Origin: Diplolepis rosae
Lineage: Eukaryota; Arthropoda; Insecta; Hymenoptera; Diplolepididae
DNA length: 64,000 nucleotides
Assembly: GCA_030998225.1 (NCBI GenBank)
Contig: JAPYXD010000713.1
Coordinates: 868,001 to 932,000 of the forward strand
Reading direction: 5' to 3'
The notes below the pieces were generated by a model. It was not told where the DNA came from and did no database searches. It was given only the letters and a program-made list of their open reading frames with translations. Positions 1 through 64,000 of this stretch are shown piece by piece. Every line of letters starts with the position of its first letter. Position 1 is the stretch's first letter. A program made the position numbers and the translations under genes.

Positions 1-170
1 TGTAAACTTCATACAAATACTGTGAAATCACACCGCTTATCGTTGCAAATTCACAATAGAGTCGTATTATTCTTACGTCAATCATAGTAAAATATTTTAT
101 AATCGATTGGTAATTTTCAACTGGATTTTTTACAGTGTACCAGTTTGGAGCCGCAAAACGAAAACTCAAT

Positions 171-250
171 GATTACCACTGTCTGTGACGTCACTGCTTC
201 GGGTTATGCCGAAAATGTACGAAGACGAACGATTCGAACTTGTAATTTCT
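171..250 (+). repeat. Dispersed repeat, copy 1
   Basis: This 80-base stretch recurs in inverted orientation at 36571-36649 with few differences. Both copies contain the palindrome TGACGTCA, a full CRE/ATF-type site, at 186-193 here. The rest of 1-711 is AT-rich and shows no gene I can support. The repeat is probably part of a transposon end or old LTR; the family is not recognised. Confidence 0.6.
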
Positions 251-976
251 CGTCGTCCTCGCCTCGATCGGCTATTTGAAGGTTTATTGAGATGATTTCT
301 GTCAATTTCTGTTAACAAAACTTGACAAGTTGACAGAAATTTTGAAATAATCAATGTTTATGACTTTCAGGAATTATTATAAATGGTTTGTGAGTGTGCG
401 ATTTGCGGGAAATATATTATAAGGCACCAGAGGTTTGTAAAGTTGTAATATATTGAATGTATTATGTAAAGGAATTTGAGGTTAGGTTGCTAATGTATAA
501 TTCTCAGGTACTTTTAGTTTTCATTGCTTATGTTGTATTTTCCAATTGATTTGAAATATTGTTGATTTAGAATGCTACTAATTTATATGAATTTTTAATT
601 TATCAAAGTATTAAATATTGTCACTGCATAATTACTTTTGATACTTACCTTTCTTCTGATGCTATTTTCTTGAAGCTGCATGTAGACTAAAATTTATTTA
701 TTAAATAATAATGTTACGTCACAAGTACGCAAATACTTCCTTTGATCGAAGATTCCTCGTTTTAAGTTAGAATCGAATGATCCTCGCTTAAGGATGAGGA
801 TAAGTCAATGAAAAGGCACAATGATTATCAAATAATACAAATTAAATTTATTAAAATAATTATAAATTGAAAATATTAAAATGTCGATACAATTGATTTA
901 TAATTAGAGGGACAGGCTTATTGGTTGGATAAAGACAGAAGATGGAGAGAGAGCGAGAGGGAGAGAGAGGGGGGGA

Positions 977-2233
977 GCAAAGTCGTGTGCTTCATTCAAG
1001 GCTGTGCCGCCATCTTTACTTAGGTTGATTACAAAGAATGTTGCGGTAAATTCAAATTTAGTAAAAAGGGAAAAGTGTAAATATTAAAGAAACAATATGA
1101 AATGCATGCTTTTCTACCGGTATTAGTATTGATAGTGCACATAATTAAACTAATGAAATAAAATTTATTGAATAATACTAAAATATAACTCGGTAATATT
1201 TATTATTATGGTATATAATGTTGTATATATTTAAAAAGGCATATGTGTTTTATTCTTGACTATAATTAAATATAAATTTATTATAAATTTATTATATATA
1301 GATTATAGAATTCAACAAGTAAACGTACCTTGGAGTAGTGTAAAAATTATCTCACGTTCTGAACGTGAACTATTAATAATAGTTACATATAATAACTATT
1401 TTTAGTATGAATTAATTCGCGTTTCATAATTCAACCCTTATATACCTGTAAATAAGCGGTTTTAAAAACTGAAAAAAAGCTCCATCCCCTTCTGTTTTAA
1501 AAAATGTTGAATTACTCGATCTTGTTGGCGTATTTCATCATACGTTTAAATTGCTCAGAAATAATAATTTGTTCCAACTGAAAGAAGTAATAGAAATAAT
1601 TTTAAATATATACAAAAATTATAAACTACTGTATTTTGGTGGTTTACGAACATTTTAATTTATTAGAAAATAATAAAATTGGAAAAGAAACAAACCCTGA
1701 AATATAATTAATACTGAATGCAGATATTGCGTGAAAATTAAGTATGTACATGCTGTGACTAGTAGGTTACTAAATAATAGAATCTAATTCTATAAAGATC
1801 TAAGTTATAATATAGAAGATTATCACGAAATAGTACAAAACATCAGGTACGAGAGTATCAAAAACAAGACTACTCCAAGGTACGTTTACATATTGAATTC
1901 TGCAATCTATATTTGATAAATTTATAATAAATTTATATTTAATTATAGTTAAGAAATAAATACATATGCCTATTTAAATATATACAACATTATATACCAT
2001 AATAATGAATATTACCGAGTTATATTTTAGTATTATTTAATAAATTTCATTCCATTAGTTTAATATTATGTATACTATCAATACTAATTCCAGTAAACAA
2101 GCATGGATTACATATTGTTTCTTTAATACTTACACTTTTCCCTTTTTACTATATTTGAATTAACCGCAACATTCTTTGTAATCAACCTAAGTAAAGATGG
2201 CGGCTCAGCCTTCAATGAAGCACACGACTTTGC
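977..2233. mobile_element. Foldback-type element with about 365-base inverted arms
   Basis: Positions 977-1339 and 1869-2233 are inverted copies of each other with scattered substitutions. The tips are GCAAAGTCGTGTGCTTCA and its complement. The 530-base centre is AT-rich and non-coding. It lies inside the 3' LTR of element A. I could not find a clear target duplication; a GA-rich microsatellite (about 941-976) adjoins the left tip. Confidence 0.75.
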
Positions 2234-2471
2234 ATTGATTGTGCATCCAGTGTATTATAGAGATCAGTGCTATTCACCCTTTTTGGCACTGAGTCTAAGA
2301 TCCCTTTAAGGATAGTAAAACGGACCACGGTAAATTTATAACTCTCGGGTTTTCACTCTGCCAAACTGCACGGTATAATTATCTCACGCTGAGAATCCTT
2401 TTTAGTTTTTTAGAAAATGCCGCACTTAAATTCTGCTCACAATACTAGTTTTTTACCCTTGGCGGCGTGTC

Positions 2472-2501
2472 CTTTTTATATTATATTTTTTGGTGACGTC
2501 A
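2472..2501 (-). promoter_or_regulatory. LTR core promoter: TATA box with CRE-like site
   Basis: On the minus strand a perfect palindrome TGACGTCA (2494-2501) is followed about 8 bases later by TATAATATAAAAAGG (2486-2472). A further TGACGTA lies near 2527. This is a plausible U3 promoter of the element A LTR. The related LTR fragment at 20102 has the same layout. Confidence 0.5.
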
Positions 2502-2649
2502 CGCGTTGCGCAGTATCCCGCTGCGTGTGACGTAGTTATACCTCTCTTTTCAACAAGTGGTTTTTTCTCTCTTTTAGTGATTTCTCCAGATTTTTCTCTA
2601 GACCTAGCCTGTGCCTACAGTACATTCTAATGCGTCGCGGGACGTGATA

Positions 2650-2662
2650 CCTCCCCCCTAGT
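2650..2662 (-). other. Polypurine tract of element A
   Basis: On the minus strand ACTAGGGGGGAGG directly precedes the 3' LTR. This is the expected plus-strand primer position of an LTR retroelement and fixes the LTR start at 2649. Confidence 0.8.
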
Positions 2663-2955
2663 TCGAGCGCGGGGGTGAAGCATCGCGTTCCAATCTTTTT
2701 TTTTTTTTTGAAGATACATTGTATTTTTATCTTGATGAATGTTGCCGTTATTAACTTTTGTTTAACAGTTTGTATCAATTGTTACATATATATATTTTTG
2801 AATATAATCATAAAATTTTTGATTTTAATACATAGTTTCTTAACAATATAACTTAATATTAGAATACGATTACATGTGTGAACTGTCGTCTAAATTTTGA
2901 ATACTCGTTGATTATGTATATATATTTTAAATCTAATAGTATTGAATATTTAAGA

Positions 2956-3399
2956 CTATTTTTTATATTTTTTATTTCGTAATGGGTTGCAGCAGTTTTG
3001 GGCTAAATGTCCTCTTTGGAAACACCTTTCACAAGAGTTGGTCCATTTTTGCAAGGTTTCTTTACCGACTTCATCACTTATTTTGAAAATTTTGGATTCC
3101 GGGATTAAGCTTTTTTCTTCTATTTCTTCTAAAAATACGTATCTAGTGGAAAGCATTTCCAAGAGCTTAGTTGCTGCATTTCGCTTTGCAGACTTTTTTT
3201 GAGGGGCTGGTTCCCCACTACAAGAAAAAGTTATTTTATTTTTAAATATTTCGCAGGTTGCTTGGAACGGTGGCAGTTCTTGGTGTTTTCCAAGCGATTT
3301 TACAATATATGAGGGTTCGGAGAAATCATGCTCTATGCTTATCTCGTTTAAAACTTGTACAGCAGTACCTTTCGATAGGTCTCTTGTCTGCAAGGCCAT
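2956..3399 (-). CDS. dsRNA-binding motif plus zinc-knuckle protein (element A)
   Basis: A protein of about 147 residues counted from the ATG at 3399; the open frame extends a little further through a TTG, which is not a likely start. Residues about 15-85 read as a dsRNA-binding motif: an early LNE segment and the C-terminal signature KKSAKRNAATKLLEML (the KKxAKxxAA pattern that contacts RNA). Near the C-terminus is CERCFQRGHLAQNC, a retroviral-type CX2CX4HX4C knuckle. It is the last gene before the polypurine tract. The homologue in element B is at 48827-49255. An acceptor-like AG lies about 24 bases before the ATG. It may bind dsRNA and counter RNA interference, but that role is inference. 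This copy is open throughout. Confidence 0.75.
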   Translation of the reverse strand: MALQTRDLSKGTAVQVLNEISIEHDFSEPSYIVKSLGKHQELPPFQATCEIFKNKITFSCSGEPAPQKKSAKRNAATKLLEMLSTRYVFLEEIEEKSLIPESKIFKISDEVGKETLQKWTNSCERCFQRGHLAQNCCNPLRNKKYKK

Positions 3400-4322
3400 T
3401 GTTTTGATTTGCAAAAGAATTACCTGTTTGAGTTGATGATTAGATTTATTAAATTTCTAAAGTTAGTTAGTTTTTTTGTTAATAATTTTGTGTTTATTGA
3501 TATATTCATTTTACGCGTTTGCTAACTCAAGGAGATATTTCATGCAGAGAAAACAGTGGTCTGCTTTAAGATGTACAAAAAAAGTTTGTTTTTTCGCCGA
3601 TAGAACATTTTAATTTAATGAGGTTTGTCGTTACGTTATGGCGGTTAAGGAAAATTAGTGATGTACATCCAATATGATTTTAAACAACGAATAAAAATAA
3701 AAAGGGAAAATTTTTTACGAAAGTTATTAAAAAATATGTTTTGAATTATATTTTTATTCGTCGTTATTATAAATAATGGTGGATGCTTCGGAATCGACGT
3801 CGTAATATAATGCTTCTTGTTGGCATAAATGAATTACACGTTCGGCACAAGTTACGCATAAATCTGCCCCGCTTAAAATGACGGATAGAACCCAGATAAG
3901 AACCGAGTAAAAGTCGGTTCTTATCCGGCGCTAATGGATTTGTACCCGGTTTTTGTCCCCGGTTTGTACCCGGAGATTATCGGGTTCTATCTGGGATCGC
4001 ATAATATCTTCACCCGGTTTCTATATGGTTCTTACCTGGGACCTTTGAGATTTTTATCTGGTTTGTATCTGGCTCCTTAAAATACTTATACCCGGTTCTA
4101 ATCCGGCACTTAATCGGATTCTATCTGGGTTGATAAAATATTTTTTCCGGTTTCTATATGGGTCTTATCTGGGCTCTGTAAGAGTTTTATCCTGTTTGTA
4201 GTCGGGTCCACAAAATATGTATACTCAGTTCTTATCCGGCGTTACTGGATTTGTACCCGGTTTTTGTCCCCGGTTTATACCTGGAGCTTAACCGGGCTCT
4301 ATATGGGATCGCATAATATCTA

Positions 4323-5321
4323 CACTGAGAGAAAAAGTACAGGCAAAATTCGAGTTAAGACTAGTATTTACCGTTTTTAATGGCAATGGAGGAATATTCG
4401 CTTGGAAGGTTAAATTTACTGTTTTTACAGTAAAAAATCTGTTTTCAAGCTGGGAAATTTTATTTGAGTAAACTGACAGTACTTTTTTGTTACGCGTCCA
4501 CCGAAAAAAAATCTCAGTAGGTTTGACTACTTTTTAACTTACTTTTCGTAGTTCGTAAAGGCCCCAGTGTCATTTTTTAAGTTAAATGATCTGCAGGAAC
4601 ATAGGTAAATCAAATGAGAGCAGTAGTTGAATCGATGAATACTCTTAGTATATTTCAAAACTGTATTTACTATTAAGTAGACACTTAACTTACTATTTTT
4701 ATATACACACTTACCCACAAACACACCCCCCTGTACACTACACAAACGCTCGTTTAGACAGTATTAAAAATTATTCTTAACGCTGCGGGTTCGAACCCTC
4801 TCTACTTATAATTATCGCATTAGTAACCTAACGACTAAGCCTCTCGGCTGCGCACGCTTGGAATACAAGAAAGGAAATAGCGCTTATAACCTGTAACTAC
4901 TGCAGGGCCGTGTAAAAAGTGTTTGGGCCCCGTTATTGTTACTACCTCGACACAATCAGATATACACACATACACACGTGCTCGCATATGATTATTATGA
5001 TTACATTACATAATTGCTTGCTGACTCCCGAGTTTTTTTAACCAACTCACAGCAAAAGTCGCTCGTATAGGAATTGTATTTCTTTAAACACACTAACGGC
5101 ATATTTTTCTGTTAGGCTTGTATTTTATAACTGACATCAAGAGAAACTTTTAAAACATCGTACTGGGAAAATTACTGAAAAAAATATTGCGGTGCAAACA
5201 AGTACATTTTAAGGATAGTCACAGAAAAAAAATAACGGGACAGTAAAAGTTCTTGGTTTTAATAAATATCCTTGCTATACCTCCGAAAACCGTAAAATAA
5301 CGTGATAATTTTCTCTCAGTG
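4323..5321. mobile_element. Non-autonomous TA-inserting element (CACTGAGAGAAAA termini)
   Basis: 999 bases with inverted tips CACTGAGAGAAAA and flanking TA dinucleotides (4321-4322 and 5322-5323), as produced by Tc1/mariner-type transposases. No transposase ORF. A diverged, truncated copy lies at about 11196-11835, and the same tip sequence occurs near 36688-36700. Confidence 0.75.
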
Positions 5322-5389
5322 TACCCGGTTTTCTGGATAAGATCTTATCCGGGACCTTTGAGATTTTTATCCGGTTTGTATCCGGCTAC

Positions 5390-5935
5390 TTAATAATTTG
5401 CAGGTCGACAACTGCCTTATAGAAACCGGATAGGATCCGGGTAGAAACATATTTTTGTATTTTAATTTGCTGGATCCATATGCGAGATAGGAACCAGGTA
5501 GGGCCGGGTAGCAGATGCACTTTCACCTTAACAATTTTCAAGTCTACAACTGCCTTATAAAAACCGGATAGGATCCGGGTAGAAACATATTTTTGTATTT
5601 TAATTTCTGGATCCATATGCCAGATAGGAACCGGGTAGGGTCGGGTAGCAGATGCACTTTCACCTTAACAATTTTCAAGTCTACAACTGCCTTATAAAAA
5701 CCGGATAGGATCCGGGTAGAAACATATTTTTGTATTTTAATTTGCTGGATCCATATGCCAAATAGGAACCAGGTAGAGCCGGGTAGCAGATGCACTTTCA
5801 CCTTAACAATTTTCAAGTCTACAACTGCCTTATAAAAACCGGATAGGATCCGGGTAGAAACATATTTTTGTATTTTAATTTCTGGATCCATATGCCAGAT
5901 AGGAACCGGATAAGACCGGGTACAATATTCATACA
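5390..5935 (+). repeat. Tandem array, four units of about 138 bases
   Basis: The landmark ACTGCCTTAT recurs at 5411, 5549, 5686 and 5824, giving periods of 138, 137 and 138. Units contain GGATAGGATCCGGGTAGAA and GGATCCATATGC. The repetitive open frames read across them are artefacts of the array. Confidence 0.85.
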
Positions 5936-6507
5936 ACTTATTTTCTGTCACCACTTCCCGGATAAGGACCGGATAGACCCAGATAGATGCCGAAAAATGA
6001 AATTAGAGTCCAGATAAAAACCGTAAAGAACCGGGTAAAACCCGAATGGGTTTGCATCCGGTTTCTTTCCGGTATCTACTCGATTTCTACCTGACATTTT
6101 AAGCAGGGTGCTCTTTGCCGCATGTGAAAAATTTGTGTATCGCAAAGGGAGCAGTCGAGGCTGGAGAGCTTCAACATACAATATAAGTCTTTAGTTACTA
6201 TGTGATCTATTCGGACAGGTAATGTTACTTCGGTTTCAAAGAAGCTAAGTTTTGTCAGCCAACAATCCTCACATCCGACCATAAATGATGTTCAAAATAC
6301 GGCTGAACATCCTGCTCGCTTGCTCGAACTTCTTCTGCTTCGATTGTTTCGATTTCTTGGGGCAGCATTTTTCTAAGGAGAAATTTACAATATTTAAGGA
6401 ATTTGAAACATTTGAAAATTTTTATAATTTTTCGTATTAAAAATTCTATTAAAATTTACAAAATTTGTCGTGCGTGAGTACATGCGTGGAAGGTAGATAC
6501 GTATAGA

Positions 6508-6915
6508 TCATGCAGGGATATTTTCTACTAGAACTTCGTTTCCTTGACTGATTTTGAATTTGTTATTTAAATATGTTTCGATGCATTCATTACAATTAAC
6601 TGCTCTTTGTCGCGGATTAATTAATAGTTCTTGACAACCGTAACAATTCATATATATGCATTCCAATTTACAAATGGAATGCCATGAAGTAAAAAATTCA
6701 CAGTTATTTTGAGTTTCCTGATCTAATTTCTAGAAACAGAATTGACAATATCTTTTTGTGGTTTGGTGATTATAATATAAAAACAATGTCGAGGGTTCTA
6801 ATTCGAAGCAATAACTTTGTGATAGGTGCGCGTATGCTATCGGATATTCTTGCGGACATACACCGTCTACTAGTCCAAGATGATTAACAATAGGTTCAAT
6901 TGGAGTCGGTATCAT
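6508..6915 (-). pseudogene. Cysteine-rich small protein 1 (element A)
   Basis: It starts with ATG at 6915, three bases after an acceptor-like CAATTTGTAG. An in-frame stop near 6730 interrupts it; the frame then continues to a TGA at 6508-6510. Visible pairs are CQFC, CYGC and CNEC, with TSWHSI between them. The element B homologue at 47439-47811 keeps the same arrangement (CEYC, STWHSI, CFFC, CTQC). It is a probable zinc-binding protein of about 130 residues of unknown role, located after the F-type envelope. Confidence 0.7.
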
Positions 6916-8014
6916 TTTCTACAAATTGTTAGAATAGATTTATTTTATTAAGGTCTGATAAGGAGGTTGAATAATAACTTTGTATACATTTTCTCATCAT
7001 GCAAGGTAAAAGATTTTGCTAAAAGTATTTTACTTTCCGTCAGAAAAACAACTTTTATATTACAGTTTATTATTTCTTTTGTTAGAAACATTAAAGGCGT
7101 GGGTACAAAAACTGTCCTTCTGACGGTATGGGATTTACAACGTTCATGCGCGTGGTTTTAAGGAAGGTAAGGGCGGGATGTGTCTGTATCTGAAAAAATT
7201 TCTAAGGTGACTTTTAGTCTATATATATATATATATAAAGGGTAAAAGGAAGATAGAATAAAGGGAAGATCAAAAGTTGAATGTCAAGTCGGTCAGTAAA
7301 GGTTTTGTCACTGCGCTTAAAAGAGTTTTTTGTACAAGTTCTATAAGTGTTGGCGTTTTGTTTATTTTTTTAGATATTTTTTGAATTTTCAATAGTATTA
7401 ATAAAGGGAAGGGAAGAAATTGTAATCATAAGCAAAGTGATAATAATTAGTGCTAATGTTAATTTATGTGCACTAGAAATAAAAATAGATGGAATGATTT
7501 TTTGAATGTTTGCATATTTTGTAAGGATAAAGACATGGTTTTCAAAGATTGATAATGGAATGTCTTCTTTTTGCTGAAGAAGAAGTAATATCTTTTTTAG
7601 TAAGTGGGGCTCTTGAATAGAAATATTGTATAAAAATGGTGAAATTATAGCAAGTGATGTGGTTGATTTGCTGACTGGAATTGAATTATCTATTATATTC
7701 AAATGGTTTTGGAGATGGTAATATGGAGTTGATGAATCTAGATTGCAACCTGACTTTGTTTGCAAAATTCCTATTCCTTGGAGTGCGATTAAGGTCTTAC
7801 AGTTTTTTAGACATGATAAGAAAATTTGTCGGCGTAAAATTGTCTAGTACAGCCATCCATGATGAAATTGCAATGGTGTTAGAAAGGGATATTCACTAAA
7901 ACTGATGAATATTTCACACTTGTATGGTTGAGAATTTGGAAACATTGACGTTTCACGAGTAGGATTGTTATCTATATTAGATATAGATCTTGCTGGGTGA
8001 CATAATGTTTGGAA

Positions 8015-9261
8015 CACGAAGTAGTATAAGGAGACCCCACTCGCGGAAAATTTGAACGCGTGGATTCGGATTTAGTTAGTTTGCATCGCTCGTAGCGCCT
8101 CTTACAGGGAAATGTCAAACTCTTGAATTTTCACAATATGGCTGTCGTGTTGTCTACTGCACGAAAACAGATAAAAAAAACAGTGGCACCGTTATAGTTA
8201 AAATTATTTTAAAAGTATACTGCTGTTCATTTATATGAAATATAATATAATATACAATATAGATGTGTTTACTAAGTGAAGTATAGTTTATGTTATTTAC
8301 ATTTTGCCTTTTTCAGAATTTTGTAGATTATGTCACCTGTCAACGCGAAGATGGAAAGCAAACCCTTTTGTTTCTTCAAGTATTTACATTAAAGTTACTT
8401 GCATTGAAGAGTTTGAAAATTTTCTAAGAAAGGTTGATAAGTATCCGTAATTTTTGTTGCAGCTATATATTATTCGGAAATATTATAATAAGAAATGCAA
8501 TCATATAATAACTGCAAAAAAAATTGGAAATCAAATTTTTTTTTAAATTAACAAATACCAGAGAAAATTTATTCTTAGAAAACAATATTAATATTGATTT
8601 TTCGTGTAATTGCATGAATTCACATTAAATTAAATTAAACAAACGAATTATACGATGAATGTAGCGGCCAAAAAAGTCGTTGTTTCTGGAGTGAAATGCG
8701 GCCGGGACGACCGTACTTTCGGCTACGAGATCAAGAAAAAATAGTTGCAATAGCACAACAATTAAATACAGATCAATGTACTTCATACTACAGATTTATA
8801 AAATAATTAAACATACTGACCGTGTTAGGGCAAAAGAAGTGACGTTTCTCCAGTCTGTCTTCTTTCTCTTTATTGTTCTTTCCAACATAGCGCGTGGATG
8901 CGCCACCATCAGTAAAACAATAGACCATATTATCTTGCACACACTTGTTTATTAATATATTTAAAACTTCTCGCACATGTATGGCAATGACTGGTAATTT
9001 TTGTTTGTTGTAAAAATCATGCTTACATTATTATGAGCGCCGACATTTTTGAAACTTGAGTTGCAACGCTTTCCCGCAAGCGGCGCAACGAACGATGCAA
9101 ACTATCTAAATCTGAATCTACGCGTCCAAATTTTCCAAAGGCTGCATAGGAGTGGGGTCTCCTTATACTACTTCGTGGATGCAAACTAACTAAATCTGAA
9201 TCTACGCGTCCAAATTTTCCAAAGGCCGCATAGGAGTGGGATCTCCTTATACTACTTCGTG
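8015..9261. mobile_element. hAT-like non-autonomous element with duplicated right end
   Basis: The inverted tips are CACGAAGTAGTATAAGGAGA, flanked by the 8-base duplication GTTTGGAA (8007-8014 and 9262-9269), the size made by hAT transposases. The right terminal block of about 85 bases is present twice in tandem (about 9093-9261). Long AT-rich interior, no transposase. Confidence 0.8.
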
Positions 9262-10264
9262 GTTTGGAATCCATTTTGATAACATGCATTGAGGAAATTT
9301 TCATTTTGTTGTAAAGTATGATTGGTTATATTAAGAAATAGCGAGATAAGAATTTTGAGCAAAGATATTATAAACCTAGATGCGGCCAATTATAGTTCGG
9401 TAGACTTAAATGCAGACGTCGCTTCCGGCGTGTATTTTCCGGTCCCCTCTTGCCTCTCACCGCACCGAAGGTTCCATTCAAATTAGTTCCTCGAAAGCAT
9501 TATAGAGGCGCTAAATGTATCTCCCTCCAATCCCCTCCACCCTCTGAGATACCACAAAACAGTAAGCGCGCTTTAAAAATTTTAATTTAAATTATATATA
9601 TTGAAGAAAATTAAAAATTGGTAAACAAAGCAAGGAAAAGCGACGTGTAAAGTGTTTCAATGTTACTTTATGTGTATATTATTTTGCTTTATAGTATCAT
9701 TTTGATATTGAAATAGGTTACAGTGAACATGCATTACTAAATTAACTTTCTGTCAGTGAAAGATAAGTACATGAATGAAAAACCAATATTTAATTATTAT
9801 AATTTGAACATGTATGGAATAGAAAGAGAATTAGTTTCTTATTTTTAAAAAGTTAAATTTTTTATTTTCATATTTTTGTATTTTTAATTCTTTTTTTTAC
9901 ATTCTCATCATGGATGAGAAGGTATTGGTTTTATGTGGAAAATGACTTTTGAAATTTTCATCAAATCTTTACATTTTGAGACCCCCTGAGTCAGAAAAAA
10001 CGGTTTTTTCGAAAGTGTCTGTCTGTCTGTCTGTCTGTAGTAGGTCGTGTGCGGCATAACTCTCGATAGAATTATCAGATTGAATTGAACTTTGGTACAC
10101 TTTATCGATGCCGAAAAAGTAAGGACAAGTTCGTTAACCAGCCACATCCAATCAAAATTGAGGGAATGAGCACTACTTTTGTGTTTTTGAAAAGATCAAA
10201 AATTTCAATACTGGTTTTTGATAGTGCTCATAAATCTCTACAAATTATCTCGATAACATTTTTT

Positions 10265-10870
10265 GATTAAATCAAAATTAGAAATGTTACAGCATATTCA
10301 AATTCAAAAGAAGTCAATATCAAAATTCCATTTTCCAGTTAAATTATACGAGATACGAAAAAACGTTATAATACAATATTATTTACTATACATAAAAACC
10401 TACAAATTTAAATTGTAACATTTTTCCATAAGATGCATATTTTTCTTTTTAATTTAAAAAAAAAACTATCGAAAATCCAAAATTCAATTTTTTAACAATA
10501 ATATGTGAAATACGAAAGAAACGTAAGAATACAAAATTGTTCGTTTCAAAAAGATCGACAAATTTTGTCTCATACAGTTTCTAATAAAACATATATTTTT
10601 CGTTTCAATACCAAAAAATACGATTAAAGTTCGAAAATTCCATTTTTTAGACAAAATATGTGAGATACAAAAAAAACGTTTGGATGGAAAATTGTTTGCC
10701 TGAATGAAGTCTACAAATTCTCATTGAGACATTACGGGACAGGATATATATTTTATGTTTTGATTTTTAATATTAAAAAAATTCGATTTTTTTCACCAAA
10801 ATATGTGAGATACAAAATAAGCGTTGTTCTGCAAAATCGTTTCCTTAAATAAAGTCTACGTTTTTTATTC
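10265..10870 (+). repeat. Degenerate tandem repeat, about 150-base period
   Basis: A landmark of the form ATATGTGAGATAC followed by A-rich sequence and ACGTT recurs near 10345, 10501, 10657 and 10800. Units are diverged. Non-coding. Confidence 0.6.
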
Positions 10871-10918
10871 ATTTTGAGAGATTTGGAAGAAAATAAATTA
10901 TTTTAATCATGTAATTTA

Positions 10919-12787
10919 CCCAGGCGGAAATGTACAACCGGCGCAGCACCGCGCCAGCACTGCCAGCGGACTTCCAGCGCTGGCATAGTGCTGGCAGTAG
11001 ATCCTCATGAAGTCTGGCGTGGTGCTGGCGGAACTCCGATAGTTAACAACAGCACAGTGCTGACCAGCGGTACTGCGCTAGCGCTGGCCTTCAGTGCTGG
11101 TGCGGTGCTGGCACTAGTACAAAATGTCACTCGGCTGGAAGTTGTCTTTTAGTACTGGGGCGGTACTGGAAAATGTACCGAAAATCTGTATTGTACTTAG
11201 ATAAAAAGTACAGGGAAAGTTCGAGTTAAGACTCTAATATTTACCGTTTTTAACGGCAACGGAGGGATATTCGCTTGGAAGGTTAAGTTTACTGTTTTCA
11301 CAGTAAAAAATCTGTTTTCAAGCTAGAAAATTTTTTCTGAGTAAATTGACAATACTTTTTCGTTACACGTACATAGAAAAAAAAATCTAAGTAGGTTTGA
11401 CTACTTTTTAACTTAATTTCCGTAGTTCGTATAGTCCCCAGTGTCATTTTTCAAGTTAAGTGAACTGCAGGAACATAGGTAAATCAAATAAGAGCAGTAA
11501 TTGAATCGATGAATATTCTTAGTACATTTCAAAACTTTATTTACTTTCAAGCAGACTCTAACTTACTATTTTTATATACAAACTTACCTACAAACACACA
11601 TTCCCCTCTCTACACTACGCAAACGCTCGTATAGGTAGTATTAAAAATTATTCTTAACGCTGCGGGTTCGAACCCTCTCTACTTACAATTAACGCATTAC
11701 TAACCTAACGACTAAATCTCTCGGCTGCGCACGCTTGGAATACAAGAAAGAAAATAACGCTTATAACCTTCAACTACGGCAGGGCCATGTAAGAAGTGTA
11801 TAGGCCCCGTGTAATCGGGAATTTTTAGATTTTATCCCAATTTATGATTCTGATTAAAATTTTTAAGATTTTCAATTATTAAACCGATTTTCTATAAAAT
11901 AAAATATTTTCGAAAGAAACAGATCAAATTCTTGAATTAAAGAACATTACATAATAAACAGATTTATATGCATTTTAGAATTATTAACTTTTATTATTGT
12001 ATATTAGTGATACTTTATACAGGATATGATTCCTTTAATTTTTGTTTTCAAGAGTAAAATCAACGTATGTTCAGAATCTGAAAATTTTGAGTTCTTTCAA
12101 TTTCAAAAATATAATGAAACTTTGGAACCGCAGCATACTTTAGTACAATCATAAAACCAATCGATGGAAAGTTTAACTAATACAAGCAATAAACTTTGGT
12201 TTACTTCAATAAAAATGTTTTTCGATCAGCGAAATTTTACTTACCATCACACCAATGCGGGCACACAATCGAATGTGTAGAATGTAATTGATTTTTTTAG
12301 AGTACTGCTCATAGCATTACTAACCTTTTTTTGTCGGCAATGAAAGGCAATAGAAAGGCTTGGCATTACTCAGAAGTTGGTTGTTTGCTAACACTGAACG
12401 GTGGCACTGCACCGGTGCTGATCCAGTGCTGCGCCGATACTTGACATTACGAGATATTTGTTGATCGCCAATACTGAAAAGCGGTACCACGCCGGTGCTG
12501 CACCGACGCTTGGCATTACTCAAAAGTTGGTTGTTTGCCAACATTGAATGTTCGTACTGCGCCGGTGCTGATTCAATGCTGCACCGATGCTTGGCAATAC
12601 ACAAATGTTGGTTGTTTGCCAGCACTGAAAAGCAGTACTGCGCCGGTGTTTAGCCAGTGCCGCCCCAGTGATGTGCCAACGCTTGGCACAGTGCTGATCG
12701 GTAGCACTGGCATTATTCACGGGTTACAACCGGAACGGTACCGCGCCGGTTGTAAAGATTGGCAGTACACCGATTTTTCCGCCTGGG
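10919..12787. mobile_element. DNA element with CCCAGGCGGAAA termini and subterminal repeats
   Basis: Inverted tips CCCAGGCGGAAA are flanked by TA (10917-10918 and 12788-12789). Both subterminal zones (10930-11165 and 12360-12760) are GC-richer clusters of short variants such as CCAGCGCTGGC and CGCCGGTGCTG, in sharp contrast to the AT-rich surroundings. The ORFs in 12320-12804 are artefacts of these repeats. A truncated CACTGAGAG-family copy is nested inside. Confidence 0.7.
11196..11835 (+). mobile_element. Truncated copy of the CACTGAGAG-family element
   Basis: It matches 4334-4930 almost line by line, including the blocks around GCGGGTTCGAACCCTC and GGCTGCGCACGCTTGGAA, but lacks the right end. 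Confidence 0.75.
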
Positions 12788-13095
12788 TATTAAAAAGTTA
12801 CTGAAATGTATACAGAAAATCGAGCGCGAAGCGCGAGCGCCATGGTAAGAATGTGTTTCTTAAGGCTGATAGAGCCTTAAGTAAATTGAATTTCCTGTTT
12901 CACTTAAATTCAAAAAGAAATTGAGTGACTTTGAGAAAGTTGGGGCAAAAATAAAATTTATTAATAAAATTATTTTTCTGTATTTCAAATTTTTTTCATG
13001 GAAATTAATCTTTTCTCTTGCAAAATAGCCCTTCAATAATAATGTTGTTATTCTTGAAAGCAAAGTTATCTATTTTTGCCTGAGGTTTACTATTC

Positions 13096-13414
13096 GTGGA
13101 TAAAAACTACCTTAATGAAACAAAATTTTTTTGTTTCAAACAAAATATCTTTGGACCAAATAAATATTTGTTCGAATCAAATAAATTTCTGCCTTCAATC
13201 AACAATTTATATCTTTGACCATATATCATTGAATTAATTTCATTCTTTTGAAGAAAAATTAATTTGATTCAAACAAGTATTTATTTCGTTTAAAGACATT
13301 ATGTTTGAATTAAAAAAATTTTATTTCATTTAAACAAATCATTTCTTTACATCAAAGAAAGTCTTTCAAGCAAATAATTATCTTTGATTCAATCAAATCC
13401 TTTTTCTGAGTGCA
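13096..13414. repeat. Repeats of a CAAAxAAAT theme ending in a TIR-like tip
   Basis: Inverted and direct variants of TTTGATTCAAACAAAT fill this stretch, which ends CTTTTTCTGAGTGCAC. It looks like half of a small inverted-repeat element. The rest of 12800-14670 is AT-rich with no recognisable gene. Confidence 0.35.
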
Positions 13415-14676
13415 CTTATTTTGATTTAGAGAGTGAAATAAAGCGTACTTACCGAAGGTGATCCTGATTTATATAAGAATTCCCAGAAAAATTGTGAGAA
13501 AAGGAAATTCTAACAATATCCTCAAAAGAGGGCACAAAAAATAATTGTTTCATTTGAAATATTTCATTAAATGCAATTTGAAATGATATCCATGAATAAA
13601 TTTCCTAGTTTAAGTCCGAGGAGTAATTCAATTTTTTCGATATATAACTAAAATTACTTTAAATTATATAGATTTATTTTTAAAACGCTTAAAAATCGAA
13701 GATATATTTTGCAATTGGAATTGTTTGCAATTAAAATTTTTGTAAGAGGAACTACTATAATTATTTGTAGATCTTTTTATTTAAATATTCCCAACTTATT
13801 CAATTTAAAATTGGAAATATTACTATTAAGCAATTTTCAATACCTCATTATTTTTTAATCTGTCCACTTATGATTTTCTTGTAAGCTTTTAATTAATCAC
13901 TTGTAAAAAGCGCATATAGCCTTAAAAAAGCCTTTGAAAATTTAAAAAATTTTGAGTTCAGACGATTTTAAAACTCTGTCATTTTTAGATCATTGTATCA
14001 TTAATTCATCTGATTTGCACTATACTTTTGTAAAATTTCAATAACTGTAATTTAATTTTCATTTGCAAAACTGTAAGAGTATTGGATTTAAATTCTAAAC
14101 TCAAAATTTCAATTTCTCATTTCGACCAAAAATATTGACAGTAACAATTTTTCCCTTCATAGATGTACTATGTTACCATAAGGTATAGGTAAGAATGAAT
14201 ATTAAATAGTTATTTCCTGTAAGTAATTATTTATTTAGTTATTTCATAAATTTCGGGTCGGCTGCAAAGTTTTTCCTACGTAAGCAAACTTGAAGCTAGG
14301 TTTCCACATAATATCTTTAAAGGAGTGTTTTTATATTCTCATAAAATAGAATTATAAGAAAGGTAATTATGACAGAATTTATTAATTAAAAATGATTATT
14401 ATTTTTAAAATTTACATAAAAACGCAATTAATTAACATTCTGAATCTATAATATTCACAATCAATTGAGTGAAGTCAAAGAAAGTTAAAAAATAAATCTA
14501 CTTGAATACAACAGGTTATGAACCTAACCTCGCATTCTGCATTTAAATTCTATAAACAAATAATATTGAATAAATAGTCCTTGCAGATCACACACTCGAA
14601 AGAATTATTTAACATTTCCTGAAATTCATAAAATTTATGTCACGTCATCAATATTATTTAAGACTTTTTACAAAAT

Positions 14677-14925
14677 TTGTCAGCTGTCAAATTTTGTAAA
14701 CAGAAGTCGCCGGGTGAGCAGACGACGAGATACATGAGACATCGAATCCAAGAAATCGCAGAAATTCAGAGAGTTAGGGAACGCTTGATTTTACTTTATT
14801 TCGTATATGCTATATATAGACGAAATAAGGAGAGAGCCGAAGTCTCCCGAAGATTTTCAAGCATCTCCGTGTTTTCGAATTCAGAAGACACTGCGAGAAA
14901 CACGCGTCGCCATGGAAACGGCTGA
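14677..14925 (+). CDS. Short basic ORF near the right end of the 5.7-kb element
   Basis: 82 residues, rich in Arg and Glu (RHRIQEIAEIQRVRERL, then RRNKERAEVSRRF). Not recognised. It could be the start of a decayed transposase, but the downstream frame closes within 100 bases. A chance ORF is possible. Confidence 0.2.
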   Translation: MSAVKFCKQKSPGEQTTRYMRHRIQEIAEIQRVRERLILLYFVYAIYRRNKERAEVSRRFSSISVFSNSEDTARNTRRHGNG

Positions 14926-15189
14926 AAGTTGTGAAGAGGGCAGCACCTCGATACCCAAGAAAGAGTGATGTTCTATATATATCGTTCCCCCACTCCGAGG
15001 TCACTCGCCGCATCTAGGTTTATAATATCTTTGTTTTGAGGTTTTATGTAAATAGAGGAAATTACGTCAGTATTGAAATCGAGATGTATTGGAATTGGAT
15101 GTGGTTTAAATAATTGAAATTCTTCAGCAGGTGGGATTGGTATAGTCATAATAAAAATCAAGTACTTATCGAATAAGAAGTATTGTATT

Positions 15190-15687
15190 TTAGAAAATGG
15201 AAGCCCTAGCTTCTTTATGCGAAAGAGAATTAATAACTTTCATGGCAGCAAAATCCTTAGCTGTTCCTATCGAGTTTGCTATTCCTATTTGTTTAATGTT
15301 GTTAATGAAACAAATTGCTATGTATTTCGAGTCTTTTGATGAGGTTTTTATTCGTAATACTGTATATTTTGGATACTCAAATTTATTTTGAGTGCAAATT
15401 TCATTCAGTTTTTTGCAATTATTACTAATAGAATTTGGTTGGATGTTTTGATTTGTTTCCTTTGATTTATTAATTGAGGCATTATATAAATTTTGTGCTA
15501 CCTTTTGCTTTACATTTTCTTTAACTTTGCCACTATTTATTATTATATAATTTTTATATTGTAAATTAACGTGAAATAGACATTCGTTATTATTGGTTTG
15601 CTCAATGAGTATCTCATAAATGAGGGGTGGAGCTCCTCTTTGTTGAATAATTTTGTTTAGTAAGGTTGTAAAAGGAACATGCGACAT
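15190..15687 (-). CDS. Double dsRNA-binding-motif protein (element A)
   Basis: 165 residues. The start ATG at 15687 is one base after an acceptor-like AACATCTTCAG, and only 16 bases separate it from the glycoprotein stop. Residues about 5-70 resemble a first dsRNA-binding motif (TLLNKIIQQRGAPPLIYEI, typical of helix 1 and the following strand). Residues about 105-160 form a second one, ending GTAKDFAAMKVINSL with the AKxxAA helix-2 pattern. The homologue is at 43237-43929. Small double-dsRBM proteins are common viral suppressors of RNA interference; that role here is inference. The frame is intact. Confidence 0.7.
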   Translation of the reverse strand: MSHVPFTTLLNKIIQQRGAPPLIYEILIEQTNNNECLFHVNLQYKNYIIINSGKVKENVKQKVAQNLYNASINKSKETNQNIQPNSISNNCKKLNEICTQNKFEYPKYTVLRIKTSSKDSKYIAICFINNIKQIGIANSIGTAKDFAAMKVINSLSHKEARASIF

Positions 15688-15703
15688 TCTGAAGATGTTA
15701 GAT

Positions 15704-17673
15704 TTAAATAGAGTAGTGGGTCCTACTAAGTTCTTCTTTTAGTTCAGAGTGAGGATAAAGAGTTGTGTTTGTATTATTGTGATCTTTACCTGAAGTAGTA
15801 TTTGCGTAATACGATGAATTTTTTGGAGCCTCTTTCGAGCTTTGTGGCGCTGAAGCTGTTAGCAGTTCTTGATGGTTCTCAGCAGGAGGTCCAGAAGGTC
15901 GATGGGTACCTAAGTGTAATAAGAGGTTAGTGACCGAATCCCAGGAGGCGCCTAGTAGATGGAGAGAGCATCCAAATAATCTGTGTAGTGCATATCCATG
16001 AATAATGGTATCCGCTATCAATTTAATCCCTCTAATTATTATTATTAATCCAATTCGGCCTGCGCTAGTAGTTCCAAAACTTGTAAAAATTTTCCAAAAT
16101 CTACCCCATGCGGATTCAGCAATTTTATCAATTACATCTTCATTAAATAAATTCGTTAATGATATTCCTTGATTAATAGTTGGATGTCCTGTTATTTCTC
16201 TAGCTAAAGAATTTAGAATCATTGGTTTTTCTGCTGGAAACATAATATGATCTCGCAGTTTATCAAGATCAGAGTGAGAATAAATACCACTTGTTGCTAA
16301 GGATGAAAAATTTGTATATTTCCAGGTTGCTTTTATGAAAGGTTTAACTATAGTTGGTGCTGTGGATTCGACAGGATTTGGAAGTAATTTGTACCAGGTT
16401 TCTCCAAAAAGGTACATTGGTGGAAGGAAAGAATTGCAATTTGTTTGGATACCTGATTTTGTTAATATATGAGTTCGTGGAGAAAGGAAAAAGGATTGAT
16501 TTCCTTTAAATATTGGTAGTTGTAGATAACATTCTTCAGTTTTGCGATATTTTACAACAACCGGTATACATTTTACAATATGTACTACTTCTCCTGCAAT
16601 TACTGACATATATCCTGGGCCTTTCATTTTGGGTTGCTAAGGTTAACGTATTTCTAAAAACTTGCTGTTCAAGTATGCATCGTTGAGTAAGAACATCGTG
16701 ATAAAGTCTATTTACTTCAGTGCGTATGTGTCGTTCCACATATATAAATTTAGAGTTAACGTATGTAAAAATGTCCATATTTTGAACTTCTAAATGTTTA
16801 TTTTCTAAAAATGAATTTCCAGGTCTAGTTTAAAAAATTAATAATTTTGGATGTTCAGTTTGTACTAAAACGTAACTGCAAACTGGTTTTCTTGTTTTTT
16901 CAGTCAGTACGAAGGTTATATCTTCAGTCGTTAAAGAATAAAAGGTTTCAGAATTGTCTATCGTATTGTCATATGTTTTATTTGCTGGTCCTTCATAAAT
17001 TATTACATATTTGTTAAAATTACATACTTCATTAGGTAATGTATCCCAGAATGTTTGTCCATATTCTACGTCTGTACAGAATGTGTCTGAAAGTGTGCAT
17101 GTTATTCCAGATCCTAACTGAATTTTGTTTGAATTTAAATGAATAGTTGCGCAATGTTCTTGTAAAGTTATTTTGAATATGGCTTGGACTACGACATTAT
17201 TCCATGTTCCGTATGGGTCAGAAAATTGTGTACCAGTACAGTCTCCATTAGGTGTTACAGAACCTGCTAAAGTAACGCTATGAAATGAACTTCGATATCT
17301 GAAGAGAAGGGGTTACTAAAAATGTTCATATTGTGTGCATTTGATTACATTGATCTCGTGTAACATCATGTATATATTCACTGTGGCCATTTGCAACTAT
17401 GGAACTGTGAGAATGCATACCACAATAAGAGATGGCGCGTCGAATTTCTATTTTACATTATATTACTTTTGTATTTGAAAATCCAGTTAACTGTAAAAGT
17501 TGTATATAAGTTCTTTCAACATGTACTTGAGATCGAGGTAGATAACATTCTCCTACCTCTAGTAAAGATAATGTCGTAATATTTAATTGATTTGAACTGC
17601 AATCGAATCCTATGGAGGCGTAGACTGTTGTTATATAGTTGAAGTTGCAAGTAAGCAGTGCTCATAATCCCAT
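15704..17673 (-). pseudogene. Chuvirus-type glycoprotein (element A)
   Basis: It starts at the ATG at 17673, two bases after a strong acceptor (CTCCTTTTTCCAG). The N-terminal half (17673-16800) is broken by several frame changes; the C-terminal 307 residues (16627-15704) are open. Recognisable blocks are IGFDCSS near the N-terminus, the KLRDHIMFPAEKP segment, and a long hydrophobic segment with IHGYALHRLFG and WDSVTNLLLHL near the C-terminus, as in glycoproteins of chuviruses (Jingchuvirales). Chuvirus-like glycoproteins captured by LTR retroelements are known in insects. Element B carries the same gene in the same place (41251-43225). Its role would be attachment and fusion; this copy is defective. 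Confidence 0.8.
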
Positions 17674-17792
17674 CTCTGGAAAAAGGAGGTTCCAATTAGC
17701 AGCTTGCTTTGTAATATAAGAATAGGAAAATGTTTTATCATTACATATGTATATTTTTGAAGTTATTGATTTACTTTTTGTATTTTGCGTTC

Positions 17793-18074
17793 CTAGTTCA
17801 TTCTATCCAACATGTCGGCTATGACAATGTGATTTGATAGCCTTAAACTGAGAATTAAATTTTTGTATGCGTCCGGCCCTCTTGTTTTGATTATTGAAAA
17901 GATGTCTTTTATTATTTCTGGATTGTTTAGGTTTCTGCTCCATGTGGGAATATTACAGTCGTCTTGGTTAAAAATTCCAGTTTGAATTAAATATGGCCAG
18001 AGAGCTACCATGTCGATAAAACAGGGAACTATTTCAATGAGATCATCTATGCGTTTGCTATGAATTTTTTCCAT
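17793..18074 (-). CDS. CARD-like protein (element A)
   Basis: 93 residues, intact. The start ATG follows an acceptor-like GAAATTTCAG by about 26 bases. The fold looks all-helical. The C-terminal block TRGPDAYKNLILSLR followed by a final short helix (ADMLDRM) is the pattern of helices 5-6 in caspase-recruitment domains, closest in feel to insect initiator caspases. The N-terminal part (KRIDDLIEIV, DMVALWPYLIQTGIFNQDD) fits helices 1-4. It sits between pol and the glycoprotein, as in element B (40852-41132). A CARD-only protein would be expected to interfere with CARD-CARD signalling in apoptosis or immunity; this is inference from fold resemblance only. Confidence 0.65.
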   Translation of the reverse strand: MEKIHSKRIDDLIEIVPCFIDMVALWPYLIQTGIFNQDDCNIPTWSRNLNNPEIIKDIFSIIKTRGPDAYKNLILSLRLSNHIVIADMLDRMN

Positions 18075-18128
18075 TATATCTGGAATAATGTGTTATGTCT
18101 GAAATTTCATATTTATTTTGTTTTATAT

Positions 18129-19948
18129 TGTAACGACAGTCTCACTAACGAGGGAAGACGCCAGCGAAAGTGTCGCACAAATGCCCAACGTGATCTTATT
18201 TGTAGGGCGCCAGGTACTGATCTGTAGTACCGAATCAAATTAATTTTTCCAACTTTAACTCTATCTCCAGCAATTCAGATCTCTAATCAATTCTTAATAA
18301 ATTCTAATACTTAATAATATTCTAGTATTCCCGGTTAAGTCGGTAGAGGGGAACGTGGGGGCGAACACTTGGATAGGTCGAACATAAACAATAGAAATTA
18401 TGAAATGAATTTTACACTTATCGAATTGATATTGATAAAATGATATAAACCTGATTTATTAATAAAATATTCATCTGAATAACATCAATTGCCTCTTACA
18501 GCAATTACGCACCACAATATTGTAACTTGTTTATATTTGAAAATTTAGAAACTACTGTTATTACTAAATTCAGCCTTCTTTGACATAACTACGCTATGTT
18601 ACTAATATTCGATATAAGTTTACAAGCTCAACTTCTCTCCACTAAACGGCAAATTCCTGAATGCTTAAAACTAATTTTATTCGATTTTATATTTACTCAG
18701 ATTTAACTAAATATTACTTAAAGATATGGCATTAACAATTTAGGATTTCTCACTACTTATTGAAACTTATTTCTGACCGCGTCCTTGTCTTCAATCACAA
18801 GGTTAAAAGAAACTTGGCAACATTTATATTTAAACTCAAATCTCAAGTATCTACTCTAAAATAGCTTTACTCCATCCCTTTAATATACTAAATTATTTAT
18901 TTATGCTCTTAGTCTCTACTCTAACTCAAATCTCAATTATTTACTCTAAACTACCCTCACTCTACAATTTTAATATTGCAATTTACTGAATCGAATTCCC
19001 TAAAGCTAACTTATACATGGCCGCCCCCAGCGTGCTCTTAATTTTGTCGAGAGAGAGGACGTGATCGGGCGCCTACCTGGGTTCCAGACACTCCGCTTCA
19101 AGTCTCTTATTGAGATCCTTTGGCTGCTTTCCCAGCTTCCGCTGCACGGCACCAATTTGTCTCCTCGAGTTTCCTTGCAAAGGCACTAAAGTTAGGATAA
19201 GCTTAGTTGTCGTTGACAGCTTGTTGCCCGGACGAGTTCTACAGTTCCGCTGTTCCTTCTCCTCCCACTACTTCTGCATTCCGCCGACAGGTGGCGTCCA
19301 TGTCGCTGCAGACGAGCACTTTGTCGGAGAGGTAGCGTGCCCACGCGGCTACCTTGGGAACTAGCCTAGCAGCTGTCAGTGTTGACAGTATGTCTGCCGC
19401 CAAGTTCCAATTCGATTGAATTGTCGATCGATATTCCGCTAACGTGTGATCGCGTACTCCACTCTAGGTTGTGTGGTTATAACTCTCGATTCCGTGCCGG
19501 CAGTGACATAGTGGTGAATAAGTGTACATACAGTTCTGATGTGTCGTGTTATGTAGGTTGTGTTTACATAACCTCCTTAGAGAGACCAGCTGTCCTCGAG
19601 GGAATTGTCGTCGTCGACTGGAACCAGGACAAACGTCGAATCGCCGTCCTCAACCCTTTTGATGCTGTAGACATCTAGTGAAACTACTATAAGGTCTGTA
19701 CATTTTATTCCTTGCTTCTAATACTCTTACCTAATATTTTCTATTTGTACCCTACTAACTATTCTATTCTATATTAAGTACATTTATTAGTGCATTTATA
19801 TATAGTATCTTAGGCTAAATAATTATTATATAATTACTAGTCGGTGAGTCCCTTCCGGCCAGCATGCTGTTCAATTTTATTTAATTATTATTTATTTCTT
19901 TACAGGATCAGGAGGGAGCTGGGATCAGGGCGTGATCGTCACGTCACA
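18129..19948. repeat. Solo LTR inserted into element A
   Basis: 1820 bases with ends TGTAACGACAG and CGTCACGTCACA, flanked by ATAT on both sides (18125-18128 and 19949-19952), and no internal coding region. The insertion lies immediately upstream of the CARD-like gene. The family is different from the LTRs of A and B. Small ORFs at 19110-19678 are not supported as genes. Confidence 0.7.
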
Positions 19949-20101
19949 ATATATATATATTTTTTATTTTATATATAAAAAATATATTTTCGTAGACAAA
20001 TTTTTATTTTTTATATTTTTACTATTTATCGTCAAAATAAAATTTCTATATCTTTATTTAAATTGTATATGTATATATATATATTTTTTTTTATAATTTT
20101 C

Positions 20102-20600
20102 ACGTCCCGCGACGTATTTGAATGTATATAATACACACAGGCTGGATTGAGTTAAGAAATCTATGAGAAAATCGATAAAGGGGAATAGGGAGTAGGGGAA
20201 GTAGGGAGCAGTATAGGGCCCCTTCTCCTCTAAGAAGATATGACTACGTCACGATTTTTGCTGACCGTCAATTTGTATAAAAAAATATAAAAGAGGCCCA
20301 CACCAAGAGCAAGCAGTCAGTAAATTCTTCGTCTAGTTCGACACTTAAATTTTCCTTCGGATTTATAACCGGTCTCGCGACAATAGTCCAGTGCGGCATT
20401 TCAATTTAACTTCGAAAATCTCTCAGTTTGAGATTAATAAAATTCGACCAGGACAATTTAAAATCAAAGTTCGGGAGTCGTAAAAGTCATTTCGCTAAAA
20501 TGATCTACGTCGTCTAGTACGATTTCTGGATTCAAATTTCCTCGTTTTGAAGGTTTTACCTCATTTTTAGAGTTTTCTTGTTTATTTCTTGTAAAAGTTT
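20102..20600 (+). promoter_or_regulatory. LTR-like fragment with promoter, related to the element A LTR
   Basis: It begins CACGTCCCGCGACG like the element A LTR but in the opposite (plus) orientation. It has a CRE-like TACGTCAC (20245-20252), a TATA box TATAAAAAAATATAAAAG (20276-20293) and CAGTCAGT about 30 bases on, which could be the start site. GTGCGGCATTT is shared with the LTR of A. It replaces sequence where the integrase of A should lie, so it probably derives from a second, related element. Confidence 0.5.
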
Positions 20601-20613
20601 TCTTGGAAAGCAT

Positions 20614-21690
20614 TTATTCTTTAGAATTCATAAAATTATCCTTGTCTTCGGCTTGTAAATTTTTTGATTTCCCTTTGTTATCTTCAATAGGGTTTCTTGA
20701 GAGAGCGTCTGCATCTACATTCATTTCTCCTGCTTTGTAAATTACATCAAAATCATATTCTGCGAGTTTCAATCTCCAACGTGAAACTCGTGAACTAGGG
20801 TCTTTAGAATTTTGAAACCAAACTAGAGGTTTGTAATCAGTCACTAAAGTAAATTTTCTTCCATACAAATAAGGACGAAAATAAGTTACACAAAATATTA
20901 TAGCAAGAGCTTTTTCTTCCTATGTATCATATTTTTTCTCAGTATCACTTAGCCTACGTAAAGCATATGCTATTGGTTTATCTTTACCTATTTTACCTTG
21001 TGATAAAATACCTTCTATTGCAAATCCTGAGGCATCTGTTGTGAGTATAAAAGGTTGAGAAAAATCAGGTCGTTGTAAAAGTGGTTCTTCACATAATTTT
21101 GCTTTTAAAATAACGAAAGCTGCTTGTTGTTTTTCTGTCCAATTAAAAGGTATATCTTTTTTAGATCTATATTGTCTTGAAAAAATTGGAGCGTCATCTA
21201 CAGTAGGAATTGAATGTTGTAATACATTAGTAGCTTCAAGTGGTTCTCCTGGGATTTGAAATCTGTCTGCATTATTTTTAATTAATTTTTCTACATGTTC
21301 ATATTCATCTTGATTTAAATGGTCTAATCGAAGAACTTTTTTAATACATTCTACTCTGTCTTCGTCTGTTACATTACAAAATTTGCATGAGTTAATTAGG
21401 GAATTATCAGTTCTCAAAAATTTATTTAATATTTTACTTGATAAATCCTCGTTACTTGTTTGTTTAAAATTATGTAAATTTTCAATTTGTTTATAACATT
21501 CTTGTTCTTAAAAGTATTCTAAATTAACTGTTGGGACTGATAATGTTATTGGCATTTCATTTGTGTTTGCAAATTTTAAATGAGCGTTTCCTTTGTGATG
21601 TTTTACAACTGCGTCTCCTACATAAACGCCATCTTGGATATGTAATCGAGGTACATACCCTTCACTCTTTTCTGTATTTTTTGTATTAAC
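20614..21690 (-). pseudogene. Ty3/mdg4 pol remnant of element A: protease, RT, RNase H
   Basis: On the minus strand a protease-like region (21690-21450) is followed by an RT N-terminus (21417 onward, with LQHSIPTVDDAPIFSRQYR). The frame then jumps directly to the RNase H domain (NWTEKQQAAFVILK, ILTTDASGFAIEG, TDYKPLVWF, DADALSRNP), so the catalytic RT core with its YxDD motif is deleted. The frame is also cut between 20920 and 20868. It ends in a charged linker. Family usual order; clearly non-functional. Confidence 0.85.
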
Positions 21691-21693
21691 ATA

Positions 21694-22156
21694 AAATGTT
21701 CAATACAATCAGGTCATTCCTGGCGACCATCTCACCGACCAAGATTCCCCTCCTGTCCAGACGGGCTTCTACCCACTCGGGCGACTTACTATTGAAGTCG
21801 CCCGCAATAAGGGACCGCCCACTAGCCTCTTTGAGGCTTTCCTCAAGGAGGAGGATCTGGGTCTCAAAGATCTCGAAGGAATCGCTGGGGGAGAAGTAGC
21901 AGCTGTACACACGTACCCCCGCCACCTCCACCCAAACGAACCCCGCGTCGGTCTCCAGGAAATCCCCGATGGTCAAATCAGGGCTACAAACAAGGATCCC
22001 AGCCCTCCGTGATGCATCCTGGTACCAAGCAGAGTTTTCAGACCATTTGTGTTGCTCACTAATGAGCAACACATCGGCCCTCCTCTCCTTGGCAGTCTGC
22101 ATCAGAAGGTTCTGGGCTTCCTTCCCTCTCCCGAGGTTGAGCTGTAGAAACTTCAC
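21694..22156 (-). pseudogene. R1-like ORF2, apurinic endonuclease domain only
   Basis: About 153 residues beginning MKFLQLNLGRG. The APE-type landmarks visible are LQLNLGR (active-site Asn), ISEQ (Glu), and AGDFNSKSPEW (the GDFN Asp/Asn pair). The domain is cut before its last His-containing motif, and the reverse transcriptase is absent. The gene directly follows ORF1. Confidence 0.85.
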
Positions 22157-22199
22157 TTTCCACCCCTCAATCTCTGGAGCTCCGCCCTGAATATTGGGC

Positions 22200-23483
22200 A
22201 GGAACCGCTCCCCGAAGCATGGGCGACATCTTTTTCGCCCCTATCAGTACAAGTCAGGCACCGAGGGGGAGTCTTGCACTCCTTGGCCACGTGTGACGCG
22301 CCCCCACACATCCAGCAGGCATCCTTCCTGCCTGAAAGCTTGCAGCCGCGCGATACATGGCCATATCCCTAGCACCTGAAATACCGTCAACCTTGGCATG
22401 CTCTCCGATGCGGCAGTTCACCCACCCCACCCTTGGCCTACCGAGTCCGAGCAAGCTCCGGGCGTCCGCCTCGGTTAAACGAACCATCTGCACCGGTCTG
22501 CACACCGCCGAAGCGCTTGTACAGCCTGTACTGGTCCCCGAGGTGTGGCTTGTCCAGCGCGATGCACAGCGCGGCAACAACCTCTTCCCTTGTGACAGTC
22601 TCGTCGAGGTCCCTAACTTCGAGGGTCCTCTTCGAGACCAAAGACTTAACGTTGGCCTTCTCTCCGACCGCCTGATCGAGCGCCTTCTCGAAGGCTGAGT
22701 CGTCGCCACCCTTCTTCAGAACCAGAAGGATCTCCTCCCTCCTGGTTCTTCGGATGGAGAGGACCTCCGCTCCCGAATTTTGGGGGTTAACCTTCGCCTT
22801 CATGGCTTTCAGGATCTCGGCGTAGGACTCGCCGTCCTTCGCCGACACCCTGATAGCATCACCCGAACTGGCACTCGGAGAGCGCCTCAGCATCTTCTCC
22901 TTTGCTTTAGGTTCCTGCGCAGAAGGCACAGGAACCTCTTTCTTCTTTTTCTCTTTTTTTTTCTTTTTTTTCTTTTGCACCAGCTACCATTCCCCATCCT
23001 TTTGTGGGGTCTGGCCACTGTTGACCGCAGCGTAGGATGGCGATGAGCCGCCCTTCCCTTTCTTCGGAAGCCGATCCTCGGGGGGGGAAGGAGCAACCCT
23101 CTTCTCCCCCTTTGTCAGCTTTTTGGGGGTATCTCCCAGGGACGCAGAACGTAGTCTCCGGAAGATACCCATCTTTTTTGATGCGGGGTGGGATTCCAGC
23201 TCTTCTGGATTTCCACCCAGCTTTCTAGAATGCACTTATGGGTGTTGAGCATTCCGCTCAACACCTCTGATGCCTCGTTTACACTGTCCTTTACATGGCC
23301 AGGGTTACTTCTCAGCATACCCTGCTGGATGACACTGAGAGCCCTGGCCAACTTCTCCATTTTAGCACTTTGCTCCTTCAGGAGCTGAAGGACGTCTTTC
23401 CATCCCTCAGCCCCTGGGGGAGTGTGTGAGTGCGCATCTGGCGCCTTCACCTCTCCATCTCCTTTATTTTCATTAGAATTCAT
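22200..23483 (-). pseudogene. R1-like ORF1 (gag-like) protein
   Basis: It starts at the ATG at 23483 (MNSNENKGDGEV). It has a coiled-coil-like segment (LLKEQSAKMEKLARALSVI), a very Lys-rich low-complexity block near 22930-22980, a central domain (ESYAEILKAMKAKV), and three C-terminal CCHC-type knuckles near 22390-22250, of which CWMCGGASHVAKEC is clearest. Several frame changes and a stop at about 22372 break it. Such proteins bind element RNA. Confidence 0.8.
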
Positions 23484-24719
23484 ATTTTTAGAAAATTCGA
23501 GTCTTAAGACGGTTCGCCCATCATGGGAGCCCTACCGCAGTAGGGCTGCTATCCCCGCCTGTATAGATCCCTAGTTATTTGCACCGAAACCGAGAAGCGG
23601 CTTATCGGATGGTCGATCCTATCAGCACATTAAATGAGGCTAGTAAAAAGGTTAGGGGATAGGCCCGCGCCATAATGATGCTAAAGGTCTAACGTCACCC
23701 CTATCGACCGAGCGGTGCCGGGTCCGCCCCGACACCTGACTCGGACTTCAGGCTAGACGGTGTGCGATTTATCCTACGCAGCGTCGGATATAAGGAAATA
23801 CTGACCAGGTAATCCTTCATTCTTGCGCCCGGGCATCCATGATTGCAACCCCGAAATTGGCTCCAGACGGTAGAAACGTGAGCGGTTTTCCCAATTTAAC
23901 ATGTGGTTTTACGGGAACTTTGCCCTTCGCGGCCGAACACCGGAGGGACTTACATTTATCCATATTACTTCCACAGAGGTAAGGTACTGACATCGCGTCC
24001 TACCCTGGTCGGGAGGCTACTACTCCTCCCTTGGCTAGTCTATCGAAAATATCCACCAGGCGCCGGTCGCAGCTCATTCACTCAGCAGTGCATTCGTTCT
24101 TGTATGTGTGGGTGTCGGTATCGTGCATGTAGTTGTGATGTGTCCACGAGAAGGCACGAGGGAAGTATAGCGTCACTGCCGCATGCGCATTTGGGGCGAT
24201 ACCCCTATTAAGAGGCCCCCCGCATTCACACTGTTTTCATTCATACGGCATCAAGGAACCTGTTTAAGGTCCCCTGATGCTTTTGCTCCACACCGCGTCC
24301 TCACGCGCTTGAAGGTTCGGAGAAACCATTCCAACGCGTGCGCCCGGCAGGCCCACCGCTAGGGAAAGCCTGTTTATAGGGCTCCCTTGACGGCCATCCT
24401 GACGGCGACAGCCCAGCTGCTGGCAGAGTCCTTTCGGCTACTACCGTTGGTGGGCTGCAGGACGCGTCTGCTCCGTGCGTGACCTCACGCATTCCTCTGG
24501 GCGAGACGCTGCCCTCCCGCGAAACGCCCTCTCGGGTGTTGGGTGCGTTGCGTTCAGTGTCGCTGTAAGTATGTAGTGTTGATATTATAATTGATGGAAT
24601 TGAAGTGGACTTTGAAATATTTATTGTTGTTGTTGTATCATCGTTAGAAGTGGATGCCAGTGGTTCTCGATTTATGCTTTCCTCAGTGCACCCGTGCTGG
24701 GTAGAGCTTTGGAGTTTTC

Positions 24720-26375
24720 CTAATGAGCTTGACCGGGTTTTTTACAGTAATTGCAAATTATTTCAGTATAATTTAAATTTTGTTGACTGTTATTATTCTG
24801 TAAAAATCTATTTTCATATGATTTATTTCTATTTTGGAACTGTCCTGAGTTAAAGTTTTTATACTGTCCTGGATTCCATTGTCTATTATTATTATTAACA
24901 CTATTGTTATTATTGTAAAAATTTCTAGGAAAATTATTATTATTGTTGTATCTTTGTTGTAAAAAATTATTATTATTGTTTCCATAATTATTATTTCTAT
25001 TTTGCAAATTATTATTGTTATTAAAATTTTTATTTCATAAAAAATTGTTATTCGGAAAATTATTGTAATTGTTTCTTGAAAAATTATTATTATTACTTCT
25101 TTGACCATTTAAATTACTATATCTTTGTTAGTTAGGATGCAAAAAATTTTTTTGTTTATTATTAAGAACTGCCTCTTGGGCTTTACTTAAATGAAAACAT
25201 TTATCAGTTGTGTAGCCTGGTTTTTTACAAATTCAACAAATAGTTTTGTTTTCAAGTGCTACGTTAAATCGGGTTGTTTTATTATTTTTATTATTAGTTA
25301 ATCCGTCACTTTTTGAATAATCCATGTTTTTATTTCTTCGTAGTGCGGAATTGGCAGCTAATCTTCGTTCTATATTAATACTGTCGCTAATACCTTCTTT
25401 AAAAGTATCCTTTTCTTCAACACGAATTTCTAACTCAGGACGCAAACCGCGTATAAAACATTGAATTACGCCTTTTTCAAGGTTTAACCTGACCATTATT
25501 ATTGAGCCTGTGCGCATCTTCGATTTTGTCGACAATTTCTTTTATCCTAGCAGCATAGGAAAGTACATTTTCTCTTTCCCACATAAATGTATTACCTAAT
25601 TCTTCCTGTAACTGGTACACGCTTTTCGCAGGGGCATATACTCTTTTCAATTTTTCTATCAATTCCTCTATTGTTGCATAAGTTGAACCAAAAATGCATT
25701 TTCTAGCTTCTCCAGTTAATTTACCTCTTAATAACCTTGCGAGGTTTTCTTGAGCTGCAGGTGTCGGTAGCATTGCCTTTGCTTCCATGCAACCCTCAAT
25801 AAAATATGACAATGGGAGGTTGCTTCCGTCGAACAATACTGAGAGGGACTTGGCATGGCCAGTGCGCTCGTATTGTATCCAACGCGCCCAACCCGTACGT
25901 GATAGGTTAGCTTGAGAAAAGCGCAGTAGATGCGCAACTTTGCGCGGTGGACGAGCACCGTAGCGAAAAAAGCGCAGCCAGTGTGCAAACTGAGAGCGCG
26001 CCGATCAAACCTCAGTTAGAGTTTGATTTTGATTACTAGATCCTGTTACAATGCTTAAATCTGGACAGCAACTTGAATGAAACCCGCTAGTTTTTTCTGA
26101 ATTTTTACTTGATATGCTTTGATTATTAATTACAGTCTTGTCTAAACTTGAATCACTAAATTAAGAGTGTTCTCTAATTCTTGTTCTGTAGGGATTGGAT
26201 CAGGGATATTTTGGCACTCATTATCAGTTGAAAATTCTCTATTTCTAGTTGGTTTTATTTTTAAATTGCCCTTTTGATTCAAATCTACTATTTTTGCAAG
26301 CTGACTATCTTTTTTAGCTTGACTACGTGTCATAACTTTCGGGGTAGATTCTAAAGGGATATTTGGTTTTGACAT
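24720..26375 (-). pseudogene. Gag of element A
   Basis: It starts at the ATG at 26375 (MSKPNIPLEST). Fragments are 26375-26142, 25836-25477, 25535-25233 and 25108-24720 in changing frames. The capsid-like part contains LARLLRGKLTGEARKCIFGS and QGFIRGLRPE-type sequence (here CFIRGLRPELEIRV), as in errantivirus and other Ty3 Gag proteins. It is followed by an Asn-rich stretch (runs of NNNN) and the start of a zinc knuckle, CNYCKKPG, where the frame shifts next to the R1-like insertion. Gag forms the particle and binds RNA. Confidence 0.8.
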
Positions 26376-27081
26376 TGAGTCATTATAAATTTACAATATT
26401 TTGTATTGAACGTTGTCTTAGATTGTTTATTGTTATTTTAAATTATAAATTGTTTATAACAATAAAAAAAAACTATATATAAAATTTGTTTTTCAAGAAA
26501 AATGAAATGAGATTAGTAAAATTTATTTTTAATTTGTTTATTTATTTTGAATAACAATATAATTTGAAATGAAATTTGTATTTCTTCATTTGGAAATAAA
26601 ATAATGATATAAAAATATAATTATTTCAAATATTTAAATTAAATAAATAATTGCTCAATTGATTGTAAGTTTATAATTTTTAATAATAAATTTCTTAAAA
26701 TAATAAAATATTATTAACTTAAATTAAAACTAAAATAAATTAAAATTAAAAAATTATTCTAATTTTTTAAATAAGATAAGTTACTTAATCACTTAGGTTA
26801 GCCTCAAGGTCAGATCCCTGCGTGATTTTTCAGACTTATTTTATTTTATACAATTTATATAAATTATAAAATTTCAAAGAAATGATTTGATTATTAAATC
26901 ATTAAGGTTAGCCTCAAGGTCAAACCCCTTTGTGATCTAACAAATCTATTTTATTGAAATTTCAAGTTACAAGTTGAAATAATATTCCATAATCATTTAT
27001 TTATTCACTATTAACAATCAATGTGTTAAATTTCAATTGACTTATGTTTCCCGGGCCGATGCGCTAAAAAAAAAGGAAGTA

Positions 27082-27351
27082 TGTTACGTCACAAGTACGC
27101 AAATACTTACTTTGATCGAAGATTCCTCGTTTTAAGTTAGGATCGAATGATCCTCGCTTAGGCATGAGGATAAGTCAATGAAAAGACACAATGATTATCA
27201 AATAATACAAATTATCTATTATCTTCTTTTAGGGTTTTGAGCTTACGCCAGATGGTTCTGACGAAATCTATGTTAGGCCACCACTAAAGCATTACGCGGG
27301 CATGGCCTGCCTGTGCCTATAGTACATTCTAATGCGTCGCGGGACGTGACA
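27082..27351 (-). repeat. 5' LTR of element A, internally replaced
   Basis: 270 bases, read on minus from TGTCACGTCCCGCGACGC to GTGACGTAACA. Both ends match the 3' LTR, but most of the middle is missing. About 95 bases unrelated to the 3' LTR (27214-27310) stand in its place. TSD ATAA follows at 27352. Confidence 0.75.
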
Positions 27352-27843
27352 ATAAATTGAAAATAAATAAAAACTTAAGTTATTTCTTCGTATATATACT
27401 TTCTTAAATATTGATTTTTATAAAAAATGTGACCACAATTTTGAGAAGAAAAGTTATTAATTCAATATGCTTTCCCACAAAAACTTTACAAACCCTTTAA
27501 CGGCTTAAAATATTTATTTCCTTAGACTTGACTTACAACAAAAATAAATAATTAATTATTTACAAGGAGAGCAGAATTACATTATAAATGGACTGTTTTA
27601 AACTAAAATCTTACAAATTATAATGAAGGTAGTTATTGTGCCAAAAATCAGGTCTCACGAAAAAAAAAGTTTTTCCATCATTTCAAGAATTGAAATAATA
27701 TTCTTAGTCCTGTCTCATGAAAGGAAAACCATTTTTTCTATACAAGGAAAACTTAAATCTGAGGAAAAAGATTCATATAAATAATGTATTCTGTAACTGA
27801 ATTTTTTCTTACTGTCGTTTTTTACCAAACTTGTTAAAAATTG
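27352..27843. other. AT-rich spacer
   Basis: No gene, repeat or element end recognised between element A and the Mutator-like element. This is the target DNA of both insertions. Confidence 0.5.
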
Positions 27844-30800
27844 AGGTCCGTTAAGGTGGCACCTCCACATCGGAAATCCGCTATCTATTATAGCTTAGAA
27901 TTTTGGGCTATTTTTGGGCTTCTTTTGGGCACCGATAAAAAATTTTGGGCTCCTTTACTTTCTACAGAAAATCAAATTTCTTGTGGAGGTGCTAGCTTAC
28001 ATAAAGCTAGCACCTCCACTATACAAAAATTTGAATAAATTAAAAATAAAGTGCACCAGAATTTTGGGCTTTTTTTGGGCTCTAGAAATCACCTAAAACC
28101 AATTATCAAAAACCATCCCTATATCCAAAAAAACAACCCTCTTTTTAAAAAATAGGCCCTTCAGAAATTAAAGCGTACCAGAATTTTGGGCTTTTTTGGG
28201 CTCTTCAAATATGTTCAAATAGAGTTCTAGAGTTCTGTGTAACTTAAGTTTTGAAAATTTTTATTCCCAAAAAGTTGTGGGACTTTAAAGTTGACCCAAA
28301 ATTTCGAAAATCAATTTTTGAAAAGTTCCAAGAGTTCTGGTCAGAGTTCTGCCCCCCCCCCCCCCGGAATAGTTCTACAAAAAATCCTTATAACATTTTT
28401 CTCTCAGGTCAAAATCCAAAAAGTTGTGGGACTTGAAAGTTATCAAAAAATTTTGAAAACCAAATTTTGAAAAGTTCCAAGAGTTCTGGTCAGAGTTCTG
28501 CCCCCCCCCCCCCCGGAGTAGTTCTACAAAAAATCCCTATAACATTTTTCGGTCAGGTCATAATCCAAAAAGCTATAGCAGTTTAAAGTTGTATCTTGAT
28601 CTATCTTGTACGTTTATTTCGTATATTCGCTTATGAATGAAGTAGCGAAAATAATTAACGTTCTGACCCTTTGCCCTTAACTACCCTTTTTTAATTTTGA
28701 ATGTAAGACAATGTTTCAAAGGATTATTTCAAGCCGGAAATGAGCCTGAAATTCTGTAAATGGGGTAATTTGAAATAAACATTTTTTGTTCGTTTCCTCG
28801 AGTGAGACTACTCGCTTGAAGTAACAAACACCATACATGTTTCTAAAAATGTGATAAACCGGAAATCGGCAATAGGCCATAAAATGAGCCTTTTATTATA
28901 TAAAATAAGAGACATCTTAATTTGATGTTATAGTGCTGTCAACTTTACTTAGCTCTTGAAGCAATGTGTCCTTGGGCATCGATTATTTTACAGGTGTGAA
29001 GGGTAAGTACTGATATTAAATGAAAACTGATGTTTGAATATATAAAAACTAACTTCAAAGTTCAGTTTCGATTTAAATTTTGGGAACAAAACTCAAAAAT
29101 AATTTATAACAAAAACTGAACAATGTCGAACCCTGTAAACTTAGTTGGAAAATAAATATCACCAAATATTCCTAAAAATTTTCAAAAATTTAGTAGTTAA
29201 ACTAATTTACAAGTTCATGAAAGTACAACTTTGACTTTTCCGAAATTCACATATATGAAAATGATATGTCCAAACAAATCCCCAAGTTCATAAAAATGAA
29301 CTTATTTTGGAAAATAAACATCGGAGACAAAATAGTTCAGCGAGACATTTATTGTGCTCGCCTATCACAACTCAGCACAACATTTATTTTTTCGAAATTT
29401 ACATTTTTCAACATTTTATTTTTCTCAAAAACGGTTTGTTATATCGAAATTTCGTTTACGACACGTTCTTTCACATGTTAAGGGCTACCTAGCACAACTT
29501 TTTTATCTCGAAAAACTAAAATAGCGGCGTTAGTAAAAAGAAAGCTTATTGGATATTTTAGCTCTAGTTTTTATTTTTTCGAAAAATATTTTCTGGCACA
29601 ATGTGGCACAATGTAGCACAAATTCAGCACAATTTAGCAAAACTTCTATTTCTTTTTAAATTAAAAATGGTGGTGCCAGCTTTTCGGACATTAAAATTTT
29701 AGGCTTTTTTTGGGCTCCAATACTCTCTTCAGAAAAATAAAATGAGTGCCAATCCTGTCATTTTTGAGTCAATATAGAAGCAGACTTATTCCCAAATATG
29801 TCACGTTATAATGTAAAATATGACACATGCAATTCTTTCAGTATGAAGTTACAATTCTTTTTATTAATATTATTATGGTTCTGGATTCATATTTTTGTTA
29901 TTAAGAATTATTTTGGACGACTTTTAAAGAAATTTTCTCAGCATGTTCGTTTACATGGCCATGCAGGGGTGCATTTTAATGTTAAGAGTTGGAGCCCAAA
30001 AATCGAAATGGGTATTTTCGGAGAGCCCAAAAATCATAGAGTCTTCCTAGACCATAAGGTTTGTAGAAAGATCAATTTAGTGAAAGTCGTCTCTACATGG
30101 CCATGTAGGGGTGCATTTCGGTGTTAAGGGTTGGAGTCAAAAAATCAATATGGACATGTTTGAAGAGCCCAAAAATCATAGAGCCTTCCTAGACCATAAA
30201 GTTTGCAAAAAGATCAATTTTAGTGAAAGTCGTCTCTACATGGCCATGTAGGGGTGCATTTCGGTGTTAAGGGTTGGAGCCCAAAAATCGATATGGACAT
30301 ATTTGAAGAGCCCAAAAAAAGCCCAAAATTCTGGTATGCTTTAATTTCTGAAGGGCCTATTATATAGTTTTAAAAAAGATGAATTTTAGTCAAAGTCGTC
30401 TCTACATGGCCATGTAGGGGTGCATTTCGGTGTTAAGGGTTGGAGTCAAAAAATCAATATGGACATGTTTGAAGAGCCCAAAAATCATAGAGCCTTCCTA
30501 GACCATAAAGTTTGTAAAAAGATCAATTTTAGTGAAAGTCGTCTCTACATGGCCATGTAGGGGTGCATTTCGGTGTTAAGGGTTGGAGCCCAAAAATCGA
30601 TATGGACATATTTGAAGAGCCCAAAAAAAGCCCAAAATTCTGGTACGCTTTAATTTCTGAAGGGCCTATTATATAGTTTTAAAAAAGATGAATTTTAGTC
30701 AAAGTCGTCTCTACATGGCCATGTAGGGGTGCATTTCGGTGTTAAGGGTTGGAGTCAAAAAATCAATATGGACATATTTGAAGAGCCCAAAAATCATAGA

Positions 30801-31286
30801 GTCTTCCTAGACCATAAAGTTTGTAGAAAGATCAATTTTAGTGAAAGTCGTCTCTACATGGCCATGTAGGGGTGCATTTTGATGTTAAGGGTTGGAGCCC
30901 AAAAATCGATATGGACATATTTGAAGAGCCCAAAAAAAGCCCAAAATTCTGGTACGCTTTAATTTCTGAAGGGCCTATTTTTTAAAAAGAGGGTTGTTTT
31001 TTTGGACATAGGGGTGGTTTTTGATAATTGGTTTTAGGTGATTTCTAGAGCCCAAAAAAAGCCCAAAATTCTGGTGCAGTTTATTCTTAATTTTTTCAAA
31101 TTTTTGTATAGTGGAGGTGCTAGCTTTATGTAAGCTAGCACCTCCACAAGAAATTTGATTGTCTGTAAAAAATAAAGGAGCCCAAAAATTTTTATCAGTG
31201 CCCAAAAAAAGCCCAAAAAAAGCCCAAAATTCTGAGATATAATAAATAGTGGATTTCCGATGTGGTGGTGCCACCTTAACGGACCT
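27844..31286. mobile_element. Mutator-like non-autonomous element with long inverted termini
   Basis: Inverted arms of about 315 bases (27844-28160 and 30975-31286) have tips AGGTCCGTTAAGGTGGCACC. The 9-base duplication TAAAAATTG lies on both sides (27835-27843 and 31287-31295), the size typical of Mutator-like transposases. Each arm holds an inner palindrome around GGAGGTGCTAGC. The core contains two copies of a block with a C-run (about 28310-28540) and a satellite array at 29930-30985. No transposase; the ORFs in the arms are mirror images of each other and not genes. Confidence 0.85.
29930..30985 (+). repeat. Satellite array with alternating 143- and 166-base units
   Basis: ACATGGCCATG recurs at 29953, 30095, 30238, 30404, 30547, 30713 and 30856. 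Spacings are 142, 143, 166, 143, 166, 143. The longer unit adds a segment with GGGCCTATTATATAG. This is a two-level (dimeric, about 309-base) repeat. Confidence 0.85.
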
Positions 31287-31694
31287 TAAAAATTGTAGAA
31301 TTTTAATCAATCATCGCTTATTATTCCGGTGACAACATTCACTATAACTCTACTGTTTCTACTTTTGTAAATCAATTATAATTTTAATTACAGTTATTAA
31401 ATAATAATAATTGAATTAAATAAGAATTAAATAATAATTATTATAATTATTATAATAATTAATTTTATTATTGCGAAAAGTGATACAACTAATAGTAGAT
31501 AAGTCGCACATATTGATTACTTTTTTATTGTGAGTATAAAGATTTTTTTCTTACTTGCAAAAATAAGATATAAAATATGAGGATGTCTCACAAAATTTGG
31601 ATTGTCAACCCTAATAGTGCAAACATATAATTCTATGATTTTTAGAAATTTATTTTTAATTTGACATATTTACAATATTCACAATATTTGCAAG

Positions 31695-32330
31695 TGTTGT
31701 AAATCCAAGGAAGACAGCAATAGGAAGTAATTTCTCCGTTTACAAATATTTATTTCTCACACCAAGTTTACACTTTGTTTTCACAATTCACATTTGATTA
31801 TAAGAGTTTATGTACATTATTAGTTTCACAACTTCTAACATTCTCTACGGTGCGACGAGACGTCCTGCAATCGCCCGAGATACAAGAAAAAAAGTAAAAG
31901 AGAAAATTGAGTGAAACTTAAAATAATTTTTAAGTTTACACCAGAAGTGACCTGCTCGGTCTGACAAGGTTACTTAAGAACTGACACGTTGATCAGCTTT
32001 GCGCCTCGAAGTTCTCAGGTCAATCATACCCTTTCATGGAGCTTGGACGAATTGGGAAGTAAAGATGCCTATTGTGTTGTGAAAAATATTACCTAGGGCT
32101 TTCCCCAGGTACTTGAGTAAATTTTATTTTAACTATTACTAAAGCTTCTTCGGATCTTTTGAATTCAAGTTCCATAATTTCCAAAAGAGCATCAATGATT
32201 TCTCAAGACAAGGACCTCAAGTAACGGCTCTTTATAACTTTAAAACCAATTATAAATTTTAACAATATAGCTTCCAAAGAACTGGGGAAAACCCGAAGGC
32301 TTCCCTGTACTTCAAATAGAAATTCCAACA
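31695..32330 (-). repeat. 3' LTR of the BEL/Pao element
   Basis: 636 bases, on minus TGTTGGAATTTC ... GGATTTACAACA, with inverted TGTTG/CAACA ends. The polypurine tract CGCGGGGGAGAA (32342-32331) immediately precedes it. Confidence 0.8.
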
Positions 32331-32552
32331 TTCTCCCCCGCGTTGAAGCATTTGTGCTTCAAACATTAGAAAGAGTAAAAGATAATATTAAACTGATAAA
32401 ATAAATATAGGGAACCATTTTGATATTTTATTTAGGAAGAGGACACAATTTCGTTATAGCGGTCTGGTAAATATACCACTTGCTGTTTTTATTTTAGCTA
32501 CTCGAACCTTTCCGTCTTTTCCTGGCAATACCTCCACCACTCTTGCGAGAGA

Positions 32553-33865
32553 TCACTTCAAAGGAGGAAGGTTATCTTCTTTAATAAGAACTAAATCGTT
32601 TTCTTTTAAATTTTCTTGAGTGTGAATCCACTTGGGCCGATTTTGAAGACAATTTAAATACTCTACTGACCAACGTTTCCAGAATGACTGTTGAATCTTA
32701 TAAATTCTTTGGTATATGGAGAGACGATTTTCAGAAATATTTGCAAGATCTTTTTCAGGGTAAGCAGTAAGGCTACACCCTATCAAGAAATGTCCGGGTG
32801 TAAGACTGTTTAAATCTGATGGATCTTTTGAAAATGGACACAGAGGTCTAGAATTCATTATAGCTTCAATTTGAGCTAACGAAGTTGAGAATTCTTCGAA
32901 AGTGAAGTTAGTATTACCTAAAAGTTTCCTCATATGATTTTTAGCCCCTTTTATTGCTGCTTCCCAAATCCCACCCCAATGCGGTGATCCTGGAGGGATA
33001 AATTTCCACGTTGTTTGATTCTGAGAGAGGAAATCAGCAATACTGGAAAAAGCTTCTCTATTTTTGAAAAAATCATAAAGTTCCTTTAGTTGATTGTTAG
33101 TACCTGAAAAGTTAGTTGCATTGTCACTAAAGATAATGGACGGATTTCCACGACGTGAAATGAACCTTTTTAATGTCATAATAAAGGCATCTGTGGAAAG
33201 TATGGCACAGTTTCTATGTGAACTGCTTTTGTCACCATACACACAAAGAGAGAAATGTATGCTTTTACAAGAGGTGCTCTTCTTAATCTGGAGGATTTTA
33301 TCATGAATGGACCACCAAAATCTACATCCGTTTTTTGAAATGGTCTAGAGATGCTGACGCGATCTTTTGGCAAATTGGCCATTATTTGCTGAAGTGGTCG
33401 AGCGTTGAACCTTGCACACGTAGCGCAATCTTTAATAATTTTTTTTATGGCCCTCAGTCCATTGTGAGGCCAGTAGTTCAATCGAATGTTAGACAAAACT
33501 GTTTGTGCCCCAGAATGACCTAAGCGGGCGTGTTCGAGTTTTAGCAACAGGTGCACGGTATGATTTTTTGAGGGTAGCAAAATTGGATATTTTTGTTGAT
33601 AAGGAATATCCGCGTTGTGTAATCGACCACCTACTCGTATCAAATTGTTTTCATCCAGGAAAGGTTTAAAGGGAATAAGACTTTTATTCGAGAGCAATTT
33701 ACCTGACTTGAGTTCTGATAATTCTTTTGATAAGTGATGTTCTTGCACTTTCTGAATTATAAGGTTCTTAGATAAAATTAGTTCATTTACTTTTAAGGTA
33801 CCTGAAATCTTATTCCCTTTACAGAATTGAGTAAAGCGAAGCAGGAAAGCGATAGTTTTTTGCAA
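32553..33865 (-). pseudogene. BEL/Pao integrase
   Basis: Two overlapping frames (33865-33176 and 33242-32553) with a shift near 33200. The N-terminal zinc-binding part shows HARLGHSG and CATCARF. The catalytic core has the first Asp in DVDFGGPF, the second in SDNATNFSG, and the Glu in HWGGIWEAAIKGAK. A C-terminal segment with KENDLVLIKEDNLPP precedes the stop. It would insert the element DNA; broken by the frameshift. Confidence 0.9.
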
Positions 33866-35362
33866 TCGGAGAAATTGAGAGAAGCGTCCAAAAATTTCGC
33901 TCCAAAAATTATTGCTCTGGACTGTTTATGAATAGAAAGGTTGATTTTCCTTTCTTCAGGAATATTGCTTGGATTTATTTGAAGTTTACTAATTTCAGTC
34001 AAATACAAATCAACTTTATGGAGAAATGAGGGACCTTGCCAGCACATCCTTGAAGTTAAAATCTCTTGAGCATTCATGCGTCTGGATAACAAATCAGCCA
34101 CATTATCCTGGGATTTTACATGTCGCCAAGTGTAATTACTTGTAATTTCTTGGATTTGCGAGACTCGGTGGGATACAAAAACAGACCACCTACTTGCATG
34201 ACTTTTACACCAATATGAAGCAATTTCAGAATCCGTCCATAGATTTACAGAATCAAATTCAATTTTTTTGTGAAATACGTGAATTAATTTTTTAATGAGT
34301 TTAGAAAGGAGAAGCATGGCACATAGCTCTAATCGTGGTAACGTTGCACTTTTTATTGGAGCGATTCTTGACTTTGAAGAAATGAGAGTACACGAAACTG
34401 TATTATTAGAGTATACAGTTCTAAAGAAGACACAGTCCCCATATGCTAGTAAACTTGCGTCTGCAAATCCATGGATTTCTATTTTCCTAATGCTCTTATT
34501 TAGAAAGTAAAATCTTGGAATTTGCAGCCGACTTAACAAAGGTAGATTGCTACTAAAACTCTCCCATTCCTCTAAGATAGATTCACTTTCAATTTTTGTA
34601 TCCCAGTCAAACTTGTGAGCCCAGAGTTTTTGCATTAACATTTTCCCCTTAACTGTAACAGGATTTATGAGTCCAATGGGGTCGTAACATTGCGCTAGTA
34701 TTGACAATATATTTCTTTTAGTAATAAGCATGACATTGACTTCTTTCGGAACCGAAATACAAAGATAATCGGAAATGGGATCCCATTTTAGACCTAAAAC
34801 CTTATTTGGAGATTTATCGAAGTTCATATCTACTGCATGCATTGCCCGTTCTGAGATGCTTTCGAGGAAACTTTGAGAATTTGAGCAATATTTGTGAAGG
34901 CTGAAACCGTGCCTACTTAGAAGAGTATTTAATTCATCGTGGAGCTTCCTAAGCTCTTCAATATCAGCTGCCCCGCATAGCCCGTCGTCCATATAGAATT
35001 ACGAGAGAAGTGCTTCAGATGCTAACGGAAATTCCTTTGAATTTAGAATTGCAATTTCTTTAAGAACTTTTGTTGCAAGAAATGGAGCACTATTAGTACC
35101 GTAAGTGACTGTATTAAGTAGAATACAGTTGAGGTTATCAGTAGTGCTTTTTCGCCACAAGATGTTTTGTAGAAAACTCTCGTATTACGCATAAATGAGG
35201 AATGAAATATTTATTTTTAAAATTCTTGTTATCTGGAGAGAATGGTACGACTTGTGCATGGCCTAAAGAGATATATTCATCGATAAAATTGCTATATTCT
35301 TGGAAAAGGAGTTTATCTTTTTCAAAACGTTTTTCGAGAGTTGAAAATCTTTTCTTAGCCAT
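33793..35362 (-). pseudogene. BEL/Pao reverse transcriptase and RNase H
   Basis: The N-terminal RT segment (35362-35138, with YISLGHAQVVPF and KYFIPHLCV) is separated by breaks from the main 399-residue frame. That frame begins at the catalytic YMDDGLCGA, with an in-frame TAA two codons upstream. Further on are LGLKWDP (RT thumb-side motif), RRNILS..CYDPIGLINPVTVKGK-type sequence, and an RNase H-like domain (GFADASLLAYGDCVF, LWTDSEIASYWCK, VADLLSRRM). Typical Pao-family arrangement, inactive here. Confidence 0.9.
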
Positions 35363-35596
35363 AGAGAAAGAATCACCTAATTTTTGATATTCAGAAGGCG
35401 TCTTGAGAGGGATATTTACTTGAAATCGAACATTATCGAGAATTTCTGTCGTAGATTTAAATATTGTGTCTACTAATTCATCTCCTTTTGATTGAATTAT
35501 TGGTTCCGAAAGTTCCTCGATATTCCAGAATTTGGTCAGTAAATTATCTAATTGATGATCCGATTGAAAGGTAGTGATTAGAGAGATGTTTTGATT

Positions 35597-36230
35597 TCAC
35601 GTTTTTTGAATTGCACATGTATTTGCAACCGCGTAGATTTGAGGAATTTTTCCTGCCACTATCCAACCTAAATGGGTATCTTGCAAAACTGGACGATTTT
35701 TTCCGAGGCTTACTATGTTCGGTTTTATTAAATCATAATAAATATCTGAAACGAGTAATATGTCAATTTGTGATGGGATGAAAAATTCATTATCAGCAAG
35801 TTGTATAGTTTGCGGAAGTTGGAGATCATTGACAAGGATACTAGCTTGTGGAAGCTTACAAGTTATTTTTGGCAAAATTGCACAAGAAATATTGAATTTT
35901 TTGTACTTATCTAGATTCGAATGTATAGAGACATTAACCATTTTGTTAGAAGTAGTACTGTTTTCGCTAATACCTGAAATATTCAAAGTGAGATCATAGG
36001 GTGAACACTGTAATTCATCAGTCAGTCTTTTTGTAATAAAGGAGTTTTGGCTTCCACTATCTAGAAGTGCTTTGACTGTGACTGGTTCCCCTTGTTTTGA
36101 AAATAACGTTAATTTGGCTGTAGCCAAGAGAATGTAAGAATTTCTAATTGAAATTGCTGAATTATTCAGCGAAGTTTGAGCTGAGTTGCTAGAAATTACA
36201 GAGCAGTCATTTTGAAAAAAAAATAGAAAT
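35597..36230 (-). pseudogene. BEL/Pao aspartic protease region
   Basis: The frame carries VKALLDSGSQNSFITKRLTDEL, which holds the retroviral protease DSG active site, and continues through IDILLVSDIYYDLI and HLGWIVAGKI as in Pao polyproteins. Its first residues come from the LTR tip, showing the 5' deletion. Confidence 0.85.
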
Positions 36231-36429
36231 TCCAATAACAAGTTTCCAAGGCAGTTTATAAGTTTAACATCTAATATATTTCAACAACTTTATAAGCTTA
36301 TAGAATATATGCATGGAAAATTTAACAAGAATATCCTATAAACAATATTTTATAATCAAGTTAAATCTAGGGGGTAAATAAAACTTTAATGATATTGATT
36401 AAATTTCTTCTAAAGAAAAAATTAATGAG

Positions 36430-36572
36430 TTCTTATTCCTTTTTAAATCAAATATACAGGTCACAAACTTTCATGGGGATACGTTTAAGGATATTATTAT
36501 CTGGACCTGTTAAGAAATGTACCCCTATGAAAGTTTGTGACCTGTATATATTTGATTTAAACAGGAATAAGA
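36430..36572. repeat. Small inverted repeat
   Basis: About 48-base arms at 36430-36478 and 36522-36572 (ACAGGTCACAAACTTTCAT and complement). It adjoins dispersed repeat copy 2 (36571-36649) and a CACTGAGAG-type tip near 36700. The rest of 36240-37134 is AT-rich and non-coding. Confidence 0.7.
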
Positions 36573-36649
36573 AATTACAAGTTCGAACTGTACGTCTTCG
36601 TACATTTTCAGCATAACCCGAAGCAGTGACGTCACAGACAGTGGTAATC
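36571..36649 (-). repeat. Dispersed repeat, copy 2
   Basis: Inverted copy of 171-250, including TGACGTCA at 36627-36634. Confidence 0.6.
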
Positions 36650-37212
36650 ATCCACGATATGGGAGCACTGAGTCTCGACTAATACTTTCTCTCAGTGTGT
36701 AAAAAAAATTTGAAGCATGAAATGAGGTCGGCCGGATTATAATTATATATACATATATTCATATATCTATATATATTCTTGCAATTCATACATATTTAAT
36801 AAATTATTTTAAAATAATTATAATTATAATCCAAGTCACTTCTATACCCTCATTACTTTATTTTACAAATTCTTTTCCTCAACTATAAATTTAATGAAGT
36901 TTGGTAAAAATTTAAAAATGGAAATAAGTGAATAAATTCTTTTGACAATAATTTTTATCAACTTGAAGTGTCAGGGAAATTAAATAAAAAAATAAAAAAA
37001 GTGATTAAAAAATAAAAGTATCAAATTTCATACGATGTTACTACATTTTTGTATTTGCAAGTATAATTATGATTTATAAATAACAATTCTTATATTTGTG
37101 TAGAAATGGTAGTGTCACCCTCCATATTAATATAATAAAAGATGTTGGTTTGCGATCAATGAGGGTCAAATATAAAGAAGAAAACTCTTTATAGTGTCAA
37201 AATTGTTGCGAC

Positions 37213-37246
37213 GTTCCGTTGGCTATGGGTTTGCCAACCTCATCAG
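37213..37246 (-). ncRNA. Hammerhead ribozyme-like core, mutated
   Basis: On the minus strand CTGATGAG, a stem GTTGGC/GCCAAC, then GGAAC instead of the consensus GAAAC. PLEs are known to carry hammerhead motifs. The changed core base should abolish cleavage in this copy. Confidence 0.6.
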
Positions 37247-37682
37247 GCTTTATTAAATTAAAAAAAAAAACACCAAATATTAAAATTGGCACACACAAGA
37301 AAAATAAAAATAAAATTAACTTAACATATAGAACATACACAAAATTTTTAAAATTTTACCTTTATAAAAGAAGGTTAACTCATGATGAGTAATGTCGAGA
37401 AAATAAAATTATAATAAAAGTCATGATTTAATTAATAAAATGACGTGATGTCATGGAGTCGACGACACTTTGTCTACTAAATTATTACATTCAAACAGTT
37501 AACTTTAAATATTGACAACAGTTATTGTAAACACAGAATTTGAAATGAAAACAGACATCAGCTGGAAAGCTATCATGAATTTAATCTATTAAGTAATGAA
37601 AAATAAATTCTATTCAAAGTAAATATGTCTTCTTTTTTATTTATACTGAATTTATTAAATTTTATATGGATCATCTCTGATG

Positions 37683-39115
37683 TTAATCTTTTCCGATAGT
37701 CAGAGACATAATCAACAATCTTTGTATTTTCCCAATCAAATTCATGGTTGAATTGCAATTGATGTTCACAGAGTACGGATTCACTGTTTTTTTATTTTTG
37801 TGTTCATTAATACGAACTCTTAATGCTCTTTCAGATTCACCAATATAAGTCGCAGTGCAATTTTTACAATTAAATTTGTACACAATATTAGTTTGTTCCC
37901 ATTTGTTTGTGGAGTCTTTACCTAATTTTATTATTGACTTCAAAGTTTTGTTGACGACTGGAATAGTTGAAATATTGTATTTTTTAAAAATATTAGACAA
38001 TTTAGTAAAGTTTGTTACGTTGTATGGCAAACATACCTTTGGTTGATATCTGTATAAGTTTGACCGGTTTTTTTTATTTGGAGAATTTTGAGAGCTGTAT
38101 TTAATTTTATTCATACGGATTTTTATATTTTTATCGATGAAGCTATTTGGATAATCGTTGTTTAATAATATTTGTTTAACAATCTTCAAATTGGCGTTAT
38201 GAAACGTTTTGTGAGATAAAGATATCGCTCGATCAACTAAGTTATAAACAATATTTTTTTTCTGACAAATTGGATGATTGGAAAAGTAATTAATTGTTCT
38301 ATTTGATGAGGTAGGTTTTTGAAACCAATTAGAAATAATTTTATTATCTTTTATAATTAATGACACGTCCAGAAAGTTAATTTGATTATTTTGTTGAACT
38401 TAAAAGGTGAATGTAAGTTCTTATCTTGGGAATTAAAAATGTTTAAAACCAAGTCAATAAATTTCTTTTGTACACACAGAATAGTGTCATCTACAAATCT
38501 GTAATAAAATAAAGGAGAGCAATTATGTTTGTCTTTTAAAATTCGTAGGCAATCATTTTCCAAATCATCCATGACAATGTCTGCGAATAGAGGTGAAATT
38601 GGTGAACCCATTGGCGTGCCAAGAATTTGCAAATATGAAAGGTAAAATATGTATTTTCGAAAAGAAATTTAGTACAATTTATAATTTCATCAAATGGAAT
38701 TCTACAGTTATTATGAATAAGTTGACATCTTCGGTCTAAACTCTTTAGGACCAAATCACAGGGTACATTTGTGAATAATGAACTGACATCTAATGAAAGC
38801 AGAACATGATTATCATCTACAACGAGATTTTCCAATTTTCTTTTAAGATCTAAACTATCATTTAAATGTGATTTTGGGACATTGATACTGTCTTCTAATT
38901 CATCATATAGTATTTTAGCTAAAAAATGCGTGGGACTATTGATCAAAGAAATTATGGGACGAAGAGGTGTATCTTATTTGTGGATTTTAGGTAAGCCATA
39001 GCATTTAGCTAATACAGTGATGGTTAGAGTAAGTTGATTATTGTGGAATTTTATTTCAAGTTCTGATGACGAAACCGAAAATTTGGTAATCACATATATA
39101 TTATCAAAATTGATA
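37683..39115 (-). pseudogene. PLE reverse transcriptase and GIY-YIG endonuclease
   Basis: RT landmarks on the minus strand: CYGLPKIHK (near 38980), LSLDVSSLFTNVP (first catalytic Asp), GTPMGSPISPLFADI, and YRFVDDTIL (FVDD). The endonuclease domain near the C-terminus shows NIVYKFNCKNCTATYIGESERAL, then VRINEH, the GIY-YIG pattern with the catalytic Arg and Glu. Breaks: a stop at about 38972, and shifts near 38630 and 38360. The N-terminus is missing. Confidence 0.9.
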
Positions 39116-39117
39116 AT

Positions 39118-40773
39118 TGACTCGAAATCAAGCAAGGAAACAAAATGTGAAAATATATAACCAGCCAACATATAAAGATTTTTCAGACTCAAATGAAGAA
39201 AAAGACGAAGATAGCGACGACGAACCTCCTGAAAGAAAAGAAAAACGAAAATATAGCATCTAAAGACTTAGAAAATCGACCTCCGCCAGAACCACCCCCC
39301 GCTGAAAAAGACCTGCCGGCTATAAAATTAACGACAAACCGCAATATAATCGAATGTCGAGATCAACTTACAATGCGTAAGGACAATTATGCTTATTTTA
39401 TTTCAACCAAAAACGAACCACGAGATAATGGTTCTAAAATTTTACTAAAACGTAACGAGTTACCCCAATTTAAAAACCTTTGCGTAGGTCATGCACAAGA
39501 ATTTCGTAGAGGATTACAGTACCATTTAGCATTACCAATAGAATCTGAATTAAAAGAAAATTTAAGTGATACATTAAAGAATATTAAATTATCAATTTAT
39601 TCACTCCATTCAAAAGCAAAAAGCCTTAAATTACGCACAATTGGTATCGCAAAAACACCTGAAATTAATAATATTCTATGGGAAGAGATTTTAAGTGCCA
39701 TAAAATTAGCTTTTTCTGACTCACCAATAAAAATCATAATATGTAATGGAATCACACAATATGCAACTAAAGAACAACAATCTCAATTAATCGAAGAAGC
39801 TCACTCATCGGCCTTAGGTGGACATAAAGGAGTTACTAAAACTTTCAATAGAATACGTCAAAATTATTATTGGCAAAATATGAAACTAGATATTCAAAAA
39901 TATATTCAAACTTGTTTAAAATGTCAATTAAAGAAACTTGTACGCGTAAAAACAAAAGAACCTATGATAATTACTGATACTCCTGGAACTGCCTTCGAAA
40001 AAGTTTCTATGGACATTGTAGGTCCATTGCCTGTGACACAAAAATTAAATGAGTATATATTAACAATTCAAGATAACTTCACTAAGTATTCATTAGCAAT
40101 ACCACTTCCTAATTCTCTCGCAAGTACTATAGCAGATGCTCTTGTAAAGAAATTTATATGTATTTTTGGATCACCTAGAGCAGTTCTTACTGATCAAGGA
40201 AAAAATTTCTTAAGTAATCTTATCCGAAGATTAGCCGAAATATTTAGAATTCGTCAATTCAAAACAACAGCTTTTCATCCACAATCAAATGGATCTTTGG
40301 AAAGATCTAATCATGTACTTGCTGAATATTTAAAACGATTTGTTAGTAAAAATTCTGAATGGGATGACTGGATAGAACTAGCTACATTTTCCTACAACAC
40401 AACCATTCATGAAGGAACTCGTTGCAGTCCATACTAATTAGTTTTTGGTAAATTAGCCAGACAACCTTCAAGCGAACCCCTTCCAGAACATGAAAAACTA
40501 GAAACATATGATGATTACTTGATTAAATTAGTAACCCGACTCCATGAAATAAGAGCAATTGCTAGAGATAATCTTATTGCAGCAAAAGAAAAATCAAAAA
40601 AGTACTACGATAGAAATATAAGCCCACAAAATTTCAACGTTGATGAAGAAGTATTTTTACTAAGTGGTCCGAAACCTAAAAAACTCGAAAATCAATATTC
40701 TGGTCCTTATAAAATTTTAGAAGTTTTAGGAAAGGCAATGTTAAAATTCAAATTAAAAATAAGCCAAAAGTAG
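39118..40773 (+). pseudogene. Ty3/mdg4 integrase of element B
   Basis: A charged linker (residues rich in Glu/Asp/Lys) leads to the zinc-binding HHCC domain (EEAHSSALGGHKG ... CLKCQ). The DDE core follows: SMDIVGPLP (Asp), LTDQGKNFLS (Asp), FHPQSNGSLERSNH (Glu). An in-frame TAA at 40435 follows GTRCSPY. The C-terminal part then continues in the same frame (REI..KKYYDRN, EEVFLLSGP, YSGPYKILEVLG, the GPY-like module). The charged linker starts in a different frame from the main ORF, so there is also a shift near 39260. Confidence 0.85.
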
Positions 40774-40851
40774 TACATATTAATCGACTAAAACGTGCTC
40801 GACTAAATAAAGCAGACTAAATTGGAAACTACTTTCAGATATCGTTCCTCA

Positions 40852-41132
40852 ATGGATCCCATCCATCGAAAAAGAATAGATAAATATTGCGATCTTCTTG
40901 TCAACAACATAGATATAGTAACAATTTGGCCTTTCCTAATAAGAAATAAAATCTTCAACCGAGATGATCATAATATTCCACTATTGCTTTATGATATAAC
41001 AAATCCATCAACTACAGAAGACATAATACTCGCAAAAAAACTCGTGGTCCACTTGCATACCACAATTTTATACTAAGTTTACGACAATCTGGACAGGGAT
41101 TATTAGCAGAAATTTTGGATCTCATTGAATAA
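40852..41132 (+). pseudogene. CARD-like protein (element B)
   Basis: The ATG at 40852 lies 13 bases after an acceptor (AACTACTTTCAG, AG at 40837-40838). The N-terminal part reads HRKRIDKYCDLL and IVTIWPFLIRNKIFNRDDHN, parallel to element A (17793-18074). A run of seven A at 41034-41040 carries a one-base shift; the C-terminal RGP-type helix block is readable in the next frame and ends at a TAA at 41130-41132. The length without the shift would match the 93 residues of A. Confidence 0.65.
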
Positions 41133-41250
41133 GTATTGAAAAAGTATTTATTATACCCAATACAAATAAGAATAACAAATCAGTGAACAAATAAATTTTA
41201 TTTCTGACAATGAATAAAAATTTGTTAACTAGAAAAATCCTTTTCTAGAC

Positions 41251-43225
41251 ATGGGGTCTGGAAAGAAAAAACTGACAACCTTAGTCATGCTCATATTAAT
41301 GACAACAACTGTAGAAGCAATCATCGGATACGACTGTGGATCCAATCAACTTAATTTAACAACACTGTCTCTTCTTGAGGTAGGAGAATGTGATATACCT
41401 GAACTTGAATTACACATAGAAACAACCTACATTCAACTTTTACAAATAAGTGATTTTACACTCACCCAAGTAAGACAATGCAAGATCGAAATTAGACGTA
41501 CTATATCTTACTGTGGAATGCATTCACATATTTCAGCAGTAACTAATGGACAAAGTGAATATATACATGAAATTTCGCACCAACAATGTGATACACTACA
41601 CTCATCAGGTACAATATCCTTGGGCCAAAACCTACAAATCTCAAATTTAAGAATTAATCAAACATCTTATCACAGCGTACTACTAGCCGGATCTTTGGCT
41701 ATGAATGGAGATTGCTCTGGAAATCAATATTCAGATCCTTTTGAAACGTGGAATAACGTAATCGTTCAAGGCGTATTAAAAATCACACTTCAAGAATACT
41801 ATGCTAACGTGAATTTAAATACAGATAAAATACACTTACGATCAGGAATAACATGTTCACTTTCAGAATCACATTGTGTCGACATGGAAGGAGGACAAAC
41901 TTTTTGGAATCCTCTACCTGATGACATTTGTAATTTTAATAAATATGAAATATTATATGAAGGTTACGCAAATAAAACTCAGGATAATAAAACACAAAGC
42001 CCAAACATATTATATTCACTTACAACTCAAGACATAACTTTCGTTTGAACACAAAAAGCAAAAAATCCAGTCTGTAATCTTTTAATGATTAGAACTGAGC
42101 ATCCAAAATTATTAATACTTGAAATCACTTGTCCAAAATAATTTATTTACATACATAAATTCAAAATTTGTATATATTGAACGACACATTCGTAATGAAG
42201 TGAACAAACTATATCATGATGTTTTAACTCAAAAATGTAAATTAGAGCAACAAGTTTTTAAAAATACCTTAATTTTAGCTACTCAAGCTCCTGATGAATT
42301 TGCTTATCATTTAATGAAAGGTCCAGGTTACATGTCAATAATTGCAGGAGAAGTTGTGCATATAATTAAATGCATCCCAATTAAGGTTAAATATCGCAAA
42401 ACAGAAGAATGTTATCTACACCTACCAATCTATAGAGGAAATCAGACTTCTTTTATTACACCAAGAACTCACATCTTAACTAACAAAGGCACTCAAACAA
42501 GTTGTAACTCTTTTGTTCCAATTATGTATTTTTTGGGAATTGCTTGGTATAAATTAATTCCAAATCCAATCGAATCTTTACCCCCAGAAATAATGAAACC
42601 TTTGACAAAACCCACATGGCGATATAAAAATCCGGCTCATCTTGCAACAAGCGGAATATATTCTCAATCGGATTTAAACAAACTGCGCGATCACATAATG
42701 TTTCCCGCGGAAAAACCGATGGTTCTCAACACATTAGCTCGCGGAATTATGGGTCAATCCACTTTAAATCAAGGAATCTCGTTAATGAATCTTTTAGATG
42801 AGGAAACTATTGAAAGAATTGCTCACTCAACTTGGACAAAAATATGGACAGTATTCTCGAATTTCGGCACAGTTAGCGCAGGATTTATAGGAGTAATCAT
42901 TATCATAAGAGGCATTAAAATAATAATTGACACCATAATTCACGGTTATGCACTTTACACTGTTTTTGGCCGGTCATTTCACTTAATAGGAGTTATTTGG
43001 GACTCCGTAACTAACCTTCTATTACATTTAGGAAGAGAAAACCAAAGGACACAGGACCAACAACAAGAACCACTTGATACGAATCCTTCAGCACCCGATA
43101 TATCTACACATTTACTTGAAGAAAACATTAAAACAGGTAAACAAAAGAAAAACGAAACACCCAGCCTATATCCACACAGTGAACTAACAGAACTATCTAA
43201 TATACCTCAAACTTTTCACTTTTAA
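41251..43225 (+). pseudogene. Chuvirus-type glycoprotein (element B)
   Basis: The ATG at 41251 is two bases after a strong acceptor (CCTTTTCTAG, AG at 41247-41248). A signal peptide (KKKLTTLVMLILMTTTVEA) precedes IIGYDCGSN. The ectodomain has many Cys and N-glycosylation sites. A TGA at 42046-42048 and a frame change near 42120 split it; the remaining 368 residues are open. They include KLRDHIMFPAEKP, a hydrophobic segment (GVIIIIRGIKIIIDTIIHG), WDSVTNLLLHL and a hydrophilic tail. The family is the fusion glycoprotein of chuviruses, known to have been captured by insect retroelements. Not functional as it stands. Confidence 0.85.
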
Positions 43226-43236
43226 AAGTAATCAGC

Positions 43237-43929
43237 ATGAACTACTCTTATAAATTAAAAAAGGATAAGAAAAATGAATTATTTTTTGAAATCACTGCAG
43301 AGTATAAAAAACAAAAAGTAACTGGGCTGGGATATGATCCTGAACTAACAAAGCAGCATGTTACAGAAACATTATTGAAAATTATACCGGAAATAGAAGC
43401 CCAAGTCTCCAATTCCTATCAATCCTTCCAGTTAAATTCCTTTAAAGAATTACAAAATACTTGTAAAAAATTCCGAATCTCAAAACCACAAATGTTAACT
43501 TTCCGTATCAAATACTCAAATACATCCTCAACCTATATGAGCATTTGTACAACTGATCAAATGAAAGAAAGTGGAATTGGTAGCACACCAAAACAAGCAA
43601 AAGACCAGGCAGCTTGTAAACTCATTCATTCTATACTTAAGAAAATAGAAACAGAAAAAGCTAGTAATCTTCAAAATGACTTTCAAAATTTAACTGTAAA
43701 TTTAGAATCCAATTCTTTAAAAACCAATCCACTTTCACAATCAAACAAAAATGGACGTTCTAATATAAAACAAATAAATAATCTGCCCTTCAAAAAAAGA
43801 ATTAGACATAACTTACCAATCCACCCAATTCCTCAACCTTCAACCTCATACAACCAATCACCTACAAATTCCTATAAAAAGTGTATGAAATGTGGATTTA
43901 GACCATCAAATCCTTATTACAATTGTTAG
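43237..43929 (+). CDS. Double dsRNA-binding-motif protein (element B)
   Basis: 230 residues, intact. The ATG follows an acceptor-like AAAGTAATCAG by one base. Residues about 1-55 look like a dsRNA-binding motif lacking its first helix (FFEITAEYKKQKVTGLGYD). Residues about 85-140 are a second motif with ESGIGSTPKQAKDQAACKLI, the G-S-(x)-K-x-AK-x-x-AA RNA-contacting helix. A 60-residue basic, Ser/Asn-rich tail ends in KCMKCGFRPSNPYYNC, a possible small zinc site not present in A. Likely an RNA-binding counter-defence or packaging factor; inference. Confidence 0.7.
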   Translation: MNYSYKLKKDKKNELFFEITAEYKKQKVTGLGYDPELTKQHVTETLLKIIPEIEAQVSNSYQSFQLNSFKELQNTCKKFRISKPQMLTFRIKYSNTSSTYMSICTTDQMKESGIGSTPKQAKDQAACKLIHSILKKIETEKASNLQNDFQNLTVNLESNSLKTNPLSQSNKNGRSNIKQINNLPFKKRIRHNLPIHPIPQPSTSYNQSPTNSYKKCMKCGFRPSNPYYNC

Positions 43930-44054
43930 ACGATAAGCATGAATCTCTTACGCACGCAACTCTTATTTTAGTTTTAATTTTTAATAGCATGGTATATGTG
44001 TGTAATTATGACTACTAATCTAATTCTTTACTTTTGTTTAGTTAATCTCTCTGC

Positions 44055-45922
44055 ATGCTGTCACCAATAAAAATGATGGTAAAAAGACCCTTTTATTCTA
44101 GGAACTCGAGAAGCGACATGTTGAGGATTTGTACTCTCATCATAATCATCAAAGTAAATCCTACAAAATCTTATGAAGCTGACAATTTCATTATAACTTC
44201 TATCTCAAACGCTTCTAGTATTTATTTCGAGCCATTAGACAATATAACTTTTACCTCTGGCAGCTGGCATCTTCTTTCTTATATCAATATATTAAGCTTT
44301 TTGAATTTTGGATACGAAATACTTGACACTTTCAAAGAATTGACTGTCCATTTCAAAATAACTGCATTCTCAACGAAATAACAGCACAAATAATAATTAA
44401 AGAAAGAAAAATAAAATCAGTTTTAAACAAAATTTCTTTAATTCTAGAAAATACTGTCGACATCACATTGAAAGATGATTTTCAAAATTTTAAAACAGCA
44501 CTTATCAAGATGCAAAAGTCGGATAATTCTACCTTTGACTGGTACGAAAAACAGATTTATATTTTTCCTTCTATTCTAACAGATACTTGTAAAAAAATCA
44601 TCCATGCCCAAAACACAATTGCTAGATTTAAAAACTGGCATCTAAAGTTTCCAAATTCAACAAATTCCTTGTGCGAAATGTTCGAAGTATCATGGATAAC
44701 TAACATCAAAGACGCTACACACCATTATATTCTCAGTATACAACATCTATCAACTAATTTAGCTTTTGCAATTAATGGTAATTGGCATCCTACTCTACTG
44801 TCTTTAATCCCTTTCAATTCAATCAAGAATCTAGCATCCATAAGTTCTCCATACCAAACTGCAGACGACCTCACTCTTTCTGAACTTCTAATATTTGCTA
44901 AAGTCCAACTTTTCTTTTATGAGAAAAAATTAGTTATCTCACTCTCTCTTCCATTTATATCAGAAAAGAAATATCAAATATTCCAACCCTATTCAATCCC
45001 TATTTATCACACATTTAATTCAGACTTGACTACATACATTTTTATCAAATCTAAAATTTCCTATTTGGCACTTTCAAATGACAAACAAACTTATTTTACC
45101 TTCGACGATTATCTCTATGATACCTGTCATTCAACACAAATTGGAAAAATTTGTACTTTCACTCCCCCTGAATGGAGCACATTAAACAACCAAATTTGTG
45201 AAACAGCACTCCTTACAGAAAATAAACTGTACCAGTACCAATTCTATCTAAAAATAACTAATAACATCCAATGGACTCCACTTAAATTTTATCAAGGATG
45301 GTTATACTCCACTCCTTTTCCTACAAAAATTCGAATCCATTGTCCACAAAAAATTTCCACTCAGATTACTGTCAATAACGCTGGTATTTTACAAACACAA
45401 TCCGATTGCATCATTGAAGCATATAATTTAGTCTTGCCACAGATTAACACAAAATCAAAATCTCTTCTAGAAATTACCCCCACTACAGGCCATTCAACTT
45501 CACTATATAAAATTGCCCCTAATCTTTACAACTTATCATTAAACTCAAATTCACTACTCAAAAATTTATTCAGTTCTTGGAATAATAATGAAATTATTTC
45601 ACTATCTACCCTTGAACAACAATTATTTACATTTCTTCAGTTTCAAAAGTCTTATAATAAAAGAACAGAAATCAGCAAGGACTTTGAAACATTATCTTTT
45701 TACATTTTTATAGTAACAATTGTATTCATTATTATCTCACTTCTCTTCATGCTATTCGGATTGTGCCTATACATAAAAATCCATAAAAACGCGATAAATT
45801 TAAAAACTCTGGAACCCCCAGTAACTCACCAAGATTTGAACCTTCTGGAAAACGAACCAATCCAACTTGAACAGCTCAAAACTTTACACTCACAACCTAA
45901 ATTTCTAAACACTTTAGTGTAA
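44055..45922 (+). pseudogene. F-type envelope glycoprotein (element B)
   Basis: The ATG at 44055 follows an acceptor (TACTTTTGTTTAG, AG at 44040-44041). An N-terminal hydrophobic stretch (ICTLIIIIKVNPTKS) may be the signal. A stop near 44380 and a frame change by 44468 break it; the following 484 residues are open. The ectodomain pattern with YQIFQPYSIPIYH, CTFTPPEW, KFYQGWLYSTPFP and a late Cys pair, then a membrane segment (FIVTIVFIIISLLFMLFGLCLY) and cytoplasmic tail, fits the baculovirus-F/errantivirus env family. It is unrelated to the glycoprotein upstream, so the element carries two envelope genes. Confidence 0.8.
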
Positions 45923-46073
45923 TCATCCGTTCGTTTTTCACTTATATACAAATATTTTCACTTAAAACACAGTCACTAACTGTCACATTCACTTTTTCCT
46001 TCGTCTTCTTCTTCCCCTCATGGTAAAAACTATAAACAAATAATAAAAATTCAAAAACAAATTCATAAATGAA

Positions 46074-47099
46074 TCAATTTCTATTTTCAATCATATTTAC
46101 CTGTTCAAGTACAGAATTTACGACTCTAAATCGCATTCTGTCAACCTTAACTATCACTTCCATTCCACCTTCGTCCAATTGTTTTTTACCCTCAGCTGCT
46201 CTACGGTAACGCCAAGAACGGTCAAAACCAGCCCACAGCCAAGGCAATTGAACACGCATACCATTGTTCAAAACCAAAAATTTAGGCGACAATAAAACTC
46301 GTTTGTCATCATTGTCATACCTAACGCGATCACTATCAACCTGCAATAAACAATTCAAATATATTCTTTCATCTATTGTTATAAAAAAAATTAATAAAAA
46401 TATATATATAAAAATGCTTACCAGCACAAGAAGACGCTCTTCATTAAAATGACAAAACCTTTCACTTATTTTAAATACACCAGACGGTTGCGAATGGTAT
46501 TCAGAAATTACTTGAGCTCTTAACATTTCCTGTTGTGCCAAAGGAAAATCAGCCCACCATCCGGGACCATGATGGTTTACACCTTCAACAATCCTTATTT
46601 TAAAAATGTTGAAATGTGTCACTTCCTTCCATATATCATGAGACCATTGTCTCAACTCATATCGAGGCATTTGATTCACATCCTCAAATGAATCGCGTAT
46701 ATTCTCAGTCTGAACAACAGAGTCTTCAATTGGAGAAACAATTTCATTATCCTCAGCATTTCTATTTTCACTAATAGATTCATCAACATCCATATGCACA
46801 GCACTTACACTTTCTTCAACACTTTTCTCTTGTCCTTCATTCAGATTAAAAAGTATTGACTCATCAAGAGTCTCACCGTTTTTTTCCGACTCCCCAAAGA
46901 ATGTTCGATCTAAATCAGCCCAAAAGTCACTATCTACACACACTTCACTATTTTCCCCGCTTTCGCAAAACCTCAAACTACACTCTGGAACCTCAAAATC
47001 AATCAAAGAATCAAAATTAAAATCATCCGCCGATAAAAACTCATTTCCGAAAAATTCCGAAAACTCATTTGCAACATTTTCCTTCTGAAACGACTCCAT
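46074..47099 (-). CDS. Antisense intron-containing gene with acidic N-terminus
   Basis: Open from the ATG at 47099 to 46074. An 81-base AT-rich interval (46421-46341) begins GTAAGC and ends TTTATTGCAG on the minus strand and divides by three, so it reads either as an in-phase intron or as a hydrophobic insert; splice signals favour an intron. The spliced product would be about 314 residues. Another possible donor (CAG/GTAAAT) lies just before the stop. The first about 150 residues are acidic with Phe/Asp clusters (FNFDSLIDFEVPE), like a transcription activation domain. The rest has many Trp (GPGWWADFP, LPWLWAGFDRSWRYRRA). No family recognised. It lies tail-to-tail with the F-type envelope; element A has nothing comparable. 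Confidence 0.6.
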   Translation of the reverse strand: MESFQKENVANEFSEFFGNEFLSADDFNFDSLIDFEVPECSLRFCESGENSEVCVDSDFWADLDRTFFGESEKNGETLDESILFNLNEGQEKSVEESVSAVHMDVDESISENRNAEDNEIVSPIEDSVVQTENIRDSFEDVNQMPRYELRQWSHDIWKEVTHFNIFKIRIVEGVNHHGPGWWADFPLAQQEMLRAQVISEYHSQPSGVFKISERFCHFNEERLLVLVSIFIYIFLLIFFITIDERIYLNCLLQVDSDRVRYDNDDKRVLLSPKFLVLNNGMRVQLPWLWAGFDRSWRYRRAAEGKKQLDEGGMEVIVKVDRMRFRVVNSVLEQVNMIENRN

Positions 47100-47438
47100 G
47101 TTTTACTCAAAGGATCTAAACGTCGACTAACACTCTTCTCACTCTCAAAGTTAACCCTTTCGACCTTCATTTCTCCAAAAATTTTCCCTATTTTTACTTC
47201 TAATACATAAAAACACACAAACCTCTTGACTTAAACCCTTCTAAATTTTGTCAAAAAAAACGACAACCTTAGAAACTCCAATTATCACACTATGAATAAC
47301 TTTCAAAAAGAGGATGCCTCCCAACCAACGTCACAAATCCTAGAAGCAATAAAATCATAAATCAGTAAACTTTTTTCACTCAGACTAGTAACTTGCCTAT
47401 AACTAAATATTTTCTCTCTTTCTATCATTTTTAGAATC

Positions 47439-47811
47439 ATGAAACCTCCTCAAGAAATACCTGAAAACGAAAAATCTTTAGGCGGTTTTTGAAACTTATG
47501 ACATACTATTCATCACCAAATGTTTCAAAATAGACGAAAATACACCATTGATCTATGTAAAATCAACTCACTCGGCAATGCGTATTTGTGAATATTGTTA
47601 CCTCAAATTGTCAGATTATGAAAAAGAAAGCCTTGAACGTCGAAGCACTTGGCATTCAATCGGACAAATACGCCGATTTAATACAGTCTGTTTCTTTTGT
47701 AACATCAAAATAATATCCATTTGCTGTACAGCCTTTCAATGTACTCAATGCATCGATAAGTTTCTAGACAATCAGAATCTCATACAAAATGGAATTGAAA
47801 TAGAAATATAA
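47439..47811 (+). pseudogene. Cysteine-rich small protein 1 (element B)
   Basis: The ATG at 47439 is four bases after a strong acceptor (CTTTCTATCATTTTTAG, AG at 47433-47434). After about 17 residues the frame closes (GGTTTTTGA); the homologous protein continues in another frame through CEYC, STWHSI, CFFC and CTQC to a TAA at 47811. It matches 6508-6915 in element A. Paired cysteines suggest zinc binding; role unknown. Confidence 0.7.
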
Positions 47812-48174
47812 AAATTCATCTTATAACGCATGTACTATGAAAAAGATGTAAAAGAAAAGTATTAAGCATCCTTAGTATGCATGAATTTAAACTTGAATGC
47901 TCCCAAATACTTTTTCTTCTAATAGTGGCATGAATAAAAAAAAAAGAGAGAAAAAAAATGTGTATATGTATTTGGCCTATCTTTCTAGTAGAGATTCTTT
48001 TCTTTAATTACATAAAGCGAATTTTCGTTGTCATTATGACTTAAAGACATAATATTTTTCTCACAGGAAAATGCTGCTTTTGAATACACATACCCCCCAA
48101 GCCGCAAAGGAAAATACAATGATTGCATCAAGCCCAACGAAGTATTCTGATTATTTTGTTGCAGTAGCCTCGAC

Positions 48175-48528
48175 ATGAATGGCATAACACTAATGCATCA
48201 AATCACTTTGAAACCACTATGCGAACATTGTTTTCTTAAAGAAATCCCCCAGGAGGATGTCCCTTATATAGGCGACCTCCTTCGTATTTGCATACCGTTT
48301 AAAAATATCTCTCATATAAATTGCTACATCTGTGAGAAACAAATATGTTTTGTACGAAAAAGGGCCGACCTTTGCAATGAATGTATAGCTTATTTAAATG
48401 ACACAATTCAAAATGACGAAATAATATCTGATTCGGAACCTGATACAGATTCCGAATCAGATCCAGACAGCGATCACGAAGCTTTGGAATACAAGTATGA
48501 TTCCGAAGCTTCTACTATTATACTATAA
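48175..48528 (+). CDS. Cysteine-rich small protein 2 (element B)
   Basis: 117 residues, intact. The ATG follows an excellent acceptor (CTGATTATTTTGTTGCAG, AG at 48163-48164) by 10 bases. Pairs CEHC, CYIC and CNEC lie in the first 80 residues. The C-terminal 40 residues are strongly acidic (repeats of DSEPDTDSES type) and end SEASTIIL. The element A homologue (3754-6368) is split by a transposon. The layout of a zinc-binding module plus acidic tail suggests a protein-protein or regulatory role, but no family is recognised. Confidence 0.7.
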   Translation: MNGITLMHQITLKPLCEHCFLKEIPQEDVPYIGDLLRICIPFKNISHINCYICEKQICFVRKRADLCNECIAYLNDTIQNDEIISDSEPDTDSESDPDSDHEALEYKYDSEASTIIL

Positions 48529-48826
48529 AGGGATTAAAACATTAAAAAAAAATTATTAAAATACATATATTTTTTTTCCTTTGCCTTTTTAAAAAAATAT
48601 ATAAAAAAATCATGCCACCACTTTTGTTATTATAAGCATTTATTAAAAAAACATTAAGTTAACTTAGGAACAAAGCCTATACTAAAATACTCTACCTTAA
48701 ATATACGATTTAATATAAGCTTTGTTAACATGCACTGCAGCCTTATAATTTATTTGTTAAAGAAATATAGAAAATAAGCAACTTCTACTTTTTCTGCAAA
48801 TATATTTTCTATATGTTCCAGAAAGA

Positions 48827-49255
48827 ATGGAAGTACCATTTAGAACAATAAACGCTGCCACCGTCGCTAGCCCTATGCAACTAATTAACGAATTAAGCAT
48901 AGAATATGATTTTATAGGTCCAAACTACGAAATTACGTCTAAATATTTCAATAATATTCCTACATTCTTTGCTAATTGTACGGTAATTAAAGATTGTATA
49001 AACTACACATGCACTAGCGAACGATATACTAATAAAAAACAAGCCAAGCATGACGCAGCACGTAAACTATTAGAATTATTAAATAAAAACTATGTTTTTA
49101 GTGAACAAAACGGATTAGAAGCGATCCCAAAAAGTCTTGGAGGTCGTAAAATCTTATATAAATGGACTGGGGCTTGCGAAAAGTGCTATCAAACAGGTCA
49201 CTTGATTTATACATGTAAAGGACCCACGAGAAATAAAAACCTGCGACTTAATTAA
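48827..49255 (+). CDS. dsRNA-binding motif plus zinc-knuckle protein (element B)
   Basis: 142 residues, intact. The ATG follows an acceptor (TATATGTTCCAG, AG at 48820-48821) by five bases. A dsRNA-binding motif at about 15-88 begins with MQLINELSIEYDF and ends NKKQAKHDAARKLLELL (KKxAKxxAA). CEKCYQTGHLIYTC is a CX2CX4HX4C knuckle near the C-terminus. The homologue is at 2956-3399. It is the last gene before the polypurine tract in both elements. It could act in RNAi suppression or genome packaging. Confidence 0.8.
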   Translation: MEVPFRTINAATVASPMQLINELSIEYDFIGPNYEITSKYFNNIPTFFANCTVIKDCINYTCTSERYTNKKQAKHDAARKLLELLNKNYVFSEQNGLEAIPKSLGGRKILYKWTGACEKCYQTGHLIYTCKGPTRNKNLRLN

Positions 49256-49462
49256 AATATTATATATATCCATTGTTAAATATAAATTACTACCGCATAC
49301 ATATGAACTTTTCACAAATAATATTTCGATAGGAATCATATGCGAGACACCTCTTATCCTATAACAATATGTTTTCAGGAAACTAATGAACTCATTTTAA
49401 TTTTTCCTCTACCGAGGATTCGATCGTTACAGTTCTATTCTATCACCTCCACGATCGAATTT

Positions 49463-49480
49463 AGAGGGAGGGGGGGGGGG
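49463..49480 (+). other. Polypurine tract of element B
   Basis: An AGAGGGAG block followed by a run of G ends exactly where the LTR begins with TGTTACG. Confidence 0.85.
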
Positions 49481-51182
49481 TGTTACGTATCCATGACAGT
49501 TATATTATATATTATAATCATATAAAACTATTATGCTATTATATCATATAACACGTTTTATTGTTGCTATAAATATTGTTGCTAGATACATGTAATTGTT
49601 TTTATAAATAATTTCACTATTACTGTTAACTAAAATATCAATAAACAATTGATTTTATTGATAAAATACTAATTAAAACAAATATTACCTTTTATTATTA
49701 TTAACTATTATTATTACTATTGTTAATAATAACAATTAACGAAATGCAACAAATGTTATATAGCAAAAATATTACTTCAACCTTTATATTTAAAATTATT
49801 ATTAATCACTATTATTATTAATATTTAATATTGTTATTAACAATAATGGTCAAAATGCAACAAATATTAAATAATAACAATTTTACTTCAATTTCTTGAT
49901 TTCTTGATTAATTATCAATCACTTTCATTATAATTATTTCATGTTGTTACTAAAATTTGCAACATATATTATAATAATGTTACTTCAAATTTTATAATAA
50001 TAATGTTTATAATAATTATCATTATTGTTAATATTCTTATTTTGATGTTAATCAACAATCAGCAATTAATTATAAAATACGTTCTTTTAATAACTATTAC
50101 TATTATGTTATTTTATAAACAAAAGCAATGTTTAAATATAAAGATGGATAGAATTATAAACAAATCATAATCACCATTTATGTACAACAATTGTATTATA
50201 GTTACTCTATTACTTACCTATGTATACAAATAATATCATTAACCCTTGCGACTAAATTTACCTAAAAACCTGATGGTACGGGTTTACATAGCCCTTGAGA
50301 AGATGTGAGTACACCCACACCACGGACTTGGAGAATCGGTGTGAGTCCCTAAGCTCACCAACGCAGCACACCAGCAAACTAGCCCATAGTCTCAACTCAC
50401 CACACTAACACCTAAGATTCTAATGGACTTCGAAAAAGCTATTGAAACCATGGAATTCAAATTCCCATACTTTCTACCTACGAGTTGAGACTACAGACGA
50501 AAATATAAGTCGGAGTCTGAGTCTAAGCGAGTCTAAGGGAGTCTAAGGGAGCGTACGATCAAGCAGCATCGTTAGAACCGGTTTTCGTCGCCGTACCGCA
50601 ATAAATCTAAGTGGCCGTAATTTCCACGTGTTCGGGAAAACCAATATAATAATAACGGAGTGAATTTCAATAAAAATGGATTTAGTGTCATTGTAATCGA
50701 GGTATCAAAATAAGGATACCGGTTAAACAAAGGATTGACCTGCCACTGTTGGTGAACAAAGATAATTAGGGGAGGTACCCGATTAGCAGAGGATACACAG
50801 AGCTTAAAGGATTATCGCTTTCAAGAGGCCATCTCATCAATAACAACCGGTAAGTCAAATAACTTGTTTTTATTAAAGTTCTCTTTTCTTTTGAGCCCTT
50901 TAGACTCACGGTGTGTTTTTCTTTAAGGTTGGACCAATCAGACTCGACCAACCAAAGGAAAACAGCCTGCAACCAACAACTAAAAAGTCGCTTGGGTTAA
51001 AATAAAATTTGTATTTTTTTAATAAATTATTATTACCAATAATTGTAATTTGATTCATTTGGCTTGTCCTCTACCCGGTTAATTGTTAATTTTAACAATA
51101 AACAGATGAACATAGTTAGGGTAATTGACTCCAGACTTTAGGTAGGAAATGTTTATATTAATTTAAAACTTAGGACGTCACA
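49481..51182 (+). repeat. 3' LTR of element B
   Basis: 1702 bases, TGTTACGTATCC ... TTAGGACGTCACA. It is AT-rich in its first 700 bases; AATAAA-type signals lie near 51000. It abuts a PLE fragment at 51183. No matching 5' LTR is in the window. Confidence 0.75.
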
Positions 51183-51655
51183 ACTTAATAGATTAAATTC
51201 ATGATAGCTTTCCAGCTGATGTCTGTTTACATTTCAAATTCTGTGTTTACAATAACTGTTGTCAATATTTAAAGTTAACTGTTTGAATTTAATAATTTAG
51301 TAGACAAAGTGTTGTCTACTCCATGACATCACGTCATTTTATTAATTAAATCATGACTTTTATTATAATTTTATTTTCTCGAAATTACTCATCATGAGTT
51401 AACCTTCTTTTATAAAGGTAAAATTTTAACAATTTTGTGTATGTTCTGGATGTTAAGTTAATTTAATTTTTATTTTTCTTGTGTGTGACAATTTTAATAT
51501 TTGGTGTTTTTTTTTTCTTAATTTAATAATGCCTGATGAGGTTGGCAAACCCATAGCCAACGAAACGTCGCAACAATTTTGACACTATAAAGAGTTTTCT
51601 TCTTTATATTTGACCCTCATTGATCGAAAACCAGCATCTTTTATTAAATTCTTAT
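51183..51655 (+). mobile_element. PLE 3'-end fragment
   Basis: Inverted match to 37135-37605 of the PLE upstream, starting precisely at the LTR end of element B. It contains only the 3' non-coding part with a hammerhead-like core. Its other end interrupts the LTR of element C. Confidence 0.85.
51533..51566 (+). ncRNA. Hammerhead ribozyme-like core
   Basis: CTGATGAG, stem II GTTGGC/GCCAAC with loop AAACCCATA, then GAAAC: the conserved hammerhead core. A short GTC/GAC pairing follows (51568-51582), so stem III is weak, as in PLE-type hammerheads. Confidence 0.7.
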
Positions 51656-51885
51656 ATTTATTTCATTGTTAAGAGTGAAAACTAAACATTCTAATTTAAC
51701 AAGTAGTGACATCAAACTGATGTCACTTCGTACGTTTTATTTGTGAGAGATTTTAGGGAAATGCCGAGGCCTGCCTGAACCTCTACATATATAGGCAGCT
51801 AATCCTAGGAGGGGGAGGTCATCAACCTCTACATATATGGGTAGCTAAACCTGGGGGAAGGAGGTCATCATCTGGCCTGGTAACA
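51656..51885 (-). repeat. 3' LTR of element C, truncated
   Basis: On minus it starts TGTTACCAGGCC after the polypurine tract GTCTAAAAAGGGGGG (51900-51886). A direct duplication of a block with ATATATGTAGAGGTT lies inside. It is cut by the PLE fragment. Confidence 0.7.
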
Positions 51886-51967
51886 CCCCCCTTTTTAGAC
51901 ATATATTAGCCCTTTAATTTCTAGATTTTACCCGTCTGTTTTAGACATGTATTAGTCTCTTAATTTA

Positions 51968-53726
51968 CTAAATTCTTACCCTCCTTACTTTTGGTATTTC
52001 GGTGGTTACCAAGGGTTGCAAGCTAGAATTGTACGTAACAATGTTCGTCGGCGTTGTTACCTTTGTTTTTACACAGAATATACAGAGTATTTTGGGCATA
52101 CACTTTTGTATGAATTCGAGTATTCCTAATCTGTACAGAACATAGGCTGATCCTAATCCTAGCGCTGCGTAACCTAAATAGCTTAACCAATCCATAGTTG
52201 TTTCTCTCCATGTTCTTAGTCTTCTGTCAGTGGCTATTGATTTTAACATATTTTCTGCATCGTCTAGGCTTAATTTGGCTTGTCGTAATTCACTGTTATC
52301 TATAATTTTAGGGAGACGTATTAATTTACTTTCTAAGGTTTTTAGGTCACATTGAATTCGTCATAAAATTGTCACTTTAGATTTTTCGTAAGGTACAGTG
52401 CGTCCATTCCATTATAGATTTTACAATTTGAGCCCGTCAGTAGTGAGGGTTGTTTAATCTTTAGGTGTTCTATTCCTGTTTCGCAGCTAATATCTAAATC
52501 TACCTCGTTCATTGGTACTATTATGTATCCGTTTAGTACGGGTATGAAGGTTTCTTTGCGTAAAGCAAAAGGTGAAGTTTTACATTTGTTCTCTGAGTAT
52601 CGCTTGAATATCGTAGCTTCGCATGTTTCACTGTCAGTCAGCCTAAGGTTTGGTTGGCTTCTTTCGCAAATTTTATATTCGCTTATCGTCGTACATTTAT
52701 TTATTGTTTCCTTGTCAGTAATAACATATGAGTCTCTAAATTTTATTATATAGTCATGGTCGGGAATTACTGCAAAATATAGGTTTTGGATAGGATAAGG
52801 AATAGGTATAATGTGTTTGATGGTACCCTCTTCCTGTTCTATAATGGGAAATTTGAGTATATAGGTGAATAGTCATTTCAGGATGGCAACTGATAGTTGA
52901 CTTATTCCGATTATATGCCGATAGCTGGTTTCGTCTGAATCAAAATGGTATCTTGTTCTGTCTTTTTCTTCAAATTCCTTAATAGTTGTTTTTAACGTAG
53001 CAGGTTTTAATATTTGAGGATGGATGATTCCATGTTTACCGTCGTTGATAGCGTTGATGGCCATGTCTATGTTTTCGCTTGTCTCGTCAATCATTATGGC
53101 TGCTATTAGCAGCTTACTGTTAACGAAGCTGTCCCTTGATACGGTGTTCAGTCCGCTACTCAGATTTCCTGCGAGCTCTCTTTCAGCATTCTGATTCCCA
53201 ATGAGCTCTTTGTGGTTTACGGATGATGAATCTAGGATAAGTTTCAGGATTTTCGTGTGATTTGTTAACACTGTTGCCAAGTTTCTATTGTCCATATATA
53301 TTTTGTCAAATTCGTTATTTATGCTATCCAAGTCCTGTTCGCTTAGTGTACCAAATAGTGTTTTGGATATATCGCCGAAAAAGTTTGCCAGTCCTCTTTT
53401 CGTACGTTTATTTTTACCGAGTAATTTCCCCAGAATCTTATTCTTATGTACTAATCTATTGTAACGATTCATTATAAGCTGTACTTCGTATTGGGGTGCA
53501 CATTTCCCGTTACATATGCTGATTCTGCTAACTCAATGGTGCTGCTTATCGCTGATATACGTTGCTGGATAGATGTGAAGTTATTTCCCACCACAAGGTC
53601 CCAAGTTTCATGGTACAAATGTACCTTGGAGATATCTTCGACAAATAAATTGCTGGTTAATGGTTGTAAGGTGTAGTTGGCTTTACAGTTGGCTATTGCC
53701 GCTATTAGAAGTACTAGGGTCCTCAT
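51968..53726 (-). pseudogene. Errantivirus-type envelope of element C
   Basis: It starts at 53726 with a signal peptide (MRTLVLLIAAIANCKA). The stop of the first frame overlaps the next at 53472. The second frame carries a furin-like KRTKRG followed by a hydrophobic fusion-peptide-like LANFFGDISKTLFGTL and a long helical region. The part 52872-52250 is broken. The C-terminal frame (52249-51968) has a membrane segment (LGYAALGLGSAYVLYRLGI) and tail. Same general family as the F-type envelopes of A and B, but clearly different. Confidence 0.85.
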
Positions 53727-54850
53727 CTGAAAAATAAGGCATACACTGATCTGTGTACTCTCAGTATTTTATCTTTATTCCTAATGCGTAGATTATTATT
53801 ATCTAGGTAATCTATAACTTCGTAACGACCTTTCCAGGATTGTTCTAATTTGTTTTGTTTGGTGTTGTTAAGGATTTTGACTAGGTTTCCTGACTTGTAT
53901 AAAGGATGTGTTCTCATTATTCCTTCATCTAATCTTTTCTTAGTGTTTTCTAATTCCACTTGGATTCATCCTCTAGCTTTTCTGATGTTTTCCTCGTATT
54001 TTTTCCTCCATTTCCTTATCAGATTTTGATGGGTTAAATTGGGTGAGTTCTCAATCTCAGATGGTATATTTGGTACTTTTCCAAACGTGAGTTCAAAGGG
54101 TGTAAATCCCGTGGTTTGATTTACTGTTGAATTTATTGCGAATGTTACATATTTTAGATTTTCGTCCCAGTTATTCTGATTTTCTGCCATGCTAGTTTTG
54201 ATCCGATTATTCAGGGTTGAGTGCATTCTTTCAATGTTTCCGTTGGATTGTGGGTGGAAAGCTGTAGTTTTAATATGTTTGATTTTCAAAGCCTTCTCAA
54301 ATTGGTCCATTAACTCAGATAGAAAGTTAGACCCTTGATCAGTGGAAATAGTTTTAGGGTATCCATCAATGTAAATATACTGTTCTATCAGAGCTTCTAC
54401 TATTGCTGTTGAGGTTTCACTTTTTAACGGTATGAAAGTGGTGTATCTGGTCAATCTATCCTGAATACTAAGTATGTATTTGTTACCTCTAAGTGTAGTA
54501 GGTAATGGTCCAAAAATATCCAGTGCTATTTCATCATTTGAATTGAGTGGTATGTCGGGTATTATACTTTCTGATTGATTCTTAATTCGCGTGGTCTTTT
54601 GTAGTTGGCATATAGGGCATTTGTTGACATAGTCCTTAATGTCTTGGTCCATGTTGGTCCAAATTCCGATTCTCTTGGCTTTCTCGATAGTATTTTGTTC
54701 TCCAGTGTGATCCCTATGAGCTTCTTTAATAATTTTTTTTCGTTCTTCCTTAGTTAATTCTCGGGTTGTAGAGAAACAAATGTGGAAATTCTTATCTGGA
54801 TAATAGTTTGATAGGAATTCCATTATTTCTTGAATAACTTCTCGCTCCAA
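53723..54850 (-). pseudogene. Integrase of element C
   Basis: HHCC zinc domain (EAHRDHTGEQN ... CPICQLQK). DDE core with ALDIFGPLP (Asp), STDQGSNFLSE (Asp) and FHPQSNGNIERMH (Glu). A stop near 53963 separates the C-terminal module (WKGRYEVIDYLDNNNLRIRN). The family inserts the element into chromosomal DNA. Confidence 0.9.
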
Positions 54851-55662
54851 TAATGTAAATAGAGGATCTTCAAAGGATAATCTATGATTGAAAGTTTTCT
54901 GTTAACGAATTCTTCGATAAACCAACTTAATTTATACAGCCAATCTTCTTCGTTGTACATAGGCATTTCATCCTTAGTTACTTCTTTCCAAAGTTTGCCG
55001 ATAGCGTTAGGCTTTGTTTTAATTTTGCCTTTGACTGGTTGCAGTTTCCAATTTATAAAATCCGTATATAAATTAGTATCGTCTCCTGGTGTTTCCGTGA
55101 TTCCTTCTTCCGTTTCTGTGGTTTCATTTTCTGATAGTTCTCTCATTCGCCTTGCGGTTAATTTAATTTTTTCTTTTAATATTTCGTCTTTTGTTATTCG
55201 CGGCTTATCGAATGTTTCTATTTTCGGTGACTGGTCTTCCAAGCTTGGTTCTTCTTCTTCAGTACTAATTCCGGGTTTTTCCATTGCTTCTTGTAATGTG
55301 TCCTTAGTAATGGGAAAAAGTCTGGATAGACAATCCGCTACTTTATTTTCTTTTCATTTTACATATTCTATTTCGTATTCGTATTCTTCCATATAAAGTC
55401 TCCATCGTAAGATTCTCGAGCTAGGGTCTTTCACATTGTGCAGCCAAACTAAAGCACGGTGGTCTGTTTGAATTTTGAATTTCTTCTCGAGAAGATATTG
55501 TCTGAGGCGTTTCATAGCCCATACAATTGCTAAAAGTTCTTTTTCGGAGGTGGTGTATTTTTCTTCGGCTTTGTTCAATGTTCTGGATATAAAAAGACAA
55601 GGGTGCCCGTCTTGGCTTAATACTGCTAAAATTTTGTCTGAGTGCCGCGTATAAATCTTCAT
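54823..55662 (-). pseudogene. RNase H and linker of pol, element C
   Basis: RNase H: FISRTLNKAEEKYTTSEKE, AIVWAMKRLRQYL, TDHRALVWLHNVKDPSS. A stop near 55354 precedes a charged linker (55284-54823, Glu/Thr-rich) leading to the integrase. The RT domain is deleted. Confidence 0.85.
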
Positions 55663-55693
55663 AGGAGTTTATTTGCATATATCTAATGGCTTT

Positions 55694-56215
55694 TTATGCC
55701 GCGTGCGTAATTTTCTTTGCTAAAATTAAATCTAGAAGAATTTCTGGTTCTTCGCATCTTATTCTAGCTCTCTTTACGGTTTTTAGAAAATCTTCTACTC
55801 CCATGTCGTCCTGACCGTTAATTGGCTTTATCGTTTCAATTGCTAACTTGGCTCCCATTTTCCGTTCTTCGTGTGATGCTGTTGGGACAGTTGTTGGGAA
55901 AAATTGTGATTGACCGTAAATATTTTCCTGTCTTGGTCTAAATGTTTCTTTTCTTTCGAATGTTTTTTCTTCGTCCGAAGAATGATCGTCTGTCGCTTCT
56001 GGTCGTTGCTGCAATTCACTATCTGTTTCTACTGTCCCTGCTCCTCCTAATTTCTTTGATAATCTTGAAATTTCATCTATTCTATTTTCGTTTTCTTTTT
56101 GAGGGCGTTGAATGAGATAGTCAGGGTTTCCATTAGGTTGAGAACCCTTATTAGTAATTCGTCAGTGGTGTAAGAGGGGGACTGGGCCCTGACGGGAGAT
56201 TGTGCTCGAGTCATG
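55694..56215 (-). pseudogene. Gag of element C
   Basis: It starts at 56215 (MTRAQSPVRAQSPSY). One break near 56080; from 56014 the frame reads KPINGQDDMGVEDFLKTVKRARIRC, typical of errantivirus Gag. Gag-like sequence continues to about 55640 in shifted frames, then joins RNase H. Confidence 0.8.
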
Positions 56216-56300
56216 AGAGTGGTTGTGATTGGGAGATTTAAAGAGGATGAGTCCGTATCGTAGGATGAGTCAGTTTGATAGAGCGTGCTATCTCGGTGTT

Positions 56301-56312
56301 CATCAGACGCCA
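56301..56312 (-). other. Primer-binding site candidate of element C
   Basis: TGGCGTCTGATG on minus lies between the LTR remnant and gag. TGGCG matches a tRNA 3' CCA end plus discriminator region; the tRNA is not identified. Confidence 0.4.
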
Positions 56313-56455
56313 GTGTACTTACTTATCTATTGTTTGTGACTCGGGTGTAGAATGTCGCGAACAATTTTGAGTGTTTTTATTTTAATAAAACAAAATGCAG
56401 TACAAGTTGCTACAAACTGTTACTGATTTTGAGATAGTGTTATTTATTTCATTAA

Positions 56456-58740
56456 GGATGGCCAGTGCTTGTGAACACACGGAGTATAGCCAACCCGATC
56501 TTGCCTCAACTTTACCTCACCTGTACCGTAGTACAGTCGCCGTGCAACGTACGTAAACAGGATTTATACTCTAAGGCCCAAAATCGATTGAAGGAATGTT
56601 TACAATACTTTCACTTTCTAGAAGTAATGCTTACTGTGCTACTCGTGGCCTGATGTGGGATCCGTAGACCGCCTGCCTTCCTTGACGTGTCGAAGAAATG
56701 AGTCAGCTCCTCATTGCTGCTAACCGGTTGCCTGGCTGGGCGTTGGCTGCTTACCTACGCAGATGCGTCTTCCGCCTGATTGCGGGCTTCGTTCAATTTT
56801 AATGGAATCTTTCACTGATAATTTACGTGGAATAGTGGCTACTAAATTCACCAACTAATTTTTATTATGAGCTACTTATTCCTGTTTTCGGGCTTACCGT
56901 AGTGAAGTCCGAAGTTCTTTTATATTTAAGACTTCGTAAAGTTTCTTTAGCTTCTTGGATCCGTGAATTCCAAGTCTCGCAGAGGTCCGCGTTCTATGTG
57001 GATTTCCGTAGAAATTAAAAACCGAGAACTCAAGCGGATCGTGGCAGGATCGACAAAATAATTTAATTTGAAGTTAAACAATTTTTAAATTTAAATAAAA
57101 AAATAACACATTTTTTTGCAAACAGTTTAAGTTGAAAGTATATGTGAATCTTGTTTTTTACATCCGTAAAAAAAGTCTATAATTTCTAAGATTATCGTCT
57201 TATTTCAATATTTTGATATCTCTTCTTAAATGCTGTTTTGAAACTGTCTGTAGAAGGATTAAAAAAATATTTTTCTATTGTTGTGTATTTTATAATTAAT
57301 CTATTACATTAAATAATATATTTAGTTATAAGTAGAAATGATTAGTATAGTATATTTTTGGAAAAGATTTGCTTTCAGCTTAGATCGGAACCCTCATCAG
57401 TGTTTTTCATTAAATTATGAAAATATACAGAAAAAGTGGGTTGTTAAATTGACGTAACATTTTTATATGGCAATTGTAATAGTTTACGTTTTTGGAGTTT
57501 ACTAAGTATACTTATTCCAAGAAATATAAATCATGTATTTTACACCTAATACAATACATACTTAATTTGCCGTACAAAAAATGTTACGTAAAGAATTTCT
57601 TTGAAATATTTTGGTTGAAAAAAATGTTTTTAGGATTGTTTTATATTCAAGCCTTTCGTTGTCAAATATATAATTTATTTACCATGTAAAAAGCTACGTT
57701 GTTTCAAATCTAAAATATTTCATTTCAAGAAAATCTCAATTATGTTTAAAAATGTTATACTTAATTTTGTTCTGAATATTTTTAATTTACAAAAAATTTA
57801 GAAATTTTAATTAGGAACTTATAGGTATGAATTACAATTATTTCTGTACAGAATTTTTTTCACGTACTCCTGTATTCTGTTCCGGATATATTTCTATGTA
57901 CATAATACGAAAAAATGTAAATAATGAACAATAAATTCAATTCAATTTGAAGAAACATTATTACAAGTACTTATTTGCTGACGAAATTGATTCGGATTGT
58001 AAATTAGAGTCAACATATAAACATATAAACAATTGTTGTTATTATTTTTTTTTATAATTCCGAAATTCAGCTTTGTAGAAAGAGAGTCTAATGTGGATAT
58101 ATGTTTGAATATTATTTATATTAATGATTAGGACTTGTATCGACCCTTTAGTGATAATAATATTTTTTGTACATTTTTTTATGAATTTAGTTATTTAGAC
58201 CAATTTTAAAGTTTTACACTTGCAATTCTTTTATATCATTTTTACCATTATGTTCATCGGTGACATGTGCGTTTTTTCCCTTTGTATTTTTATAGAAATT
58301 TTTTTTTTTATATCGTTTTTACCATAATGTTTATCCGTCATACGTGCAATTCTTCAATGATCTCCCCCTAGTATTTTTATAAAAATATTTGGTTTGTACA
58401 GTTTCATTTTTTTGCAAATTTAGTTATTTAGACCAATTTCATAGTTTCACAGTCGCAATTCTTTTATATCATTTCTTATCACAATGTTCATCGGTCACAC
58501 GTGCACATTTTTCAAGTTTCTTTCTTTGTATTTTTCATATCATTTTTTACTGGACCCTATAGCCAACTAAGAACATCAACAATATTTGAATATTATTATA
58601 TAATAATATAATATATAATATTATATAATATTATAATAATATAATATATAATATATATAATTTGAATATTATTATAACTGAACATTTTCGTCGGACGCGC
58701 TGTCTACAATCTTCGCGGGGAACTAGGTCTGCACCCGTCT
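56456..58740. other. Non-coding AT-rich interval
   Basis: 56456-57060 is of mixed composition and may include the rest of the element C LTR. From 57060 it is AT-rich with no supported gene. It has two similar blocks with ATTCTTTTATATCATTTTTACC (about 58225 and 58455) and an AT dinucleotide-rich palindromic tract at 58590-58675. Confidence 0.5.
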
Positions 58741-59811
58741 CAGTGTTGCCGGAATGAGCGCTCTTAACTTCCCGGCAGCTCGATAGAAAATTCCCAACTT
58801 TTCCCGGACAAATTTCAAAACTTCCCGGAACTTTCCCGTAAATTAAAATCATCTAAAACTTCTTAAAATTGTTTAAATATTTTAAACTCTGTTAAAAATA
58901 TGTCTTATCCTAGGTTTTCATAGTTTTTAAAAGATATATATTTGTTAATTTCGAAAAATAATGAAAATTCTAAATCAAATAATTGTCCATCGACTTCAGT
59001 CTTTATGTTCTTTACGTTGATGAACAAATATTATTTTGAAAAATTATGGATAAAAACCTGTAGGAACTAAATTACTCTTATGGTAAAGTAATGCCCTACT
59101 AGAGACAATATTTTACTAATAAACGTATAAACAATATATGCATACTGATCACGTTTAGAAAATACTGTACAGAAACATAACCTTACTTTTCTATCTTTTC
59201 ACTCCTATAATCAAAGAGAATCAAAATAATTATATAATTTATACTTACAGGCATACAAGGTAATTTGGGATTCTCTTTTCTAATCAAAAATATATCCATT
59301 TTCGAATTCTATATTTTAAAAATCTATTTCAAATTCCATTCAATGGATTCTTTTTTGGGACATAATACTTTTATCCAATCAACATAGATACTGTGAGAAC
59401 CTTTAGGCTAATTTTACACAAAAGCGACTAGCAAGAGATGTGACTCATTAATTTGAAAACCTGAAAAGCTGTTCATCTCACTTTAGCATATGACGTCAGA
59501 AGGAGTTAGAGTGAAATGAATAGCAATAGGCCTTTTGTACTTTGTGGCATGAGAGCACTATGACATATGAAAGCGCCCTAAGGGCCTGCAACCAATAAAA
59601 TGCTTCTTTTTTTTTTATCAAAACTCATTATGATTGGTTGTGTTTAACGAAAGATCTCTTATTAAATCTTCTATGCAAATTTAATACATAAAAAGGCAAT
59701 TATAAGACAAAATCCCGGAAATTCCCGGAATTTCTTGACATCCCGTAAAATTTCCCAAGTCAGTAAAAATTTCCCGGATTCCGGGAAATTTCCATGCAAT
59801 TGGCAACACTG
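58741..59811. mobile_element. hAT-type non-autonomous element (CAGTGTTGCC termini)
   Basis: 1071 bases with CAGTGTTGCC and GGCAACACTG at its tips and subterminal TTCCCGG motifs. The 8-base flanks ACCCGTCT and CCGCGTCT are an imperfect duplication. The tip sequence is characteristic of hAT elements. No transposase. Confidence 0.8.
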
Positions 59812-60135
59812 CCGCGTCTAGGTTTATAACATGGAGACTAGATATAAGGAGAACAATCTCCATATATCCATTCCCGAAATGAAGTTCTGCCAAGTACATA
59901 GTTAGAAAACTTCCCGACGAGGGCATGTGTGTTCCCTGGGTGCAAAATGGCGACGCCTAATACACGATGCTTATAAAACGTGGATGCCGCCAGTTTGCAC
60001 CCAGGGAACACACGTGCCCTCATCGGGAAGTTTCCTAACTAAGTACTTGGCAGAACTTCATTTCGTGTTTTGTGAAGTACGGCCATAAGAGATTGGTCTC
60101 CTTATATCTAGTCTCCATGGTTTATAATATCTTTG
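59812..60135 (+). repeat. Terminus of the 5.7-kb element family, split by a MITE
   Basis: Without the MITE at 59830-60119 (and one GTTTATAA copy), the sequence equals the right terminus at 15007-15033 with one difference. No matching left end was found in the window. Confidence 0.65.
59830..60119. mobile_element. 290-base MITE with 8-base duplication
   Basis: Inverted tips CATGGAGACTAGATATAAGG are flanked by GTTTATAA (59822-59829 and 60120-60127). Almost the whole element is one inverted repeat. hAT-like by duplication size. Confidence 0.9.
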
Positions 60136-61881
60136 GCACAGAGATGAGTTGGGAGATTGCTAAAGTAATGTATTTAATTTCGAGTGATTTTCCGCAGCGC
60201 GCCCTGTTGCGAATTCCTCTTGGGAACTAAAATGAAAGGTTCATGCTACTACTTGAAGGGTAAAACAGAGCTACTGTTTATCAGTTTTGCAGCGCCCCCA
60301 ATTGCGTGAAGCTTTTTCGAACTAAAATTAAAGGTCCGCGTTGCTACAAGAATATGTAGGAGCACACACAATGAAGCGCGTCATGTCAGTGTATCCACAC
60401 TAACTCGCTTCGATTTCACGCTGACGGTTGTCGAGTTAAAATGTGATGATCGCACCTGATGCTCTCATCTGTAAATTCCTACACAATCTCTCAACCTGAG
60501 GTCGGTAATGCAGGATTCTTTGGTTTCTTGATAATGATAATGAATTAAATGTAACGTATAGCAGATGAATATTCTTATGCTATATTCGATTGTAGTAATG
60601 CGTGATGTGCAGAGAGAATTAACGTAGATGACTGCGTGAGACAAAAGAGAATTATATCCTCTTTTTGGAGAACGTGCGAAGTTGTTAATTTTACTATTTT
60701 AGTATTTACTTTTCAGCTCTACAAGAAATGCCCACTACATACCATGTTTATTTAGAATATTATCGTGTCAAATTCATTTAAATTAAAGAATTCTGTTTTA
60801 TTCAATTCGCAAAGAATTCTACAAATCATGTACTTTTTAAAAACTAATTTAGATTTGAGTGGAAAAGGGATTGAAACCAGGTCTTGAAACTGTAGACTTT
60901 TATTGAATGATAAATTATAAAACAAATAGGACTCTAATTCACATTAAACCAATTTATTAGTACTACTTCAATGAAGCTATTCTCCAAGAAAAGTTATATT
61001 TCGAGACTGCTTAAAAACAGTCGATTCTAAATAATAACTCTATTTTGATATTAAACAGAACTCTACCTATTTGGTAATTTTCTTGTATAATCTGTTACGT
61101 ACGAATAATTAAATTCAATATAAATAAAAATATTAAATTTAAATACACGTTCGCTTGAGGCTCCAAACTGCCAAATTTCAATTTAGAAAATAAAAATTAA
61201 ATAAATCAAAATTTGTTTATTTCATTGGGATCGTGCTTGCCCTCTCGTCTGACTGAGGAGGCTATACCCACACACAAGCAAATCACCAGAATAAAGTTTA
61301 AGCTTGAAATTCCCAATTTTAGTAATTTATTATAAAAGGTTTCACAATTACAAAATTTTGGGACAATGTCCTACTTACACATATCCTTTAACTTACGACT
61401 ACCACTCCTGGAACGAGAGAGAGAAAGAGAGCTTCCTCCTGATTTTGGGGAATGAGCGGATGATGATTCTTCTTGTTATTGTTGCCCAAAAGGGGCAACT
61501 CTAGTCCTTCTACTTTGCAATCCGCGCACAGATACGCGCACACGCAAACCGACACCACTATAGCCACTTTCTGTTAGGTTTAATGAGAGAAAATAACGGT
61601 TGGCTTTTAACTAGAAAAGGGTTGAGTGCTTTTAAACTCGCCCTTTTCGCCGCTAGAATTTTCCTATTAAATCTAATTCAAATATTTTATGGAAAATTAT
61701 CGCTACCGTTTTGAGATTCGGTAGTATTAATTTTTCCGCGATTTCACGCACCTTTTTGCCGTTTTTGCTAAACGACTTGGACTTTAAAATAGTCCGCCGA
61801 AGAAAGATATATTAAAAATATATTTTGTATGTTTCAATATATCTTATATGTATTGCTTCTGTCGAGATGAAGGCTTTTGTC
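60136..61881. other. Non-coding interval
   Basis: I see no gene. 60200-60345 contains two loosely similar GC-richer blocks (GCAGCGC and GGGAACTAAAAT themes). The rest is AT-rich; the short ORF at 61304 is not supported. Confidence 0.45.
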
Positions 61882-63121
61882 TGTTACGTCCGCCCGACAC
61901 GAATCCAAAAATAAATAATTTCGTTAGATAAGGTTTTACGGGTTCAACCAACTAACGAGGATCTAGGAACTGTCGATCTGGGCCGCAGACGGGCACGATA
62001 AAAGAAAAATGTTTTCTTTATTATTCTAAGGTCTGAATCCGGTCAAGACACTCAGAAGACTGCGAATTTGATTTTGCCTCGATCCGTTTTACTAGTTCAT
62101 CGCAAGGTGAGCATGGTAGGGTTTTTTGATGATTAAGGAATTAATGATTGGGCAGAGGTAATAATGACAGGGAGGATTAAAGAATTTGCACAAATGCTGA
62201 TGTGGTTATTGCGCCATTTGCTGATTTTTAGAATGCAATTATTTCTCACCTCTTTCTACACCTATCGTGAGAAAGGAAATGTGCTCATCAATTTTTAGTA
62301 TTTGATGCATGGTCATCAAATTGTAGAAACAATTTTAGTTTCTAGTATATTTCAGAGTAAATCGAAATATATATATTTAATTAGTCTAGGCTTATAATCT
62401 TTAGGTGGATTAAAGCTTCAACTTAATTATTTAAGTATTCAGGTGAGCCTTGGGTTTTATTTACAAAAAGCACGTGGCTTTTGTGGCGGGAGATCAGCTG
62501 GCTAAAGCATTTGAGCTGTGGCGACAAAAAGTACATGGGTGTACGTGTGCTGGATATCTCTCGCTCTCTCTCCCTTCCTCTCTCTTTCGTTCTCTTTTTC
62601 CTCTTCTATTCGTACATTATATCGCGGTAATATAGTCGCGAGTCTGCGATTGCTCATTCTTTCTCCTATTCTATTCCTTCTCCGCTTATCCTAGTTCTTA
62701 TATCATTGCTCTCACCTTACACTCATTCTTCGAGTTACTCTCAATTCATATCTTTATAGTTCATAGCGATCGAGTGCCTATGCACTCTCGCTATCAATTA
62801 ATCTACTTTATAAAACATCAATGCACCTGAAAAACAAAAGCGCGAAATAGTCTTATTTTCAAAAGTTTTATTCAAACTTTTTAAAGTTTGATTTAAATGT
62901 ATTTAAACAACTAGAATATGAATTACTCAACGTCTCAAGACCAGCTCGCATGACCAGAAATGCTGAGTTGCATTAGCCATTGGAATGCAATCAGGTTACG
63001 AACGCTCAAAAGTGTGCATTTAATTCACTTCTAAAGCAATTGCTATTCCATATATTAGGTTTTGTTCATTAATAAAAACATTTTCCAAAAAAATATTGCA
63101 CACTTTGGACCGCCCGTAACA
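61882..63121. repeat. Possible LTR with TGTTACG/CGTAACA ends
   Basis: TGTTACGTCCGCCC at the left and GGACCGCCCGTAACA at the right are inverted and 1240 bases apart, downstream of the env remnant on minus. No polypurine tract or target duplication was found, so this is tentative. Confidence 0.35.
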
Positions 63122-63463
63122 AACCACACTGGAATTTTTAGTGTTTTCGTCCCCGACAAACTAGGGTGGTCTAGAGACGAGTACGGATAAGAATAAGGAA
63201 TGATAGCCTTATGTTGTTCAGATGCAGTCGCTTCTTTTCTGTGCTGTGAGAAAATTTACAATGTCTAGGTTTGTAGTATAGTAGATAAGAAGAAGAGTCC
63301 TACTCTAACAGGTTCATTTCCTAAAGAAAAACAATATAGATAGTACAGTAAAAATAATAATAATATATAAAAACAATATATAAAAAAATATGTTTTGTCG
63401 GTGAATGTATCTTAGATTCGAGAATTTTAATGGCCATGTTCCATGACTGGTTTTATCTGGTTC

Positions 63464-64000
63464 TTATGCTAATTGGAGAGTCTGAGATGGTAGCTGAATT
63501 ACTGAGACCGTCGGTGGTCGTTCCCTTGGTGGTACAGCAGGTGTGACGGCGCGGGTGGAAGTACATGTTTCCGTAGTCGTTTGTGGCAGAGAGTTCCGTG
63601 CGCGGGTTGGTTCTTGCTCTTCCTTGATGTTAATGGTACTGAAGTCGACACATTGATCAGCTGTCGTCCCTGGTGAGTGTCGTTGATTGCAGTTGATCAT
63701 TATTTTTGAAATCCTGGGGAAGAGGATGTATATAAGTAGTCCAATAGATATGAGGACTAAATCGAGGTAGGATCCGTGGATCATCCTTATTTGGCTGTTT
63801 CCTGCTCGTTGGGCCAGGCTGAACTCATACAGTTGTTGTTCTAGATGCTCCAAGGATTTGTCGTTAGTTTCGAAGGCCTTGTCCCCAGGCGTTGTCTCCT
63901 TCGTCTGAACAGACATAGATTTTCTTGTAGGTATGTATCCTTGAAACTCTTGTAGAGCTGGTGACAGCGCAGAGATGTTCAGATGAAGCAGTGGGGCGTA
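63464..64000 (-). pseudogene. Envelope C-terminus of a further env-bearing element, partial
   Basis: Open from the window edge (64000) to 63464, so the N-terminus lies outside. About 178 residues are visible: a membrane-proximal segment (LEHLEQQLYEFSLAQR), a single hydrophobic span (LDLVLISIGLLIYILFP) and a long Thr/Pro-rich cytoplasmic tail. This is the layout of errantivirus-type env proteins. The first Met in the visible part is internal and not a start. I call it a pseudogene only tentatively: no break is visible here. Confidence 0.6.

What the first reader, a model, noticed from the sequence alone, without database searches (positions are those of the whole stretch)
39118..51182. Retrovirus-like lineage with a seven-gene accessory cassette conserved in two diverged copies
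Downstream of Ty3-type pol, elements A (minus, 18074 to 2956) and B (plus, 40852 to 49255) have the same order: CARD-like, chuvirus-type glycoprotein, double dsRBM, F-type envelope, two cysteine-rich proteins, dsRBM plus zinc knuckle. Sequences and LTRs have diverged, so the order was kept by selection in an active lineage. Known errantiviruses carry gag, pol and one env; I know of no described insect element with this set. The combination looks like a complex-retrovirus strategy of entry plus counter-defence.
Basis: partly seen in the sequence, partly recalled or inferred. Interest (0 to 1): 0.93.

Follow-up and report, generated by a model that had tools for sequence, protein, structure and literature searches.

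The report
Insect endogenous retrovirus with accessory cassette
An insect genome holds many copies of a retrovirus-like element that carries two unrelated entry proteins plus small proteins resembling parts of the cell-death and RNA-interference machinery, in one conserved order, which would make it an insect counterpart of the complex retroviruses.

Summary
Before their 3' LTRs, elements A and B carry in one order a CARD-like protein, a chuvirus-type glycoprotein, a double-dsRBM protein, an F-type envelope, two CxxC-rich paralogues and a dsRBM+zinc-knuckle protein. A is one insertion (paired LTRs, ATAA duplication). Elsewhere in the host assembly, 10 of 10 fetched loci of three diverged lineages repeat the order (four lack a detectable second CxxC gene) between integrase and the LTR-start motif TGTCACGT; 16 of 16 randomly drawn further glycoprotein copies are followed by the dsRBM gene or its remnant. 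dN/dS between B sublineages is 0.06-0.22 for five genes. The CARD-like profile's ten PDB sequence hits are all caspase CARDs (Dronc first, E 0.012), but Pfam's CARD cut-off is not reached. Start codons tend to follow splice-acceptor-like sites. Most likely: an env-bearing Ty3 lineage that makes spliced accessory mRNAs, enters by one or both glycoproteins and blunts apoptosis and RNAi; function is inferred. Not tested: whether relatives of the same pol lack the cassette.

The parts
39151..40773 (+). B: Ty3-type integrase (H2C2 zinc domain, rve core, SH3-like C-terminus); one stop at 40435-40437
   Evidence: Pfam Integrase_H2C2 3.3e-21, rve 6.1e-11, SH3_Tf2-1 6.2e-4 under its cut-off
40852..41131 (+). 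B: CARD-like protein, frame broken near 41043
   Evidence: 45% to A; relatives in L019 and L021 94-95% identical with open 93-aa frames; L019 copy Pfam CARD 5.3e-4, under cut-off
41251..43225 (+). B: chuvirus-type (Monjiviricetes) fusion glycoprotein; frame broken between 42045 and 42116
   Evidence: PF24664 2.5e-93 and 2.1e-137
43237..43929 (+). B: double-dsRBM protein (dsRBM2)
   Evidence: dsrm 0.013 here; lineage A and D copies 1e-10 and 3.8e-8, two stretches each
44055..45922 (+). B: F-type envelope; frame broken near 44330-44380
   Evidence: 96% to P0121; Cys spacing of P0121/P0122 shared with element C env; homologous lineage-A F has Baculo_F 6.1e-23
46074..47099 (-). B: antisense gene with an intron; among ten loci found only in the three B-type ones
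   Evidence: tblastn: L021 93%, L019 96-97%, L020 40-61% at the same place; GTAAG donors in L019 and L020, 71-nt intron in L020; dN/dS of exon 1 0.49
47482..47811 (+). B: CxxC-rich protein 1 (start not certain)
   Evidence: 27% to A; three CxxC motifs shared by the cys1/cys2 proteins compared
48175..48528 (+). B: CxxC-rich protein 2, paralogue of 1
48827..49255 (+). B: dsRBM + CCHC zinc-knuckle protein
   Evidence: zf-CCHC_3 7.3e-4, dsrm 8.3e-4, both under cut-off; relative P0138 dsrm over cut-off; 78 database relatives
49463..49480 (+). B: polypurine tract
   Evidence: sequence
49481..51182 (+). B: 3' LTR, TGTTACGT...ACGTCACA
   Evidence: sequence
27082..27351 (-). A: 5' LTR (internally deleted), TSD ATAA at 27352-27355
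24720..26390 (-). A: gag remnants ending in a CCHC-like motif (assigned by eye)
   Evidence: no Pfam family over its cut-off
20614..21507 (-). A: pol remnant with RNase H; no RT or integrase found in A
   Evidence: RT_RNaseH 7.6e-16, RT_RNaseH_2 3.3e-20; no integrase by tblastn
17793..18074 (-). A: CARD-like protein, open
   Evidence: Pfam CARD 0.0062, under cut-off; fold matches on a low-confidence model
15704..17673 (-). A: chuvirus-type glycoprotein, frame broken in several places
   Evidence: PF24664 1e-101, 3.5e-23, 1.4e-50 on three pieces
15190..15687 (-). A: double-dsRBM protein
   Evidence: dsrm 2.9e-10, two stretches
7370..15203 (-). A: F-type envelope remnants (15203-14973 and 7969-7370) parted by insertions; N-terminal part missing
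   Evidence: tblastn with B 36% and 30%
6508..6915 (-). A: CxxC-rich protein 1, one stop inside
3754..6368 (-). A: CxxC-rich protein 2, split by about 2 kb of inserted repeats
   Evidence: tblastn pieces; sequence
2956..3399 (-). A: dsRBM + CCHC protein, open
   Evidence: dsrm 7.6e-6; 41% to B
2650..2659 (-). A: polypurine tract
   Evidence: sequence
712..2649 (-). A: 3' LTR with an insertion of over 1 kb inside; TSD ATAA at 708-711

Best explanation
A and B are decayed proviruses of an envelope-bearing Ty3/Metaviridae lineage that has evolved a complex-retrovirus-like accessory region. Shown: the genes sit before the 3' LTR (after integrase wherever it is present); A is one integration; the same order recurs in three diverged lineages with very similar copies; the compared genes are mostly under purifying selection; starts tend to follow acceptor-like sites. 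Inferred: a full-length RNA gives Gag-Pol and a set of spliced mRNAs each using its own 3' splice site; a class III (chuvirus-type) and an F-type glycoprotein mediate entry into other cells, including the germline; the CARD-like protein is a decoy of the initiator caspase Dronc that blocks the Dark apoptosome; the dsRBM proteins bind dsRNA or Dicer partners and blunt RNAi; the CxxC proteins and the antisense gene (B types) are regulators.
For: Collinearity A/B. LTR pair, TSD, polypurine tract of A. 10 of 10 fetched loci repeat integrase-CARD-GP-dsRBM2-F-Cys-dsRBM/CCHC on one strand, and TGTCACGT follows within 108-432 bp of the last stop in 10 of 10. Coordinates from capped hit lists: F downstream of GP 17 of 68, dsRBM-CCHC downstream of GP 15 of 68 and of F 28 of 64, none counted upstream or on the other strand within 12 kb. 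16 of 16 randomly drawn further GP copies followed by dsRBM2 or its remnant. dN/dS L019 vs L020: CARD 0.06, GP 0.08, dsRBM2 part 0.09, cys1 0.18, F 0.22, antisense exon 1 0.49; cys2 saturated. A-type L026 is 99.6% and 99.7% identical to L027 and L028 (other contigs) over 9.9 and 9.6 kb. Acceptor-like sites: 8 of 9 window starts score >=8 against 81 of 355 control ATGs (p 7e-5); 17 of 22 in three other loci against 90 of 362 (p 1e-6). Profile of five CARD-like proteins: 10 of 10 PDB hits with E<=10 are caspase CARDs (Dronc, caspase-9, CED-3; best 0.012). dsRBM2 profile: best PDB hits RDE-4 (0.0041) and R2D2 (0.015).
Confidence: 0.6

Rival explanations
1. Same provirus lineage, but the accessory proteins serve replication rather than counter-defence: the dsRBM/CCHC proteins act as RNA chaperones or packaging factors, the CARD-like protein assembles particles or filaments, the CxxC proteins regulate transcription.
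For: One dsRBM protein carries a gag-like zinc knuckle; one search hits include Staufen and RNA helicase A, which are not primarily defence proteins (recalled).
Against: The ten CARD profile hits are caspases; dsRBM2, F and CxxC genes diverge faster than integrase (A-B: INc 67%, GP 65%, CARD 48%, dsRBM-CCHC 41%, dsRBM2 32%, F 31%, cys1 28%), as genes in conflict with hosts often do.
Confidence: 0.28
2. Unrelated viral gene insertions (a chuvirus EVE and others) that happen to lie near LTR elements.
For: A 2023 survey saw Hymenoptera glycoprotein EVEs flanked by mostly fragmentary Gypsy elements and found no clear capture by Gypsy (PMC10084718).
Against: Same order and strand at many loci, LTR pair with TSD around A, LTR-start motif after the last gene in 10 of 10.
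Confidence: 0.01
3. A and B are one recent segmental duplication.
For: Same gene order in one 64 kb window.
Against: pS 0.63-0.78 between A and B for all ten pieces; different LTRs; each has close relatives elsewhere.
Confidence: 0.01
4. The cassette belongs to an exogenous virus of the host that endogenises again and again, rather than to an element spread mainly by germline copying.
For: No stop inside the glycoprotein match in 62 of 68 scored copies; several co-existing lineages; mosaic copy L019.
Against: No relative in IMG/VR by four scans; compatible with the main reading, as errantiviruses may do both.
Confidence: 0.2

Closest known systems
Errantiviruses (insect endogenous retroviruses of Metaviridae, gypsy/ZAM type)
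   Same: LTRs, Ty3-type integrase, F-type (Baculo_F) envelope; env made from a spliced RNA in Drosophila gypsy (recalled)
   Different: Known ones carry gag, pol and one env (recalled); here a second, unrelated class III glycoprotein plus CARD-like, dsRBM, CxxC and, in B types, antisense genes
Anakin (BEL/Pao element with a chuvirus glycoprotein, mosquitoes; PMC7642597, passages read)
   Same: Captured chuvirus-type glycoprotein in an LTR element
   Different: BEL/Pao pol, one glycoprotein; no accessory cassette mentioned in the passages read
Gypsy elements with type III fusion glycoproteins in mosquitoes (PMC13172572, passages and figure legends read; its source eLife.108449 was not held)
   Same: Gypsy element with a class III glycoprotein
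   Different: No second envelope or accessory genes mentioned in the passages read
Ant Mono-Chu glycoprotein EVEs (PMC6540820, passages read)
   Same: Probably the same glycoprotein family (ant proteins are among the hits); 224 of them in ant-only clades without close exogenous kin
   Different: Described as EVEs; a link to a Ty3 provirus cassette is not made in the passages read
Complex retroviruses (HTLV, lentiviruses; antisense genes reviewed in PMC10186651, passages read)
   Same: Accessory genes downstream of pol, inferred multiple splicing, spliced antisense gene near the 3' end
   Different: Different order and proteins, Ty3-type pol; the antisense protein has no Pfam match
Iridovirus CARD-only protein (PMC4457926, abstract read)
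   Same: 91-aa CARD-only viral protein, anti-apoptotic
   Different: DNA virus; that CARD is said to resemble human ICEBERG, this one is nearest caspase CARDs

Membership tests
Env-bearing Ty3/Metaviridae (errantivirus-like) | Paired LTRs with short target duplication | tested here: met
   A: 166 of 172 comparable LTR bases identical, TSD ATAA
Env-bearing Ty3/Metaviridae (errantivirus-like) | Ty3-type integrase and RNase H | tested here: met
   B integrase, A RNase H; never both in one window copy
Env-bearing Ty3/Metaviridae (errantivirus-like) | F-type envelope | tested here: met
   Baculo_F 6.1e-23 for L026, homologous F in B; Cys spacing. Window copies and P0121/P0122 alone: no match over cut-off
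Env-bearing Ty3/Metaviridae (errantivirus-like) | RT/pol groups with Errantivirus on a tree | not tested
   no RT in the window copies; integrase genome search unanswered
Anakin (BEL/Pao + chuvirus GP) | BEL/Pao-type pol | tested here: inconclusive
   Integrase is H2C2+rve with a Tf2-1-like SH3, pointing to Ty3; no RT tree was made
Non-retroviral chuvirus EVE | Glycoprotein not part of an LTR element | tested here: not met
   GP lies inside LTR-bounded A and between integrase and the LTR-start motif at 10 of 10 loci
Complex retrovirus (Retroviridae) | Multiply spliced accessory mRNAs | tested here: inconclusive
   acceptor-like sites enriched, no clear donor, no RNA
Complex retrovirus (Retroviridae) | Retroviridae-type pol | not tested
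   no pol tree was made
CARD domain | Pfam CARD over cut-off | tested here: not met
   17.0, 15.5 and 20.4 bits against 23.9; hence called CARD-like
CARD domain | Profile similarity to known CARDs and six-helix death fold | tested here: inconclusive
dsRNA-binding motif | Pfam dsrm over cut-off | tested here: met
   dsRBM2 of A 41 bits, L026 42.4, L023 34.2; dsRBM-CCHC of A 26.9; cut-off 23. B's own two copies are under it
Class III (Monjiviricetes) fusion glycoprotein | PF24664 over most of its length | tested here: met
   positions 3-649 of 653 in copies elsewhere in the genome

The most novel reading that the evidence does not exclude
The Ty3/Metaviridae have independently evolved complex retroviruses: an insect lineage with two unrelated fusion glycoproteins, a Dronc-prodomain mimic, up to three dsRBM proteins with four dsRBMs, paired zinc-binding regulators and, in one branch, a spliced antisense gene, kept as a recombining, recently amplified quasi-viral population in one host genome.
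Probability: 0.53. Interest if true: 0.93.

Novelty: new variant of a known kind. Interest (0 to 1): 0.87.

Why it matters
Complex genomes with many accessory genes are thought of as a vertebrate-retrovirus trait (recalled). A Ty3 lineage with two envelopes and host-defence look-alikes would show the same solution arising in insect elements, and would make testable whether insect endogenous retroviruses fight apoptosis and RNAi as well as piRNAs. It may also explain why chuvirus-type glycoproteins are so common in hymenopteran genomes: as envelope genes of such proviruses rather than as scattered RNA-virus relics. A 2023 survey reported no clear Gypsy capture of this glycoprotein (PMC10084718).

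Tried and rejected
Chance clustering of EVEs and recent segmental duplication: rejected. Antisense ORF as a chance insertion: rejected, since it is kept at the same place with an intron in B and B2; a captured host gene remains possible. F-envelope fold: AlphaFold model useless (pLDDT 33); a profile comparison with element C's envelope gave probability 1%; Cys spacing and the L026 Pfam match replaced them. Relatives in viral contigs and prokaryote genome contigs: none. Troyka (parts 1 and 2 of 5 read): not related. eLife.108449/PMC13524379 not held. All ten paper searches used: no title or abstract start listed points to this gene set; most subscription papers and bioRxiv are outside the library. 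VIA list: no family is excluded by absence there. Dropped before counts: 3 split pieces of the 150 dsRBM hits and 12 of the 76 F hits; its script stopped at the first downstream hit of each copy. In the splice tests B cys1 and A's F have no usable start, and three A starts were picked by eye beside the acceptor, so the stricter set has nine. The F search scored only the 7996 best of its candidates. L027 against L028 was not compared.
Full report
Observation. The window is a transposon-rich stretch of an unnamed 757.7 Mb genome (contig C385:868001-932000). Open-frame listing, Pfam and tblastn of B pieces against the window confirm two collinear sets: B on the plus strand (39151-51182), A on the minus strand (27351-712). 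Order: integrase (B only), CARD-like, chuvirus-type glycoprotein (GP), double-dsRBM protein (dsRBM2), F-type envelope, two CxxC-rich proteins, dsRBM+CCHC protein, polypurine tract, 3' LTR. A's second CxxC gene is split by repeats.

Element boundaries. A is one integration: LTR pieces match over 126 of 131 and 40 of 41 bases, TSD ATAA at 708-711 and 27352-27355, polypurine tract at 2650-2659 (sequence). Its 5' LTR is internally deleted, its 3' LTR holds an insertion. B keeps a polypurine tract and a 1.7 kb 3' LTR, TGTTACGT...ACGTCACA; its 5' side ends at a Penelope-like element (recognised by me from motifs, no family search). Neither copy is intact: B has frame breaks in CARD, GP and F and a stop in integrase; in A no RT or integrase was found, and GP, F and both CxxC genes are broken.

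Not a recent duplication. Between A and B, pS is 0.63-0.78 for the ten in-frame pieces compared and pN is lower in each. In a tree of the 120 listed database GPs (of 240 hits) plus A and B, the two fall in one clade of 10 tips (support 0.994) whose other eight are unnamed ENA proteins; A's subclade of five has support 0.999, B's grouping of five only 0.354; the nearest named protein is from a parasitoid wasp, Venturia canescens (0.898 for that wider group). That suggests a hymenopteran host but does not prove it. The dsRBM+CCHC protein has 78 database relatives, all from ENA sources: 59 A-like, 18 B-like, 1 unassigned. The F protein has two; one F hit and one dsRBM+CCHC hit come from contigs of equal length (10,250), probably the same contig.

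Copies in the host genome. GP: 2274 candidates, 68 scored, all over the cut-off, 62 without a stop inside. dsRBM+CCHC: 1598 candidates, 150 scored and listed. F: 2186 candidates, 71 scored, 76 matches. These lists are top-scoring subsets. By coordinates, F lies downstream of GP on the same strand in 17 of 68, dsRBM+CCHC in 15 of 68, and dsRBM+CCHC downstream of F in 28 of 64; none was counted upstream or on the other strand within 12 kb; the chance expectation is about 0.001 per copy. I fetched ten loci of 8.9-9.9 kb chosen because such hits lay together: 10 of 10 show the order integrase-CARD-GP-dsRBM2-F-cys1-dsRBM/CCHC, with a cys2 match in six and none in the four D-type loci. To remove the choice, 16 of the 45 GP copies without such neighbours were drawn at random: 16 of 16 are followed by dsRBM2 (30-100% local aa identity to lineage A; in L029 only its ends remain). 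L034 (37% to A type) and L041 (37% to D type) look like further lineages.

Lineages, selection, recombination. Representatives of A, B and D share 64-69% of the integrase C-terminus and 64-66% of GP, but 46-49% of CARD, 41-45% of dsRBM+CCHC, 28-30% of cys1, 29-31% of F and 23-32% of dsRBM2. Between B (L019) and B2 (L020), dN/dS is 0.06 CARD, 0.08 GP, 0.09 dsRBM2 (part), 0.18 cys1, 0.22 F, 0.49 antisense exon 1; cys2 is saturated. Between D and A, with pS near saturation, the measurable values are 0.08-0.41. Between the nearly identical L019 and L021, F gives 0.8 on very few changes (all). L026 is 99.6% and 99.7% identical to L027 and L028 on other contigs over 9.9 and 9.6 kb. L019 and L021 are 98-99% identical up to about 8000, 55-87% through cys2 and dsRBM+CCHC, and 95-99% again beyond: a mosaic, as template switching would give. 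TGTCACGT follows the last stop at 108-432 bp in 10 of 10 loci; a clean purine run directly before it is present in 5 of 10 (L019, L020, L021, L027, L028), the four D types have a purine-rich stretch with pyrimidines inside, and L026's is degenerate.

In the three B-type loci a gene with an intron runs antisense between F and cys1 (window 47099-46074; L019 and L021 93-97%, L020 40-61%); donors GTAAG in L019 and L020, and in L020 a 71-nt intron ending TTGCAG. It has no Pfam match. In A- and D-type copies an additional ORF between dsRBM2 and F encodes a dsRBM (8e-4, D 0.066, both under the cut-off) and, in A, a CCHC-like motif seen by eye; L019-L021 have no ORF of 80 aa there.

Expression. In the window, 12 of 12 usable starts have YAG within 30 nt upstream, against 49% of 356 control ATGs. 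Three of those starts I had chosen by eye; with the nine others, 8 of 9 score >=8 against 81 of 355 (p 7e-5) and 6 of 9 score >=9 against 68 of 355 (p 0.003); adding B cys1's first Met, which has none, the rank test gives p 3e-4. In L020, L023 and L026, 17 of 22 score >=8 against 90 of 362 (p 1e-6), two lacking any site. The A-type GP start taken there was an upstream Met; the Met homologous to the window's follows TTTTTCCAG. No clear donor was found in A's leader.

Mechanism. Shown: anatomy, repetition, selection, recombination. Inferred: spliced accessory messages, entry by one or both glycoproteins, a Dronc-CARD decoy against apoptosis, dsRBM proteins against RNAi, zinc-binding and antisense regulators. 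Anatomy as a coherent element: near certain. Counter-defence as the main role of the small proteins: I put at roughly 0.6.

What is known. Dezordi et al. 2020 (passages) describe Anakin, a BEL/Pao element with this glycoprotein. Dezordi et al. 2023 (parts 2 and 3 of 5 read) found Gypsy sequences beside such EVEs in Hymenoptera but no clear capture. Chary et al. 2026 (passages) mention type III fusion glycoproteins in mosquito gypsy elements; their source paper was not held. Flynn and Moreau 2019 (passages) report 224 ant glycoprotein EVEs in ant-only clades. The antisense review PMC10186651 holds none of the words errantivirus, gypsy or Metaviridae. No listing of the ten searches points to the set.

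Limits. One host assembly; integrase-anchored control not run; no RNA; pol not placed on a tree; LTR divergence only for A (6 of 172 bases).

Noticed in passing
46074-47099 (-); L019, L020, L021: Antisense gene with an intron between F and cys1, acidic N-terminal part (by eye), no Pfam match, kept in B and B2 copies at the same place; position recalls HTLV antisense genes.
   Followed up: partly
L026 4210-4866, L027, L028; L023 4218-4535: Additional dsRBM (+CCHC-like motif in A type) gene between dsRBM2 and F in A- and D-type copies; no such ORF in the B-type loci, and missing from window A.
   Followed up: partly
L034, L041: GP copies followed by dsRBM2 genes only about 37% identical to the A and D types: probably two more lineages.
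   Followed up: no
L019 about 8000-9340: Mosaic: cys2 to dsRBM-CCHC stretch swapped for a diverged version in an otherwise 98-99% identical copy.
   Followed up: yes
51968-56161 (-): A further Ty3 element next to B with integrase 39% identical to B's and an F-type envelope (Baculo_F 5e-10), with no CARD/GP/dsRBM match between pol and envelope.
   Followed up: partly
37124-37599 and 51178-51655: Inverted repeats 96% and 94% alike flank B; they look like ends of two Penelope-like elements (by motif, recalled) that border it on both sides.
   Followed up: no
21686-23531 (-): Non-LTR element (Exo_endo_phos_2 1.7e-8) nested in A's pol.
   Followed up: no
32553-36280 (-): BEL-like pol with open stretches (by eye).
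   Followed up: no
29952-30993 and 27841-28200/30930-31289: Tandem repeats of about 142-166 nt with long inverted flanks.
   Followed up: no
ant genomes (PMC6540820): The many ant-only glycoprotein EVE clades may be envelope genes of Ty3 proviruses like this one.
   Followed up: no
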